NCBI GenBank assembly: GCA_021521415.1
Contig: JAIQDT010000001.1
Location: forward strand, 5,022,001-5,086,000
Direction of reading: 5' to 3'
DNA from: Bidens hawaiensis
Taxonomy: Eukaryota > Streptophyta > Magnoliopsida > Asterales > Asteraceae
DNA length: 64,000 nt
The first letter of the stretch is position 1. Each line of letters begins with the position of its first letter. The notes beneath the pieces were generated by a model that worked only from the letters and a program-made list of their open reading frames with translations, did not search any database and had not been told where the DNA came from. This document shows, piece after piece, positions 1-64,000 of this stretch. Both the position numbers and the translations under genes were made by a program.

Positions 1-132
1 TGATTTTTTTTAAATTTATGTATTTAAATATTTACTTATTTATTTATTCTTTAAATCAAACTTTAACAAGGAATTTCTTTTATACCACACCCTATTCCGA
101 GTCTCACGAATTTCGTTACTACTGTTCGCAGA

Positions 133-1982
133 ATGTCTATCCATTTCAACAAGCGCCGTTCTTCCAAAACCTCTAGCCGTAAGTTAACTGCTCCAATCAC
201 CAAACAACTAGCCGCTGTCATTCCTGATATGATGACCCAAATTCACCAGAACCTTACTGCTAGTATCGCCTCTGCTTCAAGCGAGCATAAACCATCTCAC
301 TATTCGTATAAGACTTTCACCAGCACCAAACCCCCGGAGTTTGATGGGACTGAAGGTGCCACTTCCCTACTTCAGTGATACGAACAATTGGAAAGCAAAT
401 TCCTCCACATTGAGTGTCCCGATGATAAGCGAACCCGTTTTGATACAAGTGGCTTTGAAAAGGAGCACTTACCTGGTGGGTGAAGGAAAAGACAACCCGG
501 GGTGCCGAAGCTGCCATGGCTATGCCATGGAACGAATTGAAAGAATTGATGACAAAGAAGTTCTGCCCTCCAAGTGAGCTTATGAACTTGGAAGCTGAGT
601 TTTGGAACCTCAAACAAGGGAGTGGCAAGCACATAGCTTACACTACTTATTTCAATGAACTTAGTGTGCTGGTACCTCACTTGGTTACCCCAACTTCGCG
701 TGCCATCGATAAGTACATTCGAGGACTACCGAGACAAATTCAAGATAGTGTTTTGAGTAGTGCTCCTAAAGAACTTGGCGACACGATTAACCTTGCTGCA
801 ACCTTAACTGATAATCATGTTAAAGCTGGGACTTTGACATTAAATAAATCGAAGAAACCTGCTAATAAACACTCTACCGAGTCCAAATAATCGAAACCCG
901 AGTCATCCAAGCCTGCTTTCTCCTCATACCACCATTGCAAGAAGCGTAAGAACTATGCGTTAACCTAACAAACCACACTTTAACCCCAACCCAACCTTGC
1001 ACCACCTTTTCTAAAGCCGTACAATGGACCCCATCCATTATGCAATGCCTGCCAACGTCACCATCCCGCCTTTTCCTTTTATCGTCAATGCACTCATTGC
1101 AACCGTTTTTGACACCTTAGTGCCACTTGCCGAGAAACCTCAGTTATTGCTCCTCCAAGATTGGTTCAACCAAACCCCCGTCCGGTGTCTTATGGCCAAC
1201 CTTTGAACCAAGTGCGAGCTTGCTATCATTGTGGTGATCCTAATCACTTTCGCAACGCATGTCCACGACCCACACATGTGAATGCACTTCAGCTTGCTCC
1301 AGGTCCGCTGTACCAGGTTCAGACGTATCAAACCCAGCAAGCTTATTAGCCACAGGTTCCACCATTGTTGGCTAACCAAGCTCAAGTTCAACCGTATCCC
1401 GAAATTTTAGCTCCTGCACCACAAGTTGGTCAAGCCGTTCCAGCTGCTCAAGCTCCTCAAGACAATCGTGGGCGTGCTTTCATGATTAACGCCAATCAAG
1501 CTCAGCAAAGCGGCGATGTGGTGAACGGTAAGTTCCTCGTAAATGACCACTTTGCAACCATTTTATTTGATACCGGTGCCGATATGAGCTTTGTGTCTTT
1601 TGAATTTGAGCCTTTACTTGCTAAAACCAGATCTAAGCTAAAAAACTCGTATTCTATTGAGGTAGCTAATGGTAAATCTATATCAATTGACTCGGTTATT
1701 CGAAATTGCAAGTTGGATTTAAATGGCCACAAGTTCTCAATCGACCTCATTCCTATGAAATTGAAAAGTTTTGACAACATAGGAGGCATGAATTGGTTAT
1801 CTGTTCATCGTGCTGAAATTGTTTGCTTTGAGAAATTCATTCGTATTCCGCTTGCGTATGGTCAAATTCTTCGTGTCTCTGGTGAAAAGCCTTCTCCCTT
1901 GAGTCTAAATTTCATCACTTTTTTTCAAGCCCAAACGTATTTATGCAAGAAGTATGTAGCATTCGTGGCCCATGTTGTGTAA
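133..1982 (+). pseudogene. gag: G1 gag and aspartic protease, frameshifted
   Basis: Gag would form the particle and bind RNA; protease would cut the polyprotein. The first ATG-initiated stretch is 133-378; the reading frame then moves (480-890) and again to the zinc-knuckle frame. A CCHC knuckle (C-X2-C-X4-H-X4-C, starting CYHCG) lies near 1222-1263. The protease active-site motif FDTGADMSF is near 1567-1593, in an open stretch 1365-1982. Stops and frame changes separate gag, knuckle and protease, so a functional polyprotein cannot be made. The family assignment is firm from the protease and the downstream RT. Confidence 0.85.
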
Positions 1983-1984
1983 AA

Positions 1985-3345
1985 GAAGGAACGAAAAATT
2001 GAGGACATTCATGTTGTTCGTGAGTATCCCGAGGTGTTTCCCAATGATGTTTTTGGTCTTCCTCCTAATTGTGATGTGGAATTTCGAATCGACCTCGTGC
2101 CTGGTGCAACCCCGATTGCCAGGGCTCCTTATCGTCTTGCACCCTCTGAGATGCAAGAATTGGCTAACCAGCTCCAAGAACTTTTGGATAGAGGGTTCAT
2201 TCACCCTCGTTCATCTCCTTGGGGCACACCTGTTCTTTTCGTCAAGAAGAAAGATAGATCCTTCCGTATGTTCATTGATTACCGTGAGCTCAACAAACTC
2301 ACAATCAAAAATTGTTATCCCTTCCCTCGTATTGATGATCTTTTTGATTAACTCCAAGGAGCTTCCTGCTTCTCAAAGATTGATCTTCGTTCAGGTTATC
2401 ATCAACTATGCGTGCATGAAGATGACATACCCAAAACCGCTCTTCGGACTCGTTATGGGCATTACGAATTTATGGTTATGCCTTTTGGGCTAACCAATGC
2501 ACCCGCGGTGTTTATGGATCTCATGAACCGCGTATGCGAACCTTACTTAGATAAATTTGTAATTGTTTTTATCGACAACATTCTTATTTATTCCAAGTCC
2601 AAAGCCGAGCACGAGAAACATCTTCATTTCGTCCTTGATCTCTTCAGGAAGGAACAACTCTATGCTAAGTTCTCAAAGTGTGAGTTCTGGTTGAAAGAAA
2701 TTCCGTTCGTAGGGCATATAGTAAACGAAAAGGGTATCCACGTTGACCCAGCCAAAATCGAAGCCGTTAAGAATTGGAAAAATCCAACCACTCCTTCCGA
2801 AGTTCGTTCATTTCTTGGTCTTGCGGGTTATTATCGTCGCTTCATTCTAATTTTTCCAAGATCGCTTTGCCCCTAACGTCGTTAACTCACAAGGATAAAC
2901 CTTATGTATGGGGGCCAAAGCAAGATGAAGCTTTTCAAACTCTTAAACGCATTCTTTGCGATGCACCGATCCTTGCACTTCCTGAAGGCAATGAGGATTT
3001 TGTTGTCTATTGTGATGCGTCCAATGAAGGCCTCGGTTGTGTCCTTATACAACGGGGTAAAGTTATCGCTTACGCTTAACGACAACTTAAGGTTAACTAA
3101 AAGAATTGTACAACACACGATCTCGAACTCAGTGTCGTTGTATTTGCGTTGAAAATTTGGAGACATTACCTCTATGGCACTAAGTGCGTGGTATTCACAG
3201 ACCACAAGAGTCTCCAACATATTTTTGAACAAAAGGATCTAAACATGCGGCAACGACGATGGGCTGAACTACTTAGCGACTACGACTGTGAGATTCGTTA
3301 TCATCCGAATAAAGCGAATGTTGTAGCCGACGCCCTTAGTCGAAA
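1985..3345 (+). pseudogene. pol: G1 reverse transcriptase and RNase H, degraded
   Basis: RT would copy the element RNA and RNase H would remove the RNA strand. Typical Ty3 motifs are visible: YRLAPSEM near 2128, [12 protein letters not shown] near 2221, IDYREL near 2275 and [15 protein letters not shown] near 2488. The catalytic FIDD is changed to FIDN near 2569, removing one metal-binding aspartate. RNase H starts around YCDAS (3009) and includes [10 protein letters not shown] (about 3199). A stop at about 2349, a frame change near 2870 and another near 3080-3120 break the frame. Inactive. Confidence 0.85.
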
Positions 3346-4721
3346 GACCCATGTTAAAAAAATTCTGCTTCATTGTGTGACCATTCAAACCGATCTTCAA
3401 CTTCGTATCTTCGAGCCCAACATGTCTCTGTCACCGAGGGTAAGATGTACGAAGAAATGTCCTGTGGTGCCGAGAATCAACTTAAAATAAGCGTGATGGT
3501 TTGTTGTATTACCTCGATCGTTTGTGGGTTTCTAATCGTGACGATCTTCGCACCTTCATCATGGACGAAGCTCATAAGTCTCGATATTTCCTTTATCCCG
3601 GTGCAGATAAGAAGTATTTTGATCTGCGGACCACATTTTGGTTGCCCAGTATGAAGAAAGACATCGCGTTATATGTGGGAAAATGCCTTACTTGCGCTAA
3701 AGTTAAGGCCGAGCATCAACGACCATCTGGTTCGCTACTCGGTACCGCCACGACGGTATTTGAATTATAGTTGATCGTTTGACTAAATCTGCTCATTTCA
3801 TCCCGATCAATGAAATGTTTTCGGTTGACCAACTCGCTCATATCTATGTTCAGCGTATCATTTTTCGTCATGGTATACCGTTGCGTATCATTTCCGATCA
3901 TGATAGTTGTTTTACTTCTCACTTCTGGTCATCACTTCTAAAAGCATTGGGAACTCGATTGGATCTTAGCACCGCCTATCATCCTCAAACCGATTGGCAA
4001 TCCGAGCGCACGATTCAAACGCTCAAAGACATGCTTAGGTCATGTGTCATGGATTTCGGTGGAAACTGGGATTCTCATCTTCACTTGAGTGAGTTCTCGT
4101 ACAATAATCGTTATCATTCGAGTATCCTTATGGCTCCATTCGAGTATCTATGGTCTTAAATGTCGATCACCTATTTGTTGGAGTGATATTGGTGAAACCC
4201 AAATCACCGGTCCGGAACTTGTTCAAGAGACTACTGATCGAATTGCACAAATTCGACAAAACCTTTTAACCGCTTGTAGCCATCAAAAGAGTTACGCCGA
4301 TAACCGACGGTGACCTCTCGAGTTTAATGTTGGTGACCGTGTCCTTCTCAAGGTATCTCCTTGGAAATATGTTGTTCGTTTTGGCAAGAAAGGAAAACTG
4401 TCTCCTCGTTTCGTTGGACCTTCCAAGATTCTTGCTCGTGTTGGTAGTGTTGCTTACACACTCGAACTTCCTCAAGAGCTTTCTAACGTTCATCCGACAT
4501 TTCATGTTTCAAATTTGAAGAAGTGTCTTGCTGATGGAAATCTCTATGTACCACTCGATGAAGTGCGTATCAATGAAACAATGCACTTTGTCGAGAAACC
4601 GGTGGAAACCATGGATCGCAAAGACAAGGAAACTAAACATAGCCGTATACCTTTGGTAAAGGTTCGTTGGGAATCCAAGCATGGCGCTGAATTCACTTGG
4701 GAACGGGAAGATCAAATGTGA
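3346..4721 (+). pseudogene. pol: G1 integrase with chromodomain-like tail, internal deletion
   Basis: Integrase would insert the cDNA; the tail of chromoviral integrases can direct insertion to chromatin. The zinc-binding region near 3571-3700 keeps the CLTC cysteines, but the second histidine looks replaced (YPG where relatives have HPG). Around 3745-3772 sequence is missing compared with element C at 48500-48612: the stretch with the first catalytic aspartate (MDFI) is absent and the frame breaks. The second aspartate (ISDHDSCF, about 3891) and the glutamate region ([12 protein letters not shown], about 4000) remain. The end, about 4590-4720, has PLVKVRW and [10 protein letters not shown] as in Tekay-type elements. 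Stops at about 4157 and 4311 add damage. Confidence 0.82.
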
Positions 4722-4780
4722 ACAAAGTATCCTCAATTTTTTGTTAAGGACTCTTCTACTTAATTTCGGAACGAAATTCT

Positions 4781-4796
4781 CAAAAGTAGGGAATGC
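4781..4796 (+). other. Polypurine-tract-like site of G1
   Basis: Purine-rich stretch AAAAGTAGGGAATGC directly before the TGTGACG start of the LTR, following a CGGAACGAAATTC block. This is the usual position of the plus-strand primer. The equivalent site beside LTR F (60634-60665, opposite strand) is recognisably similar. Confidence 0.6.
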
Positions 4797-6981
4797 TGTG
4801 ACGTTTGTCAACTTTTATTTGTACCCGTATTTGTATTTGTTAAACCGACTCGTTATGTCGTTCAATAAATTCATTTTGACGTTTATCATTTAATGTTAAG
4901 TTCTACGGTTTATAGTTATTACTCGTTCATTTCTATTCGTTTAATTTAATTAACGAATCCTCGAGCTATAAAAGTCTATCAAATAATCAAAGTTTAAACC
5001 TATCAAGTATAAAACGTAAGAAATCTAAGGATATTAAAAATATAACAAGTTTTAATCAATTTTGAATAATTATAAAGTTCAAAGTTTATAGTGTAAATTA
5101 AGTTTAAAAACATGCTATAAAGATATTCAAAGTTCAAGGGCTTAATAGGTATATTATTTTAAATTAAAATAAAAAAAGTATAAAAACCAAAAAAACCCAG
5201 CCGCCCTTTCCCCGATTTTCCGGCGGGCCTGGCCGACGGCGACGATGGGTGTTTCCGGCGACCTTAAAACATTTCAATACGCCAATTTTAATCAACTTTT
5301 AATGATTTAAACCCGTTGCACCATCATTTTAATGCTTAATCAAGACCTATTAAGTGTAATAACAACCCTAACGGCCGGATTTCCAACCCAACCCATAGGG
5401 TATAATTAACAACTCAATAACGCGAATTAATCATCCAACGTATCAATTAGATCTATAAATAGCATCCTAACCTTCTTCTAAACACGCTACCAAAATAATA
5501 TGTTACACAAACAAACTCGTTAACACCTCTAAATTGTTCGTCCAAGTTATTCCGGCCAACTCATCGTTCTTTCACTTTCCGGCACCATCAAAGGTAATTA
5601 GTACATGATTTTGATTCGTCTTAACCCAACAAACAAAACCCCTAACCTAAATCCATCAAACAAGGTCTGGATATGAACAATTGAACACCTAGGGTTTTAT
5701 ATGAAGAAGATGAAGTGGAATTGTTGTTTATAATTATTAGTTTCCTTCTATAAACAATGTTAACAACTTGGTCCAGTGGCTGTGTATGTTAGTTATGGCC
5801 ATGGAGACCCGGGTTCGAACCCGGGTCACTGCATTTATTTTATATATTTTTTAAACCATGTTTACTAACTTTAATAGATTATATATATTTTTATAAATCA
5901 ATATAAATTAAATAAAATCATTATTAAGTTAAATACAAATTACTTTAGATTGTTTTAACCAAAAACTAAACTTTACCAAACCCGAATCGTTCGTTAAAAC
6001 TCGTAAAAATAAATATATAAATATTAATATATATACCTATATCATCGTCGTAAATTTAATAGATACTAAAATGACAACAATTATACTAAAAGAAAATACA
6101 CCGGTAACGCTAGAAATCCCGTAACTTTATTATATACAAATTCAATATAAAACTCGTAAGTAATATTATAATATCAAGTAATAAAAACCCGTTAACTTAA
6201 ATATTAATACACTTAAAAATATGTAACTAAATACATATAGATAACAATATATGAACCATAAAACCAACATTTTATTTCCATGTATTAGTTAGTACTTATT
6301 GTGTTTATTATTTTAGCTCGTGAGATTCGATCGTTCGGTTTCATATAACACACTTCCCGTTTTCGTTTCCAAGTTGTCATTTCAATTTCAAAATTGAGTT
6401 TCTCACACCGCATTTTTTTACCCTTTTATTGATTTGGGGGTCGCATATGTATCCTACAAAAACCCAATTGTTTATGATTTTGCTTACAAACTACAATTCA
6501 TACAAGGACTTGTGTGCGTACTTGTTACTTGCTCAATATTACTTGCTCATGGATTACTTCAATATAGTATGATCATACGCCCCCCTTTGCACTCAAGACC
6601 TTGTTGTTATGAGTACATAGGTGCACAATCCAAATTAAAGGACCTTATTTGATTTCACGAGTTTCATGGAATTGTATGGTTTTTATGTATTATATAAAAA
6701 TGTGTGAACTCACCAACTATTAAGTTAGTTGCCATTATTTTCTACATATGTTACAGGTACGCTTATTAGAGGATGAAACAAGCGAAGACACTATACATAG
6801 GATTATTAATAATAAAGTGTTTGACTTGTTTATTTCCTTGTATTTTTCTTATTTGCAAAAGTACTTGTTATTTGAATCATCAATGAATTAATGATATTAT
6901 TGTCACTTAATAGTGTCACATGTGTTTTGGGCAATCTGTACGTCACACCCGGGCGTATTCCGCTAAGGTTGGGGTGTTACA
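4797..6981 (+). repeat. 3' LTR of G1 (2185 bp)
   Basis: Starts TGTGACGTTTGTC just after the polypurine-like site and ends GGGTGTTACA at the junction with copia E. It is AT-rich and non-coding. It shares colinear blocks with minus-strand LTR F, for example the GGATACATATG region (about 6446) with 55590, and the GTGTCACATGTGTTTTG region (about 6912) with 55012. Near 6700-6760 a TGAACTCACCAAC block is followed by a CAG acceptor-like site, a layout also seen in the LTR of C. No convincing gene is inside; the 72-codon ORF at 6434 has no support. Confidence 0.88.
5769..5826 (+). repeat. tRNA-derived (SINE-like) segment inside the G1 LTR
   Basis: An A-box-like TGGTCCAGTGG (5769-5779) and a B-box-like GGTTCGAAC (5812-5820) are spaced as in a tRNA gene. 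The B box lies in a perfect 20-bp palindrome (5807-5826), as for a T arm. There is no complete cloverleaf, so it is not a functional tRNA gene. LTR F keeps the A box (opposite strand, about 57407-57417) but lacks the 17-bp T-arm core. Confidence 0.5.
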
Positions 6982-6983
6982 GA

Positions 6984-8200
6984 CTGCCCCTAGGTCAGCA
7001 ATGAATTTTCTTGTCCACACAGCTTCTTGAGCTGCCAATGAGGCGGTGATGTATTTTGATTCAGTGGTGGACAATGCTACCAGATTTTGTTTTACGCTCT
7101 TCCAAGATACTGCCTCACCATTCATAACGAAAACATATCCCGATTATGATTGAGAATCATCTCGATCAGTTTGAAAACTCGCATCCGTGTAACCCTTTAC
7201 AACGAGTTCCTCGTCACCAGAGCCGTATATTAGAAACATATACTTAGTCCTTCTAAGGTATTTCAATATACTATTAACTGCCATCCAATGGCTACTTCCC
7301 GGATTTTGTTGGAATCTACTTGTCATGCTCAAAGCGCATAACACATCCGGTCTAGTGCATATCATTGCATACATGATGGATCCTATAGCCCAAGCGTATG
7401 AGATTCCTTTCATTTTATCTTGCTCATCTATTGAGCTTGGACATTGAGTCGCACTCAATACCCTTCCTCTTTAAATAGGTACCAAACCTTTCTTAGAGTT
7501 TTCCATCTTGAATCTTTTCAAGATTTTGTCTATGTATGCACATTGATTTAAACCTATCAACCGCCTTGATCTATCCCTATAGATCTTTGTTGAAAAAATA
7601 TAGGTGGCTTCACCAAGCTATTTGATGAAAAACCAAATCCCAAGCCAGGCTTTTATACCTTCCATGGTTGGAATGTCATTTCCAAATAGTAATATGTTAT
7701 CAACATACAATACTAAGAAAGTAATGATGCTCCCACTAGCTTTCTTATACACACAAGCCTCATCAGTGTTTTTGATGAATCCATATTTCTTTACCTCTTC
7801 ATCAAAATGGTGATTCCAACTCCTAGATGCTTGTTTCAATCTATAAATTGATTTCTTTAATTTGCATACTTTATTAGGATGTTGTGGACCAACAAAACCT
7901 TCGGGCTGAACCATATAGACATCTTCCTCAAGATGTCCGTTTAGAAAAGCGGTTTTAACATCCATTTACCAAATCTCATAGTCATAATATGCGGCTATGG
8001 AAAATAATATCCTAATAGAATTTAGCATTGCCACTGGCGAAAAGGTCTCATCATAATCAACCCCTTGAGTTTGAGAAAAACCTTTTTCTACAAGTCTTGC
8101 TTTATATGTATCTAAGTTTCCATGCATATCGGTTTTCTACTTGAAAACCCACTTACTTCCAACCGGTTTGTAGTTAAGATGTGGTACTACCAAACCCCAT
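6984..8200 (-). pseudogene. pol: E reverse transcriptase and partial RNase H
   Basis: Minus-strand coding for copia RT: GSKWVFK near 8140, [19 protein letters not shown] from 7965, [13 protein letters not shown] around 7840 and LYVDN near 7700. Relatives have YVDD at that site, so a catalytic aspartate is altered. RNase H follows (GYTDASFQ near 7180, AVSWKS near 7110, ALSTTES near 7075) and is cut at 6982 by the G1 LTR. Stops and a frame change near 7960, 7620 and 7140 separate the pieces. Non-functional. Confidence 0.85.
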
Positions 8201-8559
8201 ACTTGGTTGTCATGCATGGATTGCACCTCAACGTTCATGGCTTCAAGCCATTTGTCACAATCGGATTGTGACATTGCATCAAGGTACGTGGTGGGTTCAT
8301 CCGAATCTACCACATAGAATCCATCCATGAAATATCCATATCTTTCGGGTGGATTACTAATTGTACCCGATTTGCAAACGTTTTGTGTGTCTTGATCAAC
8401 CATTTGATCATTCCCAACAACCTCTTGTTGATTCCTAGTATCAGCCAAACATGTATCGGCTTGTGGTTCTCGATCCTCCTCGAGTTCCACCGTTCTATTA
8501 GTTCCTTCCATAAGGAACTTAGTTTCCAAGAACTCGGCCTTTCAAGCAATAAACACCTT
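8201..8559 (-). pseudogene. E linker between integrase and RT
   Basis: Open on the minus strand (ORF 8529-8137) with acidic, low-complexity residues, leading into NPPERYGYF and then the start of RT (WLEAMNVEVQSMHDNQVW). In copia elements this linker separates integrase from RT and is poorly conserved. It joins RT in one frame except for a stop after WVFK near 8137. Confidence 0.7.
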
Positions 8560-9420
8560 TTGCTCGTATGGTTTTAGAAATAATATCCCAAAGAGTCTTT
8601 GGAATATCCAGCAAAGATACACTTAGTGGATGGCCTTTCAAGTTTGTTTTGGCTGTTGTGCTTCACATAAGCCTCACAACCCCATACCTTTAAATATGAT
8701 AATGATGGAACCCTTCCATGCCATATTTCAAAAAGGTGTCTTGTCTACTTTATTGGTTGGTGCTATATTTAGAATACGGGCTGCCGAGAGCAATGGAAAA
8801 CCTAAAATGATAGAGGCAATGTGCTTCCAGCCATCATAGATCGAATCATATCCAATAGAGTTTGATTCCTCCTTTCAGACACACCATTATGCTGTGGTGT
8901 TCCGGGTGGAGTGAGTTGTGAGACAATTCCATAACTCCTAAGATGATCTTGAAAAGCATCACAAGGTATTCACCTCCTCTATCTAAAACGAAGTACTTTG
9001 ATTGTTTTATTGAGTTGATTTTCTACTTCATTATGGAAGACTTTGAACATTTTAAAGGCTTCATCTTTGTATCTTAACAAGTAAACATATGCATAATGAT
9101 TACAATCATCGATAAAGGTAATGAAGTATCTTTCACCATTCCTTGTCATTACCTTAGAAGGACCACATACATCTGAATGTATAATACCTAAAAAGTCTTT
9201 CGCCCTTTCATTAGTTCTACTAAAGGGTTCCTTGATCATCTTTCCTTGTAAACAAGATTCACACTTATCAAATGAATCATCATTTGATTCCAAAAGACCA
9301 TTCTTTTGAAGTGTATGTATGTGATCTTTGTTTACGTGACCAAGGCGATAATACCAAAGATAAGTCTTACTCATATTCATTTTGAGTTTCTTGGTGCTTG
9401 ATTAGGACAACTTGTTATCA
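8560..9420 (-). pseudogene. pol: E integrase with GAG-pre-integrase region
   Basis: The minus-strand stretch near 9380-8979 has the copia HHCC zinc-binding region (YYRLGHVNK then CESCLQGKM), followed by a core with HSDVCGP and TFIDD. After 8979 the frame is lost. Translated pieces to about 8580 still resemble the integrase C-terminal region (CIFAGYSKDSLGYYF near 8610). One histidine of the usual WH appears as WYYR. Degraded. Confidence 0.8.
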
Positions 9421-10696
9421 AAGGATGTGTTATCATGAACTAATTCATAAATTCCATTAGACGACATTGCTTTAAAATAAAAGACATTATTAATGAAAGC
9501 GCGAATACCATTGTAAGAAAATTTGAAATCATAACCATATTGTCTTCAAAGAGAAACGGAGATAATGTTCCTAGTCAAACTAGGAGCATACAAAATGTTT
9601 TTCCAAAATAACTTCCAAACCATTTGGAAGCTTCAAAATATAGTCTCCTTGCGCTTCGACATCAACTTTTGCTACGTTGCCCGTGAAGAGACTTGTATCT
9701 CCTTTCTAGAAATGCTTATTTCTTTTAAAATCCTGCAACAAATTGCATATATGAGTTCCACTTCCGGTATCCAATGCCCATGTGTTAGAAGAAATAACAT
9801 TAAAATCAATATGACTAATGTAAGTTGTACCCGAGGTTTGCCCCGCGTTCCTTTTTTCTTTCAACTCCTTGAGATAGGTTTGACAATTCCTCATCCAATG
9901 TCCTATCTAGCCACAACCAAAGCACGGATCCTCCAAGCTAACCTTTAGCTTCTTCTCGTTTGTTTTGGGTGGTTCCGCTTTAGTCTTCCATTTGAACTTA
10001 CCCTTAACGTGTTCCTTACATTTGGTAACCCTTGCCTTAGGTTCCGGGTGACGCCTCTTCTTATTGCCACCTCCATCGCTTCGGCAATTTTGTGCATTGC
10101 GTGAAGCAAACCAATGCTCTTGTTCCATCCATTCATGTTATAGTTCATTACGAAAGTCTCAAATCTTTTGGTTAGGCCATTAAAAATCATATACGTGGCT
10201 AACTCTTTTGAGACGTGACAAATTAGCCGTTCAGGTCGATTAATGTGGCTTTTCATCTTAAGCGCATAAGATGAAACAGATTGGGTTTCTCTCATATGCC
10301 ATGCATGAAGCGCTCGAACCGTTTCGAAGCGTTCCACCCTTTCTTTAGTAAGGAACATTTCCTTATGTTGGGTGATCATGTTATATTCCCCATGATTTTC
10401 AAAATCCTTTTGAATTTCCGGAATCATAGTTCCCAACATTAGACAAGAAACTTGCACTGAATCCACGGTGTACTTAACCAATCGTTGTAGGCATCTACAT
10501 CGTCAATGTTTGGTTCGTCGAGAATAGGATCGTCCAATATGTAGGATTTATTTTCTTGCTTGAGAACAATTCACAAGTTTCGTTACCAATCCATAAAATT
10601 GTTGTTATTAAGACGAACTTTATCAAGTATAGCTCATAGTGATAGGTTATGCACGGGTGGGATAATTGCGCTAGGTGGATTATTGATTGTAGCCAT
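9421..10696 (-). pseudogene. gag: E gag and protease
   Basis: The likely Gag start is the minus-strand ATG at 10696-10694 (MATINNPPS). The copia gag region runs to about 9945 and includes HAWHMRETQ and YMIFNGL. A CCHC knuckle (CFGCG...GHWMRNC) spans about 9915-9880, interrupted by a stop after the second cysteine. The protease motif LDTGSGTHIC lies near 9770. Stops at about 10635, 10590 and 9910 and several frame changes break the polyprotein. Assigned by motif order and continuity with integrase. Confidence 0.78.
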
Positions 10697-12922
10697 TTAC
10701 ATAATTTTAGAAAGATCAATTTTTAGTATTTTCGATATCATTAAATAATTTTAATCATTAATACCCTTTATGTCTCCAAGACAATCAATGATTAAAATCT
10801 AGAACCCAACATTACATCCATATAGTAGTTAGGTGAGATTTATCCTAGTATTGAATTAACAAGGTAGTCAATGTTTGACGATTGCAACCCTTTGCAACTT
10901 CTAGTTTTATGGGACCGGTTAAACATCTTATGTTTAGTTGGCATGTTTAATCCCATCAACACCTTTGTACGCCATGCTTCGGTGACCTTATTCACATGGC
11001 TTCCAAATCAAGTCGTCCTACTTATACACACGTGTGAATTTACACATACAAGTGGTTAGGTGACCTTTATCCAACAAATATGGCTAACCCACCTCAAACT
11101 TACAAGTTTCCTCCAATGTGGTTAGGTGAACTTTATCCCATATCGAGTTCCCAAGTGATTCGAGTGTTGTATAAAAGGATGGTGTTAAACATGTTTTAAA
11201 AGGGATTTAGGTTTCCTATATTCTAGATTGGAAAACTATTTATGTACCTTGCATTTACATGCATTTAAATGCATGGTACTTTGTTTGAAAACCAATTTTC
11301 AAAGTTTCTTATAATAAAACACATTTTGTTGTGAAATTAATAACCTTTAATAAAACCAATTTTATTACCTAATAATTTCTAAAGAACCGATATTATGCAA
11401 GTTGTTGATTTTAAGTTGTTAAAAATCCATATGCAAAACAAAAAATAAATCAACCAAACAAGCATAAGTAAAATAACAAGTTCATAACCATAGCCACCTA
11501 AGATGACAACACTTGTTGACCGAAACAAATATGCCAAAAGGTCTCTCCTAAGGGACGAGAATGACACAAGGCATGTGTCGGTGAACTCCCACTTGATCCT
11601 GCATCCAAATGCTTCAGGTGTCCACCTTATTTAGGCTTCCTTTTGGGCTCCAACTTCAGCTCCTAGCTTTTTTTGGGCCTACATATTTGGGCTTTGGCCA
11701 CTAGGGTAAAATCCCATCTTGGACTATGAGGTCCATTAAGGCCCAATACCAAAACCGTAACTTTTTTGTATCTTCTTTTACAAAAAAATATATCCTAATA
11801 CATTTAGTAAAAGAAATACAAATAATCTACTTATTATGAAAACCAATATGAAATGAATAGATGGATTAGAAACCCAAATAAATGAATATTACAACTAAAT
11901 TGAAAACCTGATTAAATCACAACACAAAAAACACATCCAAACACAAGGTCAAGTGTAGGCTACGAACATCCAAATGCACATACAAATATGCAAGGTCTTA
12001 GAATACCAAAATTGTTCCCCTTTTACCCATAAAACTTTCGGCCAAGTCTAAGCAAACCGAAAGTTTCAGGTTTTGTCCAAACAAAATAAGTAATCATTCA
12101 TATGACTTAATCCTTCAAGATTACCACATGCATGTAAAGTATAATCTTGAAAAACAAAGGGGTAACCAAAAGCTCAAAACTTTCGGCCATATGGTGAACC
12201 ACACCATAAAACCCGAAAATATTTACAAAACAACCATAGGGTGTTTACAAGATACTACCTTTCAAGATGAATCTTGAAAAAGATAATGATCTTGAATGGC
12301 TAGTCTTTAAAGGAGAAGATCCTCAAACTTGTATACCCCAAGCCACCAACAAAGCACCCTTGATTTCCTAGGATTTCACTTTGCAAAAACTCCTCTTTTG
12401 CTTCTTCATTAGCCGAAAAATTGGAGAGCAAGAGAGAGTTTACTTGCGTGTGAGATAGAATAATATGAAACCAATGCACCCCCACTTTTTTTTTGCCAAT
12501 TATCTCTCATGCATGTTCTTGAAAGAGCAACACAATAAATAGACGAGAGAGAAAGATATTTCCCTCCCAAATATTCCAACCCTTTCATTTTATTACTTAT
12601 GTTATATTTGTTACATATTATAAAATGTAACATAACATAATGTAAGTAACATGCGTCATGTAATTTAACCAACTTAAATAACATTATAAAATGCTCTCTC
12701 TCAAAATATAATTATCCATATAACTTATTTACTACACAAGTGAAAATATTTAGAAATCCATTTTCTAATTATCGCGTGTGATGATATTTATTTGTTAGAT
12801 CGTATCTTGTAATAAATATCGTGGGTTTTAGTCTAGCTTGTTATTGGGTATGACCCGACTTAGATCATAGCGTACTAGCCACAGCAACTCTGATATATGT
12901 CTTGGGCAGACCGATTCCAACA
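10697..12922 (-). repeat. E 5' LTR plus leader
   Basis: About 2.2 kb of non-coding sequence upstream of E gag (minus orientation). The outer end at 12922 reads TGTTGGAATCGGTC on the minus strand, a typical copia LTR start. The inner LTR boundary and primer binding site could not be fixed: I found no clear match to the initiator-methionine tRNA site. The partner LTR is not in the window. ORFs of 60-90 codons here have no support. Confidence 0.6.
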
Positions 12923-13177
12923 TGAAACACCTAAGGGATCAGTTGATACCCCGTTAAATGTAATGATGAAGAAGATAAGAAGTTGGTGATTGAAGATGAG
13001 AAGGCTTATAGTGTGCTATGTGTGTACCTATTAGCTGATATTTCTCAAACAATAAGAGAGTACACCACTACTAAAGGTCTTTAGGATTATTTGATTGAGA
13101 AATTGGAAGGAAATCTTGAGATAAGAAACAATCTTAAGGAAATTTTGAGAGGAGAATTCAACATGTTCAATCACATT
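12923..13177 (+). pseudogene. gag: D: copia gag fragment, left part
   Basis: Translating through a stop gives gag-like sequence with AYSVLCVYLLADI and IREYTTTKGL, then LIEKLEGNLEIRNN, the usual order in copia gag (UBN2-type) domains. It is cut at 13177 by the ACATT target duplication and the LTR of A. The right half at 53598 continues in the same frame. E truncates the left end. Confidence 0.75.
13173..13177. repeat. Target site duplication of A, left (ACATT)
   Basis: ACATT directly before the TGTTGAGTC of the 5' LTR. Matches 53598-53602 directly after the 3' LTR. Confidence 0.9.
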
Positions 13178-14378
13178 TGTTGAGTCAAAGATTTGACCAA
13201 AATGAAGTACATGGAAGATTGGAATCTTCTCAACTTCCTCAGAATTCGCTAAGTGATTGATCCGGGCACATCTTAGACATCCGAGCAAGCTTGTACTTAG
13301 CCGGGTACGATATTTTGACTTTCGGGCAAGGTTATCTTCAAGAAGTCTTCTTTAGTGGATTTCCGAGCAAGGTTTGCTATATAATGCATTGCCGGGCAAG
13401 GTTCACTAATTTATGTAAATCCGAGCAAGGTTCACTTTATCAAGCAAGTCTTTTCTTCAGAGCCAAGTATATTACTCTCCCGAGTAAGGTTTGGCCAACC
13501 AAGTCCAAGAAGCCAAGTAATTGGAAGACCGGGCAAGGTATTCATTAATAAGTATGGTCCAAGTAGGCTTGATGATTTAATGATATATCTCTAAGTATCA
13601 TCGGGCAAGGTTTAGCTCAGGCAAGGAACAGTACTCCCGAGTACACTTTGCTAATAAGTTATTTTATAGCAAAAAGCTGAAATGGACCATTGAAGAACAA
13701 GGTTGCTCGTAAGGATTTGTCTGGCAAAGTTTGACAAAGCCAAGAAGACTGAAGTCTACTCGGTGAGTATTTTACTTGGTAAAATACTTTTCAAGTAAAG
13801 TCTACCCGGAAACTGATTCAGAGTACACTTCTATGTTACCAAGTCCTAAGGATAGCAGAGTACACATCCTACTCTGCGAATGAAGACTGTTGTAAAGCTT
13901 ACCCGGAAAACTTGTTTTACACTTAGTTTATTTTGAATATGTAATTTGAACATGTATGATTGTATTTAGGGTTTCTAGAAGGAATGACAGCTATCCTAGG
14001 TTGGCAGGCATATAAATAGAATGTTTAGGGCACGCCGCCAGATAGACGGACAGACAGAGAGAGACAGAGAGGTATACAGACACATTAATTGAGAGAATAT
14101 TGTGTGACGGCTGTCCTAGGATTCCTTAAAACCCTAAATCGATTATCCACTTTGTATGATGAAAATTATTTAAATGGAAATCTTTTGAGTGAATCCTGTT
14201 TGTATTGATTACTTTTGAATATTGATTATGCAACCGTATGTTTGTTATTGATTCCGCCTCTAACAAACGGTAGTCTTTCCAAAAATAGTAACCCGTCATT
14301 AACTCACTTGTCGACACATCAATCTGTGTGAGTTATGACATGATTAAGTAAGATCCAGCTGAAATCGAGGGACTGACA
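13178..14378 (+). repeat. A 5' LTR (1201 bp)
   Basis: TGTTGAGTC...GACTGACA. The first 310 bp and last 110 bp match the 3' LTR at 53064-53597 with about 3% differences by eye. Its core (13261-13920) is filled with degenerate copies of a YCGRGYAMRSTTTG-like motif. A TATA-like ATATAAATAG at about 14010 is followed by purine-rich GACAGAGAGAGACAGAG, a plausible promoter start. Confidence 0.9.
13261..13920 (+). repeat. Motif array in A LTR (CCGGGCAAGGTTTG-like)
   Basis: About 15-18 degenerate direct copies, such as CCGAGCAAGGTTTGC, CCGGGCAAGGTTCAC, CCGAGTAAGGTTTGG and CCGAGTACACTTTGC, spaced irregularly by 20-60 bp. The same motif family recurs at 35948-36972 upstream of ORF2 of the same element. 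Function unknown; it could bind a regulatory protein. Confidence 0.8.
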
Positions 14379-14683
14379 AGTGGTAGAGCTGATTACTGCT
14401 ATTTTGGAAAGATTTGTGTTGCTGGTTGAAGATTTGAAGAAGAATGACATAAGCAGACCACTGTTCCATTGATTTGTGACGTCAGCAGCTCTATTTTTTT
14501 ATTTTTTTTTCAGATCTACAATCTACCGGTGTTTTCTCTTCCTTATTTCAATTAAAGTCTTAAACTTTATATTTAAATCTTGTTCTAATCACATCAGACA
14601 CATCAGATCTGAGCCTTCGGTTTTCAGATCTGATTATTTTGAAACTGTGTTTTTACAAGGAAACTGATTTTTGATTTCTCAAA
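14379..14683 (+). other. A leader with degraded primer binding site
   Basis: Right after the LTR, AGTGGTAGAGC resembles the initiator-tRNA site TGGTATCAGAGC with three bases lost. The remaining 290 bp to the gag ATG are non-coding, with a T-rich run near 14491-14510. Confidence 0.55.
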
Positions 14684-17600
14684 ATGTCAGGATATGAGGA
14701 AAACTTTACCAAGTGGAAAGTACTCTTTGAAGCAGCCGTATGCTACAATGATGTTGATATGTGGAACTCCATCAAGAATGGTCCTCAAGAGGAAGCTGAA
14801 GAAGGTGCAAATCCAGCAGCCACTGCTGCTGTGAGAGAAAGGATGAGAAAGGTTGATGACAAGGCTTTAGCTATGTTGAAGCTAGGTCTGTCATGGGAAA
14901 TACTTACCAAGGTTGCACATCATCCCAATGCCAAGGCAATGTATGATGTAATACTTGAGATGTTTGAAGGAAATGTTGAACTCAAGAACTTCAAGAAGCA
15001 GAGATTGAACCAGCAGTTGGAAAGATTCAAGTATAAAGAAGGAGAAAGGTTGAAATCAATTCTGGAAAGGTTTTTGGGAATTTTAAATGAGCTCAGAACA
15101 ACAGACTATGTCATAACTGACTTTGACCTTAATACCAAACTGCTCAACTCTATGCCAAAAGAATGGTATACTGCTTGCAAGTTCATTCTTACAAAGCACA
15201 ACTTCAATGGGCTAAAAGTAGATGATGTAGTGTGCTTTCTCCAAGCTGCTGAGATAGAAATTATAGAAAATGAGATGATAAGGGAGGAAAGACCCTGCTT
15301 CAATGTTTCAAATGCATTGATTGCACCTATGGGTAATCTGACTACCAAGAATCAGCAGCAGATTCCTAACATTGAAGAACCTGTTGAGCACAATGCTGAT
15401 ACTCCAAAGTCTTTCATTGGTGGTAGCACAAGTAATCAAGGAAACCAACAACGATTCAATGTGTAGCTGATTGATGACACTGATTCTGCCTCTATGGCAA
15501 GTGGAAATGTTCCTCACACTGGTGGTGGACATGGTCAAGGAAATGAAACACAAGCCTTGCTGTCTATGTTTACTGAGTCATATAATGCATTTGTTGCAAA
15601 GAACCTAATCCACACAAGTGTAGTACAAGAAATTTAGAGCAGATTGATGCAGATGATTTGGAAGACATGGATTTGAAGTGGCAAGCTGCCATGTTGGCTT
15701 TGAGAAGTAAGAGGTTGTATAATAGAACTGGTAGATCTCTAGTTTCTGGTCCAAATGAAAGGATTTGATTTGACAAGTCAAAGGCAATCTGCTACAATTG
15801 CCAACAGCCAGGACATTTTGCAAGAGAATGCAACCTGCCAAGGAACTATCAGATGAATCAATTCCAGAATCAACAGCCAAGAGGTCAACAGCAATACCAG
15901 CAGAATCAGCAAAGAAATAACAACCAAAACTTAAACAACCAAAACTTCAACAACAACTTCAATCCCAACAACAATTACAATCCCCACTTCAACAACTTTC
16001 AGCCTCAAATGAACAATCAACAGAGTATGCAACAGAATCAAGGTTTTCAAATGAACAACAATCAGAACCTTCAAGCAGTTCAAAATGTTCCAAACAACAC
16101 TGTTCCAGCCAACCAAAATCAACCAAGAAACCAATGAAATGTGGTAGTGACTACACAACATGAAGGTAATTTTGATTGGAGCAATCATGAAGAAGACATT
16201 GCAGATGATATCAAGAGGGAAAATGTGGCATTCATGGCCATAATTGGGAAAGAAGCTGGATCATTGTCTCAGGTACATTCTGCTCCTACTACTGATTTAA
16301 CTGAAGTTATCAATGAACTAAAAATGAAAGTAGGCAAGCTGAAAAGTGAGTGTTTTAAGAAACAAAGTATTATCAATGCATATGAGGCAAGTGAAATGGT
16401 GAGTGAGGAAAGAATGAAAAGTTTGGAAGGAGACTGTGTTAACAGTTACAGAGCTCAGAAAAGATTCACCACTGAAATTGATGGGTTGAAGAAAATGATT
16501 GTGGAAGAGAAGGTACTGAACACAAAGTTTCAAGTGGACAATGAATTCTTTAAGAACTTGGTCTCCACTGGTAACATTTGTGGAATTTTAAACCAAGTTA
16601 AGGAAGAAGACAAATACAAAGCAGTACCACCACCTTTCAACAACAACTTTATGCCAAAAGTGGATAAAGAGAAAAGAAATGCATATCTACAACAATTCAA
16701 AGATGTCTTTTAAGACAAAGAAGAACTTGTGGATTTGTACAAGAATGTTGAGGTGAATGATGAAGGAGAGTTTGCTGTGAAGAAAGAGTTGAAAGAAGAA
16801 AAATCAATTGGAGTTCAAGTTTCTGAAGATGACCTTGAGTCAATTGATTTGAATCAAGATGACTTAAGTGATTTGAGTGATCAAATTACTGAAGAGGAGA
16901 TTAAAGCTGCTGAAAAAAGAAGAAGATACAAGAAACTTGAATCTGTTGATCTACTTCCAAAGTATCCACCAGTCACACCAAGAATGAAGAAACAAAATGA
17001 TAAAATGAAAAGAGAACATGTTTCTTTTGACATCTGTGAAAGAAAAAAGATAAGCTACAATGCAGTCAGGCCACCAAGTAAAGATGTGTTGGATAGGATA
17101 AAGCAGAATAACAAGAAAAGGGTGAAAGAAGATGTGAAAGTTGAAAACTTTATCCCTGTTTATCCTATTTTCTCAAGCATTGAAGATTTTGATATTGGAG
17201 AAGTAGAAACAATGGAAGAATATGAAAAGAAAAAAATCAAGACAAAGGGAAAACATAGAGGAAGAACCCTTGAGTACAAGAAAAATTGTTTTTGTTAAAG
17301 GGAAAGTGGAAAGAAGTGACATAAGAATTGTTGAATTTGTTCCCTTCTCAATTGATTTTGACAGTTTAAAACCTAGAAAAACAATTGGAGTTGATTCACC
17401 AAGACCGAGTGAAAGGTTCAAGAAACCAAAAGAACATGAAATGTTCAAAGGCAAGGTATGGTGCAAGAAGTGTGATGAATATGGTCACCACACAGACTCA
17501 TGCAATGAAAGATTGAAATTTCAACCATTTCATGTCCCAGATGGAACAAAGTATGGCCAAAACTTTGTTCTGTACAAACAGAAGTATGATGTGTATTTGG

Positions 17601-18196
17601 GAAAATGAAATGTGTGTGGAAAGGACACAAATACTGAGAAGAAAGTTGAAGTCAAAGGAAAGAAACACGTGATTAAATCAGCAAGAAGAAGTAAGTCACC
17701 TAAGAAGCATGAAAAAGTGACCAAAAAGAACAATCAGCCATTGAGAATCAAACAAGATAATCAATCGGTTAAATCTGATGAATCTCAAGGATCACCTAGA
17801 AGTGAAAAGATAAGAAACAAAAGTGTCTTTTCAAGAAAGAAATCAACAGAACTGACAGGTGATGAGAAGTTCTTATTGAAATATGGATTTAAACCACATG
17901 GTTTTCTTTGGAAACCTAAGACTGAGAGTAAGGTTGAGATAATTGCTGATGTGAGAGACTACTATGAAAAGAAGGACTATGTGTTAAAGGAGTATACTCC
18001 TGACTCAGCTGAATACCAGTGTTCAACCTCACTTGTTAAAACTCCAAGAGAGTGTGGTTATGAAACAGACAATTTTGATAATCTAGAAATCACTCTTGAA
18101 GATCCTGAACCAACAACACTCACTTCCCAAGCTGCCTCTGAAACTGAATCTGATAAGCTGCAAGTTGATATGACTTGCACTTCATCACTCAACTGA
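14684..18196 (+). pseudogene. gag: A gag, very long, two zinc knuckles, frameshifted
   Basis: Capsid-like gag starting at MSGYEENFTKWK (14684). The N-terminal 260 codons are a copia gag (UBN2-type) domain with AMYDVILEMFEG and LNSMPKEW. After a stop at 15464 the frame moves, giving a first CCHC knuckle (CYNCQQPGHFAREC, 15793-15834), then a Gln/Asn-rich stretch (15853-16137), then a coiled-coil and Lys/Glu-rich region. A second knuckle (CKKCDEYGHHTDSC) is at 17462-17503. Stops at about 15767, 16135, 16711 and 17606 and a frame change near 17222-17298 break it. Two knuckles separated by a long charged linker are also seen in B, so the layout is inherited. The usual copia gag is much shorter. 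Confidence 0.82.
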
Positions 18197-18240
18197 TCAA
18201 ATTTTTCTTTGTGCAGGAACAGTCCACTCCTTAGAATGAC

Positions 18241-19044
18241 ATATGGTATATGGATAGTGGTTGTTCTAGGCACATGACTTGTGACAAAAGGTCACTGGTG
18301 AATTATGAAGAAAAGTATGAAGGTCCTGTAGCTTTTGGGAGTGATGAAAATGGTGGAAAGATTGTAGGAAAAGGAATCTTAACAAATGGGAAAGTCTCAT
18401 TTGATAATGTATTTCATGTTGAAGGTCTTCAATACAATCTGCTGAGTATATCAGAAATGTGTGATAAGGGATACAAAGTCAGTTTTGATGATTCACACTA
18501 TTTCATTTTAAAACCTGAGTTTGTGATTCCACCTGATATGATTATGATGATGGCACCAAGAAATGGCAATTTGTATGAATTGAATATGAAAGAAGCTGTT
18601 TCAAGAGGAGGTGCATGTTTTGTTTCCAAAGCCACTGAAAATGAATCAAAATTGTGGCATAGGAAACTGTGTCATGTGAACTTAAAGAACATGAATAGAC
18701 TTGTCAAAGGGGAGCATGTCATAGGCTTACCTACAAGAGAGTTCAAGTTGGATGATCATTGTTGTTCATGCCAAAAGGGAAAACAACACAAATCTACCCA
18801 TAAGCCAAAGCTCATCAATTCAATTGATCAAGTACTTGAATTACTTCACATGGATCTCTTTGGTCCTGTAAGTGTACCAAGTATAGGGAAGAAGAGATAT
18901 TGTCTTGTGATTATTGATGACTATTCAAGATATACTTGGGTTTATTTCCTAAGTACCAAGGATGAGACTGCAGAGTTGATTAAAGGTTGTGTAACAATGA
19001 TTGAGAACAAGTTGAATAAGAAAGTCAAGATGATGAGAAGTGAC
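18241..19044 (+). pseudogene. pol: A protease and N-terminal integrase, cut by B
   Basis: Open from 18250. The protease motif appears as MDSGCSRHMT, the standard copia form. A GAG-pre-integrase zinc region follows (LWHRKLCHVN, then CCSCQKGKQH near 18762-18790), then the integrase core with LLHMDLFGPV (first catalytic Asp) and VIIDDYSRYTWVYF. It ends at MRSD, 19044, where B is inserted; the same frame resumes at 31435 with NGTEF. Just upstream, a stop at 18232 and a CTTTGTGCAGGAACAG block precede pol; B has the same block (see findings). Confidence 0.88.
19040..19044. repeat. Target site duplication of B, left (GTGAC)
   Basis: GTGAC before the 5' LTR of B; repeated at 31430-31434 after its 3' LTR. 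Confidence 0.95.
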
Positions 19045-19453
19045 TGTTGGTGCATGATGTCAGTAGTTCAGTATCTAGTGTTTTGTATGTGTCTGTAATC
19101 GAGTTAGATTGTTTGTGTTGTGTTTAGATAAGTTGTCACACAAGTTAAACTGATGTAAGAGAACTTGTGGACAAGCGAAGTTAGGACAACTTCGCCTAAC
19201 ATGTTAGGCGAAGTTGTCGAGGTGTATTTAACCTCAACTTCGGCTTGTTTTGTTTAAGAATTTCTAGAACGTGTATTTGTGATTTGATATCACGTGTTGA
19301 AGTGTTGCAATACAACGTGTCTTATCAGTATTGTAACGTGTGTTCGTGTTCGTTTTAACGTATTACACATCTTACGCTCGTATCGTGTTACATAGGGATT
19401 CCGCACCTACGTATTACGAGATACTCCTGTGTAGATCCGGCTAGGAACCTACA
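19045..19453 (+). repeat. B 5' LTR (409 bp)
   Basis: TGTTGGTGC...AACCTACA, immediately followed by the primer binding site. It contains a perfect 34-bp palindrome at 19185-19218 built from two inverted AGGCGAAGTTGTC copies, then a TATTTAA TATA-like box near 19225 framed by GAGGT/ACCTC. Several ACGTG-core sequences occur downstream (19269-19360). Confidence 0.95.
19185..19218. promoter_or_regulatory. 34-bp palindrome in B LTR, upstream of TATA-like box
   Basis: Reads the same on both strands; each half holds one GGCGAAGTT copy. In the 3' LTR (31161-31194) only the central base pair is mismatched. It lies just before TATTTAA, the expected place for a promoter-proximal control site. Regulatory function is inference. 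Confidence 0.55.
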
Positions 19454-19454
19454 A

Positions 19455-19467
19455 TTGGTATCAGAGC
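19455..19467 (+). other. B primer binding site
   Basis: TTGGTATCAGAGC right after the LTR, complementary to the 3' end of plant initiator methionine tRNA, the usual minus-strand primer of copia elements. Confidence 0.9.
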
Positions 19468-19666
19468 TTTTGCTCGTGATTGTGTGGTTCGGATTATCAC
19501 ACGAGTGTTAAGATCGTTCCATTCGATTATTCGCGGAACGAGCTTACGTTGAAATACATAGTTTCTGTGTTTTACCCATCTCCCACCATCAAATAAAACC
19601 CTTTACACCTTCGCATACCTCGCAATACGTCAAATTAAAACCTGCAAAAACCTTGTGTTCATCAGG

Positions 19667-19876
19667 CGAAGTTGCCGTCACTGTTCGTAGGGTTTAAGCG
19701 AAGTTATAAGGTTAAGCGAAGTTATCAATTAAGCGAAGTTATTAATTAAGCGAAGTTGTTTGTTAAGCGAAGTTGAAGTTAAGCGATGTTATAGATTTAA
19801 GCGAAGTTATAGATTTAAGCGAAGTTGAGGAAACAAGCGAAGTTAAGCTTAAGCAAAGTTAAGCATAACTTCGCCA
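19667..19876 (+). repeat. GCGAAGTT array in B leader
   Basis: About eleven copies of AAGCGAAGTT or near matches in direct orientation with a period near 18-20 bp, ending with one inverted copy (AACTTCGCC, about 19866). Same motif as in the B LTR and in the 27227-27990 array. Confidence 0.85.
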
Positions 19877-19953
19877 TCTGATCACTGTTCAGAATAAAAG
19901 AAAAAAAATTTTTAATACTTTCGTTGTGTTTTCGAGTCGTGTTTCTTTCAACG

Positions 19954-22590
19954 ATGACTTCAATAAACATTACGGAACTGGTGAAAATGGAGGTTGAAGC
20001 CGGTTCAGCAACTAAGGCTCCAAAAATGCTTAAGGGTACCGATTTCATTGCTTGGAAAGATCGGTTTGAACAGTATGTGAAATACCAAGATGCTAAGATG
20101 TGGGTGTGCATACAGGATGGATACATTCCACCAACGGCCTTGTTTGAGGGTCGTGAACAGATTATGAAGTACAATAAGATGGAAGAGGAGGAAAAGAAGA
20201 TGTATGAAGCAGAATGTAAAGCTCATGCTGCAATAACAATGGCTCTTCCACAAGAGATTCTTCGTACATTCAAGAAGTACAAAACTGCTAGAGAGCTATG
20301 GGAAGCACTTGAAAATCGATATGAAGGTAATGTGGGGATACATGCTTCCAAAACAAAGCTACTAAAAACCCAATTCTCTGTATTCAAGTATCTGAAAAAT
20401 GAATCCCTTGACGATATCATCACCAGATATTACCACTTGATGACCGAGCTCAGCAATTACTCCATTGTATAAAAAGAAGATGAGATAGTAGAGAAACTTC
20501 TTGATGCTCTTCCACCAAAATGGGAAATGTATACGGTTTTAATGGGAGAGGATAAAGAATTTGCCAATATTGACCTTGAGACAACAGTCAATAAGTTACG
20601 AAATTTTGAGCTCAATATGGTTCGAAAGGAGACACCAACTGATCAGGTTCAGGATCCAGGAATGTATGGTGCGAAAGTCTCTCCAAGTTCAAGTTCAAAA
20701 TCAGAATCGTCTGCCTATTACTCAAAGGGAGAATCAAACTCCAACTCAACTCGAGATGGTCATGTGATTCTCAATATGGATGGCGACGTGTGTTTCGTAG
20801 CTGGAGGTAGTAGTTCTTCAAAACCTCAATCAACAACTGGTAATGTACCCTCAAATGTTTCGACCTACAACTACTCACAGATGCCCATGAGTGTTAAATC
20901 AGCTGAACAACAGTTTGCTCTCTATGCATCCTTCATTGCATCGTATGAAAACTACATCAAAGGTAAAATAGTCGACCCTGCAACTTTGGATGAAGACTAT
21001 GATCAGATCAATGCTGATGATTTAGAAGAGATGGATCTGCAGTGGCAGATGGCTATGATTGTAAGAAGGGTTAAGAGATTCATGAAGAAAACAGGTAGAA
21101 AGTTCGTTGGAGAAAGACCAGGGTTTGATAAATCAAAAGTTAGATGTTACAACTGTCAACAAAATGGTCACTTTGCCAAGGAATGTACCAATGAGAGAGT
21201 CGAACGTAGTCAGAACAGAGCTGCACAACAGAATGGGGGAGGTAGTGAGAACAGGGCTATGGTATCTAGACAGAATGGTGGATACAACTGGAACCTGCAA
21301 GTTGAGGAAGTGTGCTAACAGGCCAATTTGGTAAACATAGAGACTGAAGGAAGTAAGAGGGAGACGGGAGAAAATCAAGCCTATATGGCAGAAGTCAACG
21401 ATCAGCTCTCTGAGGTAAGTTCTGAACTTCATTGCATGCAATGTGAAAATCTGTCTGAACAATAGAAAACAATAACTGATCAGTTTGTTAGTTTGGACGC
21501 ACAATTTAAAACGTTAAAAGAAGATCATCACTATACTAAAACTAGAGAAAACAGTTACTCGGTAAAAATAAAAGCTAGTGAAAAGGATATCAGAAGTCTT
21601 ATAGCCAGTCTAGCTGATAAAATACAAGTAGTTGATCTTAGTTATGAAGTGTTAGAAGAGAAAACCAAACTAATTGCTAAAAGAGATAAACAGATTGCTG
21701 ATTACTAGGTAAAAGTGGTGGAACTAAACAGAAAAATTGAACAATTTAGAAATTCCTCATCAATGCTTGATCACATTGTAAGTGTTCAACGTTCCCCAGT
21801 TAACAAAGGGGGAATTGGATTTTCTGAAGTTCCACCACCGTATAACCACAACTATACTTATAATCCTAGTAATCAGAAATCTGCTGATGTTGAGATTAAT
21901 CAGACAGTTCCAGTCAAAATTTCGACTAAAGAACCTGAAGTTAGTAAAAGCGAAACGAGTAAGCCAATTCCAAATGTTAAGATTTCTGTTCCTAGTTCTG
22001 TCTCATCAAATTCGGACAAGTCATCCGAATCGGGTGAGATAAAGGAAGAGGCAACATTACTAAAACGGGGGGAGGAATATAAGCCTGATGAAAAGAGTTC
22101 TTCCATAAACCCGTTCGTCCCACCGTATGTGAGACAAACGGGTAGTAATGTAACCTCAACATCCGAAACAACTGTTGAGACGAAAGTTGAACACAGGAGT
22201 TGTTTTAGATGCAATCAAGTAGGACACCTTATTGCTGATTGCTCTCTAAACCAGAGAAAATTTAGAGGAATGAGGCCTCCGAAGACTGAGTATAAAAAGT
22301 ATGGTAATTATTATACTGGTAAGAATGCGAACCCACCAAACTTCAGACATTGGACAAATCCAAGATTTCAAAGAAATCGATCTCAGTTTTTCCCAGTCAA
22401 CAACAAAACTTACAATTAAAATTCAGTTAATTCACTAAGGTTTGGATGGCCTCATAGTCAATCCTCAAGAAGGTTTCCTTTCAGAACTCACAGAAATCAT
22501 CCTCAAACTGACTTTGGGCAACCAAAGTACGGGATGCTGTTTAACAGATTTAATCGACCCAAGACAAGTAGGTCTTGGGTCCCCAGATTT
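19954..22590 (+). pseudogene. gag: B gag, two zinc knuckles, single frame with stops
   Basis: MTSINITELVK at 19954 starts a copia gag whose frame can be followed to about 22590. The capsid-like domain has FIAWKDRFEQYV, ELWEALENRYEG and LLDALPPKWE. A first CCHC knuckle (CYNCQQNGHFAKEC) is at 21147-21188, a heptad-rich coiled coil covers about 21340-21780, and a second knuckle (CFRCNQVGHLIADC) is at 22201-22242. In-frame stops: 20470, 21316, about 21463, 21706, 22417 and the terminal TAA at 22591. The second ATG of the upstream open stretch (19924) was chosen because MTSINITE fits the family start. Gag packages RNA; this copy cannot make it whole. Confidence 0.85.
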
Positions 22591-22620
22591 TAATCTTTTG
22601 CTTTAATTGTGCAGGAACAG
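22591..22620 (+). other. Gag-pol junction with stop and splice-acceptor-like block, B
   Basis: Gag ends SWVPRF then TAA; a T-rich run and TTGTGCAG|GAACAG follow, after which pol starts in the same frame. A has a stop and the same TTGTGCAGGAACAG at 18207-18222. Confidence 0.5.
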
Positions 22621-24293
22621 TTGAACAGGAGTGTAAACAATCTGTGGGTTGTGGACAGTAGCTGTTCCCGGCCCATGACTGGTAACAAGAATTCGTTACA
22701 TGAATGGAAACCTGTTCAAGGAGGAAGAGTTAGTTTCGCTGGAGAGAGTGGAGGTAGAATCACAGGTATTGGAACTGTGACAAATGGAAAAATGAAGTTA
22801 GAGAGGTTGAATTTTGTTGAAGAATTAAAGCATAACCTGTTGAGTGTATCTCAGATTTGTGACAAAGATTACACAGTGCATTTTACGAAAAATGAGGCAA
22901 TTGTTCTTTATCCGGGGTTCAAGATTCCAGAGGCATGGGTGGTGATGAAAGCTCCAAGAGAAAAGAACACGTATGTAATGGATATGAGGTCAACTGAGAT
23001 GACATCAGAAGAGTCATGTCTTCCGTCGAAGGCAACTGAGTCCGAGTCCGAGTTATGGCACCGAAGAATGGGATATATACATCTTCGTAAAATGAATTAC
23101 ATTGTCAAAAATGGGCTGGTGCTTGGTGTTCCCTTGAAGAATTTTAACTTTGAAGATCAATGATTGTCGTGCAAGAAGGGGAAGCAACACAAGAAACCTC
23201 ATCACTCCAAGAAGGTTAACTCAATCGTCAGTACACTAGACCTACTTCACATGGATCTCTTTGGTCCCGTGAATGTAAAGAGTCTAGGTGGGACGTCATA
23301 CTGCTTGGTAGTAACCGATGATTACTCTCGATACTCTTGGGTATACTTTCTGAAGGAGAAAGATGAGACGGTTCAGTTGGTAATTAACTTGATTACCAAG
23401 GTTGAAAACATTGTTGGGAGAAAGGTTAAGTACATCAGGAGTGATAATGGTACAGAGTTCAAGAATTACCAGATGGAGATGTTCTGCTTACAGAAAGGGA
23501 TAGACCACCAGTACAGTGCCCCGTATACTCCGCAACAAAATGGGGTAGCTGAGAGGAAGAATAGAATGCTAATCGAAGGAGCCAAAACCATGCTGGCTGA
23601 TGCTAAACTTCCCGTGGTGTTCTGGGTTGAAGCTGTTGCCACAGCCTGTTATATCCTTAATCGTGTTTTAACTGTTAAAAGATTGAATAAAACTTGTTAT
23701 GAACTTATGCATGGTATAAAGCCAAACTTGAATGGTCTCGAACCTTTCGGGTCCCCATGTACGATATTAAAGACAAACTCAAAATTTGGTGAGAAAGCCG
23801 ACGAAGGTATTTTAGTCGGATATGTTGTTGGTACACCCAATAGAAGAGTCTTTAATTTATCGAACAGCAAGGTTGAGGTGGTATGTAACACGGACATTAC
23901 AAGTTACAAATCACCAAAGCCTAGCACGGGACCCGCTGAAGCTTTCGACTATGATAAACTTTTCAAATTGTTTAATTTGCCTTACTTGGATTTTGTAGAA
24001 GTTGATGAGAAAATTGCTTCACAGATTCTGTATGATGAGGAGGAAAATGTTGTGCAACGTCCGCGATACGATGAAAGTCAACCTTCTTCGTCAAGTGCCC
24101 TTGATACTTCGGCTGCCCCTACTGAAGAAGAATTCTACAATCCATTTCACTCTCAACATCAATCACTCATAAATGAACTCTCTTCGAACTTAGAAAACAA
24201 TCTGGAGGTCGGTCTGGTTCCGACTTCTGGAATTCACAAAAATCACCATTTGGAGAATGTGATAGGTGATCTGTCTGACGGTGTTCAAACATG
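22600..24293 (+). pseudogene. pol: B protease and integrase
   Basis: Protease appears as VDSSCSRPMTG, so the usual Asp-Ser-Gly and CSRHM are altered. The GAG-pre-integrase zinc site has WHRRMGY where relatives have WHRRLGH, and a TGA at 23161 replaces the first cysteine of the CxxC pair (then SCKKGKQH). The integrase core keeps its acidic residues: LLHMDLFGPV (about 23245), YIRSDNGTEF (about 23430) and QNGVAERKNR (about 23536). The C-terminal part runs to the stop at 24292. Zinc site and protease defects suggest this copy is inactive. Confidence 0.88.
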
Positions 24294-25920
24294 AAGAAGT
24301 CTGAATGAGCACACTTGTGTTTACGCAAGCATTAAAGAAACGGGTATCTTAAATAAATGTTTGTACACCTGCTTCATCAGCCAGATTGAACCAAAGAATT
24401 ATCAAATGGCTCTAAAGGATAGTTCGTGGGTCGAAGCCATGCAAGAAGAGTTAGCACAGTTCGAGAAGATGGAAGTATGGAAATTAGTTGCAAAACCAAA
24501 AGATGTACATGCTATTGGAACAAAGTGGGTTTTTAAATGTAAGAGAGATGAGAAAGGAATAATCATAAGGAACAAGGCGAGACTGGTAGTAAAAGGGTTT
24601 AATCAGCAAGAAGGAATCGACTACAATGAAGTGTTTGCTCCAGTGGCAAGATTGGAAGCAATTCGACTATTTTTGGCATTTGCTGCTCATAATGAGATGA
24701 AGGTGTTCCAGTTAGATGTGAAAAGTACCTTTCTGAATGGTAAAGTCGATGAGGTGGTGCACGTTGAACAACCTCCGGGTTTCCCTGACCCTAATTTACC
24801 TGATCATGTATACAAACTGAGCAAAGCGTTATATGGGCTACATCAGGCCCCTCGTGCCTGGTACTCAACCCTGTCTGATTATTTGCTTGAGAATGGGTTC
24901 GAAAGAGGAAAGATCGATAGCACGTTGTTCGTCAAGAGAAAAGGAGGAGATTTTCTACTAGTGCAAGTCTATGTGGACGACATCATTTTTGCTGCATCGA
25001 AAGTGGCCATGTGTCAGGATTTTGAAGCAGTGATGAAAAAGAGGTTTGAAAAGAGCGCCATGGGCGAATTAACTTTCTTTTTGGGATTGCAGGTTGATCA
25101 GAAGAAAGATGGGATGTTCATTCATCAAACAAAATATGTCCATGACGTACTTAAACGCCTCAAGATGGATGACAACACTTCTTTTGATACTCCAGTTTGC
25201 GTCAATCACAAACTGGGTGCAGATTCTGACAGTGATGAAGACGTGGACCCCACCCAATATCGAGCAATCATAGGTTCTTTAATGTAATTAACTGCATCTA
25301 GACCTGATATTATGTTTGCAGTTTGTCTTTGTGCTCGTTTTTAGGCTAGCCCGAAGGGAATCTCACATGAAGGGAGTGAAGAGAATATTGCGGTATCTCA
25401 AAGGAAAGCCTAAGTTGGGATTGTGGTACACGAAAGGGGGAGAACTACATTTGGTCGCTTACACAAATTCTGACTATGGAGGTTGCAATCAGAACAAGAA
25501 GTTAACAACCGGTGGATGTCAGTTTCTGGGGGGTAGATTGGTGTCGTGGCAGTGCAAGAAGCAGACCTCTGTAGCCATTTCCACCTGCGAAGCAGAGTAC
25601 ATGGCAGCATCGAACTGCTGCTCCCAGGTTCTTTGGATACAACAGCAATTGCGCGATTACGGTCTGAATTTCACTCAAACTCCTATTTGCATTGATAACA
25701 CTGCTGCTATCTCGGTAACTAACAATCCCGTCAAACACAGCAAAACTAAACACATTGACATTCGTCATCATTTTATACGGGATTGTGCTGAGAAGAAATT
25801 AATTGTGCTAGAAAAGGTTGATTCGTTGGATAATTTCGCCGATCTTTTTACTAAAGCGTTTGACCGAACTCGTTTTCAAACTCTTGTTGAACTTAATGGG
25901 ATGTGTTTTTCATTTTTATT
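24294..25920 (+). pseudogene. pol: B reverse transcriptase and RNase H
   Basis: Continues the same frame after the stop at 24292. RT motifs: GTKWVFKCK (about 24520), NKARLVVKGF (about 24571), FQLDVKSTFLNG (about 24708), [14 protein letters not shown] (about 24825) and intact YVDDIIF (about 24970). A stop at 25285 and a frame change near 25345-25370 precede RNase H (YTNSDYGGC, SWQCKKQ, STCEAEYMAAS, CIDNTAA), where the first Asp of the usual TDSD reads as Asn. RNase H ends near the A-rich run at 25920; its original stop is unclear because the frame runs on into the spacer. Confidence 0.88.
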
Positions 25921-25939
25921 AAAAAAAAAAAAACATCAC

Positions 25940-26064
25940 TATCGCTTAAAATTATGTCGGTTGCTTCAGTTTGAAGGACACATCTTCGGATGTGTTTGGT
26001 CCTTACTTCTACTAGTAGATTATGAGGATAGCCATTAACCAGATGACTGAAAGTGACCGGGGCG
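25940..26064 (+). ncRNA. Structured spacer module B1 (two hairpins)
   Basis: Hairpin 1 (25974-26004): outer stem AAGGA/TCCTT, 5-nt bulge, inner stem CACATC/GATGTG closed by a TTCG loop. Hairpin 2: CTACTAGTAG (about 26009-26018). GAGGATAGCCATTAACC then GACCGGGGCG follow. The same module recurs at 26085, and twice in A (34699, 34835). Proposed RNA structure, from sequence comparison only. Confidence 0.6.
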
Positions 26065-26084
26065 GTTTATGATGGGTTTTTATT

Positions 26085-26211
26085 CTTTCGCTGAAAAATA
26101 GTCGTTCATACTTAGTTATAAGGACACATACTCGTATGTGGTTGGTCCAGCTGATCCATTGGATCTTCAGGATAGCCGTTTACCTGAAGACTTTGAGTTG
26201 ATCGGGGCGAT
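26085..26211 (+). ncRNA. Structured spacer module B2 (two hairpins)
   Basis: Hairpin 1 (26122-26148): GGA/TCC, 5-nt bulge, CACATA/TATGTG with CTCG loop. Hairpin 2: GATCC/GGATC (about 26153-26165), where the other three modules have CTAC/GTAG, a paired change. Then CAGGATAGCCGTTTACC and TGATCGGGGCGAT. Confidence 0.6.
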
Positions 26212-27226
26212 AAAATTTAAAATTTTCTAAGGGAGATGATATAATTTTTCAAGTCTATAACTTCATAGGAAGTTTCAATACAATGTTTAAAAGAAAATTG
26301 ATCCAACCTTAGAAAGTGATAGAAATACTATTTCTGTGTGCCTATCTGGTGAAGTTATTAAGCCCAAAAGACTCTAGAACAGCCATTGTATGTTATGGTA
26401 GCTTTGAATGGTGCGTAAAAGTAAAAGTGATACTAACTAAATCTTCTCGATTTAAAGTGGAGAATCATTTAGAAGTTGTGCATGTCTCCATATACATCTT
26501 TCCGAATGATAGGCAGAAAAGTCATTACCCAGTCATACACGAGCCCGTGAGTGTTCTGATTCCCGAGAAGATAGTGTGTCAAGCACCTGCAGTGATCCAG
26601 ATTCGGGACTTGCAGTCGTCTACTGTTTGAAGCTGTGTTAATCTTATTAAAAAAAATGTGTGTGTTGTTAAGCTTTCTGAAGCTTATGATGTTACACTTA
26701 TAAATCAAGAGGCAAGAGAGAGAATGGGATGAAGACTCTAATGATCGATATGTACCTACTGTTTAATCAGACACTACGGGTCGAGGTCTACTCGGGGTGA
26801 CTTGGGGAAAGCTAAATACGCTTTGAGAATAGATAGGAGGCATCACAGTCTCTGATATGATGTCCATCTAAATTTTGAGCTTAATTGAACCTAATCCGTA
26901 TCACAGAAGCGATGAACACCATACTAAGTTGTATACCTACTTACAACCTGTTTCTTTATGTCATAATACCGCTGAACATGGATCTATGTGACAGCCACTT
27001 AATCAGTATGATTCCTGTTCGGATCTTTTCTAAAACATGCTGGTCCCCGTCAAGGCTGAAATTTAATCCCGTCTACTAAATTTCTAAAATTTTTCATTGC
27101 ATCTTTCGTTTTATGGTTCAAAGCTTGGTTATTTGGTTCTTTGATTATAAAGTTTAAATTTTTAACTGAGGATTTTAAAAGACAGTTGCATTTTGTTCAA
27201 ATGTTTAAGGGCCTGTTTTGTAAATT
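26212..27226 (+). other. Conserved non-coding spacer of B
   Basis: No supported gene. Blocks match A in the same order: 26451-26548 (ATGATAGGCAGA, CAGTCATACAC) with 35115-35210; 26775-26860 (GGGGAAAGC, CTTTGAGA, GAGGCATCA) with 35527-35605; and about 26883-27035 with about 35640-35780. Retention of non-coding order between two distinct families suggests a shared cis function. Confidence 0.65.
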
Positions 27227-27990
27227 TAAAGCGAAGTTACTGGGGCGAAGTTGTTAGAGGGCGAAGTTAAGGATAAGCGAAGTTAACCTTAACTTCGCCT
27301 GAGCTTTTTCAAACATATATAAAGGACAACTTGGTCAAACAGTTTGCATATTTTCTCAAACCTCCGGCGAAGTTATACCTTATATTCTAACCCTCGGCGA
27401 ACTTGCTACTCGAATCATACCTTGTTATTATTTGATTTCGATCCGTGTTAAAGGTGTGTAGGGTCGGTATGACTTATAATTCATGTCAATGGTGTTAATC
27501 AGATGTCATTTTGGTCCGATTTGTGACCTCGTTCATGCAAACCTTTAAACATCCGCTAACCAATCTCCTTCTAATGTGTTCATAACTCATTTGATCGTCT
27601 AAGATCTCTAATGTAATATCCGTTTTTGTCATCTATCACCAAATTCACTAATCAAATCAAGATCCAACTTCTGTATATGCCGTTTCATATTCATGCGAAG
27701 TTATCTTTAGGCGAAGTTGTTCTCAACTTCGCCTTAGGCATAATTTCGCCTGCTTCTTTAATTGTTTTAACTACTCAGGGGCGAAGTTATAGTTAGGCGA
27801 AGTTATCCTTAACTTCGCTTTATACTTAACTTCTCCTGCTGCTTTATATAATTTAAAGTTCTGATGTGTTATCAGGCGAAGTTATGGTAAAGGCGAAGTT
27901 GTACTCAACTTCGCCCTATGTCTAACTTCGCCTGCACACTAGAAGTTATCTTAACTTCGCTCATGGTAATAGACGAAGTTATGATCTGCT
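27227..27990 (+). repeat. GCGAAGTT array upstream of B ORF2
   Basis: About 20 copies of GGCGAAGTT or its complement AACTTCGCC, many as inverted pairs 10-20 bp apart that could form hairpins (27712-27736, 27791-27818, 27878-27915). The B LTR and leader carry the same motif. Confidence 0.85.
27316..27323 (+). promoter_or_regulatory. TATA-like box TATATAAA in B pre-ORF2 array
   Basis: CATATATAAAGGAC lies among GCGAAGTT copies, about 710 bp before the ORF2 ATG. Candidate internal promoter; a TATA-like box occurs in A's equivalent region too (37093). Confidence 0.45.
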
Positions 27991-28028
27991 TTTACGATGT
28001 TCTAACTTAGACCATTTGTTGGGCAGAT

Positions 28029-30941
28029 ATGGCTGCTGTAGCGGGAGCTGGTGGTGCTGGTGGTGACGAAGGTGGTGATAACAACCGTCAATTCTTTCCG
28101 GGTCACAATATGTACATCACGCTGGATCCGGATGCTAGTGGTGTAGATGATTATCGCGAGATCATCTCCTTCCTTGTTCGCTCACGTATTTTCCACGCTA
28201 TTACTACAACTTTACCCATATCTCTACCGAACATTTAAGATATCTGGAGGACGGTAGAATATGACTGTAGAGTTGAGCCTCCGGTCATGCGCGCCACAGT
28301 AAACAATCAGGAGGTCCAGTTCTCATCAGAACAGATCAGGGTCGCCTTGCAGTTCGGGACTGAAACCAGAGATGATCCAACCGACTTTTCTGCTCCATTC
28401 AGAGATAGTGCATTTTTACGAATGGGCTATTCAGGTCCATTGGGTGACACTTAGAGGCGAAAGGGATTTTTATTGGATCAATGGCGTTTTCTGATGCACG
28501 TGATGATTGTGTGCATGTCGGGCCGTAAAGCTGGTATTGATGGTATGGGAGCGACGATGCACTCTGCCCTGACTTACAACAAGCCTTACAGCTTCAGTCA
28601 GATGGTGTTTTATGAAATCGATCGTCAGAGACGTGCGGTCGTTCGTGAAAGATTCTTAATGTACCCAAGATTCTTACAGATTATCTTGAATAATGTAGCT
28701 CCTACGCTACCTCAACGCCGTCCCATTCGATATGTAGAGAGTGTAAGCAAGAGGATCTTTGCGCAATGCAGGTCGTCGAGTGCTCGCAGTAAACCGGAGC
28801 TTCGTCCACGACATACTCCATTATTTGGTTACTTAATAAACCCTGCTTATATTGCTCCTCGTGGAGATGAATTTCATGACCCGGCACCGCAACAGGCTGA
28901 TGTTCCTCAACCACCACCTGTGGTACAGCAAGCATTGCCTGCTGATCCTGTTGTGGCTCCGGAAGAACAGGTAGATCTTGAAGCTGCTTTTGGTGGCTAA
29001 GGGTTCTTTGATATGGAGCGAGTTGATCCTGCAGCAGAGATTCAGTCACAGAGGTTTCTGGGGTAAATGTGTCGATGGTAGCTACAACTGTAGCTGATTC
29101 TGAGAGAACCGACTCTGACTCCTCCACTGATGATATTGCTGAAGCACGACAGATTCTGGTCACACAGGAAAGAATACATGGAAAAAGAAAGAAAGACTCG
29201 GATGACAGTGAATCTGACTTTGAGGAGGAGTTAGACCGGTTGATACGTCGATCGAAAAGGGTTAGAACCGGTGAAGGTTCGGGAGCTGGTGAAAGCTCAA
29301 GGGTGGTTCGTTTCTCTCCACCCGCGTTATCTGGTATGACCATGGTTCTTGCTTCGATGACTGTGACAGGACCGATCATCTCAAGTGCTCCCGTGTTAAC
29401 TACATCATCTTCTTTTGGCATTCCACCTACCACATTTCAGTTGTCGGCTCCAGAGATAGTTTCCTTGCCACCTCCTACTCTTACTCCATCGGAGGTTGTT
29501 GCAAGATTTGTTGAGTCGACATTGGTAGCTACTGCGGGGTTATCTGTGACAATACCACCCGCGGTTACTTTTCAGCCTGCTTCGGATATTCCAGCTAGTT
29601 TGGGAATGCCTCCACCGTATGCGCAAGACGTTTCTCATATGCGGTTTGATTTTGACGCTACCTTATCTGATTCTGAAAGGATAGCGGCTCTTGAAAGGGT
29701 GGTGGATGAACAATCTTATCCAGACTCAAGCTATTCAACGCCTTGTTGCCGAAAATCAGATCCAATCGTCCCTCCTGGTTGAGCACGGTAAAATTTTTGA
29801 TGCTTTAAAACAGTTCTTTGCATCTCAGGGGGAGACGAGCAGCAAGGGCGATGAGTTGAGGACAAAGAAAAGTCATGACAGAGACGATGATCCCAATGCA
29901 TCAAAAGGTGCAGGTGGTGAGTTGCCAAGAACTGACCAAAATCTTGGGACTTCCACATCTCAGGGGGAGTCAACTGGTACAACAGGTGGTTCAGGTGGTG
30001 ACGATGTTGTGGTTGTAGATGAGGAGGAGATGTTGGATGATATTGTGGGTAATGAAGATGTGTTACCGTTTGATGAGATTGAGAAGATAGGAGCTGAGAT
30101 TGTGATTGATAGTGAGATTGAAGAGGGAGAGATTGTGGAGGACAATGTAGAACATGATATCCTAGAAGTTGATAAGGCAAATGTGGGTCAAGATATGGAA
30201 ATTGATGAGTCTGAATGGGTAGAGCAGCCGGGATGGAAAGAAGGCTACGCTCAGTGGTTTGTAAAGACAAAGAAGCCAGCGGTTCCTACCACGTTTAAAA
30301 AGAGTTACAATATCAAAGGGTATGCTGAATCGAAAAAGGGTATTATATGCTGGTTATATGATGAGCAGTTGAGGCTATTTGTGATTAAACGTTTTGATGG
30401 GATTCAGTACTTTAAAAGGTTGTTGAGATCTTTGAACACCTTGCCTGAGTGTGAGGTGAAGAATTTGGCTAAGTTGGGGTTGATTAATAGAAGTGATGAT
30501 AATATGGCCAGGATTATTGGGAAGATTGTGTGGAAAGAAAGTATAAAAGAGAAAAAGTTTGAGTTGTTAAGGCCGCAGAAAGGAAAGCTTGTTGAAGATA
30601 AGGAAAGAGGAATGTGATCTGATGGTAAACCTTGGATGGTAATTAAGTATAAGCCGATTCGGTGTTTGAAAGAAGTGCCGATGAAACCAATGCCCAAGGA
30701 TGTCTTAAAGAATCTTAAATGGTGGTATGTTGATAGTCAAACAGCTGAAGCAGTTATGGAGGATGAAGATGAACAAGAAGTTCTGAGAGTGTATGATCCC
30801 ATGCACTTGGTAAATTTGTCTCAAGCTGACTTGCAGGTGCTAAACGAGAAAAAGATATTCTATATTCCTGCATGGAAAGATGAAGCCAAGAAATATCAGA
30901 GAGTGGTTTCTGTTTGTGTTAGAGAAAGCGTTTATGCTTGA
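28029..30941 (+). pseudogene. B ORF2, large protein of unknown function
   Basis: I do not recognise a function. The start MAAVAGAGG (28029) directly follows the acceptor-like GGGCAGAT. Visible parts: an N-terminal globular-looking region ending in RFLMYPRFLQIILNNV (about 28656), Pro- and Ser-rich acidic linkers, a coiled coil (ERIAALERVV to LRLVAEN-like heptads, about 29675-29790), a very acidic segment (30010-30200), and a C-terminal domain with KEGYAQWFVKT and LPECEVKNLAKLGLINRS. No signal peptide or membrane segment is apparent, arguing against a classical envelope protein. Stops at 28236, about 28452, 28998 and 30615, and frame changes near 29050 and 29715, make it a pseudogene. A has a counterpart in the same place. 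Confidence 0.7.
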
Positions 30942-31007
30942 AGACTGGTGACACGAGATTTTGGGATTACTAGACACGTGAATGAAGATAGAGATATGAA
31001 GCTACTG

Positions 31008-31020
31008 CCAAGGGGGAGTC
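31008..31020 (+). other. B polypurine tract
   Basis: CCAAGGGGGAGTC directly before the 3' LTR; the expected plus-strand primer. Confidence 0.85.
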
Positions 31021-31429
31021 TGTTGGTGCATGATGTCAGTAGTTCAGTATCTAGTGTTTTGTATGTGTCTGTAATCGAGTTAGATTGTTTGTGTTGTGTT
31101 TAGACAAGTTGTAACACAAGTTCGCCTGATGTAAGCGAACTTGTGGACAAGCGAAGTTAGGACAACTTCGCCTAACAAGTTAGGCGAAGTTGTCGAGGTG
31201 TATTTAACCTCAACTTCGGCTTGTTTTATTTAAGAATTTCTAGAACGTGTATTTGTGATTTGATATCACGTGTTGAAGTGTTGCAATACAACGTGTCTTA
31301 TCAGTATTGTAACGTGTGTTCGTGTTCGTTTTAACGTATTACACATCTTACGCTCGTATCGTGTTACGTAGGGATTCCGCACCTACGTATTACGAGATAC
31401 TCCTGTGTAGATCCGGCTAGGAACCTACA
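31021..31429 (+). repeat. B 3' LTR (409 bp)
   Basis: Same length and ends as 19045-19453 with about nine substitutions, four of them clustered around 31132-31146. There the 3' copy keeps a TTCGCCTGATGTAAGCGAA inverted pair that the 5' copy has lost. Followed by GTGAC (31430-31434). Confidence 0.95.
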
Positions 31430-31434
31430 GTGAC

Positions 31435-34113
31435 AATGGCACAGAGTTCAAAAATGGAGTTATGGAAGAATTTTGCACACAGAAAGGAATATTACAGCAA
31501 TTCTCAGCTCCTAGAACTCCTGAACAGAATGGAGTAGCAGAAAGAAGAAATAGAACTTTGATTGAAGATGCAAGAACCATGTTAGCAGATGCTAACTTGC
31601 CTGTCACTTTTTGGGCTGAAGCCATAAATACAGCCTGCTATGTTCAGAACAGGGTACTTGTGAACAAAAGGCATAACAAAACTCCATATGAAATTTTCAA
31701 CAATAGAAAGCCTTACATCAAGTTTTTCAAGCCCTTTGGATGCAAATGTTTTCTGCTGAACACTAGAGATTATTTGAACAGGTTTCAAACAAAATCCCTA
31801 GATTGTTTCTTTGTTGGATATTCTACACACTCAAAGGCATACAGAGTATATGTGAATGATCATTTGTGTGTTATAGAATCATCTGACATCATTTATAATG
31901 AGAACTAATTCAATACAGTCAATGGTGCGGCATGGCTGTTTGACCATGAAAAGTTAATAAGGTCTTTCAAAATTTATTCTGAAGACTTTGATGACTCATT
32001 CTACAAGACAAGTGTGATTGAAGAGAAGAAAAAGAAACCAATGGACTTGGAAGAATTATGGAAAAAGGTTGCTAGCAAAGAAAAAGAATACACTTTTGTG
32101 AAGAATTCCTCAAATGATGTTGTTGAGCAAATTCAAGAAAACTTTCAAGAAGATGATCACATTCCTAAAAATGATCTCACTGAGATGAATCAAGACAATC
32201 CAAATGTAATATGTGATCAAATTCAGAATGAGGGAAACACAAGCAACCAATCAATTGAAGATGAATCTGCATCCACTGCAAGGTTTCAAGACTTGTTTCA
32301 AAGATTGAATTTAGAAAACAATGGTGTATCAACTTCAAGACAAAATAATGAAGAAGCACCAGAGCTTCATGGTGCAGAAACTGAGTTGATCATTGAAGAA
32401 CCAGAACTCAATGAGTCAAATCTTGACACAACTGTGTCTACAGATATGATTGTACAAACTTCTTATGTGGAAAAGAATCATCCTTCTGAAAACATAATTG
32501 GAGATTTACATGAAAGAGTCACAAGAAGTCACTCAGAAATTGCAAACATTTATCTTTACTCCTGCTTTCTATCCCAAATAGAGCCTAAGAACATTGCTTA
32601 AGCACTGAAAGACAATAGTTGGGAGGAAGCAATGCAGGATGAATTGGCATAATTCAGAGATCTACATGTATGTGATCTTGTTGATAAGCCATTTGACAGA
32701 TATGCAATAGGTACCAAATGGGTTTTTAGAAAAAAAAGGGATGAAAGGGGTTTGGTGATTAAGAATAAGGCTAGACTTGTAGCACTGGGATGTCTTCAAG
32801 AAGAAGGAATAGACTTTGAGGAAGTTTTTGCTCCTGTTGCAAGACTTGAAGCTATCAGGATTTTTCCTGCATATGCTGCCTCAAAGAACATTAAAGTGTT
32901 CCAGCTTGATGTTAAGTATGCATTTCTAAATGGAAAGATTGATGAAGAAGTGTATGTAACTCAACCTCCAGGTTTTGAGTATCCAATGTATCCAAACAGG
33001 GTGTATAAACTAAACAAAGCCCTTTATGGACTGCATCAGGCTCCTAGAGCATGGTATGATGAGCTGTCAAATCATCTTCTTGAAAATGGTTTCGAAAGAG
33101 GAGCCGTTGACAAGACACTCTTCTATAAAAGAAAGGGATCAGACTTGCTACTGCTACAAGTATATGTTGATGATATCTTCTTTGGTTCAACCAATGAACA
33201 AATGTGTTTGGAGTTTGAAGGGGTGATGAAATCCAAATACAGCATGAGCTCTATGGGAGAAATGAACTTCTTTCTAAGATTGCAAGTTCAACAGAGAGCT
33301 GAAGGGATTTTCATTCACCAAAACAAATATGTGCAGGACATACTGAATAAGTTGAACTGCAATGAGTACAAAACTGCTTCAACTCCTATGGACACCAAAG
33401 AAAAGATGATTGCAGATGAAAAGGGGGAGCCAATAGATGAACATGAATATAGAGCCAAAATTGGATCTCTGATGTATCTGACTGCAACAAGACCATATAT
33501 CATGTTTGCTGTATGTGTGTGTGCAAGATTCCAATCGAGTCCAAAAGTCTCCCACATGAATGCTGTTAAAAGGATATTCAGATACTTGAAGGGAAGACCA
33601 GACTTAGGGATTTGGTATCCAAATAACCAAGCTTTTAATCTGATTGCATATACAGACAGTGATTATGATGGCTGCAACATGAGCAGAAAGTCAACCTCTG
33701 GTGGATGTCAATATTTGGGGGAAAAGCTAGTGTCATGGCAATGCAAAAAGCAGACTACATTCTCAATATCCACTATAGAAGCTGAATATGTTGCTGCATC
33801 TACTTGATGTGCACAAGTTCTGTGGATTCAAAATCAGATGTTGGACTATAGTTTGAATTTTTTGAACACCCCTATTCTTATTGATAATACTGCTGCATAT
33901 TTTACAGTTAAGAATCCAGTTCAACATTCTAAAACTAAGCACATTGAAATCAGACATCACTTCATCAGAGATTGCAGTGAAAAAGGTTTGATTGAAATGC
34001 AAAGAGTTGATACAAGTGACAATTTGGCTGACCTATTCACCAAACCAATTGATAGAACCAGCTTCAACTTTCTTTTGAAAGCCCTGGGTATGATCAATTC
34101 AGATGAAATCTGA
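31435..34113 (+). pseudogene. pol: A integrase (rest), reverse transcriptase, RNase H
   Basis: Continues the frame interrupted at 19044. Integrase: NGTEFKNGVMEEF and QNGVAERRNR (catalytic Glu). An acidic linker runs about 31910-32600. RT has [37 protein letters not shown] and intact YVDDIFFG (about 33163). RNase H has [28 protein letters not shown] and LIDNTAA, ending at the natural-looking stop 34111. One frame throughout, broken by stops at 31906, 32599, 32650 and 33805. Catalytic residues are intact apart from the stops, so decay is recent relative to G1 and E. Confidence 0.9.
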
Positions 34114-34698
34114 TTAAGGATGTGTGCTTAGTTGTGTACCTCTATGTGCTAACTGATTATTTTGTTAGACGTCACACATGCTGAATGTTTAGTAAATATG
34201 CTTGATTATGTTGCTGAATATGTTAACTGTTATGTGCTTTAACTGATTATGTGTGCAAAGGTTTGATATGATTGATATGTTTGCATATTTATCAGTTGAT
34301 GTGCATTTGTGATATTAGGATACGTGTTCTTGTTATGAATTACTTGTTGATGTAAACCTATATAATATCATTGTTTAATTTCTTGAATATGTACTTTATC
34401 TGATATTCTGATGTTATTAAGATAGGATATACATTGCATGTTAGTACAGTCTGCTTGTCCTGATGATGTTATGATATGATTCAAATTTGATTATGTTACA
34501 ACTGTTTATGTCAAAATGTGTTTTATGTAAAAATTAAGCGATAAAATGAATTTTCTAATGAATTTTGCATAATACTCTATTTTGAATCAAAGCATGAGCA
34601 TGTTTTTAATGGTGCAGAGATATGACAAGATTATTCAGTTCAAGCTTTATAGAAGCTTAAAAGAATAATTTTTAATGAAAAATCTCAAAAAAAATTAC
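34114..34698 (+). other. A spacer, first part
   Basis: Non-coding, T-rich, with many GATTATGT/TTATGTG-like words (34150-34520) but no clear period. I see no gene. Confidence 0.5.
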
Positions 34699-34827
34699 TT
34701 TTGCTGAAAATTATGTCATTTGCACAAGTCTAAGGAACATGTACTTCTATATGTTTGGTCCTATCATCTACTTGTAGATTGAAAGTATAGCCATTAATTC
34801 AAAGACTGAGAGCATTTGGAGCAATTG
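34699..34827 (+). ncRNA. Structured spacer module A1 (two hairpins)
   Basis: Begins TTTGCTGAAAATTATG like B2. Hairpin 1 (34733-34762): AGGA/TCCT, 4-nt bulge, ACATGT/ATATGT (one G-U pair). Hairpin 2: CTAC-TT-GTAG (about 34768-34777). Then GTATAGCCATTAAT. Same order as B1 and B2. Confidence 0.58.
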
Positions 34828-34834
34828 TAATTTG

Positions 34835-34968
34835 TTCTTTCACTTAAAACTATGCCATTGACTCTAAGCCTAAGGGACATATGCATATGTATGCGTTTGG
34901 TCCTGCAGACTACCTGTAGACTGCTAGGATAGCCATTAACCTGGAAGCTAAGAGTAATTGGGGTGATT
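34835..34968 (+). ncRNA. Structured spacer module A2 (two hairpins)
   Basis: Hairpin 1 (34873-34904) is the most divergent: AGG/CCT outer stem, ACATA/TATGT inner stem, then GTTTGGTCCT. Hairpin 2: GCAG..CTAC-CT-GTAG..CTGC (34905-34924). Then GGATAGCCATTAACC and TTGGGGTGAT. Confidence 0.58.
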
Positions 34969-35947
34969 GAATATGTTATAATGGAAAATGATAGTACATT
35001 GACTGCTTAGCCAATCATATGGATTTAATAGGCTAAAAAGACCATGGTATAGTCATTAACATGTATGGTTGCTTTCTCATGATGATGTAAAATCTATGGT
35101 ATGAATATGCTAATATTTAAGTGGAGATACATAGTTGTATTTGCATGTCTCAAGATAAATCTCTCCAAATGATAGGCAGACAAGTGATTACCCAGTCATA
35201 CACAAGCCTGTTGTTATTTGGTCAACCAAAAATGAAACATCTTTAAATATGACATAGAACATGCTTTAAGAAAAGTTGAGAAAATATCAAAAACAAGGGA
35301 AAGAATGAATAAATCAACCAAAAGTTGATAAGTGTTTTAAATATTTTATCAAACAAGAGGGTTACAACTAAGAACTACAAAGATGTTGACATAATCTGTC
35401 TCATCTTGAATGAAAGGCTTGTTAACTAACAGTAAGTCCAACGTTCAACCTCTATATATGTTTGAAAATCAAAAATACAAAAAGATTCAATAAGTTCTGT
35501 CATACAAAAACAAGTTTTTGACCAAATACAGGAGGTTGGAGTCAAATTGGGGTGATATGGGGAAAGCCAAATAAGCTTTGAGAAGAGATATGAGGCATCA
35601 TAGCACAGTGTTGACCATTAATGCATTATGCATTAAATGAACCTTAATCATATCACCAAAGAAATGAAACTCATGCTAAGTTTATACCTGCTATTAACCT
35701 ATCTATTTTGTCATAATAATGCTGAGAATGAAGTATTGAGAAAGCTACTTAGTCAATATGATCCCATTCTTGAGATATTTTCAGCTAAATAAAGAAACTG
35801 TTTTGAAAAGAAACATAACTGAAATTTGATCACTAAATGCACCATTTGCTCTTAAACTATGATCTGTAATGAAAAATATATTTTGACGAAGTGGTTTAAG
35901 TCAAAAAGTGTTGCATTTTGCCTTTTAATAGGTTGAATATGTAAGTT
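34969..35947 (+). other. Conserved non-coding spacer of A
   Basis: No gene seen. Contains the blocks shared with B: 35115-35210 and 35527-35780. Confidence 0.6.
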
Positions 35948-36972
35948 CGGGTAAGGTTTGATGTTCTATAACCATTCCGGGCACAAAACAGTTGATTATA
36001 TGTGAATATGTATTTTCGGGTAAGGTTTGATGTTTTACAACCTTTCCGGGCAAGCTTAGTTATTTTTGACTAAGTTTATGATTTTCGGGCATGCTTTGAA
36101 GTGTTTTACACTTTCCGGGTAGAGTACACAGTTGTACTATTTTCCCGAGCAAGCTTGAAGTCTTGAGATGATTATGTGATATAGTTAGCTTTTTTAACAA
36201 GAAATTCTTGTTTCGGGGCAAGCTTTGCATTTTATATGCTGATTGAGATTCCAAGCAAACTTTGTGAACTCCTTGAGTACATCGAGTAAGCTTTGTGTGA
36301 ATATGTTTTCCTTAAAATTACAAGTGTTTTCGGGCAAACTTTGTTTTCCGAGCACACTTTATATTTCGGGTACACTTTTGTTCCCTTAGTATACTTGGTA
36401 ATTTTCAAAATTTGACTTTCCGAGTACAAAGTCTGCTAAAAGTCCTTTTTGGGCACACTCTGTATTTTTGAAAGGTCACTCAAGTACACTTTGCATGATA
36501 AGGTTGTTCGGGCACACTAACACTGTGAAGGTTGCTCGGGCACACTAAGTTTACCAGTATACTTGATTGAATATGTTATTTAGTATGACAAATTGATTAT
36601 GATTCTTATTTTGATAGGGTAAATGCTAGATTAAGCTTTTAATTTAAATTTAAGAAATTTATATGGGTATCTTAATTGATTCCTAGCAAGGATGTTTATT
36701 TGATATTTTATACTGGATTAATTATCTTGTGATTAAGTTCTCAAGAAATCTAGTATTTTGGGTAAGCTTTCTTCATTATGTCTTGACTTTAAATTACTCA
36801 GCTTGACCAAGCAAGGTTGGTAAGTGAAAAGAAAGGATCGGGCAAACCTTGTAATTATTAATTAAACATGTTATCAGGCAACGTTTGATATTACTTTTTC
36901 GGGTAAGCTTTGTGTAAGTGGAAGTATACCGAGTAGACTTTGCAAGGATTTTCGAGTAAGGTTTACTAACCA
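35948..36972 (+). repeat. YCGRGYAMRSTTTG array upstream of A ORF2
   Basis: About 20-25 degenerate direct copies, for example TCGGGTAAGGTTTGATG (35948 and about 36017), CCGGGCAAGCTTAG, TCGGGCAAACTTTG, CCGAGCACACTTTA and CCGAGTAGACTTTGC. Same motif family as the A LTR (13261-13920). Confidence 0.82.
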
Positions 36973-37092
36973 TTAAATGATAAAAGTGATATGTTTTAAA
37001 ATTGTTTTAAATATCAAGTGGATAATTTTACTGTTTGACAGCTAATAATTCACAAAATGACAAAAAGCATTTAAAACCCACTTTCAAAAAGG

Positions 37093-37100
37093 TATATAAG
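37093..37100 (+). promoter_or_regulatory. TATA-like box and Y-patch of a candidate A ORF2 promoter
   Basis: GGTATATAAGAGGG, then about 35 bp downstream a pyrimidine-rich TTTTCCCTCTCTCTCCTTCC, the layout of a plant core promoter with TATA box and Y patch. Lies just after the motif array and 380 bp before ORF2. Confidence 0.5.
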
Positions 37101-37247
37101 AGGGAGTTAGGCAAAATTTTCAGCATTACTTTTCCCTCTCTCTCCTTCCACTGTAACTGCTTACTCACAAAGAAACCTAAAACCGACTCATCGCATTCAA
37201 ATTTTAAGCCAAACCCTAACTTGTATCAACCCTCTAATTCTGATTCG

Positions 37248-37472
37248 GTAAGCATTAATAATGTGTTTTCCGATCACGATTAGACCATAATAGGCTTTGA
37301 TTATGTATTTGATTACTAATATCTTGTTTATGTGTTTAGGTTATAAATTTTCGAAGAACAGGTTCTTGATGATTTCTCTCTCTTTCTTCTTCATTTTTGT
37401 GCCTTGAAATTACTTAAAGTAATGAACTTTATGACTAATTTCACTTTGATTATGTTTGTTTATGTGATTCAG
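37248..37472 (+). other. Candidate intron in the A ORF2 5' UTR
   Basis: Donor TTCG|GTAAGC at 37248, T-rich interior and acceptor GTGATTCAG ending at 37472, two bases before ATGGCAG. Length 225 bp. Predicted only. Confidence 0.42.
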
Positions 37473-37474
37473 AT

Positions 37475-40400
37475 ATGGCAGACGATGAACCGAAATATGT
37501 CTTTGAACCAAAACACAATATGTGTGCACTGTTACAAGTCACACCTGATAATGAACCGATGGTGAGGATGATCACATGGATGGCGCGGTCAAATGTCAAT
37601 TTTGCGTTCACTGAAAGCCTTGTCATATACATAAATCATTCTTTGGATTTTTGGAGATCTGCTGAACTGATTGAAGACATCAATGGTAAAAGAATCGAGG
37701 CAACCATTTCTAGACAGGAAATACACATCACAGAAAGAATGATAAGAAGATGTCTACGGTTGAATGATGATAATCATTACCATATAAACTTCAGCACACC
37801 TCACTTGATGAAGATATTTGAAGAAACAATGGGGTATCAAGGAAATGTTCATGATGGACAGTTTCAGAAGGGTATGTTTCCCATGTTATAAAGTTTTCTT
37901 ATTCACCATGTGATACACGGATTTGCTCCAAGGAAGACATCATTGACTTTGATGACTCATGACTTGGCAAAGGCCACAGTTGGAATTATATATGATCTGC
38001 CCTTCAATTTTTCAAAGATGATATTTGAAGGTTTAGAAGGAAACTTGAAGAAGGCTGAAAAGAAAAGATTTTTACAATATCCAAGGTTCCTACAAATAAT
38101 CTTCAACAGTGAACTCAAAGATCTACCCACTGTTGTAACTACACACCAACTGCAAAACCCTGATGCATACAGAAGAATCAAGAATCCAGGTGTTTCGAAT
38201 ATGTACAACTCAAATGTTCCATTTGAGATATTTCTATGGTTGTTAGACCATGACTTGGCTGTGATGCCTGTGTCTGAGTTAAGCTCAGAGGAGGAAGGAG
38301 GAGATGATACTGTGAGTGATGATGATGACTCTGATGATGGAGATGATAATGTTGATAGATATGAAGGAGGAGATGGAGTAGCTATGGAAGTTGTTGCACC
38401 TGATAATGGGGAGCAACTTGAGCAAATTGAACAACCTATTCCAACACCACCTCAGTCACCACCACACACTGACCATCCAATTATCCCATCACCACCACAA
38501 ACTCCACCACACCAAATTACTCACACACCACCTTAAACCCTAACCATAAACCAAATAGAAACCTCATCGCACACACCACCAACAAGCCCAATTCATACTG
38601 ATTCATTCATTCCAAGACCACCTCATACACAATCACCATCACCATCCATATTTCAAACCAACATCACAAACACAGAACAACCTGAACATGAACCTTTTTC
38701 TACATCACCACCTAAACTCCACAAACAAACACCTTTCAAAGAAATTTGGACTTAATGTTAGAAAATGCTGAGTTGAGAAGAAGAAATGAGGAGATAAAAA
38801 ATGAAAATGTTGAGTTGAAAAGAAGAAATGAAGAGGTGACAGATGAAAATGTAATGCTAATTGAGAAGTTGATACAAGCTGAATTAAGAATAAAAATCCC
38901 TGGTGCAGGAGGTTGAGAAGACCTCAGCTGCCCCAAAACAGGGGGAGAATGAAGATATACCAACTGTCTCTAAAGTGAATGTTGATGAAACTGTAACAGT
39001 TGAGAAGACTGCAGACGGTTTAAAACTGATTATGATTGATTATGATGATGCAAAGGACAGTAGTGAGGAGAGGAGGATTAAAGATGATGATTATGAAGGA
39101 GATAGATCAGATATTGGTGAACAAGACTATGATTACAATGATGAAATTGTGAATGTGGAAAGTGTTGGAAAGCATGTTGAGACAGAGGAAAGGATTGAGA
39201 AGATGAATGGTGAAGAAAATGTTGATACAGTAGAAAGGGTTGAAAATACACACACTGATGAGATGGTAGCTATCACTGATGTGGCTACTGATATTCCTAT
39301 TGACATAGCTACTGATATCTTAACTGATATTCAAACCGAAATTGAGACTGAAGAAATCATTGATGAAAATGCTGCTACTGAGGAACTTATAAATGCTGAC
39401 CCTGAAACTGATCAAGAAGCAAGTTCTAAGAGAGTAGAGCATGACCCAGAACTGGAAGCCCTTGAAAAAGAAATAGATGAATATGTACAGTCTGAAGATG
39501 AGGAGGATGTAAGGAGAAGAATTGAGAAAGGTAAGGCAAAAGTTACTGAAGAAGAGCCTGTTAAGGCATATCCTGAAAAGGATGTATTGTTTAAAGATGA
39601 GGCTATTGCTGCTGCTGAAGCTCTAAGGGAACAAGAAAACATTCTGAGAGAAACAAGGGACAGAGAAATACTGGTCCAAACTATGGACCCTGTAGAGTTG
39701 GCAGAGCAGGAGAACTTGATCAAACAAGCCAGAATTGCAAAAGAAATAATTGATGATGTGGCTGATCAAGAAGCAATTGAAAGTTTGATTATGATGAACA
39801 GAGTTGAGAAAGTTGACAATTCCTTAGCTATGGTGGTCAGCATGTTTCAAGCCCAAAGTCAACCAGAAAAGAAGTCACCTGAAACTACTGAGCCAACCAA
39901 TATGAATACAGATATGATGACTGAAGAAGAAATTGGTGAATCCATTGCTTCAATGGTTGCCAAGAAATGGACTGAACAGGAAAAAGAAGATTTAAAGAAG
40001 AACCCTACTGACAGCTGGTCAGAAATGGTAAATTTGCCTGAGCCTCATGAAACAGTTAATGAGAAAAGAGAAAGACTTTCCAAACTTCATGAAGAATTTG
40101 CTGAAAAAGTCAATAGATTTGCCAAAATCTACATGAGGAGAAAGAGGAAATATGAGCAGACTGAGGATGAAAAAGCTGGTAAGAGGGGCAAGTGGGATGA
40201 AAAGAACAAGTATTTTGTTGAAACACCAGAAGATGATGCTAGTCCTATAAGGGTTGTCCCACTACAAACCTTGCAACCTGGTGAAAGAATTCAAGGTGTC
40301 CCCGATGTGCCAATAAGAAGTGAACCAGATCATCCACCTTCTGATGAACCAAAGATTGATGCAATGAATGACTTGACTGAAGAAGAGGATGAGTCTGAGG

Positions 40401-41551
40401 ATTCAGATAATGATGATGATGACCCTGAAAGTGATCAAGAGAAAAATGTCAAAGCTGCTAATGTTGTGTCCCCTCAAGTCACAATGACTGAGGAACATAG
40501 GGCAAACATTGAGCTGAGTGTGTTGGAAGCCAAATGGAAAAATCCATTGGTTATAAAGTTAAGAAGATTAGGTATAAGCTTTGACTAATTGGCTTATCTT
40601 AATGATGATCAATTACATAAGAGACTTGATCAAGAAAGAGATGCCCTGAAGAAAAAGATGGAAGAGAAAAACAGAGAAAGTCATAAATTCTGGGAATATC
40701 TCAGAAGACATAAATACTCAGAGAAAGATCTGACTCACTTCACATTTGATCAACTTCAAGATCTATACAACAGTGAAAGAGTGAAGGTGATTGAGAAGTG
40801 TGTGAAAGAGAATGAGAAACTGGAAAAGATGGAAACTTTGAAGAAAAAGTTTGGAGGTATGTGTGGATACCTGCTGGAGAGAGGTATGAAGCCTGAAATA
40901 GTTGAAAACTTGACAAGAGAATCAGTATTGGACCAATATAACAAATTGAAAAGAAAAGAAAAATTAAAGATAGTTCAAACTGAAAGCTCTACCAAACAGG
41001 CTGAAGTAACTGATGAACCCCAAGCTAAGAGAAGAAGAATTCAAACTTTAAGGGAGAAGGAAAAAGAACAAGTCAAATCAGTTGAAACCTCTACTCCTCA
41101 AGAAGTGAAGCCTGAATCTGAGGATGAACCATTTGTTCCCTGGGAGAATGAAGAAATGATAAACATTCTAAGGAACATAATGATCAACCAAAGGGGAATG
41201 AGTGAAGCAGACTTTAATGTCTTGGAAAAGAAGGATTTGAAGACCCTCTTCTATCTTCAAAATAATGAATGGGAAAAGGATTTGAGAGAAGGTGAGAACC
41301 CAAGATACTATACAGATGGAAGATTTGTACCTGTTGGGTTGGTTAGAACTCCTGGAATGACGAAAATGTTACTAGAACTTAAAGAACATGGAGTAGATGT
41401 TGTTGAACTTGCCAATCTTCCAACTGAAATGGTAGAGGCCATCTACGTAAAGTTTTTCAACTTAAGGCCTGGGAAACCAAAGAAGTCTATTCCTTTCAGG
41501 CCTCCAATTTCAAGAAGATTTCCACAAGGTGGAAGAGGTCAAGGAGGAAGA
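37475..41551 (+). pseudogene. A ORF2, first part, unknown function
   Basis: Starts MADDEPKYVFEP right after the candidate acceptor. The N-terminal region carries RFLQYPRFLQIIFNSE (about 38069), the motif shared with B ORF2. Then come an acidic Asp-rich tract (38290-38380), a Pro/His-rich linker (38430-38730), a coiled coil in another frame (38758-38900), and a long Glu/Lys/Asp-rich region (38903-40588) leading to another charged stretch (40589-41551). Stops at 37889, 38534 and 40586, and two frame changes around 38740-38900, break it. No membrane segment seen. Interrupted at 41551 by C; it resumes at 52151 in the same frame. Over 1,500 codons in all. I do not know its function. Confidence 0.68.
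41547..41551. repeat. Target site duplication of C, left (GAAGA)
   Basis: GAAGA before TGTGACACTCG; repeated at 52146-52150 after the 3' LTR. Confidence 0.93.
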
Positions 41552-43913
41552 TGTGACACTCGTCAATTTCAGGTTAACTCCGTTAATCCAATCTCCGTCA
41601 ATTCAAACTTAAGATCACTTGATCTATAACGCGCATCTCATTACATTTAAACTAGGGTTTTAAATGACGCATGACAATCACTACACAAGTAGTCTTTCGG
41701 AATTGCAGCGAAACACACACGAGTCGACTCAAACCGTTGGTGAACAAACAATAAATAATATAAACAAGTGCTTGGTATAAATACGTGTTATATTTATGTG
41801 CTTGCATTATGTAACATTATTTGATGGAGAAAATGAACTAGTTTGTGCTAGAATTAAACCAAATAGAAGTGGGGGGTGCAAGTTGTAACATGTAATATAA
41901 TTAATTATTATATAAACAAAATAATAACAAAAACCCTAACTCTTTCCCTCTCACCCTATCCCCTGCGACGGCAGCCCCTTCCCCCTCCTTGATCAGCCGA
42001 AACACAACACACACAAACATACAATAATCTTTGCAAGCTTGTTGAAGGTTTAAGGTGTAAACTAGGTAACTAAACACTCTCTCTAGCCTATTTCATTGAT
42101 TTAATTGCATGATTAAGCATAATAAACATAAACCCTAGATGTTAAAATTATTGATTGTTGATAGATTATGAGTCTAGAGGGTTGCTTGCATAGTTAAATG
42201 TTCATAGATTGATAGTTTATTGAGTTTTGATGAAAACTGATGCTGGACAGATTATTGAATTCGTATTTGGATGACTATAACTCGATGTTAATATTATGTT
42301 TTGATGCGATTGTTGATACTACAGTATACTAGGTCGAGTCTAGTTTCTGAAAAGTCCAGGTTTGTAATTTTTGGACATATAAAAGTCTGTTTTTATTATT
42401 TTACAAAACTGTTGTGCAAGGCGGATTTGGAAGACCTGTTGTTAGGCTGTTTTGAGAATAAGATATCTCATAAACTACAAGACCAAATGGGTTGGTTCCA
42501 CTTCTGGATGACAATACATTGAGTTAGGAACCTAACCCAATTGGTCTTGCATTAATTGGAATTACCATTTAACAGGAATAACAAATGTCATTCTGTTATG
42601 CATGATTTTGACTGCTGTGTGTTTACTGTAATGTTTTTATCATTGTAAGAAATCTATGTGGAATAAAAATACAATAAAAATAGTTCTGGAAACCTAATTC
42701 ATGTATTCTTTTGTGACGATTTTTGGTGAATTATCTAATATGTTGTGATCTATTGAATATAGTAATATTTCAAGTAGGATTCTGTCTTGATAAAACTAGA
42801 TGTTGAACTATGTGAAAATACATGAAACGTGCTTGTTGCTAGATAATTGCTATGTTTTTGACTAAATTTCCCTTGTGGGGAATAATTGCTAGTAATGTAC
42901 ACTATTAATACTTGACACGTAAGTAGTTGTTCACACATGTAACGTAACACCAATGTGTTTGTTGAGACACACACAATTCACAAACGAAACACGAAACGTA
43001 TCTTATGCATAGGTGTTATGTGCCGACTCTAGAGACTCGATAGTAGTTCCAACACTTAGAAAATCTCATTTGTTGTTTTAGAACGCTAGTGAGGATTTTC
43101 TATGACGCGCATCACTTGGGTGACTTGTTTTTGAATTCTTCGCAAACAGTGAGTTTCACGTTCCCCTTTTAACTCTTTTAAACGCTTTTTCACTTGGGGG
43201 AGAATAGATACTCCGAAACGCTTTTAGATTTTGTTATTTAGTTATATATCACTTGTAAAGGCTAAGTGGCAAATGAAACAACAAAAGTCCTTCATACACA
43301 TCGAACCGTTTAGTATTGGATAATAGCGAGTCATTGTTGAGTAGTACTACTGGGTTTGACAAACCCCACCCAACGCTAAACTCGACTGGAGGTCGAGTGG
43401 GTGTAATCTTGGCTAACACATACCATGGTCGGGATAGACATGGTGGCAAGGCAAATGATAAACAATCAGCTTCGGTGTCGAACACTTAGCAATACTTGCT
43501 TCATAGGCTAGCTACCTATAGATATATAATTGATTTAACATTATCTGGTAACGCAAAACGCAAACGCAAACGCTTTATTTATATAAACTTGTGAACTCAC
43601 CAACCCCGTGTTGACACTTTTAGTATGTTATTCTCAGGTAGCCGAGGCGGGCGCGCGGTATAGGATCATGCATTACTTTGAATGCTATTGTTTATGCAAA
43701 GTTGTTTTTAAACTGTTATTAATTGGGTTTTTAAGTTGTCCTGCGTGACGCAACACTTGGTTTATGGTTTTGCGCTTCCGCACTTATTTACACTTAAATG
43801 TTTTCGTGTTTTGAAAACTTTACTTATGGTTTGATTATAACTAATGATTCCGATCCTGGTAGTTCACACCCTCTGACGGTAAAACTCCGTTAGTGGATTT
43901 TGAGGGTGTGACA
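41552..43913 (+). repeat. C 5' LTR (2362 bp)
   Basis: TGTGACACTCG...GGGTGTGACA. A GTGAACTCACCAAC block then TATTCTCAG|GTAGCC near 43590-43640 resembles an intron-like segment also found in the G1 LTR. A GCAAACGC short repeat at about 43552-43574 is longer in the 3' copy. Confidence 0.95.
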
Positions 43914-43915
43914 GA

Positions 43916-43930
43916 TTGGTATCAGAGTCA
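43916..43930 (+). other. C primer binding site
   Basis: TTGGTATCAGAGTCA two bases after the LTR; matches the initiator-tRNA site for the first 12 bases. Confidence 0.8.
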
Positions 43931-44090
43931 GGTTATAGCGAACTAGAAATTGCATGCATACTAGACTATAACCGCATCGACCCATTAGTTATAATTATAC
44001 GCACTGCATATATATTTTGCTTAGTCTCTCGTTATCTTATCTCTTTACCTCATTCACTCATACACGCGCATACACGGCTTACCTGTAGGG

Positions 44091-44807
44091 ATGTCGACGC
44101 CGTCATCATCATCATCCGACCAGATGACTCATGCTCATGGAAAGGAACCGCAGCTACCTACCTCATCGCCACCCCGAGTAGTCCCGGAACTAGAAGCCCC
44201 TGCACCGAAGAGGTATCGCCTGTCTGGAGGCATGTACGACGATGACGTTAGCTGGGATTGGTACCCGAGTCTGATCAGACGTATGGTTTATCGCGAACAA
44301 GTTCCCCCACTACTCCACCTGAGCCGTCCTGCTTACCCCAACACCCTACCACCCATAACCGAACCTATGGAGCGTGTTCTCGCAGCTGTTGTTTCTTGTT
44401 TAGAGCGTGACGTGGGTTTTATGCGCTCGGCGAGGGCGAACGTTTTCGGATTGATAAGAGATGGAACCGAGGCTAGGGAGGAAATTTCCCGCCTGACAGC
44501 GGCTATGAAGGAAATGCAAGATGCTAATGATCAGCAGATGAAGATTATGAGAAAAATGCAAGCAGAGATGATAGACTTGCAAGAACAACTCCTTGTGGCG
44601 AAATCCCGGACAGAGATAGCTCTGGAGCGTTGCGATGTCTTACAGACACAAATTGCTCAGAACACAGCAGAACCTGAGGAAGAACCTGAGGAAGAACCTG
44701 AGGAAGAACCCGAGGAAGATCCCGAGGAGGAACCCGAAGAGGAACCGGAGGAAGAACCGGCTGAGCCGGAGGCACACTCAGAGGTGTCCTCGGACGATGA
44801 CATCTAA
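44091..44807 (+). CDS. C extra ORF upstream of gag, coiled coil plus acidic repeats
   Basis: An intact 238-codon ORF (MSTPSSSSSDQM...SSDDDI) between the 5' LTR and gag. It has a Ser/Pro-rich start, a central Arg/Pro-rich region and a predicted coiled coil (EISRLTAAMKEMQ to LEQCDVLQ-like heptads, about 44480-44660). The end has at least seven degenerate EPEEE/EEPEEEP repeats (44671-44760) before an acidic tail. I recall similar low-complexity ORFs ahead of gag in Asteraceae gypsy elements. Function unknown. It might be a separate protein or a Gag-associated one. It has no stops, while gag-pol has three. Confidence 0.6.
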   Translation: MSTPSSSSSDQMTHAHGKEPQLPTSSPPRVVPELEAPAPKRYRLSGGMYDDDVSWDWYPSLIRRMVYREQVPPLLHLSRPAYPNTLPPITEPMERVLAAVVSCLERDVGFMRSARANVFGLIRDGTEAREEISRLTAAMKEMQDANDQQMKIMRKMQAEMIDLQEQLLVAKSRTEIALERCDVLQTQIAQNTAEPEEEPEEEPEEEPEEDPEEEPEEEPEEEPAEPEAHSEVSSDDDI

Positions 44808-45062
44808 GGATGATAACACTTAGATGGAGGGGTTGTCTCCATCCAAACTATTATTTTCTATGATTTTAAGGATTGGTTTTAAATACTTTGTAGCGAATAA
44901 AATGGTTTTAATCATGAATTATTATTTGGATTATTATATGGTTGTGATGTGATGTTTACTTCTTTTATTTTTCTTTCTTACCTATCTTCTTATTACATGT
45001 ATGGTGTGTTTCATATGAAACCGAGAATTCATGTCTGACATTTTATGTTGTGATTCTAGGAA
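44808..45062 (+). other. C spacer between extra ORF and gag
   Basis: 255 bp, T-rich, no coding sense. Ends with GTGATTCTAGGAA before the gag ATG. Confidence 0.5.
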
Positions 45063-48000
45063 ATGGCTGGAAGAAACGCTGGGCACGGTCGCGGTAACAT
45101 CAACTTAACTGCAGCAGAACTCCAAACCCTGTTGAATGACCATGCGGCGGCAGCTTTAGCCGCACATGTTCAGAATCAAGTCGGAGGTCCAACTTGAACG
45201 TGTACTTTCAAGAACTATCTGGATTGCAAGCCTAATTCGTTTAAGGGCACTGAGGGAGCCATAGGTTTCCTGCGTTGGGCTGAGAAGGCCGAATCAACTT
45301 TTGAGATGTGTAACTGTCCACCTGCCAGTAGGGTCAAGTTTGCTATTGGAACATTGCAAGATTCCGCCCTCACCTGGTGGAACTCTAATGTGAAAATTTT
45401 TGGATTGGAATTGGCAAATGCAATGAATTGGGAAGAATTCAGAAACATGATGCGAGAAGAGTATTGTCCTAGAGAGCAAATCTCGAAGCTGGAGTCAGAA
45501 TTTTGGGATTTGAAGATGGTAGGTTCTAAGATTGAAGCCTACACCACCCATTCCCACGAACTGGGAGTGATGTGCCCGCGGATGGAAATCCCGCCAAGTA
45601 AGAGAATCGAGATGCATATTGATTGTTTAGTACCCTAGATTCAGGGTATGGTGACGTATTCCAAACCGGCTACAATTCAACAAGCGATCCGGTTAGCTCA
45701 CAAACTGACGGATCAGGCAGTGACCCAAGGTGCGTTACCACCTAGAGGTTCAACCTCTAAAACCCGTGACAACCCGAGCACTGACAATAACAACAACAAC
45801 CAGAGCAATGGAAAGAGAAAATTTGACAACACCAGGTCCTCATCCTCGAACCTCTCACAGCAACAACACTACCGTAAGCCCGAACTCACTCGGAGCTTCA
45901 ATAATCAGGGTTCCAATAATAACAACAACGGTGGCGGACAGGTTTCTAGTGGCTATGCTGGGAAACACCCGAAATGCAACAAATGCAACTATCACCATGC
46001 TGGTCCATGCGACCGTATCAAGTGTCTGAGATGCGGAAAAATGGGTCATCTGGCCAAGGAATGTAGGGGAGACCTAGCGGCAAAGGGTGCTCCTAAACCA
46101 CCTATGGCGACTAAATGGTGTTTCGAGTGTGGTCAAGAGGGTCATTTCAGGAAGGATTGCCCCAAACTAAAGCCGAATGAGAACAATGGAGGCAGCAGCG
46201 GTGGCGGAAGCAGTGGAAAAGGAAGAGCTTTCGTCATTGGGTCGGGCCAGGCCCGCAGCGATCCATATGTGGTGACCGGTAAGTTTCTTGTGAACGACTG
46301 TTTTGCTTTTGTTTTGTTTGACACGGGAGCTGATAGGAGTTTTATATCGAAAGCCTTTAGTAAACTCTTAGACTTAACTCCAACCCCGTTAGATGCTAAG
46401 TTTCCTGTTGAATTAGCTGACGGTAAGTCTATAGAAACAACTCATGTACTTGCGGGATGTAAGTTGAAACTGTCAGGTCATACTTTTGATATCGACCTCA
46501 TACCTTTTACACTTGGTAGTTTCGATGTCGTTGTCGGCATGGACTGGCTATCCGAGAATCGAGCGGAGATTATATGTCACTACAAGATAATCCACACCAC
46601 TACCCCTTCCGGCGAGATCATTTCGATCCAGGGCGAGAAGAGCGGCATGGCCACCAGCGTCATCACTCTCATGAAAGCGCATAAATATTTACGAAAGGGT
46701 CATCCAGCAATTTTAGCCCATATTGTCGAGAAACCCGCAGAGGAGAAGCGAATCGAAGACATACCGATTGTGCGAGATTTTCCGGAAGTCTTCCCGGAGG
46801 ATTTGCCTGGACTCCCACCTATTCGGCAAGTCGAATTCCAAATCGAATTGACCCCTGGTGCAGCACCCATAGCACGAGCCCCGTATCGGCTCGCACCGGC
46901 AGAGCTTCAGGAATTGTCCACGCAATTGCAAGATTTGTTGGATAAAGTTTTTATCCGACCTAGCTCATCACCATGGGGAGCCCCTGTCTTATTTGTCCGG
47001 AAGAAGGACGGGACTTTCCGCATGTGCATCGACTACCGAGAGCTGAACAAGGTGACGATCAAGAACCGTTATCCCTTACCCCGAATTGATGATATGTTTG
47101 ACAAGCTTCAAGGATCGAGTTACTACTCGATGATCGATCTGAGATCTGGTTACCATCAATTAAGAGTGCGCAAAGAAGATATTTCAAAGACGGCTTTCAG
47201 AACTCGGTATGGTCACTACGAGTTTTCGGTTATGCCTTTTGGCTTAACCAACGCAACAGCCGTATTCATGGATCTCATGAATCGAGTATGCAAGGCGTAC
47301 CTCAACAAGTTTGTGATTGTTTTTATTGATGATATCCTCGTCTACTCCAAGGACAAGACCGACCACGAAGAACACTTGAGGTTAATTCTGGAATTACTAA
47401 AGAAGGAACAACTGTACGGTAAACTCTCGAAATGCGAATTTTGGCTTCGCGAGGTTCACTTCTTAGGACATGTGATTAATGAGAATGGTATCCATGTCGA
47501 TCCCGGCAAAGTAAAGGCCATCAAAAACTGGGAAGCACCTAAAACTCCAACTGAGGTGCGACAATTCCTAGGACTGGCTGGCTACTACCGACGTTTCATC
47601 GAGGGATTTTCAAAGATTGCTCAACTCCTCACCGCTTTGACTCACAAGGGTACTAAGTACAATTGGGGTGACGCGCAGGAGTCCGCTTTCCAACTGTTGA
47701 AAACCAAACTCTGTAGCTCCCCTATCCTAGCCCTTCCCGAGGGAACAGAAAATTTTGAGGTACATTATGACGCATCGATACAAGGTCTCGGTTGCGTGCT
47801 GATGCAACTCGAGAAGGTTATAGCCTATGCCTTTCAACAACTATGGATTCACGAGAAGAATTACACGACCCATGACTTGGAACTCGGAGCTGTGGTGTTT
47901 GCTCTAAAGATATGGAGGCATTACTTGTACGGTACCAAGTTTACCATTTACACCGACCACAAGAGTCTCCAACATATCTACGATCAGAAGGAGCTGAACA

Positions 48001-49643
48001 TGCGACAGCGTCGTTGGGTCGAGCTGCTTAAGGATTATGATTGTGCAATCAAGTACCACCCTGGCAAGGCCAATGTAGTGGCCGACGCTCTTAGCAGAAA
48101 AGAAACCGATAAACCTAGGCGAGTGCGAGCATTACAACTCACGATTCACGCCAACTTACCCGATCAGCTTCGCGATGCGCAACTCGAAGCCTTGAAAGAC
48201 GATAATCTCCCATCAGAACTCATGCGGGGCATGAACAAGCAACTTGAAACCAAATCGGACGGGGTCCGATATTTCGAAAACCGGATTTGGGTTCCACGAT
48301 ACGGAGAGTTGAGAACTCTAGTGATGGACGAAGCACACAAGTCCCGATATTCCATCCACCCTGGCTCAGATAAAATGTACCATGACCTAAAAGCACTTTA
48401 CTGGTGGCCAGACATGAAAGCCGACATTACCACCTACGTGAGCAAATGCTTGACTTGTGCAAGAGTCAAGATAGAATATCAGAAACCATCTGGTCTGCTA
48501 CAGCAACATGAACTTCCAACGTGGAAATGGGAACACATTTCAATGGATTTCATCAGGGGATTACCCAAAACACCGACGGGATGCGATACCATCTGGGTGA
48601 TCGTTGACCGGTTGACTAAGTCTGCACACTTCTTAGCAATCAAGGAATCGGACAAAATGGAAAGACGGACTCGCATCTACATGAAAGAAGTAGTGTCTAG
48701 ACACTGAGTGCCTGTCCCAATCATATCTGATCGAGATTCCCGTTTCACTTCGCACTTTTGGAAGTCACTACAGAGTGCACTAGGCACCCGCCTTGATATG
48801 AGCACAACATACCATCCTCAGACGGATGGGCAAAGTGAGCGCACCATTCAGACCTTGGAGGACATGTTGCGTGCATGCGTGTTGGATTTCGGAAAAAGTT
48901 GGGAACCTCACTTACCTTTGGTAGAGTTTTCGTATAATAACAGCTACCACGCAAGCATTAAAGCAGCGCCGTTTGAAGCATTGTACGGACGGAAGTGTCG
49001 ATCACCTCTCTGCTGGGCAGAGGTGGGTGATAGCCAAATCACTGGTCCAAAATTAGTACTTGAAACCTCTGAAAAGATTGTTCAAATTCGCAACCGTATG
49101 GCGGCGGCACGAGATCGCCAAAAGAGTTACGCCGACAAGCGCCGAAAGCCTCTTGAATTCCAAGTGAACGACCAAGTATTACTCAAAGTCTCACCTTGGA
49201 AAGGTGTGGTTCGCTTCGGAAAGCGAAACAAACTCAATCCACGATACGTTGGCCCTTACCAGATAACTGAGCGCATTGGTCCGGTGGCGTACCGACTGGA
49301 ATTACCAACGGAACTCAGTAGTGTACACAATGTATTCCATGTATCCAATTTGAAGAAATGTCTTTCCGATGAAACCCAAGCAGTCCCTTTGGAAGAATTG
49401 CAAGTTGATGAACAACTACGCTTCATTGAAGAACCAGTCGAAGTTTTGGATTGGGAAACCAAAACACTCAAGCACAACAAAATTCCAATCGTTAAGGTTC
49501 TTTGGAACTCGAGACGTGGACCAGAGTTCACGTGGGAACGCGAGGATCAAATGATGAAAAAGTATCCTCACCTTTTTGAAGGGTTGATCAAACACCGAAA
49601 ACCACGAAACCCGTCAAACCGTCAGAAATCACCGGAGGTATGA
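45063..49643 (+). pseudogene. gag-pol: C gag-pol polyprotein, nearly intact
   Basis: One frame from MAGRNAGHGRG (45063) to the stop at 49641, about 1,526 codons, broken only by TGA near 45195, TAG at 45636 and TGA at 48705. Gag: LTWWNSNV and EYCPREQ region, then knuckles [14 protein letters not shown] (46021) and [14 protein letters not shown] (46120). Protease [11 protein letters not shown] (46318). [21 protein letters not shown] and intact FIDDILVYS (about 47321). RNase [31 protein letters not shown]. Integrase zinc site [10 protein letters not shown]...CLTCARVK (48337-48470), catalytic [16 protein letters not shown] and QSERTIQ. The tail [13 protein letters not shown] then [16 protein letters not shown] is chromodomain-like, Tekay type. 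All catalytic residues are present; the stops alone block it. Confidence 0.93.
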
Positions 49644-49763
49644 ATTAAATTTCGGGATGAAATTTCTTTCTACTAGGGGATGATATGACAAAACGAAAAA
49701 TTTTGCCTTTTACAGACACCCATCGCGACTTGACTCAAATTTTCTGGACAAAAATTCTTCCAA

Positions 49764-49774
49764 CATGGGAATGA
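49764..49774 (+). other. C polypurine-like site
   Basis: CATGGGAATGA directly before the 3' LTR. An earlier TTTCGGGATGAAATTTC block follows the gag-pol stop, as in G1. Confidence 0.55.
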
Positions 49775-52145
49775 TGTGACACTCGTCAATTTCAGGTTAA
49801 CTCCGTTAATCCAAACTCCGTCAATTCAAACTTAAGATCACTTGATCTATAACGCGCATCTCATTACATTTAAACTAGGGTTTTAAATGACGCATGACAA
49901 TCACTACACAAGTAGTCTTTCGGAATTGCACCGAAACACACACGAGTTGACTCAAACCGTTGGTGAACAAACAATAAATAATATAAACAAGTGCTTGGTA
50001 TAAATACGTGTTATATTTATGTGCTTGCATTATGTAACAATATTTGTTGGAGAAAATAAACTAGTTTGTGCTAGAATTAAACTAAATAGAAGTGGAGGGT
50101 GCAAGTTGTAACATGTGATATAACTAATTGTTATATAAACAAATTAATAACACAAACCCTAACACTTTCCCTCTCACCTATCCCCTGCGACGGCAGCCCC
50201 TTCCCCCTCCTTGATCGGCCGAAACACAACACACACACATACAATAATCTTTGCAAGCTTGTTGAAGATTTAAAGTGTTAACTAGGTAACTAAACACTCT
50301 CTCTAGCCTATTTCATTGATTTAATTGCATGATTAAGCATAATAAACATAAACCCTAGATGTTAAAATTATTGATTGTTGATAGATTATGAGTCTAGAGG
50401 GTTGCTTGCATGGTTAATTGTTCATTGATTGATAGTTTATTGAGTTTTGAAGAAAACTGATGCTGGACAGATTATTGAATTCGTGTTTGGACGACTGTAA
50501 CTCGATGTTAATGTTATGTTTTGATGCTATTCTTGATTCTACAGTATACTAGGTCGAGTCTAGTTTCTGAAAAGTTCGGGTTTGTAATTTTTGGACATAT
50601 GAAAGTCTGTTTTTATTATTTTACAAAACTGTTGTGCAAGGCGAATTTGGAAGACCTGTTGTTAGGCTGTTTTGCGACTAAGATATCTCATAAACTACAA
50701 GACCAAATGGGTTGGTTCCACTTCTGGAAGAAAACACATTGAGTTAGGAACCTAACCCAATTGGTCTTGCATTAATTGGAATTACCATTTAACAGGAATA
50801 ACAAATATCATTCTGTTGCGCATGATTTTGACTGCTGTGTGTTTACTGTAATGTTTTTATCATTGTGAGAAATCTCTGTGGAATAAAAATACAATAAAAA
50901 TAGTTCTGGAAACCTAACTCATGTATTCTTTTGTGACGATTTTGGATGAATTATTTGATATGTTTTGATCTATTGAATATAGTAATCTTTCAAGTAGGAT
51001 TCTGTCTTGATAAAACTAGCTGCTGAACTATGTGAAAATACATGAATCGTGCTTGTTGCTAGATAATTGCTATCTTTTTGACTAAATTTCCCAAGTGGGG
51101 AATAATTTCTAGTAATGTACACTATTAATACTTGACACATAAATAGTTGTTCACACATGTAACGTATCATCAATGTGTTTGTTGAGACACACACAATTCA
51201 CAAACGAAACACGAAACGTAACTTATGCATAGGTGTTATGTGCCGAGTCTAGAGACTCGATAGTAGTTCCAAGACTTAGAAATTCTCATTTGTTGTTTTA
51301 GAACGCTAGTGAGGATTTTCTGTGACGCGCATCACTTGGGTGACTTGATTTTGAATTCTTCGCAAACAGTGAGTTTCACGTTCCCCTTTTAACTCTTATA
51401 AACGCGTTTTCACTTGGGGGAGAATACATACTCCGAAACGCTTTTAGATTTTGTTATTTAGTTATATATCACTTGTAAAAAGGCTAAGTGGCAAACGAAA
51501 CAACTAAAGTCCTTCATACACATCGAACCGTTTAGTATTGGATAATAGCGAGTCACTGTTGAGTAGTACTACTGGGTTTGACAAACCCCACCCAACGCTA
51601 AACTCGACTGGAGGTCGAGTGGGTGTAATCTTGGCTAACACATACCATGGTCGGGATAGACATGGTGGCAAGGCAAATGATAAACAATCAGCTTCGGTGT
51701 CGAACACTTAGCAATACTTGCTTTATAGGCTAGCTACCTATAGATATATAATTGATTTAACATTATCTGGTAACGCAAAACGCAAAACGCAAAACGCAAA
51801 ACGCAAACGCAAACGCTTTATTTATATAAACTTGTGAACTCATCAACCCCGTGTTGACACTTTTAGTATGTTATTCTCAGGTAGCCGAGGCGGGCGCGCG
51901 GTATAGGATCATGCATTACTTTGAACGCTATTGTTTATGCAAACTTGTTATTAATTGGGTTTTTAAGTCGTCATGCGTGACGCAACACTTGGTTTATGGT
52001 TTTACGCTTTCGCACTTATTTACACTTAAATGTTTTCGTGTTTTGAAAACTTTACTTATGGTTTGATTATAACTAATGATTCCGATCCTGTTAGTTCACA
52101 CCCTCTGACGGTAAAACTCCGTTAGTGGATTTTGAGGGTGTGACA
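49775..52145 (+). repeat. C 3' LTR (2371 bp)
   Basis: Colinear with 41552-43913. Differs by scattered substitutions, small indels and an expanded GCAAAAC repeat (about 51774-51810). Confidence 0.95.
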
Positions 52146-52150
52146 GAAGA

Positions 52151-52894
52151 GGTGAATCAAGCAGTTCTGCACAACAAAGAACCAGACCACAATCTGATGT
52201 GGATCTACCAAGAGAGCTGTACTTTTATTCGGTTACTAAGTCATTGAAGGTGATTATGGAGAGTAGACAATTGTGAGAGATTGTTGTTAGGAGTGACTTC
52301 CGTAAATACAATGAAGAACAACTGGAAAGAATGGTCACTCTTAGACTGTATGATTATAGAAACAGAAACAAACTGGTAGGTAGATAGATGAATGATCTGT
52401 CAAAATATTTGATGGAAGAAGCTGATAAAGGGTTCAAGTTATTAAAAGAAAAGAGAAATTGGAGAACAATCCAACTTCACAAGTCAAAGAGGACTGGGAA
52501 ACTGAGGAGAGTGCACGTTGCTGAGAGAGATTATCAAATGACTGTCAGAGATGAGAACCCATTGTCTAACATGAATACATGTATAAGTCTGGGAAGAAGA
52601 ATGAAACGCCCCAACTACAAAGTACAGAAGAATGGCATTATAGCTGAAATTGAATACAAAGAGAATGATGATCATTTTGTACTAAGAAACTCTGATGGAA
52701 AAATAATGGGGATCATTAAGAAAGATGAAGACTTGACCTGCCTGCACAATGAAGATCTAATGGTTATAAGGGACTTGGCTATACCAGAAAGTCACACTCA
52801 CTAACAAGCTCTTAATATCTTCAAAATGAAAGCTGCTTCAGAGATAGTCAATCGAAGACAAGCCATTCATAATGCAAGAAATAGACAAGATTAA
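52151..52894 (+). pseudogene. A ORF2, C-terminal part
   Basis: Continues ORF2 after C in the same frame: Ser/Gln-rich entry, then LPRELYFYSVTKSLKVI, FRKYNEEQLERMV and a basic stretch with LHKSKRTGKLRRV, ending about 52894 (NARNRQD). Stops near 52277, 52385 and 52802. No recognised domain. Confidence 0.65.
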
Positions 52895-53063
52895 TATAAT
52901 AGGCTTTGTGATGTAATGTCTTCGTACAGCTTTTGATTATGTAATCTGTTTATGTTATTTGATTATGTAATTTGACTTTGAATTTGATATGTATTTTCGG
53001 CTAAGTGTATGTAACCATAGAATTGTTTTGGGTCAGCTGAGGTGTTCCAATCCAGGGGGAGAT
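52895..53063 (+). other. A 3' untranslated tail and polypurine tract
   Basis: T-rich tail with repeated GATTATGTAAT words, then the polypurine tract CCAGGGGGAGAT (53052-53063) abutting the 3' LTR. Confidence 0.75.
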
Positions 53064-53597
53064 TGTTGAGTCAAAGATTTGACCAAAATGAAGTACATGG
53101 AAGATTGGAATCTTCTCAACCTCCTCAGAATTCGCTAAGTGATTGATCCGGGCACACCTTAGACATCCGAGCAAGCTTTTACTTAGCCGGGTACGATATT
53201 TTGCCTTTCGGGCAAGGTTATCTTCAGGAAGTCTTCTTTAGTGGATTTCCGAGCAAGGTTTGCTATTTAGTGCATTTCCGGGCAAGGTTCACTAATTTAT
53301 GTAAATCCGAGCAAGGTTCACTTTATCAAGCGAGTCTATTCTTCAGAGCCAAGTATATTACTCTCCCGAGTAAGGTTTGGCCAACCAAGTCAAAGAAGCC
53401 AAGTAATTGGAAGACCGGGCAAGGTATTCATTAATAAGTATGGTCCAAGTAGGCTTGATGATTTAATGATATATCTCTATGTATCATCGGGAAAGTTTCA
53501 AAAATAGTAACCCGTCATTAACTCACTTGTCGACACATCAATCTGTGTGAGTTATCACATGATTAAGTAAGATCCAGCTGAAATTGGGGGACTGACA
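53064..53597 (+). repeat. A 3' LTR, internally deleted (534 bp)
   Basis: Same start and end as 13178-14378, but about 667 bp are missing at about 53486-53492, joining the equivalents of about 13610 and 14277. Followed by ACATT. Confidence 0.9.
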
Positions 53598-55003
53598 ACA
53601 TTTAAGGAGAATATGTTGGAAATCTCATTGGAAGATTTGAGAAGTTGATGACCCAAATGCGAAGCTCTGGAACCAACTATCGCATGTTAGAAATCAATCA
53701 TAAGTTGTTGAATTCTCTGCCCTATACATTGAATATCAGTGTTTACACCATCAAAAGAACAACAAATATGAACAATACCACTCTGTTTGACTTGATCTCC
53801 CCCATCAATTCGTTTAAAATGGATGATAAACTTAGAATAAGTAACCATGTTAGCTCTCTAAATCAAGCTGATCTATTGGTTATGGAATCAGATCTGCCTT
53901 CCTCAGCCAGTCACACCTAACTATTTATCCTGTTAATAGAGTAAATTTTATAACGCTTAGACTTACAACAACAAATCTTTCAAGTTATCAATAAGTCATC
54001 CAACCTCATCAAACTCAAGCCCACTCCAAGATGTAGTTAACAAAGCCGTTGAACAAGGTCTCAAGGCTCAAGGGATAACATAGTCAACGAGCAGCAAAAC
54101 AAACAACTCTAGCTAGCCCGCTCAAGTTGATGATTACCAAATTTCACCCTTCCATGCCTTTATGGCCAACTATGAAGAACTAATGCAAGGAAGCCTGCTA
54201 CCCCATCCTTCCAGCAAGGAGACGTTCTTGATATCAATGAAAAGGATCTTGAGAATATGGACATCAGGTACCACATGACCATAACAGTTCAGAGGGCAAC
54301 AAATGAAGAATTATGGCATGAACAACTTAAGAGACTCTAATAAACAAAGCATTCGGTTCGACAAAGACAAGCTCCATTGCTACAACTGCAAAGAAATAGG
54401 ACACTTTGCAAGAGAATTTACCAACCTAGCTAAGTCTGTAAATGATGTTAAATTCTGATGGTGAAGACGGGAAGAAAAATGACAAGAAACTAATGGGTTA
54501 GAGTTCGGGTCGAAGAGTTCCATGAATCGGTTAAGGAAACTCAACTAAAGGAACTCAATCTCAAGCTTGCACTGATCATCTGGTATGATGAAGCATCCGG
54601 ACAAGATTGGAAGGGTCAATATGGCGAGCTGATGAATCCCTTTTGAACTATGCTGGAATGGCATTCATGAATTGAGCTTCTTCAAGCACTGCACTAGAAG
54701 AATCCAAGGGACTCCTGAAATTCTCGAGGTACAAAAACATCTTTGCTCTCAAGCTTGTATTGATAGAGTAGAAAACTATATAACTCATAATGCCGCATTA
54801 ATTAGAGAAAACTTGTACCTTAAACATCTGAATGATGAATATAAGAAGCCTTATAAGATATAGACTACTAGAATCAAAACAAATCACAACGACATAGAAA
54901 AATTGCATGTGAAATTGTTCGAGTCTAATAAGACATTTGAGTTTCATGAAAAACGAAGAGCATTTTTTAATGCAAAAATTTAGAAACTAGAACTAGAGAT
55001 CTC
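53598..55003 (+). pseudogene. gag: D: copia gag fragment, right part
   Basis: Picks up the gag interrupted at 13177: GRFEKLMTQMRSSG, then LLNSLPYTL and LRISNHVSSLN (53830s). A zinc knuckle (CYNCKEIGHFAREF, 54378-54419) has lost its last cysteine to phenylalanine. Coiled-coil-like residues follow (ENLYLKHLNDEYKK, 54805). Many stops. Ends about 55003 where LTR F begins. No protease or pol of D is in the window. Confidence 0.72.
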
Positions 55004-55197
55004 ATACATATTGCTCAAAACACATGTGACACTATTAAGTGACAATATTATCATTAATTGATTTAAACATCAAGTATACAAGTTTGTAACAAGAAATACA
55101 TGGAAAAATACAAGAACCATTTCACAACTTGTCCATTTATTGAAACACCCTAAGTTCTAATGTCTATAAGTGTTAACTTTGAATAGATGTACCTGTA

Positions 55198-55247
<50 letters not shown>
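55198..55247. repeat. (TA)n microsatellite
   Basis: About 24 TA units in LTR F, at a place where the G1 LTR has none. Confidence 0.95.
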
Positions 55248-55250
<3 letters not shown>

Positions 55251-56190
55251 AACTAAAAGGATAGTTGGTGAGTTCACACAAGTTTGATATAAATACATAA
55301 AAATCTACAATTCCATGAACAAGTGTAAATGAGCAAGTAAGGTCCTTTCCAGTTGGGATTGTGCACCAATGTACTCGGATTATAACGAAAGTAAGTGTTC
55401 TTTCCTTCGGTAACAACAAACGTACTCGGATCGGGGGTCCCTATTCCACGTATAGGGGGTGTATGATCATACTTAATGAGGAAACCATGAGCACGTAATC
55501 TTTGAGCAAGTAAGCATATAGACACACATGTCCATGTAACGAATTGTAGTTTGTAAACAATGAATAAACGAAATTGTAATTTGGATAGGATACATATGCT
55601 ACCCCCAAAAGTAAAAGCGTAAAACGGGGTGTGAGAAACTCACCTTGAAGTTGAAGACAAACTTGAAATAAAATCGAAAGTGCATAAATGACACCGAAGC
55701 AATTGAACGTCACGAACTAGAATTAAAAGTACAACATTAATATTAACTAACGTCTTATAAAAAGTAGATAACTCGGGTTTTCGGGATTTTGAAGTGTTGA
55801 ATGTAAATTTTAATATAGAGTTGGATATTATAATATTATTTTTTACATTAACGAATTTTAATGAATTATTAACAAATTATTAATTTAATATTAGATTAAA
55901 TTATAAGATTAATATCATGTTCAAATATTTTAAGGGTTACAGAAGTATTGGTGTCAACGATATATTTTATTTCGAAAACCGAATATGTTAACGAATTTTA
56001 AGGTTTAACAAACGAAAACATGTATACAAGCATATATCTATATATATATAAGTTAAACCAGTTTGTAAACGAACTTGACGGGTTTGAGATTTATAATGTT
56101 TATGAGTTATGGGTTTTTAACGAAATTTTAGTTTGAGAATAATTATGTTGGCGTTTGGAATTTATAAAGTTCACGAAGAGATTGTATATA

Positions 56191-57146
56191 TCTATACTAT
56201 ATATAATACGCCAAACAAAGGCAAATTAAGACACCCATTTTTAAGTAATTTACAACACTTAAAGCATGAGGTATATGTGTTAGTAAGGGTAAATATGTCT
56301 TTTAAACACAATACATTCAACTTACAAGTTTGGTCCCTCATCTTTAACCATATTATGTTTTTAAATTAACTTGTAAACTAACTTCTCACCCATGATTTTT
56401 AAACGACTATAGCCTTTTCATACATTAAAATTTTTATAAATAAATTGCATTATAAAAACGAGCATTTTATTCTCTTTAATTTGGATATGATATTGTTGTA
56501 ATTATTTTTCATTTTAAATAAATTAATATGTTAAGTAGGGGTGTTCATTGTCGGTTTTGATGGTTTTAAGTTAAATTTGTGAGTCCAACCGTTAATACTA
56601 ATTTTTTGTCGTCCAAAACCATGCTCAACCATTGAAAGTTGAAACCGAAAAATAATCGTTACTAACGGTCTGGTTCCAGTTTGGTTTCACAGTTTAAACT
56701 TTAATAATAAATTTAGTTTAAAATAATTAATAATTTAAATGTACCATCAATTTTAACTAAAAACCAACATAATATGATACTTGAGATTATAATAAATAAA
56801 AAATGATAATTTTAGCCACATAAATGGTAAATACTAATGGAAGATCTAGGACGTAAAATAGTAACAAAAAGATTACAAAAGGAATCACATTGCAATAAGG
56901 TTATTTTAGAGTCTTTTCTGGTTTCATATGGCCGGTTGCCGATATAAACCGTGGACCAACCGTTCACTACGTTTTGAAAATTTTGAAACCGACCAACAAA
57001 CCGAAAGTAAAAAAGAAAAAGAAAGGAGAAGTCAAACCAATGACCGATTTAAACGATTTCAAGGTTTTAACCGAACCATAAACACTTATATTTGTACATG
57101 ATTAACATGTTCAAACACCCGCTGCATTGCGCGGGCACCCGTCTAG
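56191..57146 (+). mobile_element. Non-autonomous Helitron (956 bp)
   Basis: Starts TCTATACTATATATAATACG after an A and ends with a hairpin (CCCGC...GCGGG, 57118-57135), then CACCCGTCTAG before a T. These are the hallmarks of plant Helitrons: TC start, 3' hairpin, CTRR end and A/T insertion. The G1 LTR has the uninterrupted site near 6018-6030. No helicase ORF, so non-autonomous. Confidence 0.82.
56537..57086. repeat. Possible hAT-like MITE within the Helitron
   Basis: Ends AGGGGTGTTCATTGTCGGTT and, inverted, AAGTGTTTATGGTTCGGTT are similar but imperfect, as in old hAT MITEs. I could not find an 8-bp target duplication. Confidence 0.35.
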
Positions 57147-57329
57147 TATTTATATATTTATTTCGCGAGTTTTAACAAGCGGTTTGGGTTTGTATAAGTT
57201 GATTCTTGAAGGAAAATTGTTAACGGAAATCAAAACATATTTTATTTAACTATAAAACTAATTTTATTTGTTTTGTATGATTTTGTAATATATATTTGCT
57301 TTATTATAATTAATAAAACAGTTTTAAAA

Positions 57330-57332
<3 letters not shown>

Positions 57333-57365
<33 letters not shown>
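57333..57365. repeat. (TA)n microsatellite
   Basis: About 16 TA units inside LTR F. Confidence 0.95.
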
Positions 57366-57368
<3 letters not shown>

Positions 57369-58451
57369 CTGCTGTGACGTCTCCATATCCACACCAAACA
57401 TAAATAACCACTGGACCAAACCATTTTTGTTGTAAAAAATGGAAATAATTAGTTACAAACAGAAACCCAACTTCATCTTCTTCACATAAACCCTAGGTTT
57501 TCTAATTCGTTTAGTTCGTTCCATGTTTGATTTATTTTAGTTAGGGGTTTTATTAGACGGATCAAAACAATGAAAATCCATCTAACAATTACCTCTAATG
57601 ATGCCGGAATGACGTCGAACGATGAGTTAGACGGAAACAAACTTGGACGAACAATGTAGTGATATTAACTAGTTTGTTATGGTAAAATTATGTTTATAGC
57701 ACGCTTAGGAAGAGATTAGGATGCTATATATAGCCTCAATTGATCAGTTGGATGATTAATTCGAGTTATGAGATTTTCATATTATTCGACGTTTTGGTGA
57801 TTAAAGGAAGTTAATTAGGTTATAAATGATGGAATTAATCGCGTAATAACATTTAGAATTAGTGGAGACGGCCTTTGGTGTGATTAACAGATTAAAACGA
57901 GGTGTAAATTGTTGTTTTAAAGTTTGCCGGAACCATTTTCCGGTCGCCGGAGATGGCGCCGGAAAAATGTGAAAGAATTGGGGCAGGGAGGGGCTGAGCT
58001 TATTTTACTGTTATTATATTATTATTATTTTGTAAGGCCCCGTTACCGGTAGCCCTACTTTGATGGTGGATTTACTCATAAACACGGTTCTAAATATCAG
58101 AGTTAATTAAAACTTTCACGGAATAATAATAATAGTCAACCATTCATTACAAACATTCTTGACTTGTCTCTAAAACATAACATAAACGATAATATCAAAC
58201 ATCACAAAAAATCTTCAGATGGCAGCCCCTTCGATCTTGCCATGTGTCCTACTCAAGCAATTGTCTCAACCAGTTAGCATGCATGCATACTAAAAGTCAG
58301 CTACGCTGAGTGAGTTCTAGTTAATCACATAACTTACTTTACATACACATATACGTGCCCGAAGGTACGCATTACATACATAACCTATCAATCAGTCCTT
58401 TATATACATTCGTAACTAACCTTACATTATAAAGAGCATTCGCCCTACATA

Positions 58452-58650
58452 CCTCGGATATTATTAGGGTCTGGTACCCTCCATCCTCGGTAATTATTTG
58501 GGTCCGATCACCCTTCATCCTCGGATATTATTAGGGTCCGGTACCCTTCATCCTCGGATATTATTAGGGTATGCTACCCTTCATCCTCGGATATTAATAG
58601 GGTCCGGTCACCCTCCATCCTCGGATATTATTAGGGTCTGGTACCCTTTC
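58452..58650. repeat. 33-34 bp minisatellite in H
   Basis: Six units starting CCTCGGATATTATTAGGGT at 58452, 58485, 58519, 58552, 58585 and 58619. Confidence 0.9.
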
Positions 58651-59086
58651 TTCCATACCTCCATAGCATACTTTCTATATAAATAATCGTAAAGTTTCGT
58701 GCGTACATACATCATTCATTCAGCATCTTACAACATACATATAACATCAAACCATTACCTGGCAGTAGATGCAATTCCAAAGATCGTTCATGTACCGACA
58801 AGAAACCATTCATACATTTCACATAATACATATATGACATACACTTATCACTTAGAATAAGCGTATTAACTAATCACATCGAGTATGCACACAACCCCGA
58901 AAACATAACAAGGAATGGGGCTAGAAACTCACCTGAATGCAGTTACGTTCACCGTCTATGGCTATTCCTTTCTTGAGCTGTGCACGACTAAATGTATAAC
59001 AATTACACGTATCAATTAATTAGCACTACTTATATCGTCTTACTAGTCTTAATTATTACCCTCAACGAACGGGGGTCCGGGGGCAG

Positions 59087-59160
59087 CGCCCCTGGCAGCA
59101 GGGTCTAGGGGCAGCAGCCCCTAGTAGGGTCCAAGGGGTAGAGCCCCTGCCTGGGGTCGA
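59087..59160. repeat. Triplicated GC-rich hairpins in H
   Basis: Three successive inverted units: GGGGGCAGCGCCCCTG, GGGGCAGCAGCCCCT and GGGGTAGAGCCCCT, in otherwise AT-rich sequence. Confidence 0.8.
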
Positions 59161-59289
59161 GCTGTCTTAACACATTTTCCATTCAAATTTTAAATCATAA
59201 TTAATTTGCTAACTTAAAATTTCAAGGGCTTCTTTGCAATTAAATCATTCTTTTACAGGCCAGGGACTGTTTAGTTATTCTTCCAAACA

Positions 59290-59570
59290 TCCAGTTCGTT
59301 ATTCAGTTCTTAACGAATGGGGATTCTTAACGAATGAGCCCCCATAACGAACTGACTATTGTAGCGAATTAACCCATATAACGAACTGATCTGCGTAACG
59401 AATTGACCTCTAAGACGAACTGATCTGCTCAACGAATGAACCCTATAACGAATGGGGTTCATTCGTCCCTCTCTTAACGAATGGCCTTAACGAATGAGCT
59501 AGTTCGTCCTTATTTCCTTAACGAATTACATGCTAGTTCGCTATTTTTCCGCTAACGAATTAGGGTTAGG
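59290..59570. repeat. TAACGAAT/TAACGAACTG array in H
   Basis: About 14 copies of AACGAAT or AACGAACT with several inverted copies (TAGTTCG, CATTCGT), spaced 15-25 bp. Comparable in style to the arrays in A and B. Confidence 0.75.
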
Positions 59571-60690
59571 TCTGAGAATGTCAGAAAAATTCTCTGACAC
59601 CTTAAACTCGTACATATCTTTTCCGGCGCCGCCATTGCCGGAATATCGCAAATCTCACCGGAAAAACGTATATTCACCGTTTTACACCGTTTTTCATCGT
59701 TTTTCGTCCTGTTCGACCCAGATCTGAGCTAGGGTGACCCCTATGCTCATCTTAGGTTCCGTTTATACCGGATTCCACCCGAATCTCGTGACTTTAACTA
59801 TGTAACGGTGTCGGCTCGTTGTTTCTTAACTAAGTATAGCGGGTTTGGGTCCATACAACATCATACTAACATACCTCGGGTTGATGCTTGGGTTTCTTGG
59901 TGTTTCGGCTAGAGAGAGGAAGAACAAGAGAGATGGCTTAAGTGTGTGTTTTGGTGGTGTATGGAATATGTGTGAATGAGGATTAAATGGTGATTATGGT
60001 TTATATATTTATGGATCATGGGCTTAAGCCCATGGTTTTTCCTTCTTTCTTTCATAACCCAAGTCCATAACCCATATCCATTTAACCAACACTAGCCCAA
60101 CTCATATTCTATTTATCTAAACCGATAACGACTCACTATGAAATAGACGAAATTTATTTTATTATTATAACCAAAAGTACGGTGTTACATATTTGAATCA
60201 TTTACAATTTCAACCCTTGTTCTTTCATGATTCTTTTAAATTTTAATTAAACTATAATTACAACTTGAACCTTGACCTTTTGAATGTTATAAAAATGACG
60301 TAAAAGTTTATAAACTTAGCTACTTTTTTCGTATTATGCCCGGATAGTTAGGGTCTCGTTTAAGTACCACATTAAATTCCGGAGTTTTGTTATTTAAACA
60401 AAACGAATAGAAAGCAATTGAATTATAACTTAAATTATCAAGAATATTTTATAGATGATAAACAAAAGATAAAAATACATCAAGACATCAAAACATGTCG
60501 ATTAACGAACATAATAGAAACACATAAGATGAAACTTGAAATATATGTTTATATTAATACATATATTTATAAATAAAAACTGAAAATTTAAAGCGGGTCG
60601 GATTTTTGGGTTTGAAAAGTAATGAATGTTACAGGACTTACAACCTTTGGAAATTTCTTTCCGAAACTAAAATAAAAATAAATTTAAAAA

Positions 60691-62480
60691 GAGAACAACT
60701 AATATACAGAGTTGTTAGGAATTTTAACAATTTTATACATACACAATTAAAATAAGATAACGCCAATCTTTGAATGACCTGAAAGAACGCCACAAATATG
60801 AAATATGACAATGACACTTATATATAGGATGTACCTGCGGCATATCCACCATGCCCTTATCATATTGTATTTGCCTCGTTCTCCAAAAATCATTCCTAGT
60901 TCCGAGTTATTTCACACAACCGGACTTATTATATTTTCCATGCGAGGACTTTGATAATTACGTGTCAACCCATAATTACCTCTATCGTCGGATGGTCCAT
61001 ATAGCTTGCTCTATTGTGTGGTTTTAAGAAATAGACCTTTGATAAATAAATAAAATGAACATATAGAACGTTGAAAATCAAAACTAATGTATAAAACACG
61101 TAAAAACATTACAAAAGACATTGATAGACCATTCAGGCCAAGGACAAAGCGAAAACACTAAGTTAAGAAAATAAAGTCATCGTGTCTAAAACAAGTAAAC
61201 GATGTTGAAAACGAAATAAACGAGGTAATGAAATTAAATAATGAAACTTTTGAATTATGAACATCGTAACATGTAATTGAAATAATGGGGCCGAGAATGA
61301 CGTGGTAAGTAAACGTAGCATTTAACCAACAAAATATGAACATGTAATTTGATAACGCATTGGGTTCGAGAATTGCTTAGATAAACGAAACTTTTAAGTA
61401 TCAAATACCATGATGCTTAACAAATGGAAATCTCCGAACGAATGCACTGCAATTCAAGGTAATATTGAGATGAAATAAAGTGCGCACTGCAACATATATA
61501 TTAATAATTTGAAATAAAACGGATAAACGAAATCCTACATCCACCTCATTAACATCCATTAAGTTTGTGAAGGAAAAGTTCTAATAGCAACCTTGAGTTT
61601 ATCAAAGTAAGTAGTTGAAACCTCGAAACATTTGTTCCATATTGATGAAATCAAGAACAACAAAATGGTTTAAACAAAACATCAAGTGAAAGAGAAGTAC
61701 AAGAATAAACAAAAAAATTTGTGTAAAAAAATATAACATAACATAAACTCGTCATGTACATGGGACACAGTTCCGGTTCAAAGTAAATGAATTTATTAAG
61801 AGAGAGTCGGTCACATATATTCAAACGTAGAAATAATATGAAAATACGGTTTCTATTAGGTAGCTATGTACACATACATGTTCATAGTCCCAATTTCGAC
61901 TTAACGGTTACTTTTATGGAAAATTGGTCATAGACCACGGGATTTGAAATAACAAGCGTACACCGATTTAATACAGCGAATAAAAATGATGTACGAATTT
62001 ACGTTTTGTAAAATAAAAACGAATATGGACCAAATATCAATGAACAATCGGAATAAACATCGTAACAATATTCTAAAGAAGGAATAAAAAAATCACTTTG
62101 GGTGCGTCTGAAAAATACGTGAAGGAGAAGTTAAAGAAAATAAATATTGCTTGTGACGCTTATCTTTTCAAATGTCGATTCATTTGGGGTATGAGAGGTT
62201 GATGTGGGAGGTGGTGCCATGTTTTCTTAGCCGAAACTCATTAGCGTTAATGAAGGGGAAAGAAAGGAAGGGGTACAACATATATTTTAATTTACAAAAA
62301 TCGGTTGTAAATCATGGTGTTTTTATATCTCATGGTGAAATAAGATTATTCTATTTTAGTTAGGCAAAACGTTTTTAATTAGCGCTAAAACTTGGGAATT
62401 TTATGAAATCCTTAACGCAAAAAAAATGTTTTCTTTTGGCCAGCGGCCTAGGAAAAGATTGTTAGATAACTTGACTTGTT
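60691..62480. other. AT-rich non-coding stretch
   Basis: I see no gene. A GGATGTACCTGCGGCATAT block (60833-60851) resembles GATGTACCTGTAGCATAT in LTR F (55188), hinting at another old LTR remnant, but I could not extend it. ORFs at 61158 (-) and 62172 (+) show no family features. Confidence 0.4.
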
Positions 62481-62960
62481 GAATGAAATATAGCCTCAAA
62501 AGGGCTTAAGATTTGTTTGAAACAAAAAGTTTACTTTAAATACGGTGTGAAATAATAATTACATTATTATAAGAGGTGACGATAATACTAGTAATAATAA
62601 TATTACTAATCATAATAATAATAAAAAATATTATTGAATGAAAAAAATAGTTTCAAAAGGGCTCAAAACTTGTTTGAAGCAAATATTTTACTTTAAATAT
62701 TATTATATAATAGTAGTGACGATGATACTAGCAATAATAATATTACTAATATCAATAATAATAGAAATATTAACAATAATAATAATAACAATTCTAATAA
62801 TAACCATACTGAAAATTACCGTAATAATAATAATGATGATGACGGTGATGGTACTAATAACAATAGTAGTAGTAATATTAATAAATATGGTAATATCTAT
62901 AACTTTAATAATGATAATAATAATAATAATAGTAATAGAGGTAATAAATTCTTTTTAAAG
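62481..62960. repeat. Duplicated 155-bp unit running into (AAT)n-rich tract
   Basis: Units starting GAATGAAATATAGCCTCAAAA (62481) and GAATGAAAAAAATAGTTTC (62636) share AAAGGGCT, TTGTTTGAA, TTTACTTTAAATA and TGACGAT..TACTAG. From 62540 on the sequence is largely AAT/ATT microsatellite. Confidence 0.75.
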
Positions 62961-63676
62961 AAAATCCATTTGACTGAAGGTTAAAAATAACTGAGGATTT
63001 GGAATTAGGCGCGAGGTGTTAGTAAAAGAAATAAATTGTAGGAAAGTATGCAAAAGTAAATGTAGACGAGTTTGATTAGTTTTGTAAAGATCTAAGTATT
63101 GAAATCAGAAAATCGTGTAAGGTCGACAAAGGATGCGAGGTGAGGGTATTGTATGGCAGAAACAAGTTAGGCCTTCAAAAGTATGGTAGATGTGCTAGGG
63201 TCACCACAATGAGGGTAGGATTGAAGCATGAGCTCAAACATATGATTGAGGCAAATGGTTAGGTACAGGTAGACTTTAGCAATAGTGGAAGTTGAATCTA
63301 CCACAAATTGAAGTATAACAACGTTTCAAAGAAGTAAGGTGGTGGGATTTACACATACTATACAAAGGGTGTGTTTCTGTGCGAGGATTTTTGGTTGGGT
63401 TTAGTTTGTGTTTCCAAGAATGGTGATGGGTTTGAATTTGAATTTACTATAGCGATGGAGGTGCGTGTGGTTAAACGTGGAGTGATCGGGATCGCGGAGG
63501 CCATTTGCTTGATAACTTGGATTGTCGTTTTGCGGTTTGAGTGCGGAAACATGGAAAGCGAGAAGGCATGATACGGAACATGAAGAATTTGCGTGACTTG
63601 GGATGTAAGTATGAAAACGACAAATAGATACATCACTAAAAACTAAGTAAAGAAAAGAAATCGCATGAAACAAATT
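62961..63676. other. Unassigned non-coding stretch
   Basis: Less AT-rich than its flanks (63120-63560) but without a convincing ORF or repeat on either strand. Confidence 0.4.
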
Positions 63677-64000
63677 TGAAATCGAAATTGGAATTCCCAT
63701 GAAACATCATGAGTTTTCACCTTTCAATAAACGAAAACCTAATAAATTATTGAATAATCATATGGAAAAGGTATTAAACTTAACAATAATGGTGAAATCG
63801 AATTGAAAATCGAGTGTTCATGAGCCACCATGACTTTTAAATTTCAATTCTAAAACATAAGAGTAAATGAGTATAGCAATAAGGTAAACGAATTGAAATT
63901 CGACCGTTCATGTATCACCATCACCTTTCGAATTTTTGATTCTAAAACGTAGTAGTAAATGAATAAAATAATATAGTAATCAAATCGAAATTCAACCATT
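63677..64000. repeat. Degenerate tandem repeat, 92-113 bp period, running off the window
   Basis: Units begin near 63680, 63794, 63889 and 63982 with AATCGAAATT-like sequence, then TTCATG...CATCA/CACCA...CTTTCAA, then ATAAACGA/AAACGTA. Three full units plus a fourth cut by the end. Confidence 0.75.

Follow-up and report, generated by a model that had tools for sequence, protein, structure and literature searches.

The window (the whole 64-kb stretch of DNA analysed) shows a triple nesting between positions 13177 and 53598, with element B lying within the pol of element A and element C also within A, farther downstream. Element B (19045-31429, plus strand) is a Sirevirus-like Ty1/copia retrotransposon. 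Its LTRs at 19045-19453 and 31021-31429 form a 410-base match of 97.8% identity and are surrounded by a GTGAC target duplication (19040-19044 and 31430-31434). A PBS-like sequence, GGTATCAGAGCT, is present, and the PPT AGGGGGAG is found at 31011, ahead of the 3' LTR. LTR matches of element A were located at 13177-13612 and 53063-53498, and those of element C at 41546-43915 and 49768-52147 (95% identical). A copia-type reverse transcriptase (PF07727, RVT_2) was detected in both B (8.7e-79) and A (1.7e-62). The PPT octamer also precedes the 3' LTR in both elements, followed by TC and then TG in B and by AT and then TG in A, which alone has the AT spacer. With its PPT and with palindromic repeats before an ENV-like frame, element B resembles the Sireviruses as the available text of PMC2829016 describes them, and by the PPT and the position of the ENV-like frames and palindromic repeats both A and B appear Sirevirus-like and were grouped accordingly. 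Among 120 matches listed, the named protein relatives were mostly from Asteraceae (Tanacetum, Smallanthus, Helianthus and others).

Two copies of a module follow the RNase H of pol in element B and are shared with element A; this claim of the original prediction was confirmed by direct repeats and by matches of the covariance model R1. Module B1 (M1), a predicted RNA domain of 133 nt, occupies positions 25938-26070, and the second copy, B2 (M2), positions 26084-26214 (R1 match to 26215). Modules A1 and A2 of element A are located at 34697-34829 and 34836-34971. The unit had been estimated at roughly 125 bp, which is too short, as it measures about 133 nt at a spacing of about 145 nt. The direct repeats in B join 25968-26002 to 26114-26148 (83%) and 26018-26048 to 26162-26192 (77%), with start spacings of 144-146 nt. 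R1 gave exactly four matches in the 64 kb, all on the plus strand, with 134.4 bits for B1, 119.8 for A1, 112.9 for A2 and 100.3 for B2 (E 1.5e-20 to 2.3e-28); because R1 had been trained on B1, B2, A2 and near relatives of A1, this result shows the place of the modules and their absence elsewhere in the window and is no independent proof. Single short boxes were within chance in the window. The sequence GGATAGCC occurs exactly at 26026, 26170 and 34927 on the plus strand and once, at 46546, on the minus strand; with at most one mismatch it was found 32 times against 21.2 expected, a number reached by 5 of 100 shuffles, and AAGGACACAT with at most two mismatches was found 82 times against 78.5 expected. 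The arrangement of the boxes is beyond chance.

Downstream of the modules, the conservation profile of 17 sequences revealed a noncoding block C (26300-26559, plus strand), conserved between lineages almost as strongly as the modules, and a more weakly conserved block D (26760-27040, plus strand). RNAalifold found no common RNA fold in either block (energy 0.0 for block C). Conservation fades ahead of an array of GCGAAGTT/AACTTCGC palindromic repeats (27231-27960, plus strand) that precedes the ENV-like frame, a position like that of the repeated motifs of Sireviruses in the available text of PMC2829016; the core GCGAAGTT differs from the published CGG-CCG signature. The same repeats of B were also observed at 19666-19874, behind the primer-binding site, with a few in each LTR. 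Where ENV would be expected, B has interrupted open frames (28011-30938, plus strand), which are ENV-like by position only. Two pieces of them match frames of A at 37439-37888 (28%, 9.6e-7) and 37892-38533 (36%, 2.3e-13), and no Pfam family was found in the three frames searched. No tRNA-like genes were found in 19000-36000. Elsewhere in the window, a short tandem repeat (CCTCGGATATTATTAGGGTC...), whose period is about 33-34 nt, is present at 58440-58648 and a perfect 50-nt palindrome at 55199-55248, with related copies near 57335-57373.

Related sequences for all module comparisons came from one plant genome. From 213 candidate cores 46 representatives were taken, and 39 modules of less than 88% identity were aligned with MAFFT, which is blind to structure. 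Four false cores (L025:2921, L034:1812, L049:1622 and L062:2466) were left out, as were the modules L044:1355, L091:292 and L092:147, which have internal deletions and R1 scores of 50.2, 78.4 and 47.7 bits, respectively. RNAalifold predicted 28 pairs on this alignment, 19 of them with changes on both sides, and a model of 42 pairs was written by hand from this result and from column counts. The model consists of a closing stem P1 (TCGCT/GGCGA), the stems P2a, P2b and P2c, a three-way junction, and the hairpins P3 and P4. P4 is the longer hairpin, and its base joins UGGUCC to GGA-UA-GCCA, that is, GGTCC and the GGATAGCC box.

In module B1 the 5' strand of P1 (25942-25946) pairs with 26061-26065; P1 columns 15:146 are CG in 24 modules, UA in 9 and UG in 3, and columns 16:145 are GC in 23, AU in 10 and GU in 3. 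An A-rich one-sided bulge, the unpaired TAAAATTATG, follows at 25947-25956, and its columns 20-23, 26 and 28 are identical in 36-39 of the 39 modules. The 5' strands of P2a, P2b and P2c (25957-25977) are paired with 26039-26060, with both-side changes in 14 of the 16 pairs of helices 2-4. Hairpin P3 (25979-25994) is 93.9% paired and has both-side changes in 5 of 7 pairs. Hairpin P4 (25997-26034) includes GGTCC and the GGATAGCCA box with its AUA bulge; its column pair 77:112 is GC in all 39 modules, and 74:113 is UA in 33, CG in 5 and UG in 1. P4 of B2 (26143-26178) has the GGATAGCCG box, in which GCCG replaces GCCA. In five relatives the GCCG of B-type module 2 is met by CGG, and B2 of the window is the U-G case. 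Unpaired letters are kept as well, namely AUA and the UU.A of GGATAGCCATTAA (37-39 of 39), and the hairpin loops are more variable than the letters of the bulge and of GGATAGCCATTAA. This difference suggests recognition at the bulge and junction rather than at the loops. A scan of helices of 3-5 pairs, which would miss short or non-canonical contacts, found no pseudoknot tying the loops of P3 or P4 elsewhere with covariation of the whole helix.

The hairpins of the original prediction were present, both the B1 hairpin CACATC-TTCG-GATGTG and the second hairpin with CTAC/GTAG in B1 and GATCC/GGATC in B2, but the closing stems had been overlooked. The entry TTCGCTGAAAA of that prediction comprises the 5' strand of P1 and the conserved one-sided bulge, and the last GGGGCGA is its partner. 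The supposed TTTGG or GTTGG bulge is mostly the 5' strand of the base of the second hairpin, where UGG pairs with CCA. The proposed outer pairing AAGGA/TCCTT did not hold, as only 70.3% of its cells pair and both-side changes occur in 1 of 5 pairs. Its column pair 52:80 is broken in 9 of 39 modules, while the rival 52:118 is GC in 29, AU in 8 and broken in 2; AGG is thus taken to pair with the ACC of CATTAACC, and TCC with the GGA of the GGATAGCC box.

On the 42-pair model 88.8% of 1587 cells pair, compared with 37.4-40.7% when the model was slid by 1-3 columns. Both-side changes were found in 30 of the 42 pairs, with 161 both-side cells against 24-50 after sliding, and none of 500 shuffles matched the observed pairing values. 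In a tree-aware count, 22 double changes on the same branch preserve pairing, in 17 of the 42 pairs; in the control with re-paired columns the mean was 2.0 and the maximum 7, so that none of 1000 repetitions reached 22. As a guard against circularity, a fold of B1 alone was predicted before any alignment and then repeated. This fold has 44 pairs, 32 of which are in the final model, and in 34 modules of other groups 1170 of 1442 cells (81.1%) pair on it, compared with 32.2-47.6% in eight slides. All 12 lineage-by-copy groups reach 85-96% pairing on the final model, which was itself derived from those sequences; in the B2 group, F1M2, 204 of 240 cells are paired. Single-sequence folds beat shuffles for B1 (z -3.12) and A2 (z -2.53) and failed to do so for B2 (z -1.14) and A1 (z +0.79). 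RNAalifold windows on 17 long sequences gave z -2.67 for M1, -2.33 for M2 and -5.14 for both together, and recovered only parts of the model.

In an all-pairs covariation test with a tree-based null, none of the model pairs was significant among 8385 pairs. The best model pair, 52:118, came second (E about 0.2), behind 138:151, which has an E of about 0.05 and is no base pair. Since the modules fall into about six lineages by our own grouping, independent changes are few and the power of this test is low, and with single pairs non-significant it is the structure taken as a whole that carries the case. At that level the larger alignment does covary, and the selected RNA structure of the original prediction is strongly supported, while the all-pairs test alone is non-significant.

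The kind of mismatch tolerated in the stems bears on the strand under selection. Stem cells contain 244 G-U and 28 A-C combinations, or 138 and 28 when three near-constant U-G pairs are left out. Shuffling predicts 218 and 107, a ratio of about 2:1, whereas about 5:1 was observed. Because G-U read on the opposite strand is an A-C mismatch, the excess of G-U argues for selection on the sense-strand RNA.

The core pattern TTTGGTCCN{15,40}ATAGCCATTAA had 13,661 matches (6748 + 6913) in the 3.47-Gb genome, and the reversed core pattern had one (0 + 1). R1 gave 202 matches in 100 loci and 8 in 4 further loci. There were two matches per locus except in L012, which carries a second pair on the opposite strand. 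Exactly two modules were present in all 66 loci that had been retrieved for one single module. These loci were taken from 100 pattern places listed, the last 16 being picked for variety; 50 of them have flanks of 1.1-1.7 kb per side, and the other 16 have about 300 bases, so that a more distant third copy would go unseen there. The remaining 38 of the 104 loci had been selected for their resemblance to the complete pair and are no test of the two-copy rule. One of the two matches is shortened (47.7-78.4 bits) in L044, L046, L091 and L092. Of the 101 locus strands that carry two cores, 97 have a core-to-core spacing of 141-153 nt. The original prediction had held that absence of the modules from most family members would speak against it, and the members sampled do carry paired modules.

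Pattern matches among the viral contigs and genome contigs (L069, L106 and L107) resembled chance and lacked an R1 match at E 1. No relatives were obtained when viral contigs were searched for RNase H and RT, or when the tail of the B frame that the module encodes served as a protein query. Eight other copia elements, which were 8 of 150 RVT_2 matches listed from 86,683 candidates, lacked the module in the 1.2 kb retrieved (best E 9.9). RNase H was found in six of them, with 36-48% identity to that of B, and AGGGGGAG in none of the eight stretches; these module-free elements look like non-Sirevirus copia.

The RNase H of pol lies upstream of the modules on the same strand in 88 of the 104 loci. 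Eleven of the 16 misses have a flank of only about 300 bases, and the other five are L012, L013, L035, L038 and L052. In 85 loci RNase H could be traced as far as query residue 185 or farther, and in 84 of these the first in-frame stop of pol comes before module 1; the sole exception is the B copy of the window, where the pol frame runs into module 1. In this copy the usual stop is missing, and the frame passes a poly-A run before it enters the module (25900-26038). Most B-type copies have about 12-90 nt between stop and module, and elsewhere this gap extends to about 750 nt. Of the 39 modules, 38 contain stops in each of the three frames and one in two frames. The module is thus noncoding and lies at a variable distance from pol. 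In two loci, L061 and L079, B-type modules were observed with a different pol end, and the RNase H ahead of them shares only 63-64% identity with that of B; this mismatch may reflect recombination between lineages.

The doubling of the module looks old. In a tree with our own group names, the M1 copies of A, F2, F3 and G group across lineages (support 0.82), as do the M2 copies of A, F3, G and H (support 0.88). The positions of both B-type copies, of M2 of F2 and of M1 of H were undecided. Because the same copy groups across lineages, the doubling seems to be older than several lineages, with both copies kept.

Taken together, the modules are probably a selected cis element that acts post-transcriptionally on the sense strand (probability about 0.85). 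Each module is a sense-strand RNA domain composed of P1, the A-rich bulge, a long P2 and a three-way junction with P3 and P4, in which selection preserves pairing as letters change, together with certain unpaired letters. The two copies, at a position that tolerates differences in distance, may serve as docking sites on the full-length gag-pol RNA for a protein of the host or of the element, which would make contact at the bulge and the junction. Nuclear export or protection of the unspliced gag-pol RNA with its long 3'UTR is tentatively put forward as the likeliest role, at somewhat less than even odds. Packaging or dimerisation would rank next, followed by expression of the ENV-like frame. 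The original prediction had offered export, packaging, 3'-end formation and ORF2 translation, each with due caution, as candidate roles.

That the modules are ordinary decaying repeats, arisen by a chance tandem duplication, without function and similar through recent common descent, is hardly credible. Repeats are frequent in the linkers of plant LTR elements, and the all-pairs test was non-significant, but compensatory changes exceed both the tree-aware and the slid controls, exactly two copies were found in each locus retrieved for one module, and the duplication appears old. Nearly as improbable is selection on DNA palindromes, as protein sites or cruciforms, instead of RNA. Several P4 cores are near-perfect palindromes, and Sireviruses have palindromic DNA repeats elsewhere, according to the available text of PMC2829016. 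Selection on DNA would be expected to leave equal counts of G-T and A-C, which were not seen; G-U exceeds A-C beyond the effect of composition, three pairs are almost always U-G, and the closing stems are imperfect as DNA.

Among roles for an RNA, binding of both domains by Gag, so that only full-length RNA is packaged or dimerised, is an unlikely alternative. It would suit domains that are sense-strand, doubled and well kept in their junction letters; the best-known packaging signals of retroelements, however, are near the 5' leader and gag. An element resembling the RSV RNA stability element (RSE), which would shield the long 3'UTR behind the pol stop from nonsense-mediated decay, is less probable still. 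In 84 of 85 loci the modules do lie behind the stop of pol, only some 12-90 nt away in most B-type copies, and the RSV element, which protects a long 3'UTR, follows the gag stop immediately (PMC5580461, in the text available), but the distance of the modules to the stop varies from tens of nucleotides to about 750 between lineages. Equally doubtful is a role in expression of the downstream ENV-like frame, either by internal entry or by blocking a 5'-3' exonuclease so that a shorter RNA is left. Tandem three-way junctions upstream of that frame would fit it, and xrRNAs contain such junctions too; xrRNAs use pseudoknots, however (both points from the available text of PMC7527734), and the scan gave no loop pseudoknot backed by covariation. 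Moreover, about 1.8 kb separate the end of the modules from the ENV-like frame in B, so that the link to ORF2 translation suggested by the original prediction is weak. More speculative, and improbable, is that this always-doubled new RNA family forms a mechanical or protein-bound roadblock at which decay or processing of the gag-pol RNA halts, so that the conserved downstream region and the ENV-like gene would be served by a shorter RNA that is stable. As a working model, export or protection of the full-length RNA is preferred to all of these.

A fold that is kept while its letters change points to an unstudied job in the life cycle of the element, as far as comparison of sequences can indicate. 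The doubled RNA domain behind pol provides a concrete target of 133 nt for assays of binding, export, decay and packaging, and the covariance model a means to find and classify these elements. No match in the window reached the Rfam gathering cut-off; near B, the best weak matches scored 21.3 bits where 51.8 are required and 16.2 bits where 55.6 are required. The statement of the original prediction that no element of this form had been described agrees with Rfam 15 and with the open-licence literature (subscription papers being outside this scope), where no earlier account of the tandem module appeared among the best matches listed.

Known retroviral elements offer the closest parallels in function. 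The constitutive transport element (CTE) of MPMV and the direct repeats of RSV are doubled or symmetric protein-binding RNA motifs that are located behind the coding region and serve unspliced RNA. The modules are likewise doubled and behind a coding region, a comparison made from description and not from sequence, and we know of no sequence that the CTE or the RSV direct repeats share with them. The CTE is one long hairpin with two loops, whereas the modules are two separate three-way-junction domains. Flavivirus xrRNAs are often tandem. The three-way junction of class 1 xrRNAs is present in the modules (P2/P3/P4), but the ring of xrRNAs is closed by pseudoknots in the available text of PMC7527734, and none backed by covariation was found in our scan of the modules. 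Like the modules, the RSV RNA stability element is located behind a stop codon on full-length retroelement RNA with a long 3'UTR; it differs in being 400 nt long, retroviral and behind gag, while the module-stop distance is not fixed, and the likeness is by description only (PMC5580461, in the text available).

Within plants, Sireviruses are an abundant, plant-specific group, and their conserved noncoding motifs comprise PPTs, an inverted repeat at the PPT, palindromic repeats, a TATA box and an integrase signal (PMC2829016, Bousios et al. 2010, in the text available). The words "hairpin" and "stem-loop" have no occurrences in the available text of PMC2829016, and no tandem folded module behind pol was seen there. 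For the boundary between gag and pol, the same text mentions, by citation, a conserved inverted repeat that may be an RNA structure; its place differs from that of the modules behind pol. The Sirevirus motifs of PMC2829016, as far as its available text describes them, belong to the same element group and to the same linker between pol and the 3' LTR as the modules.
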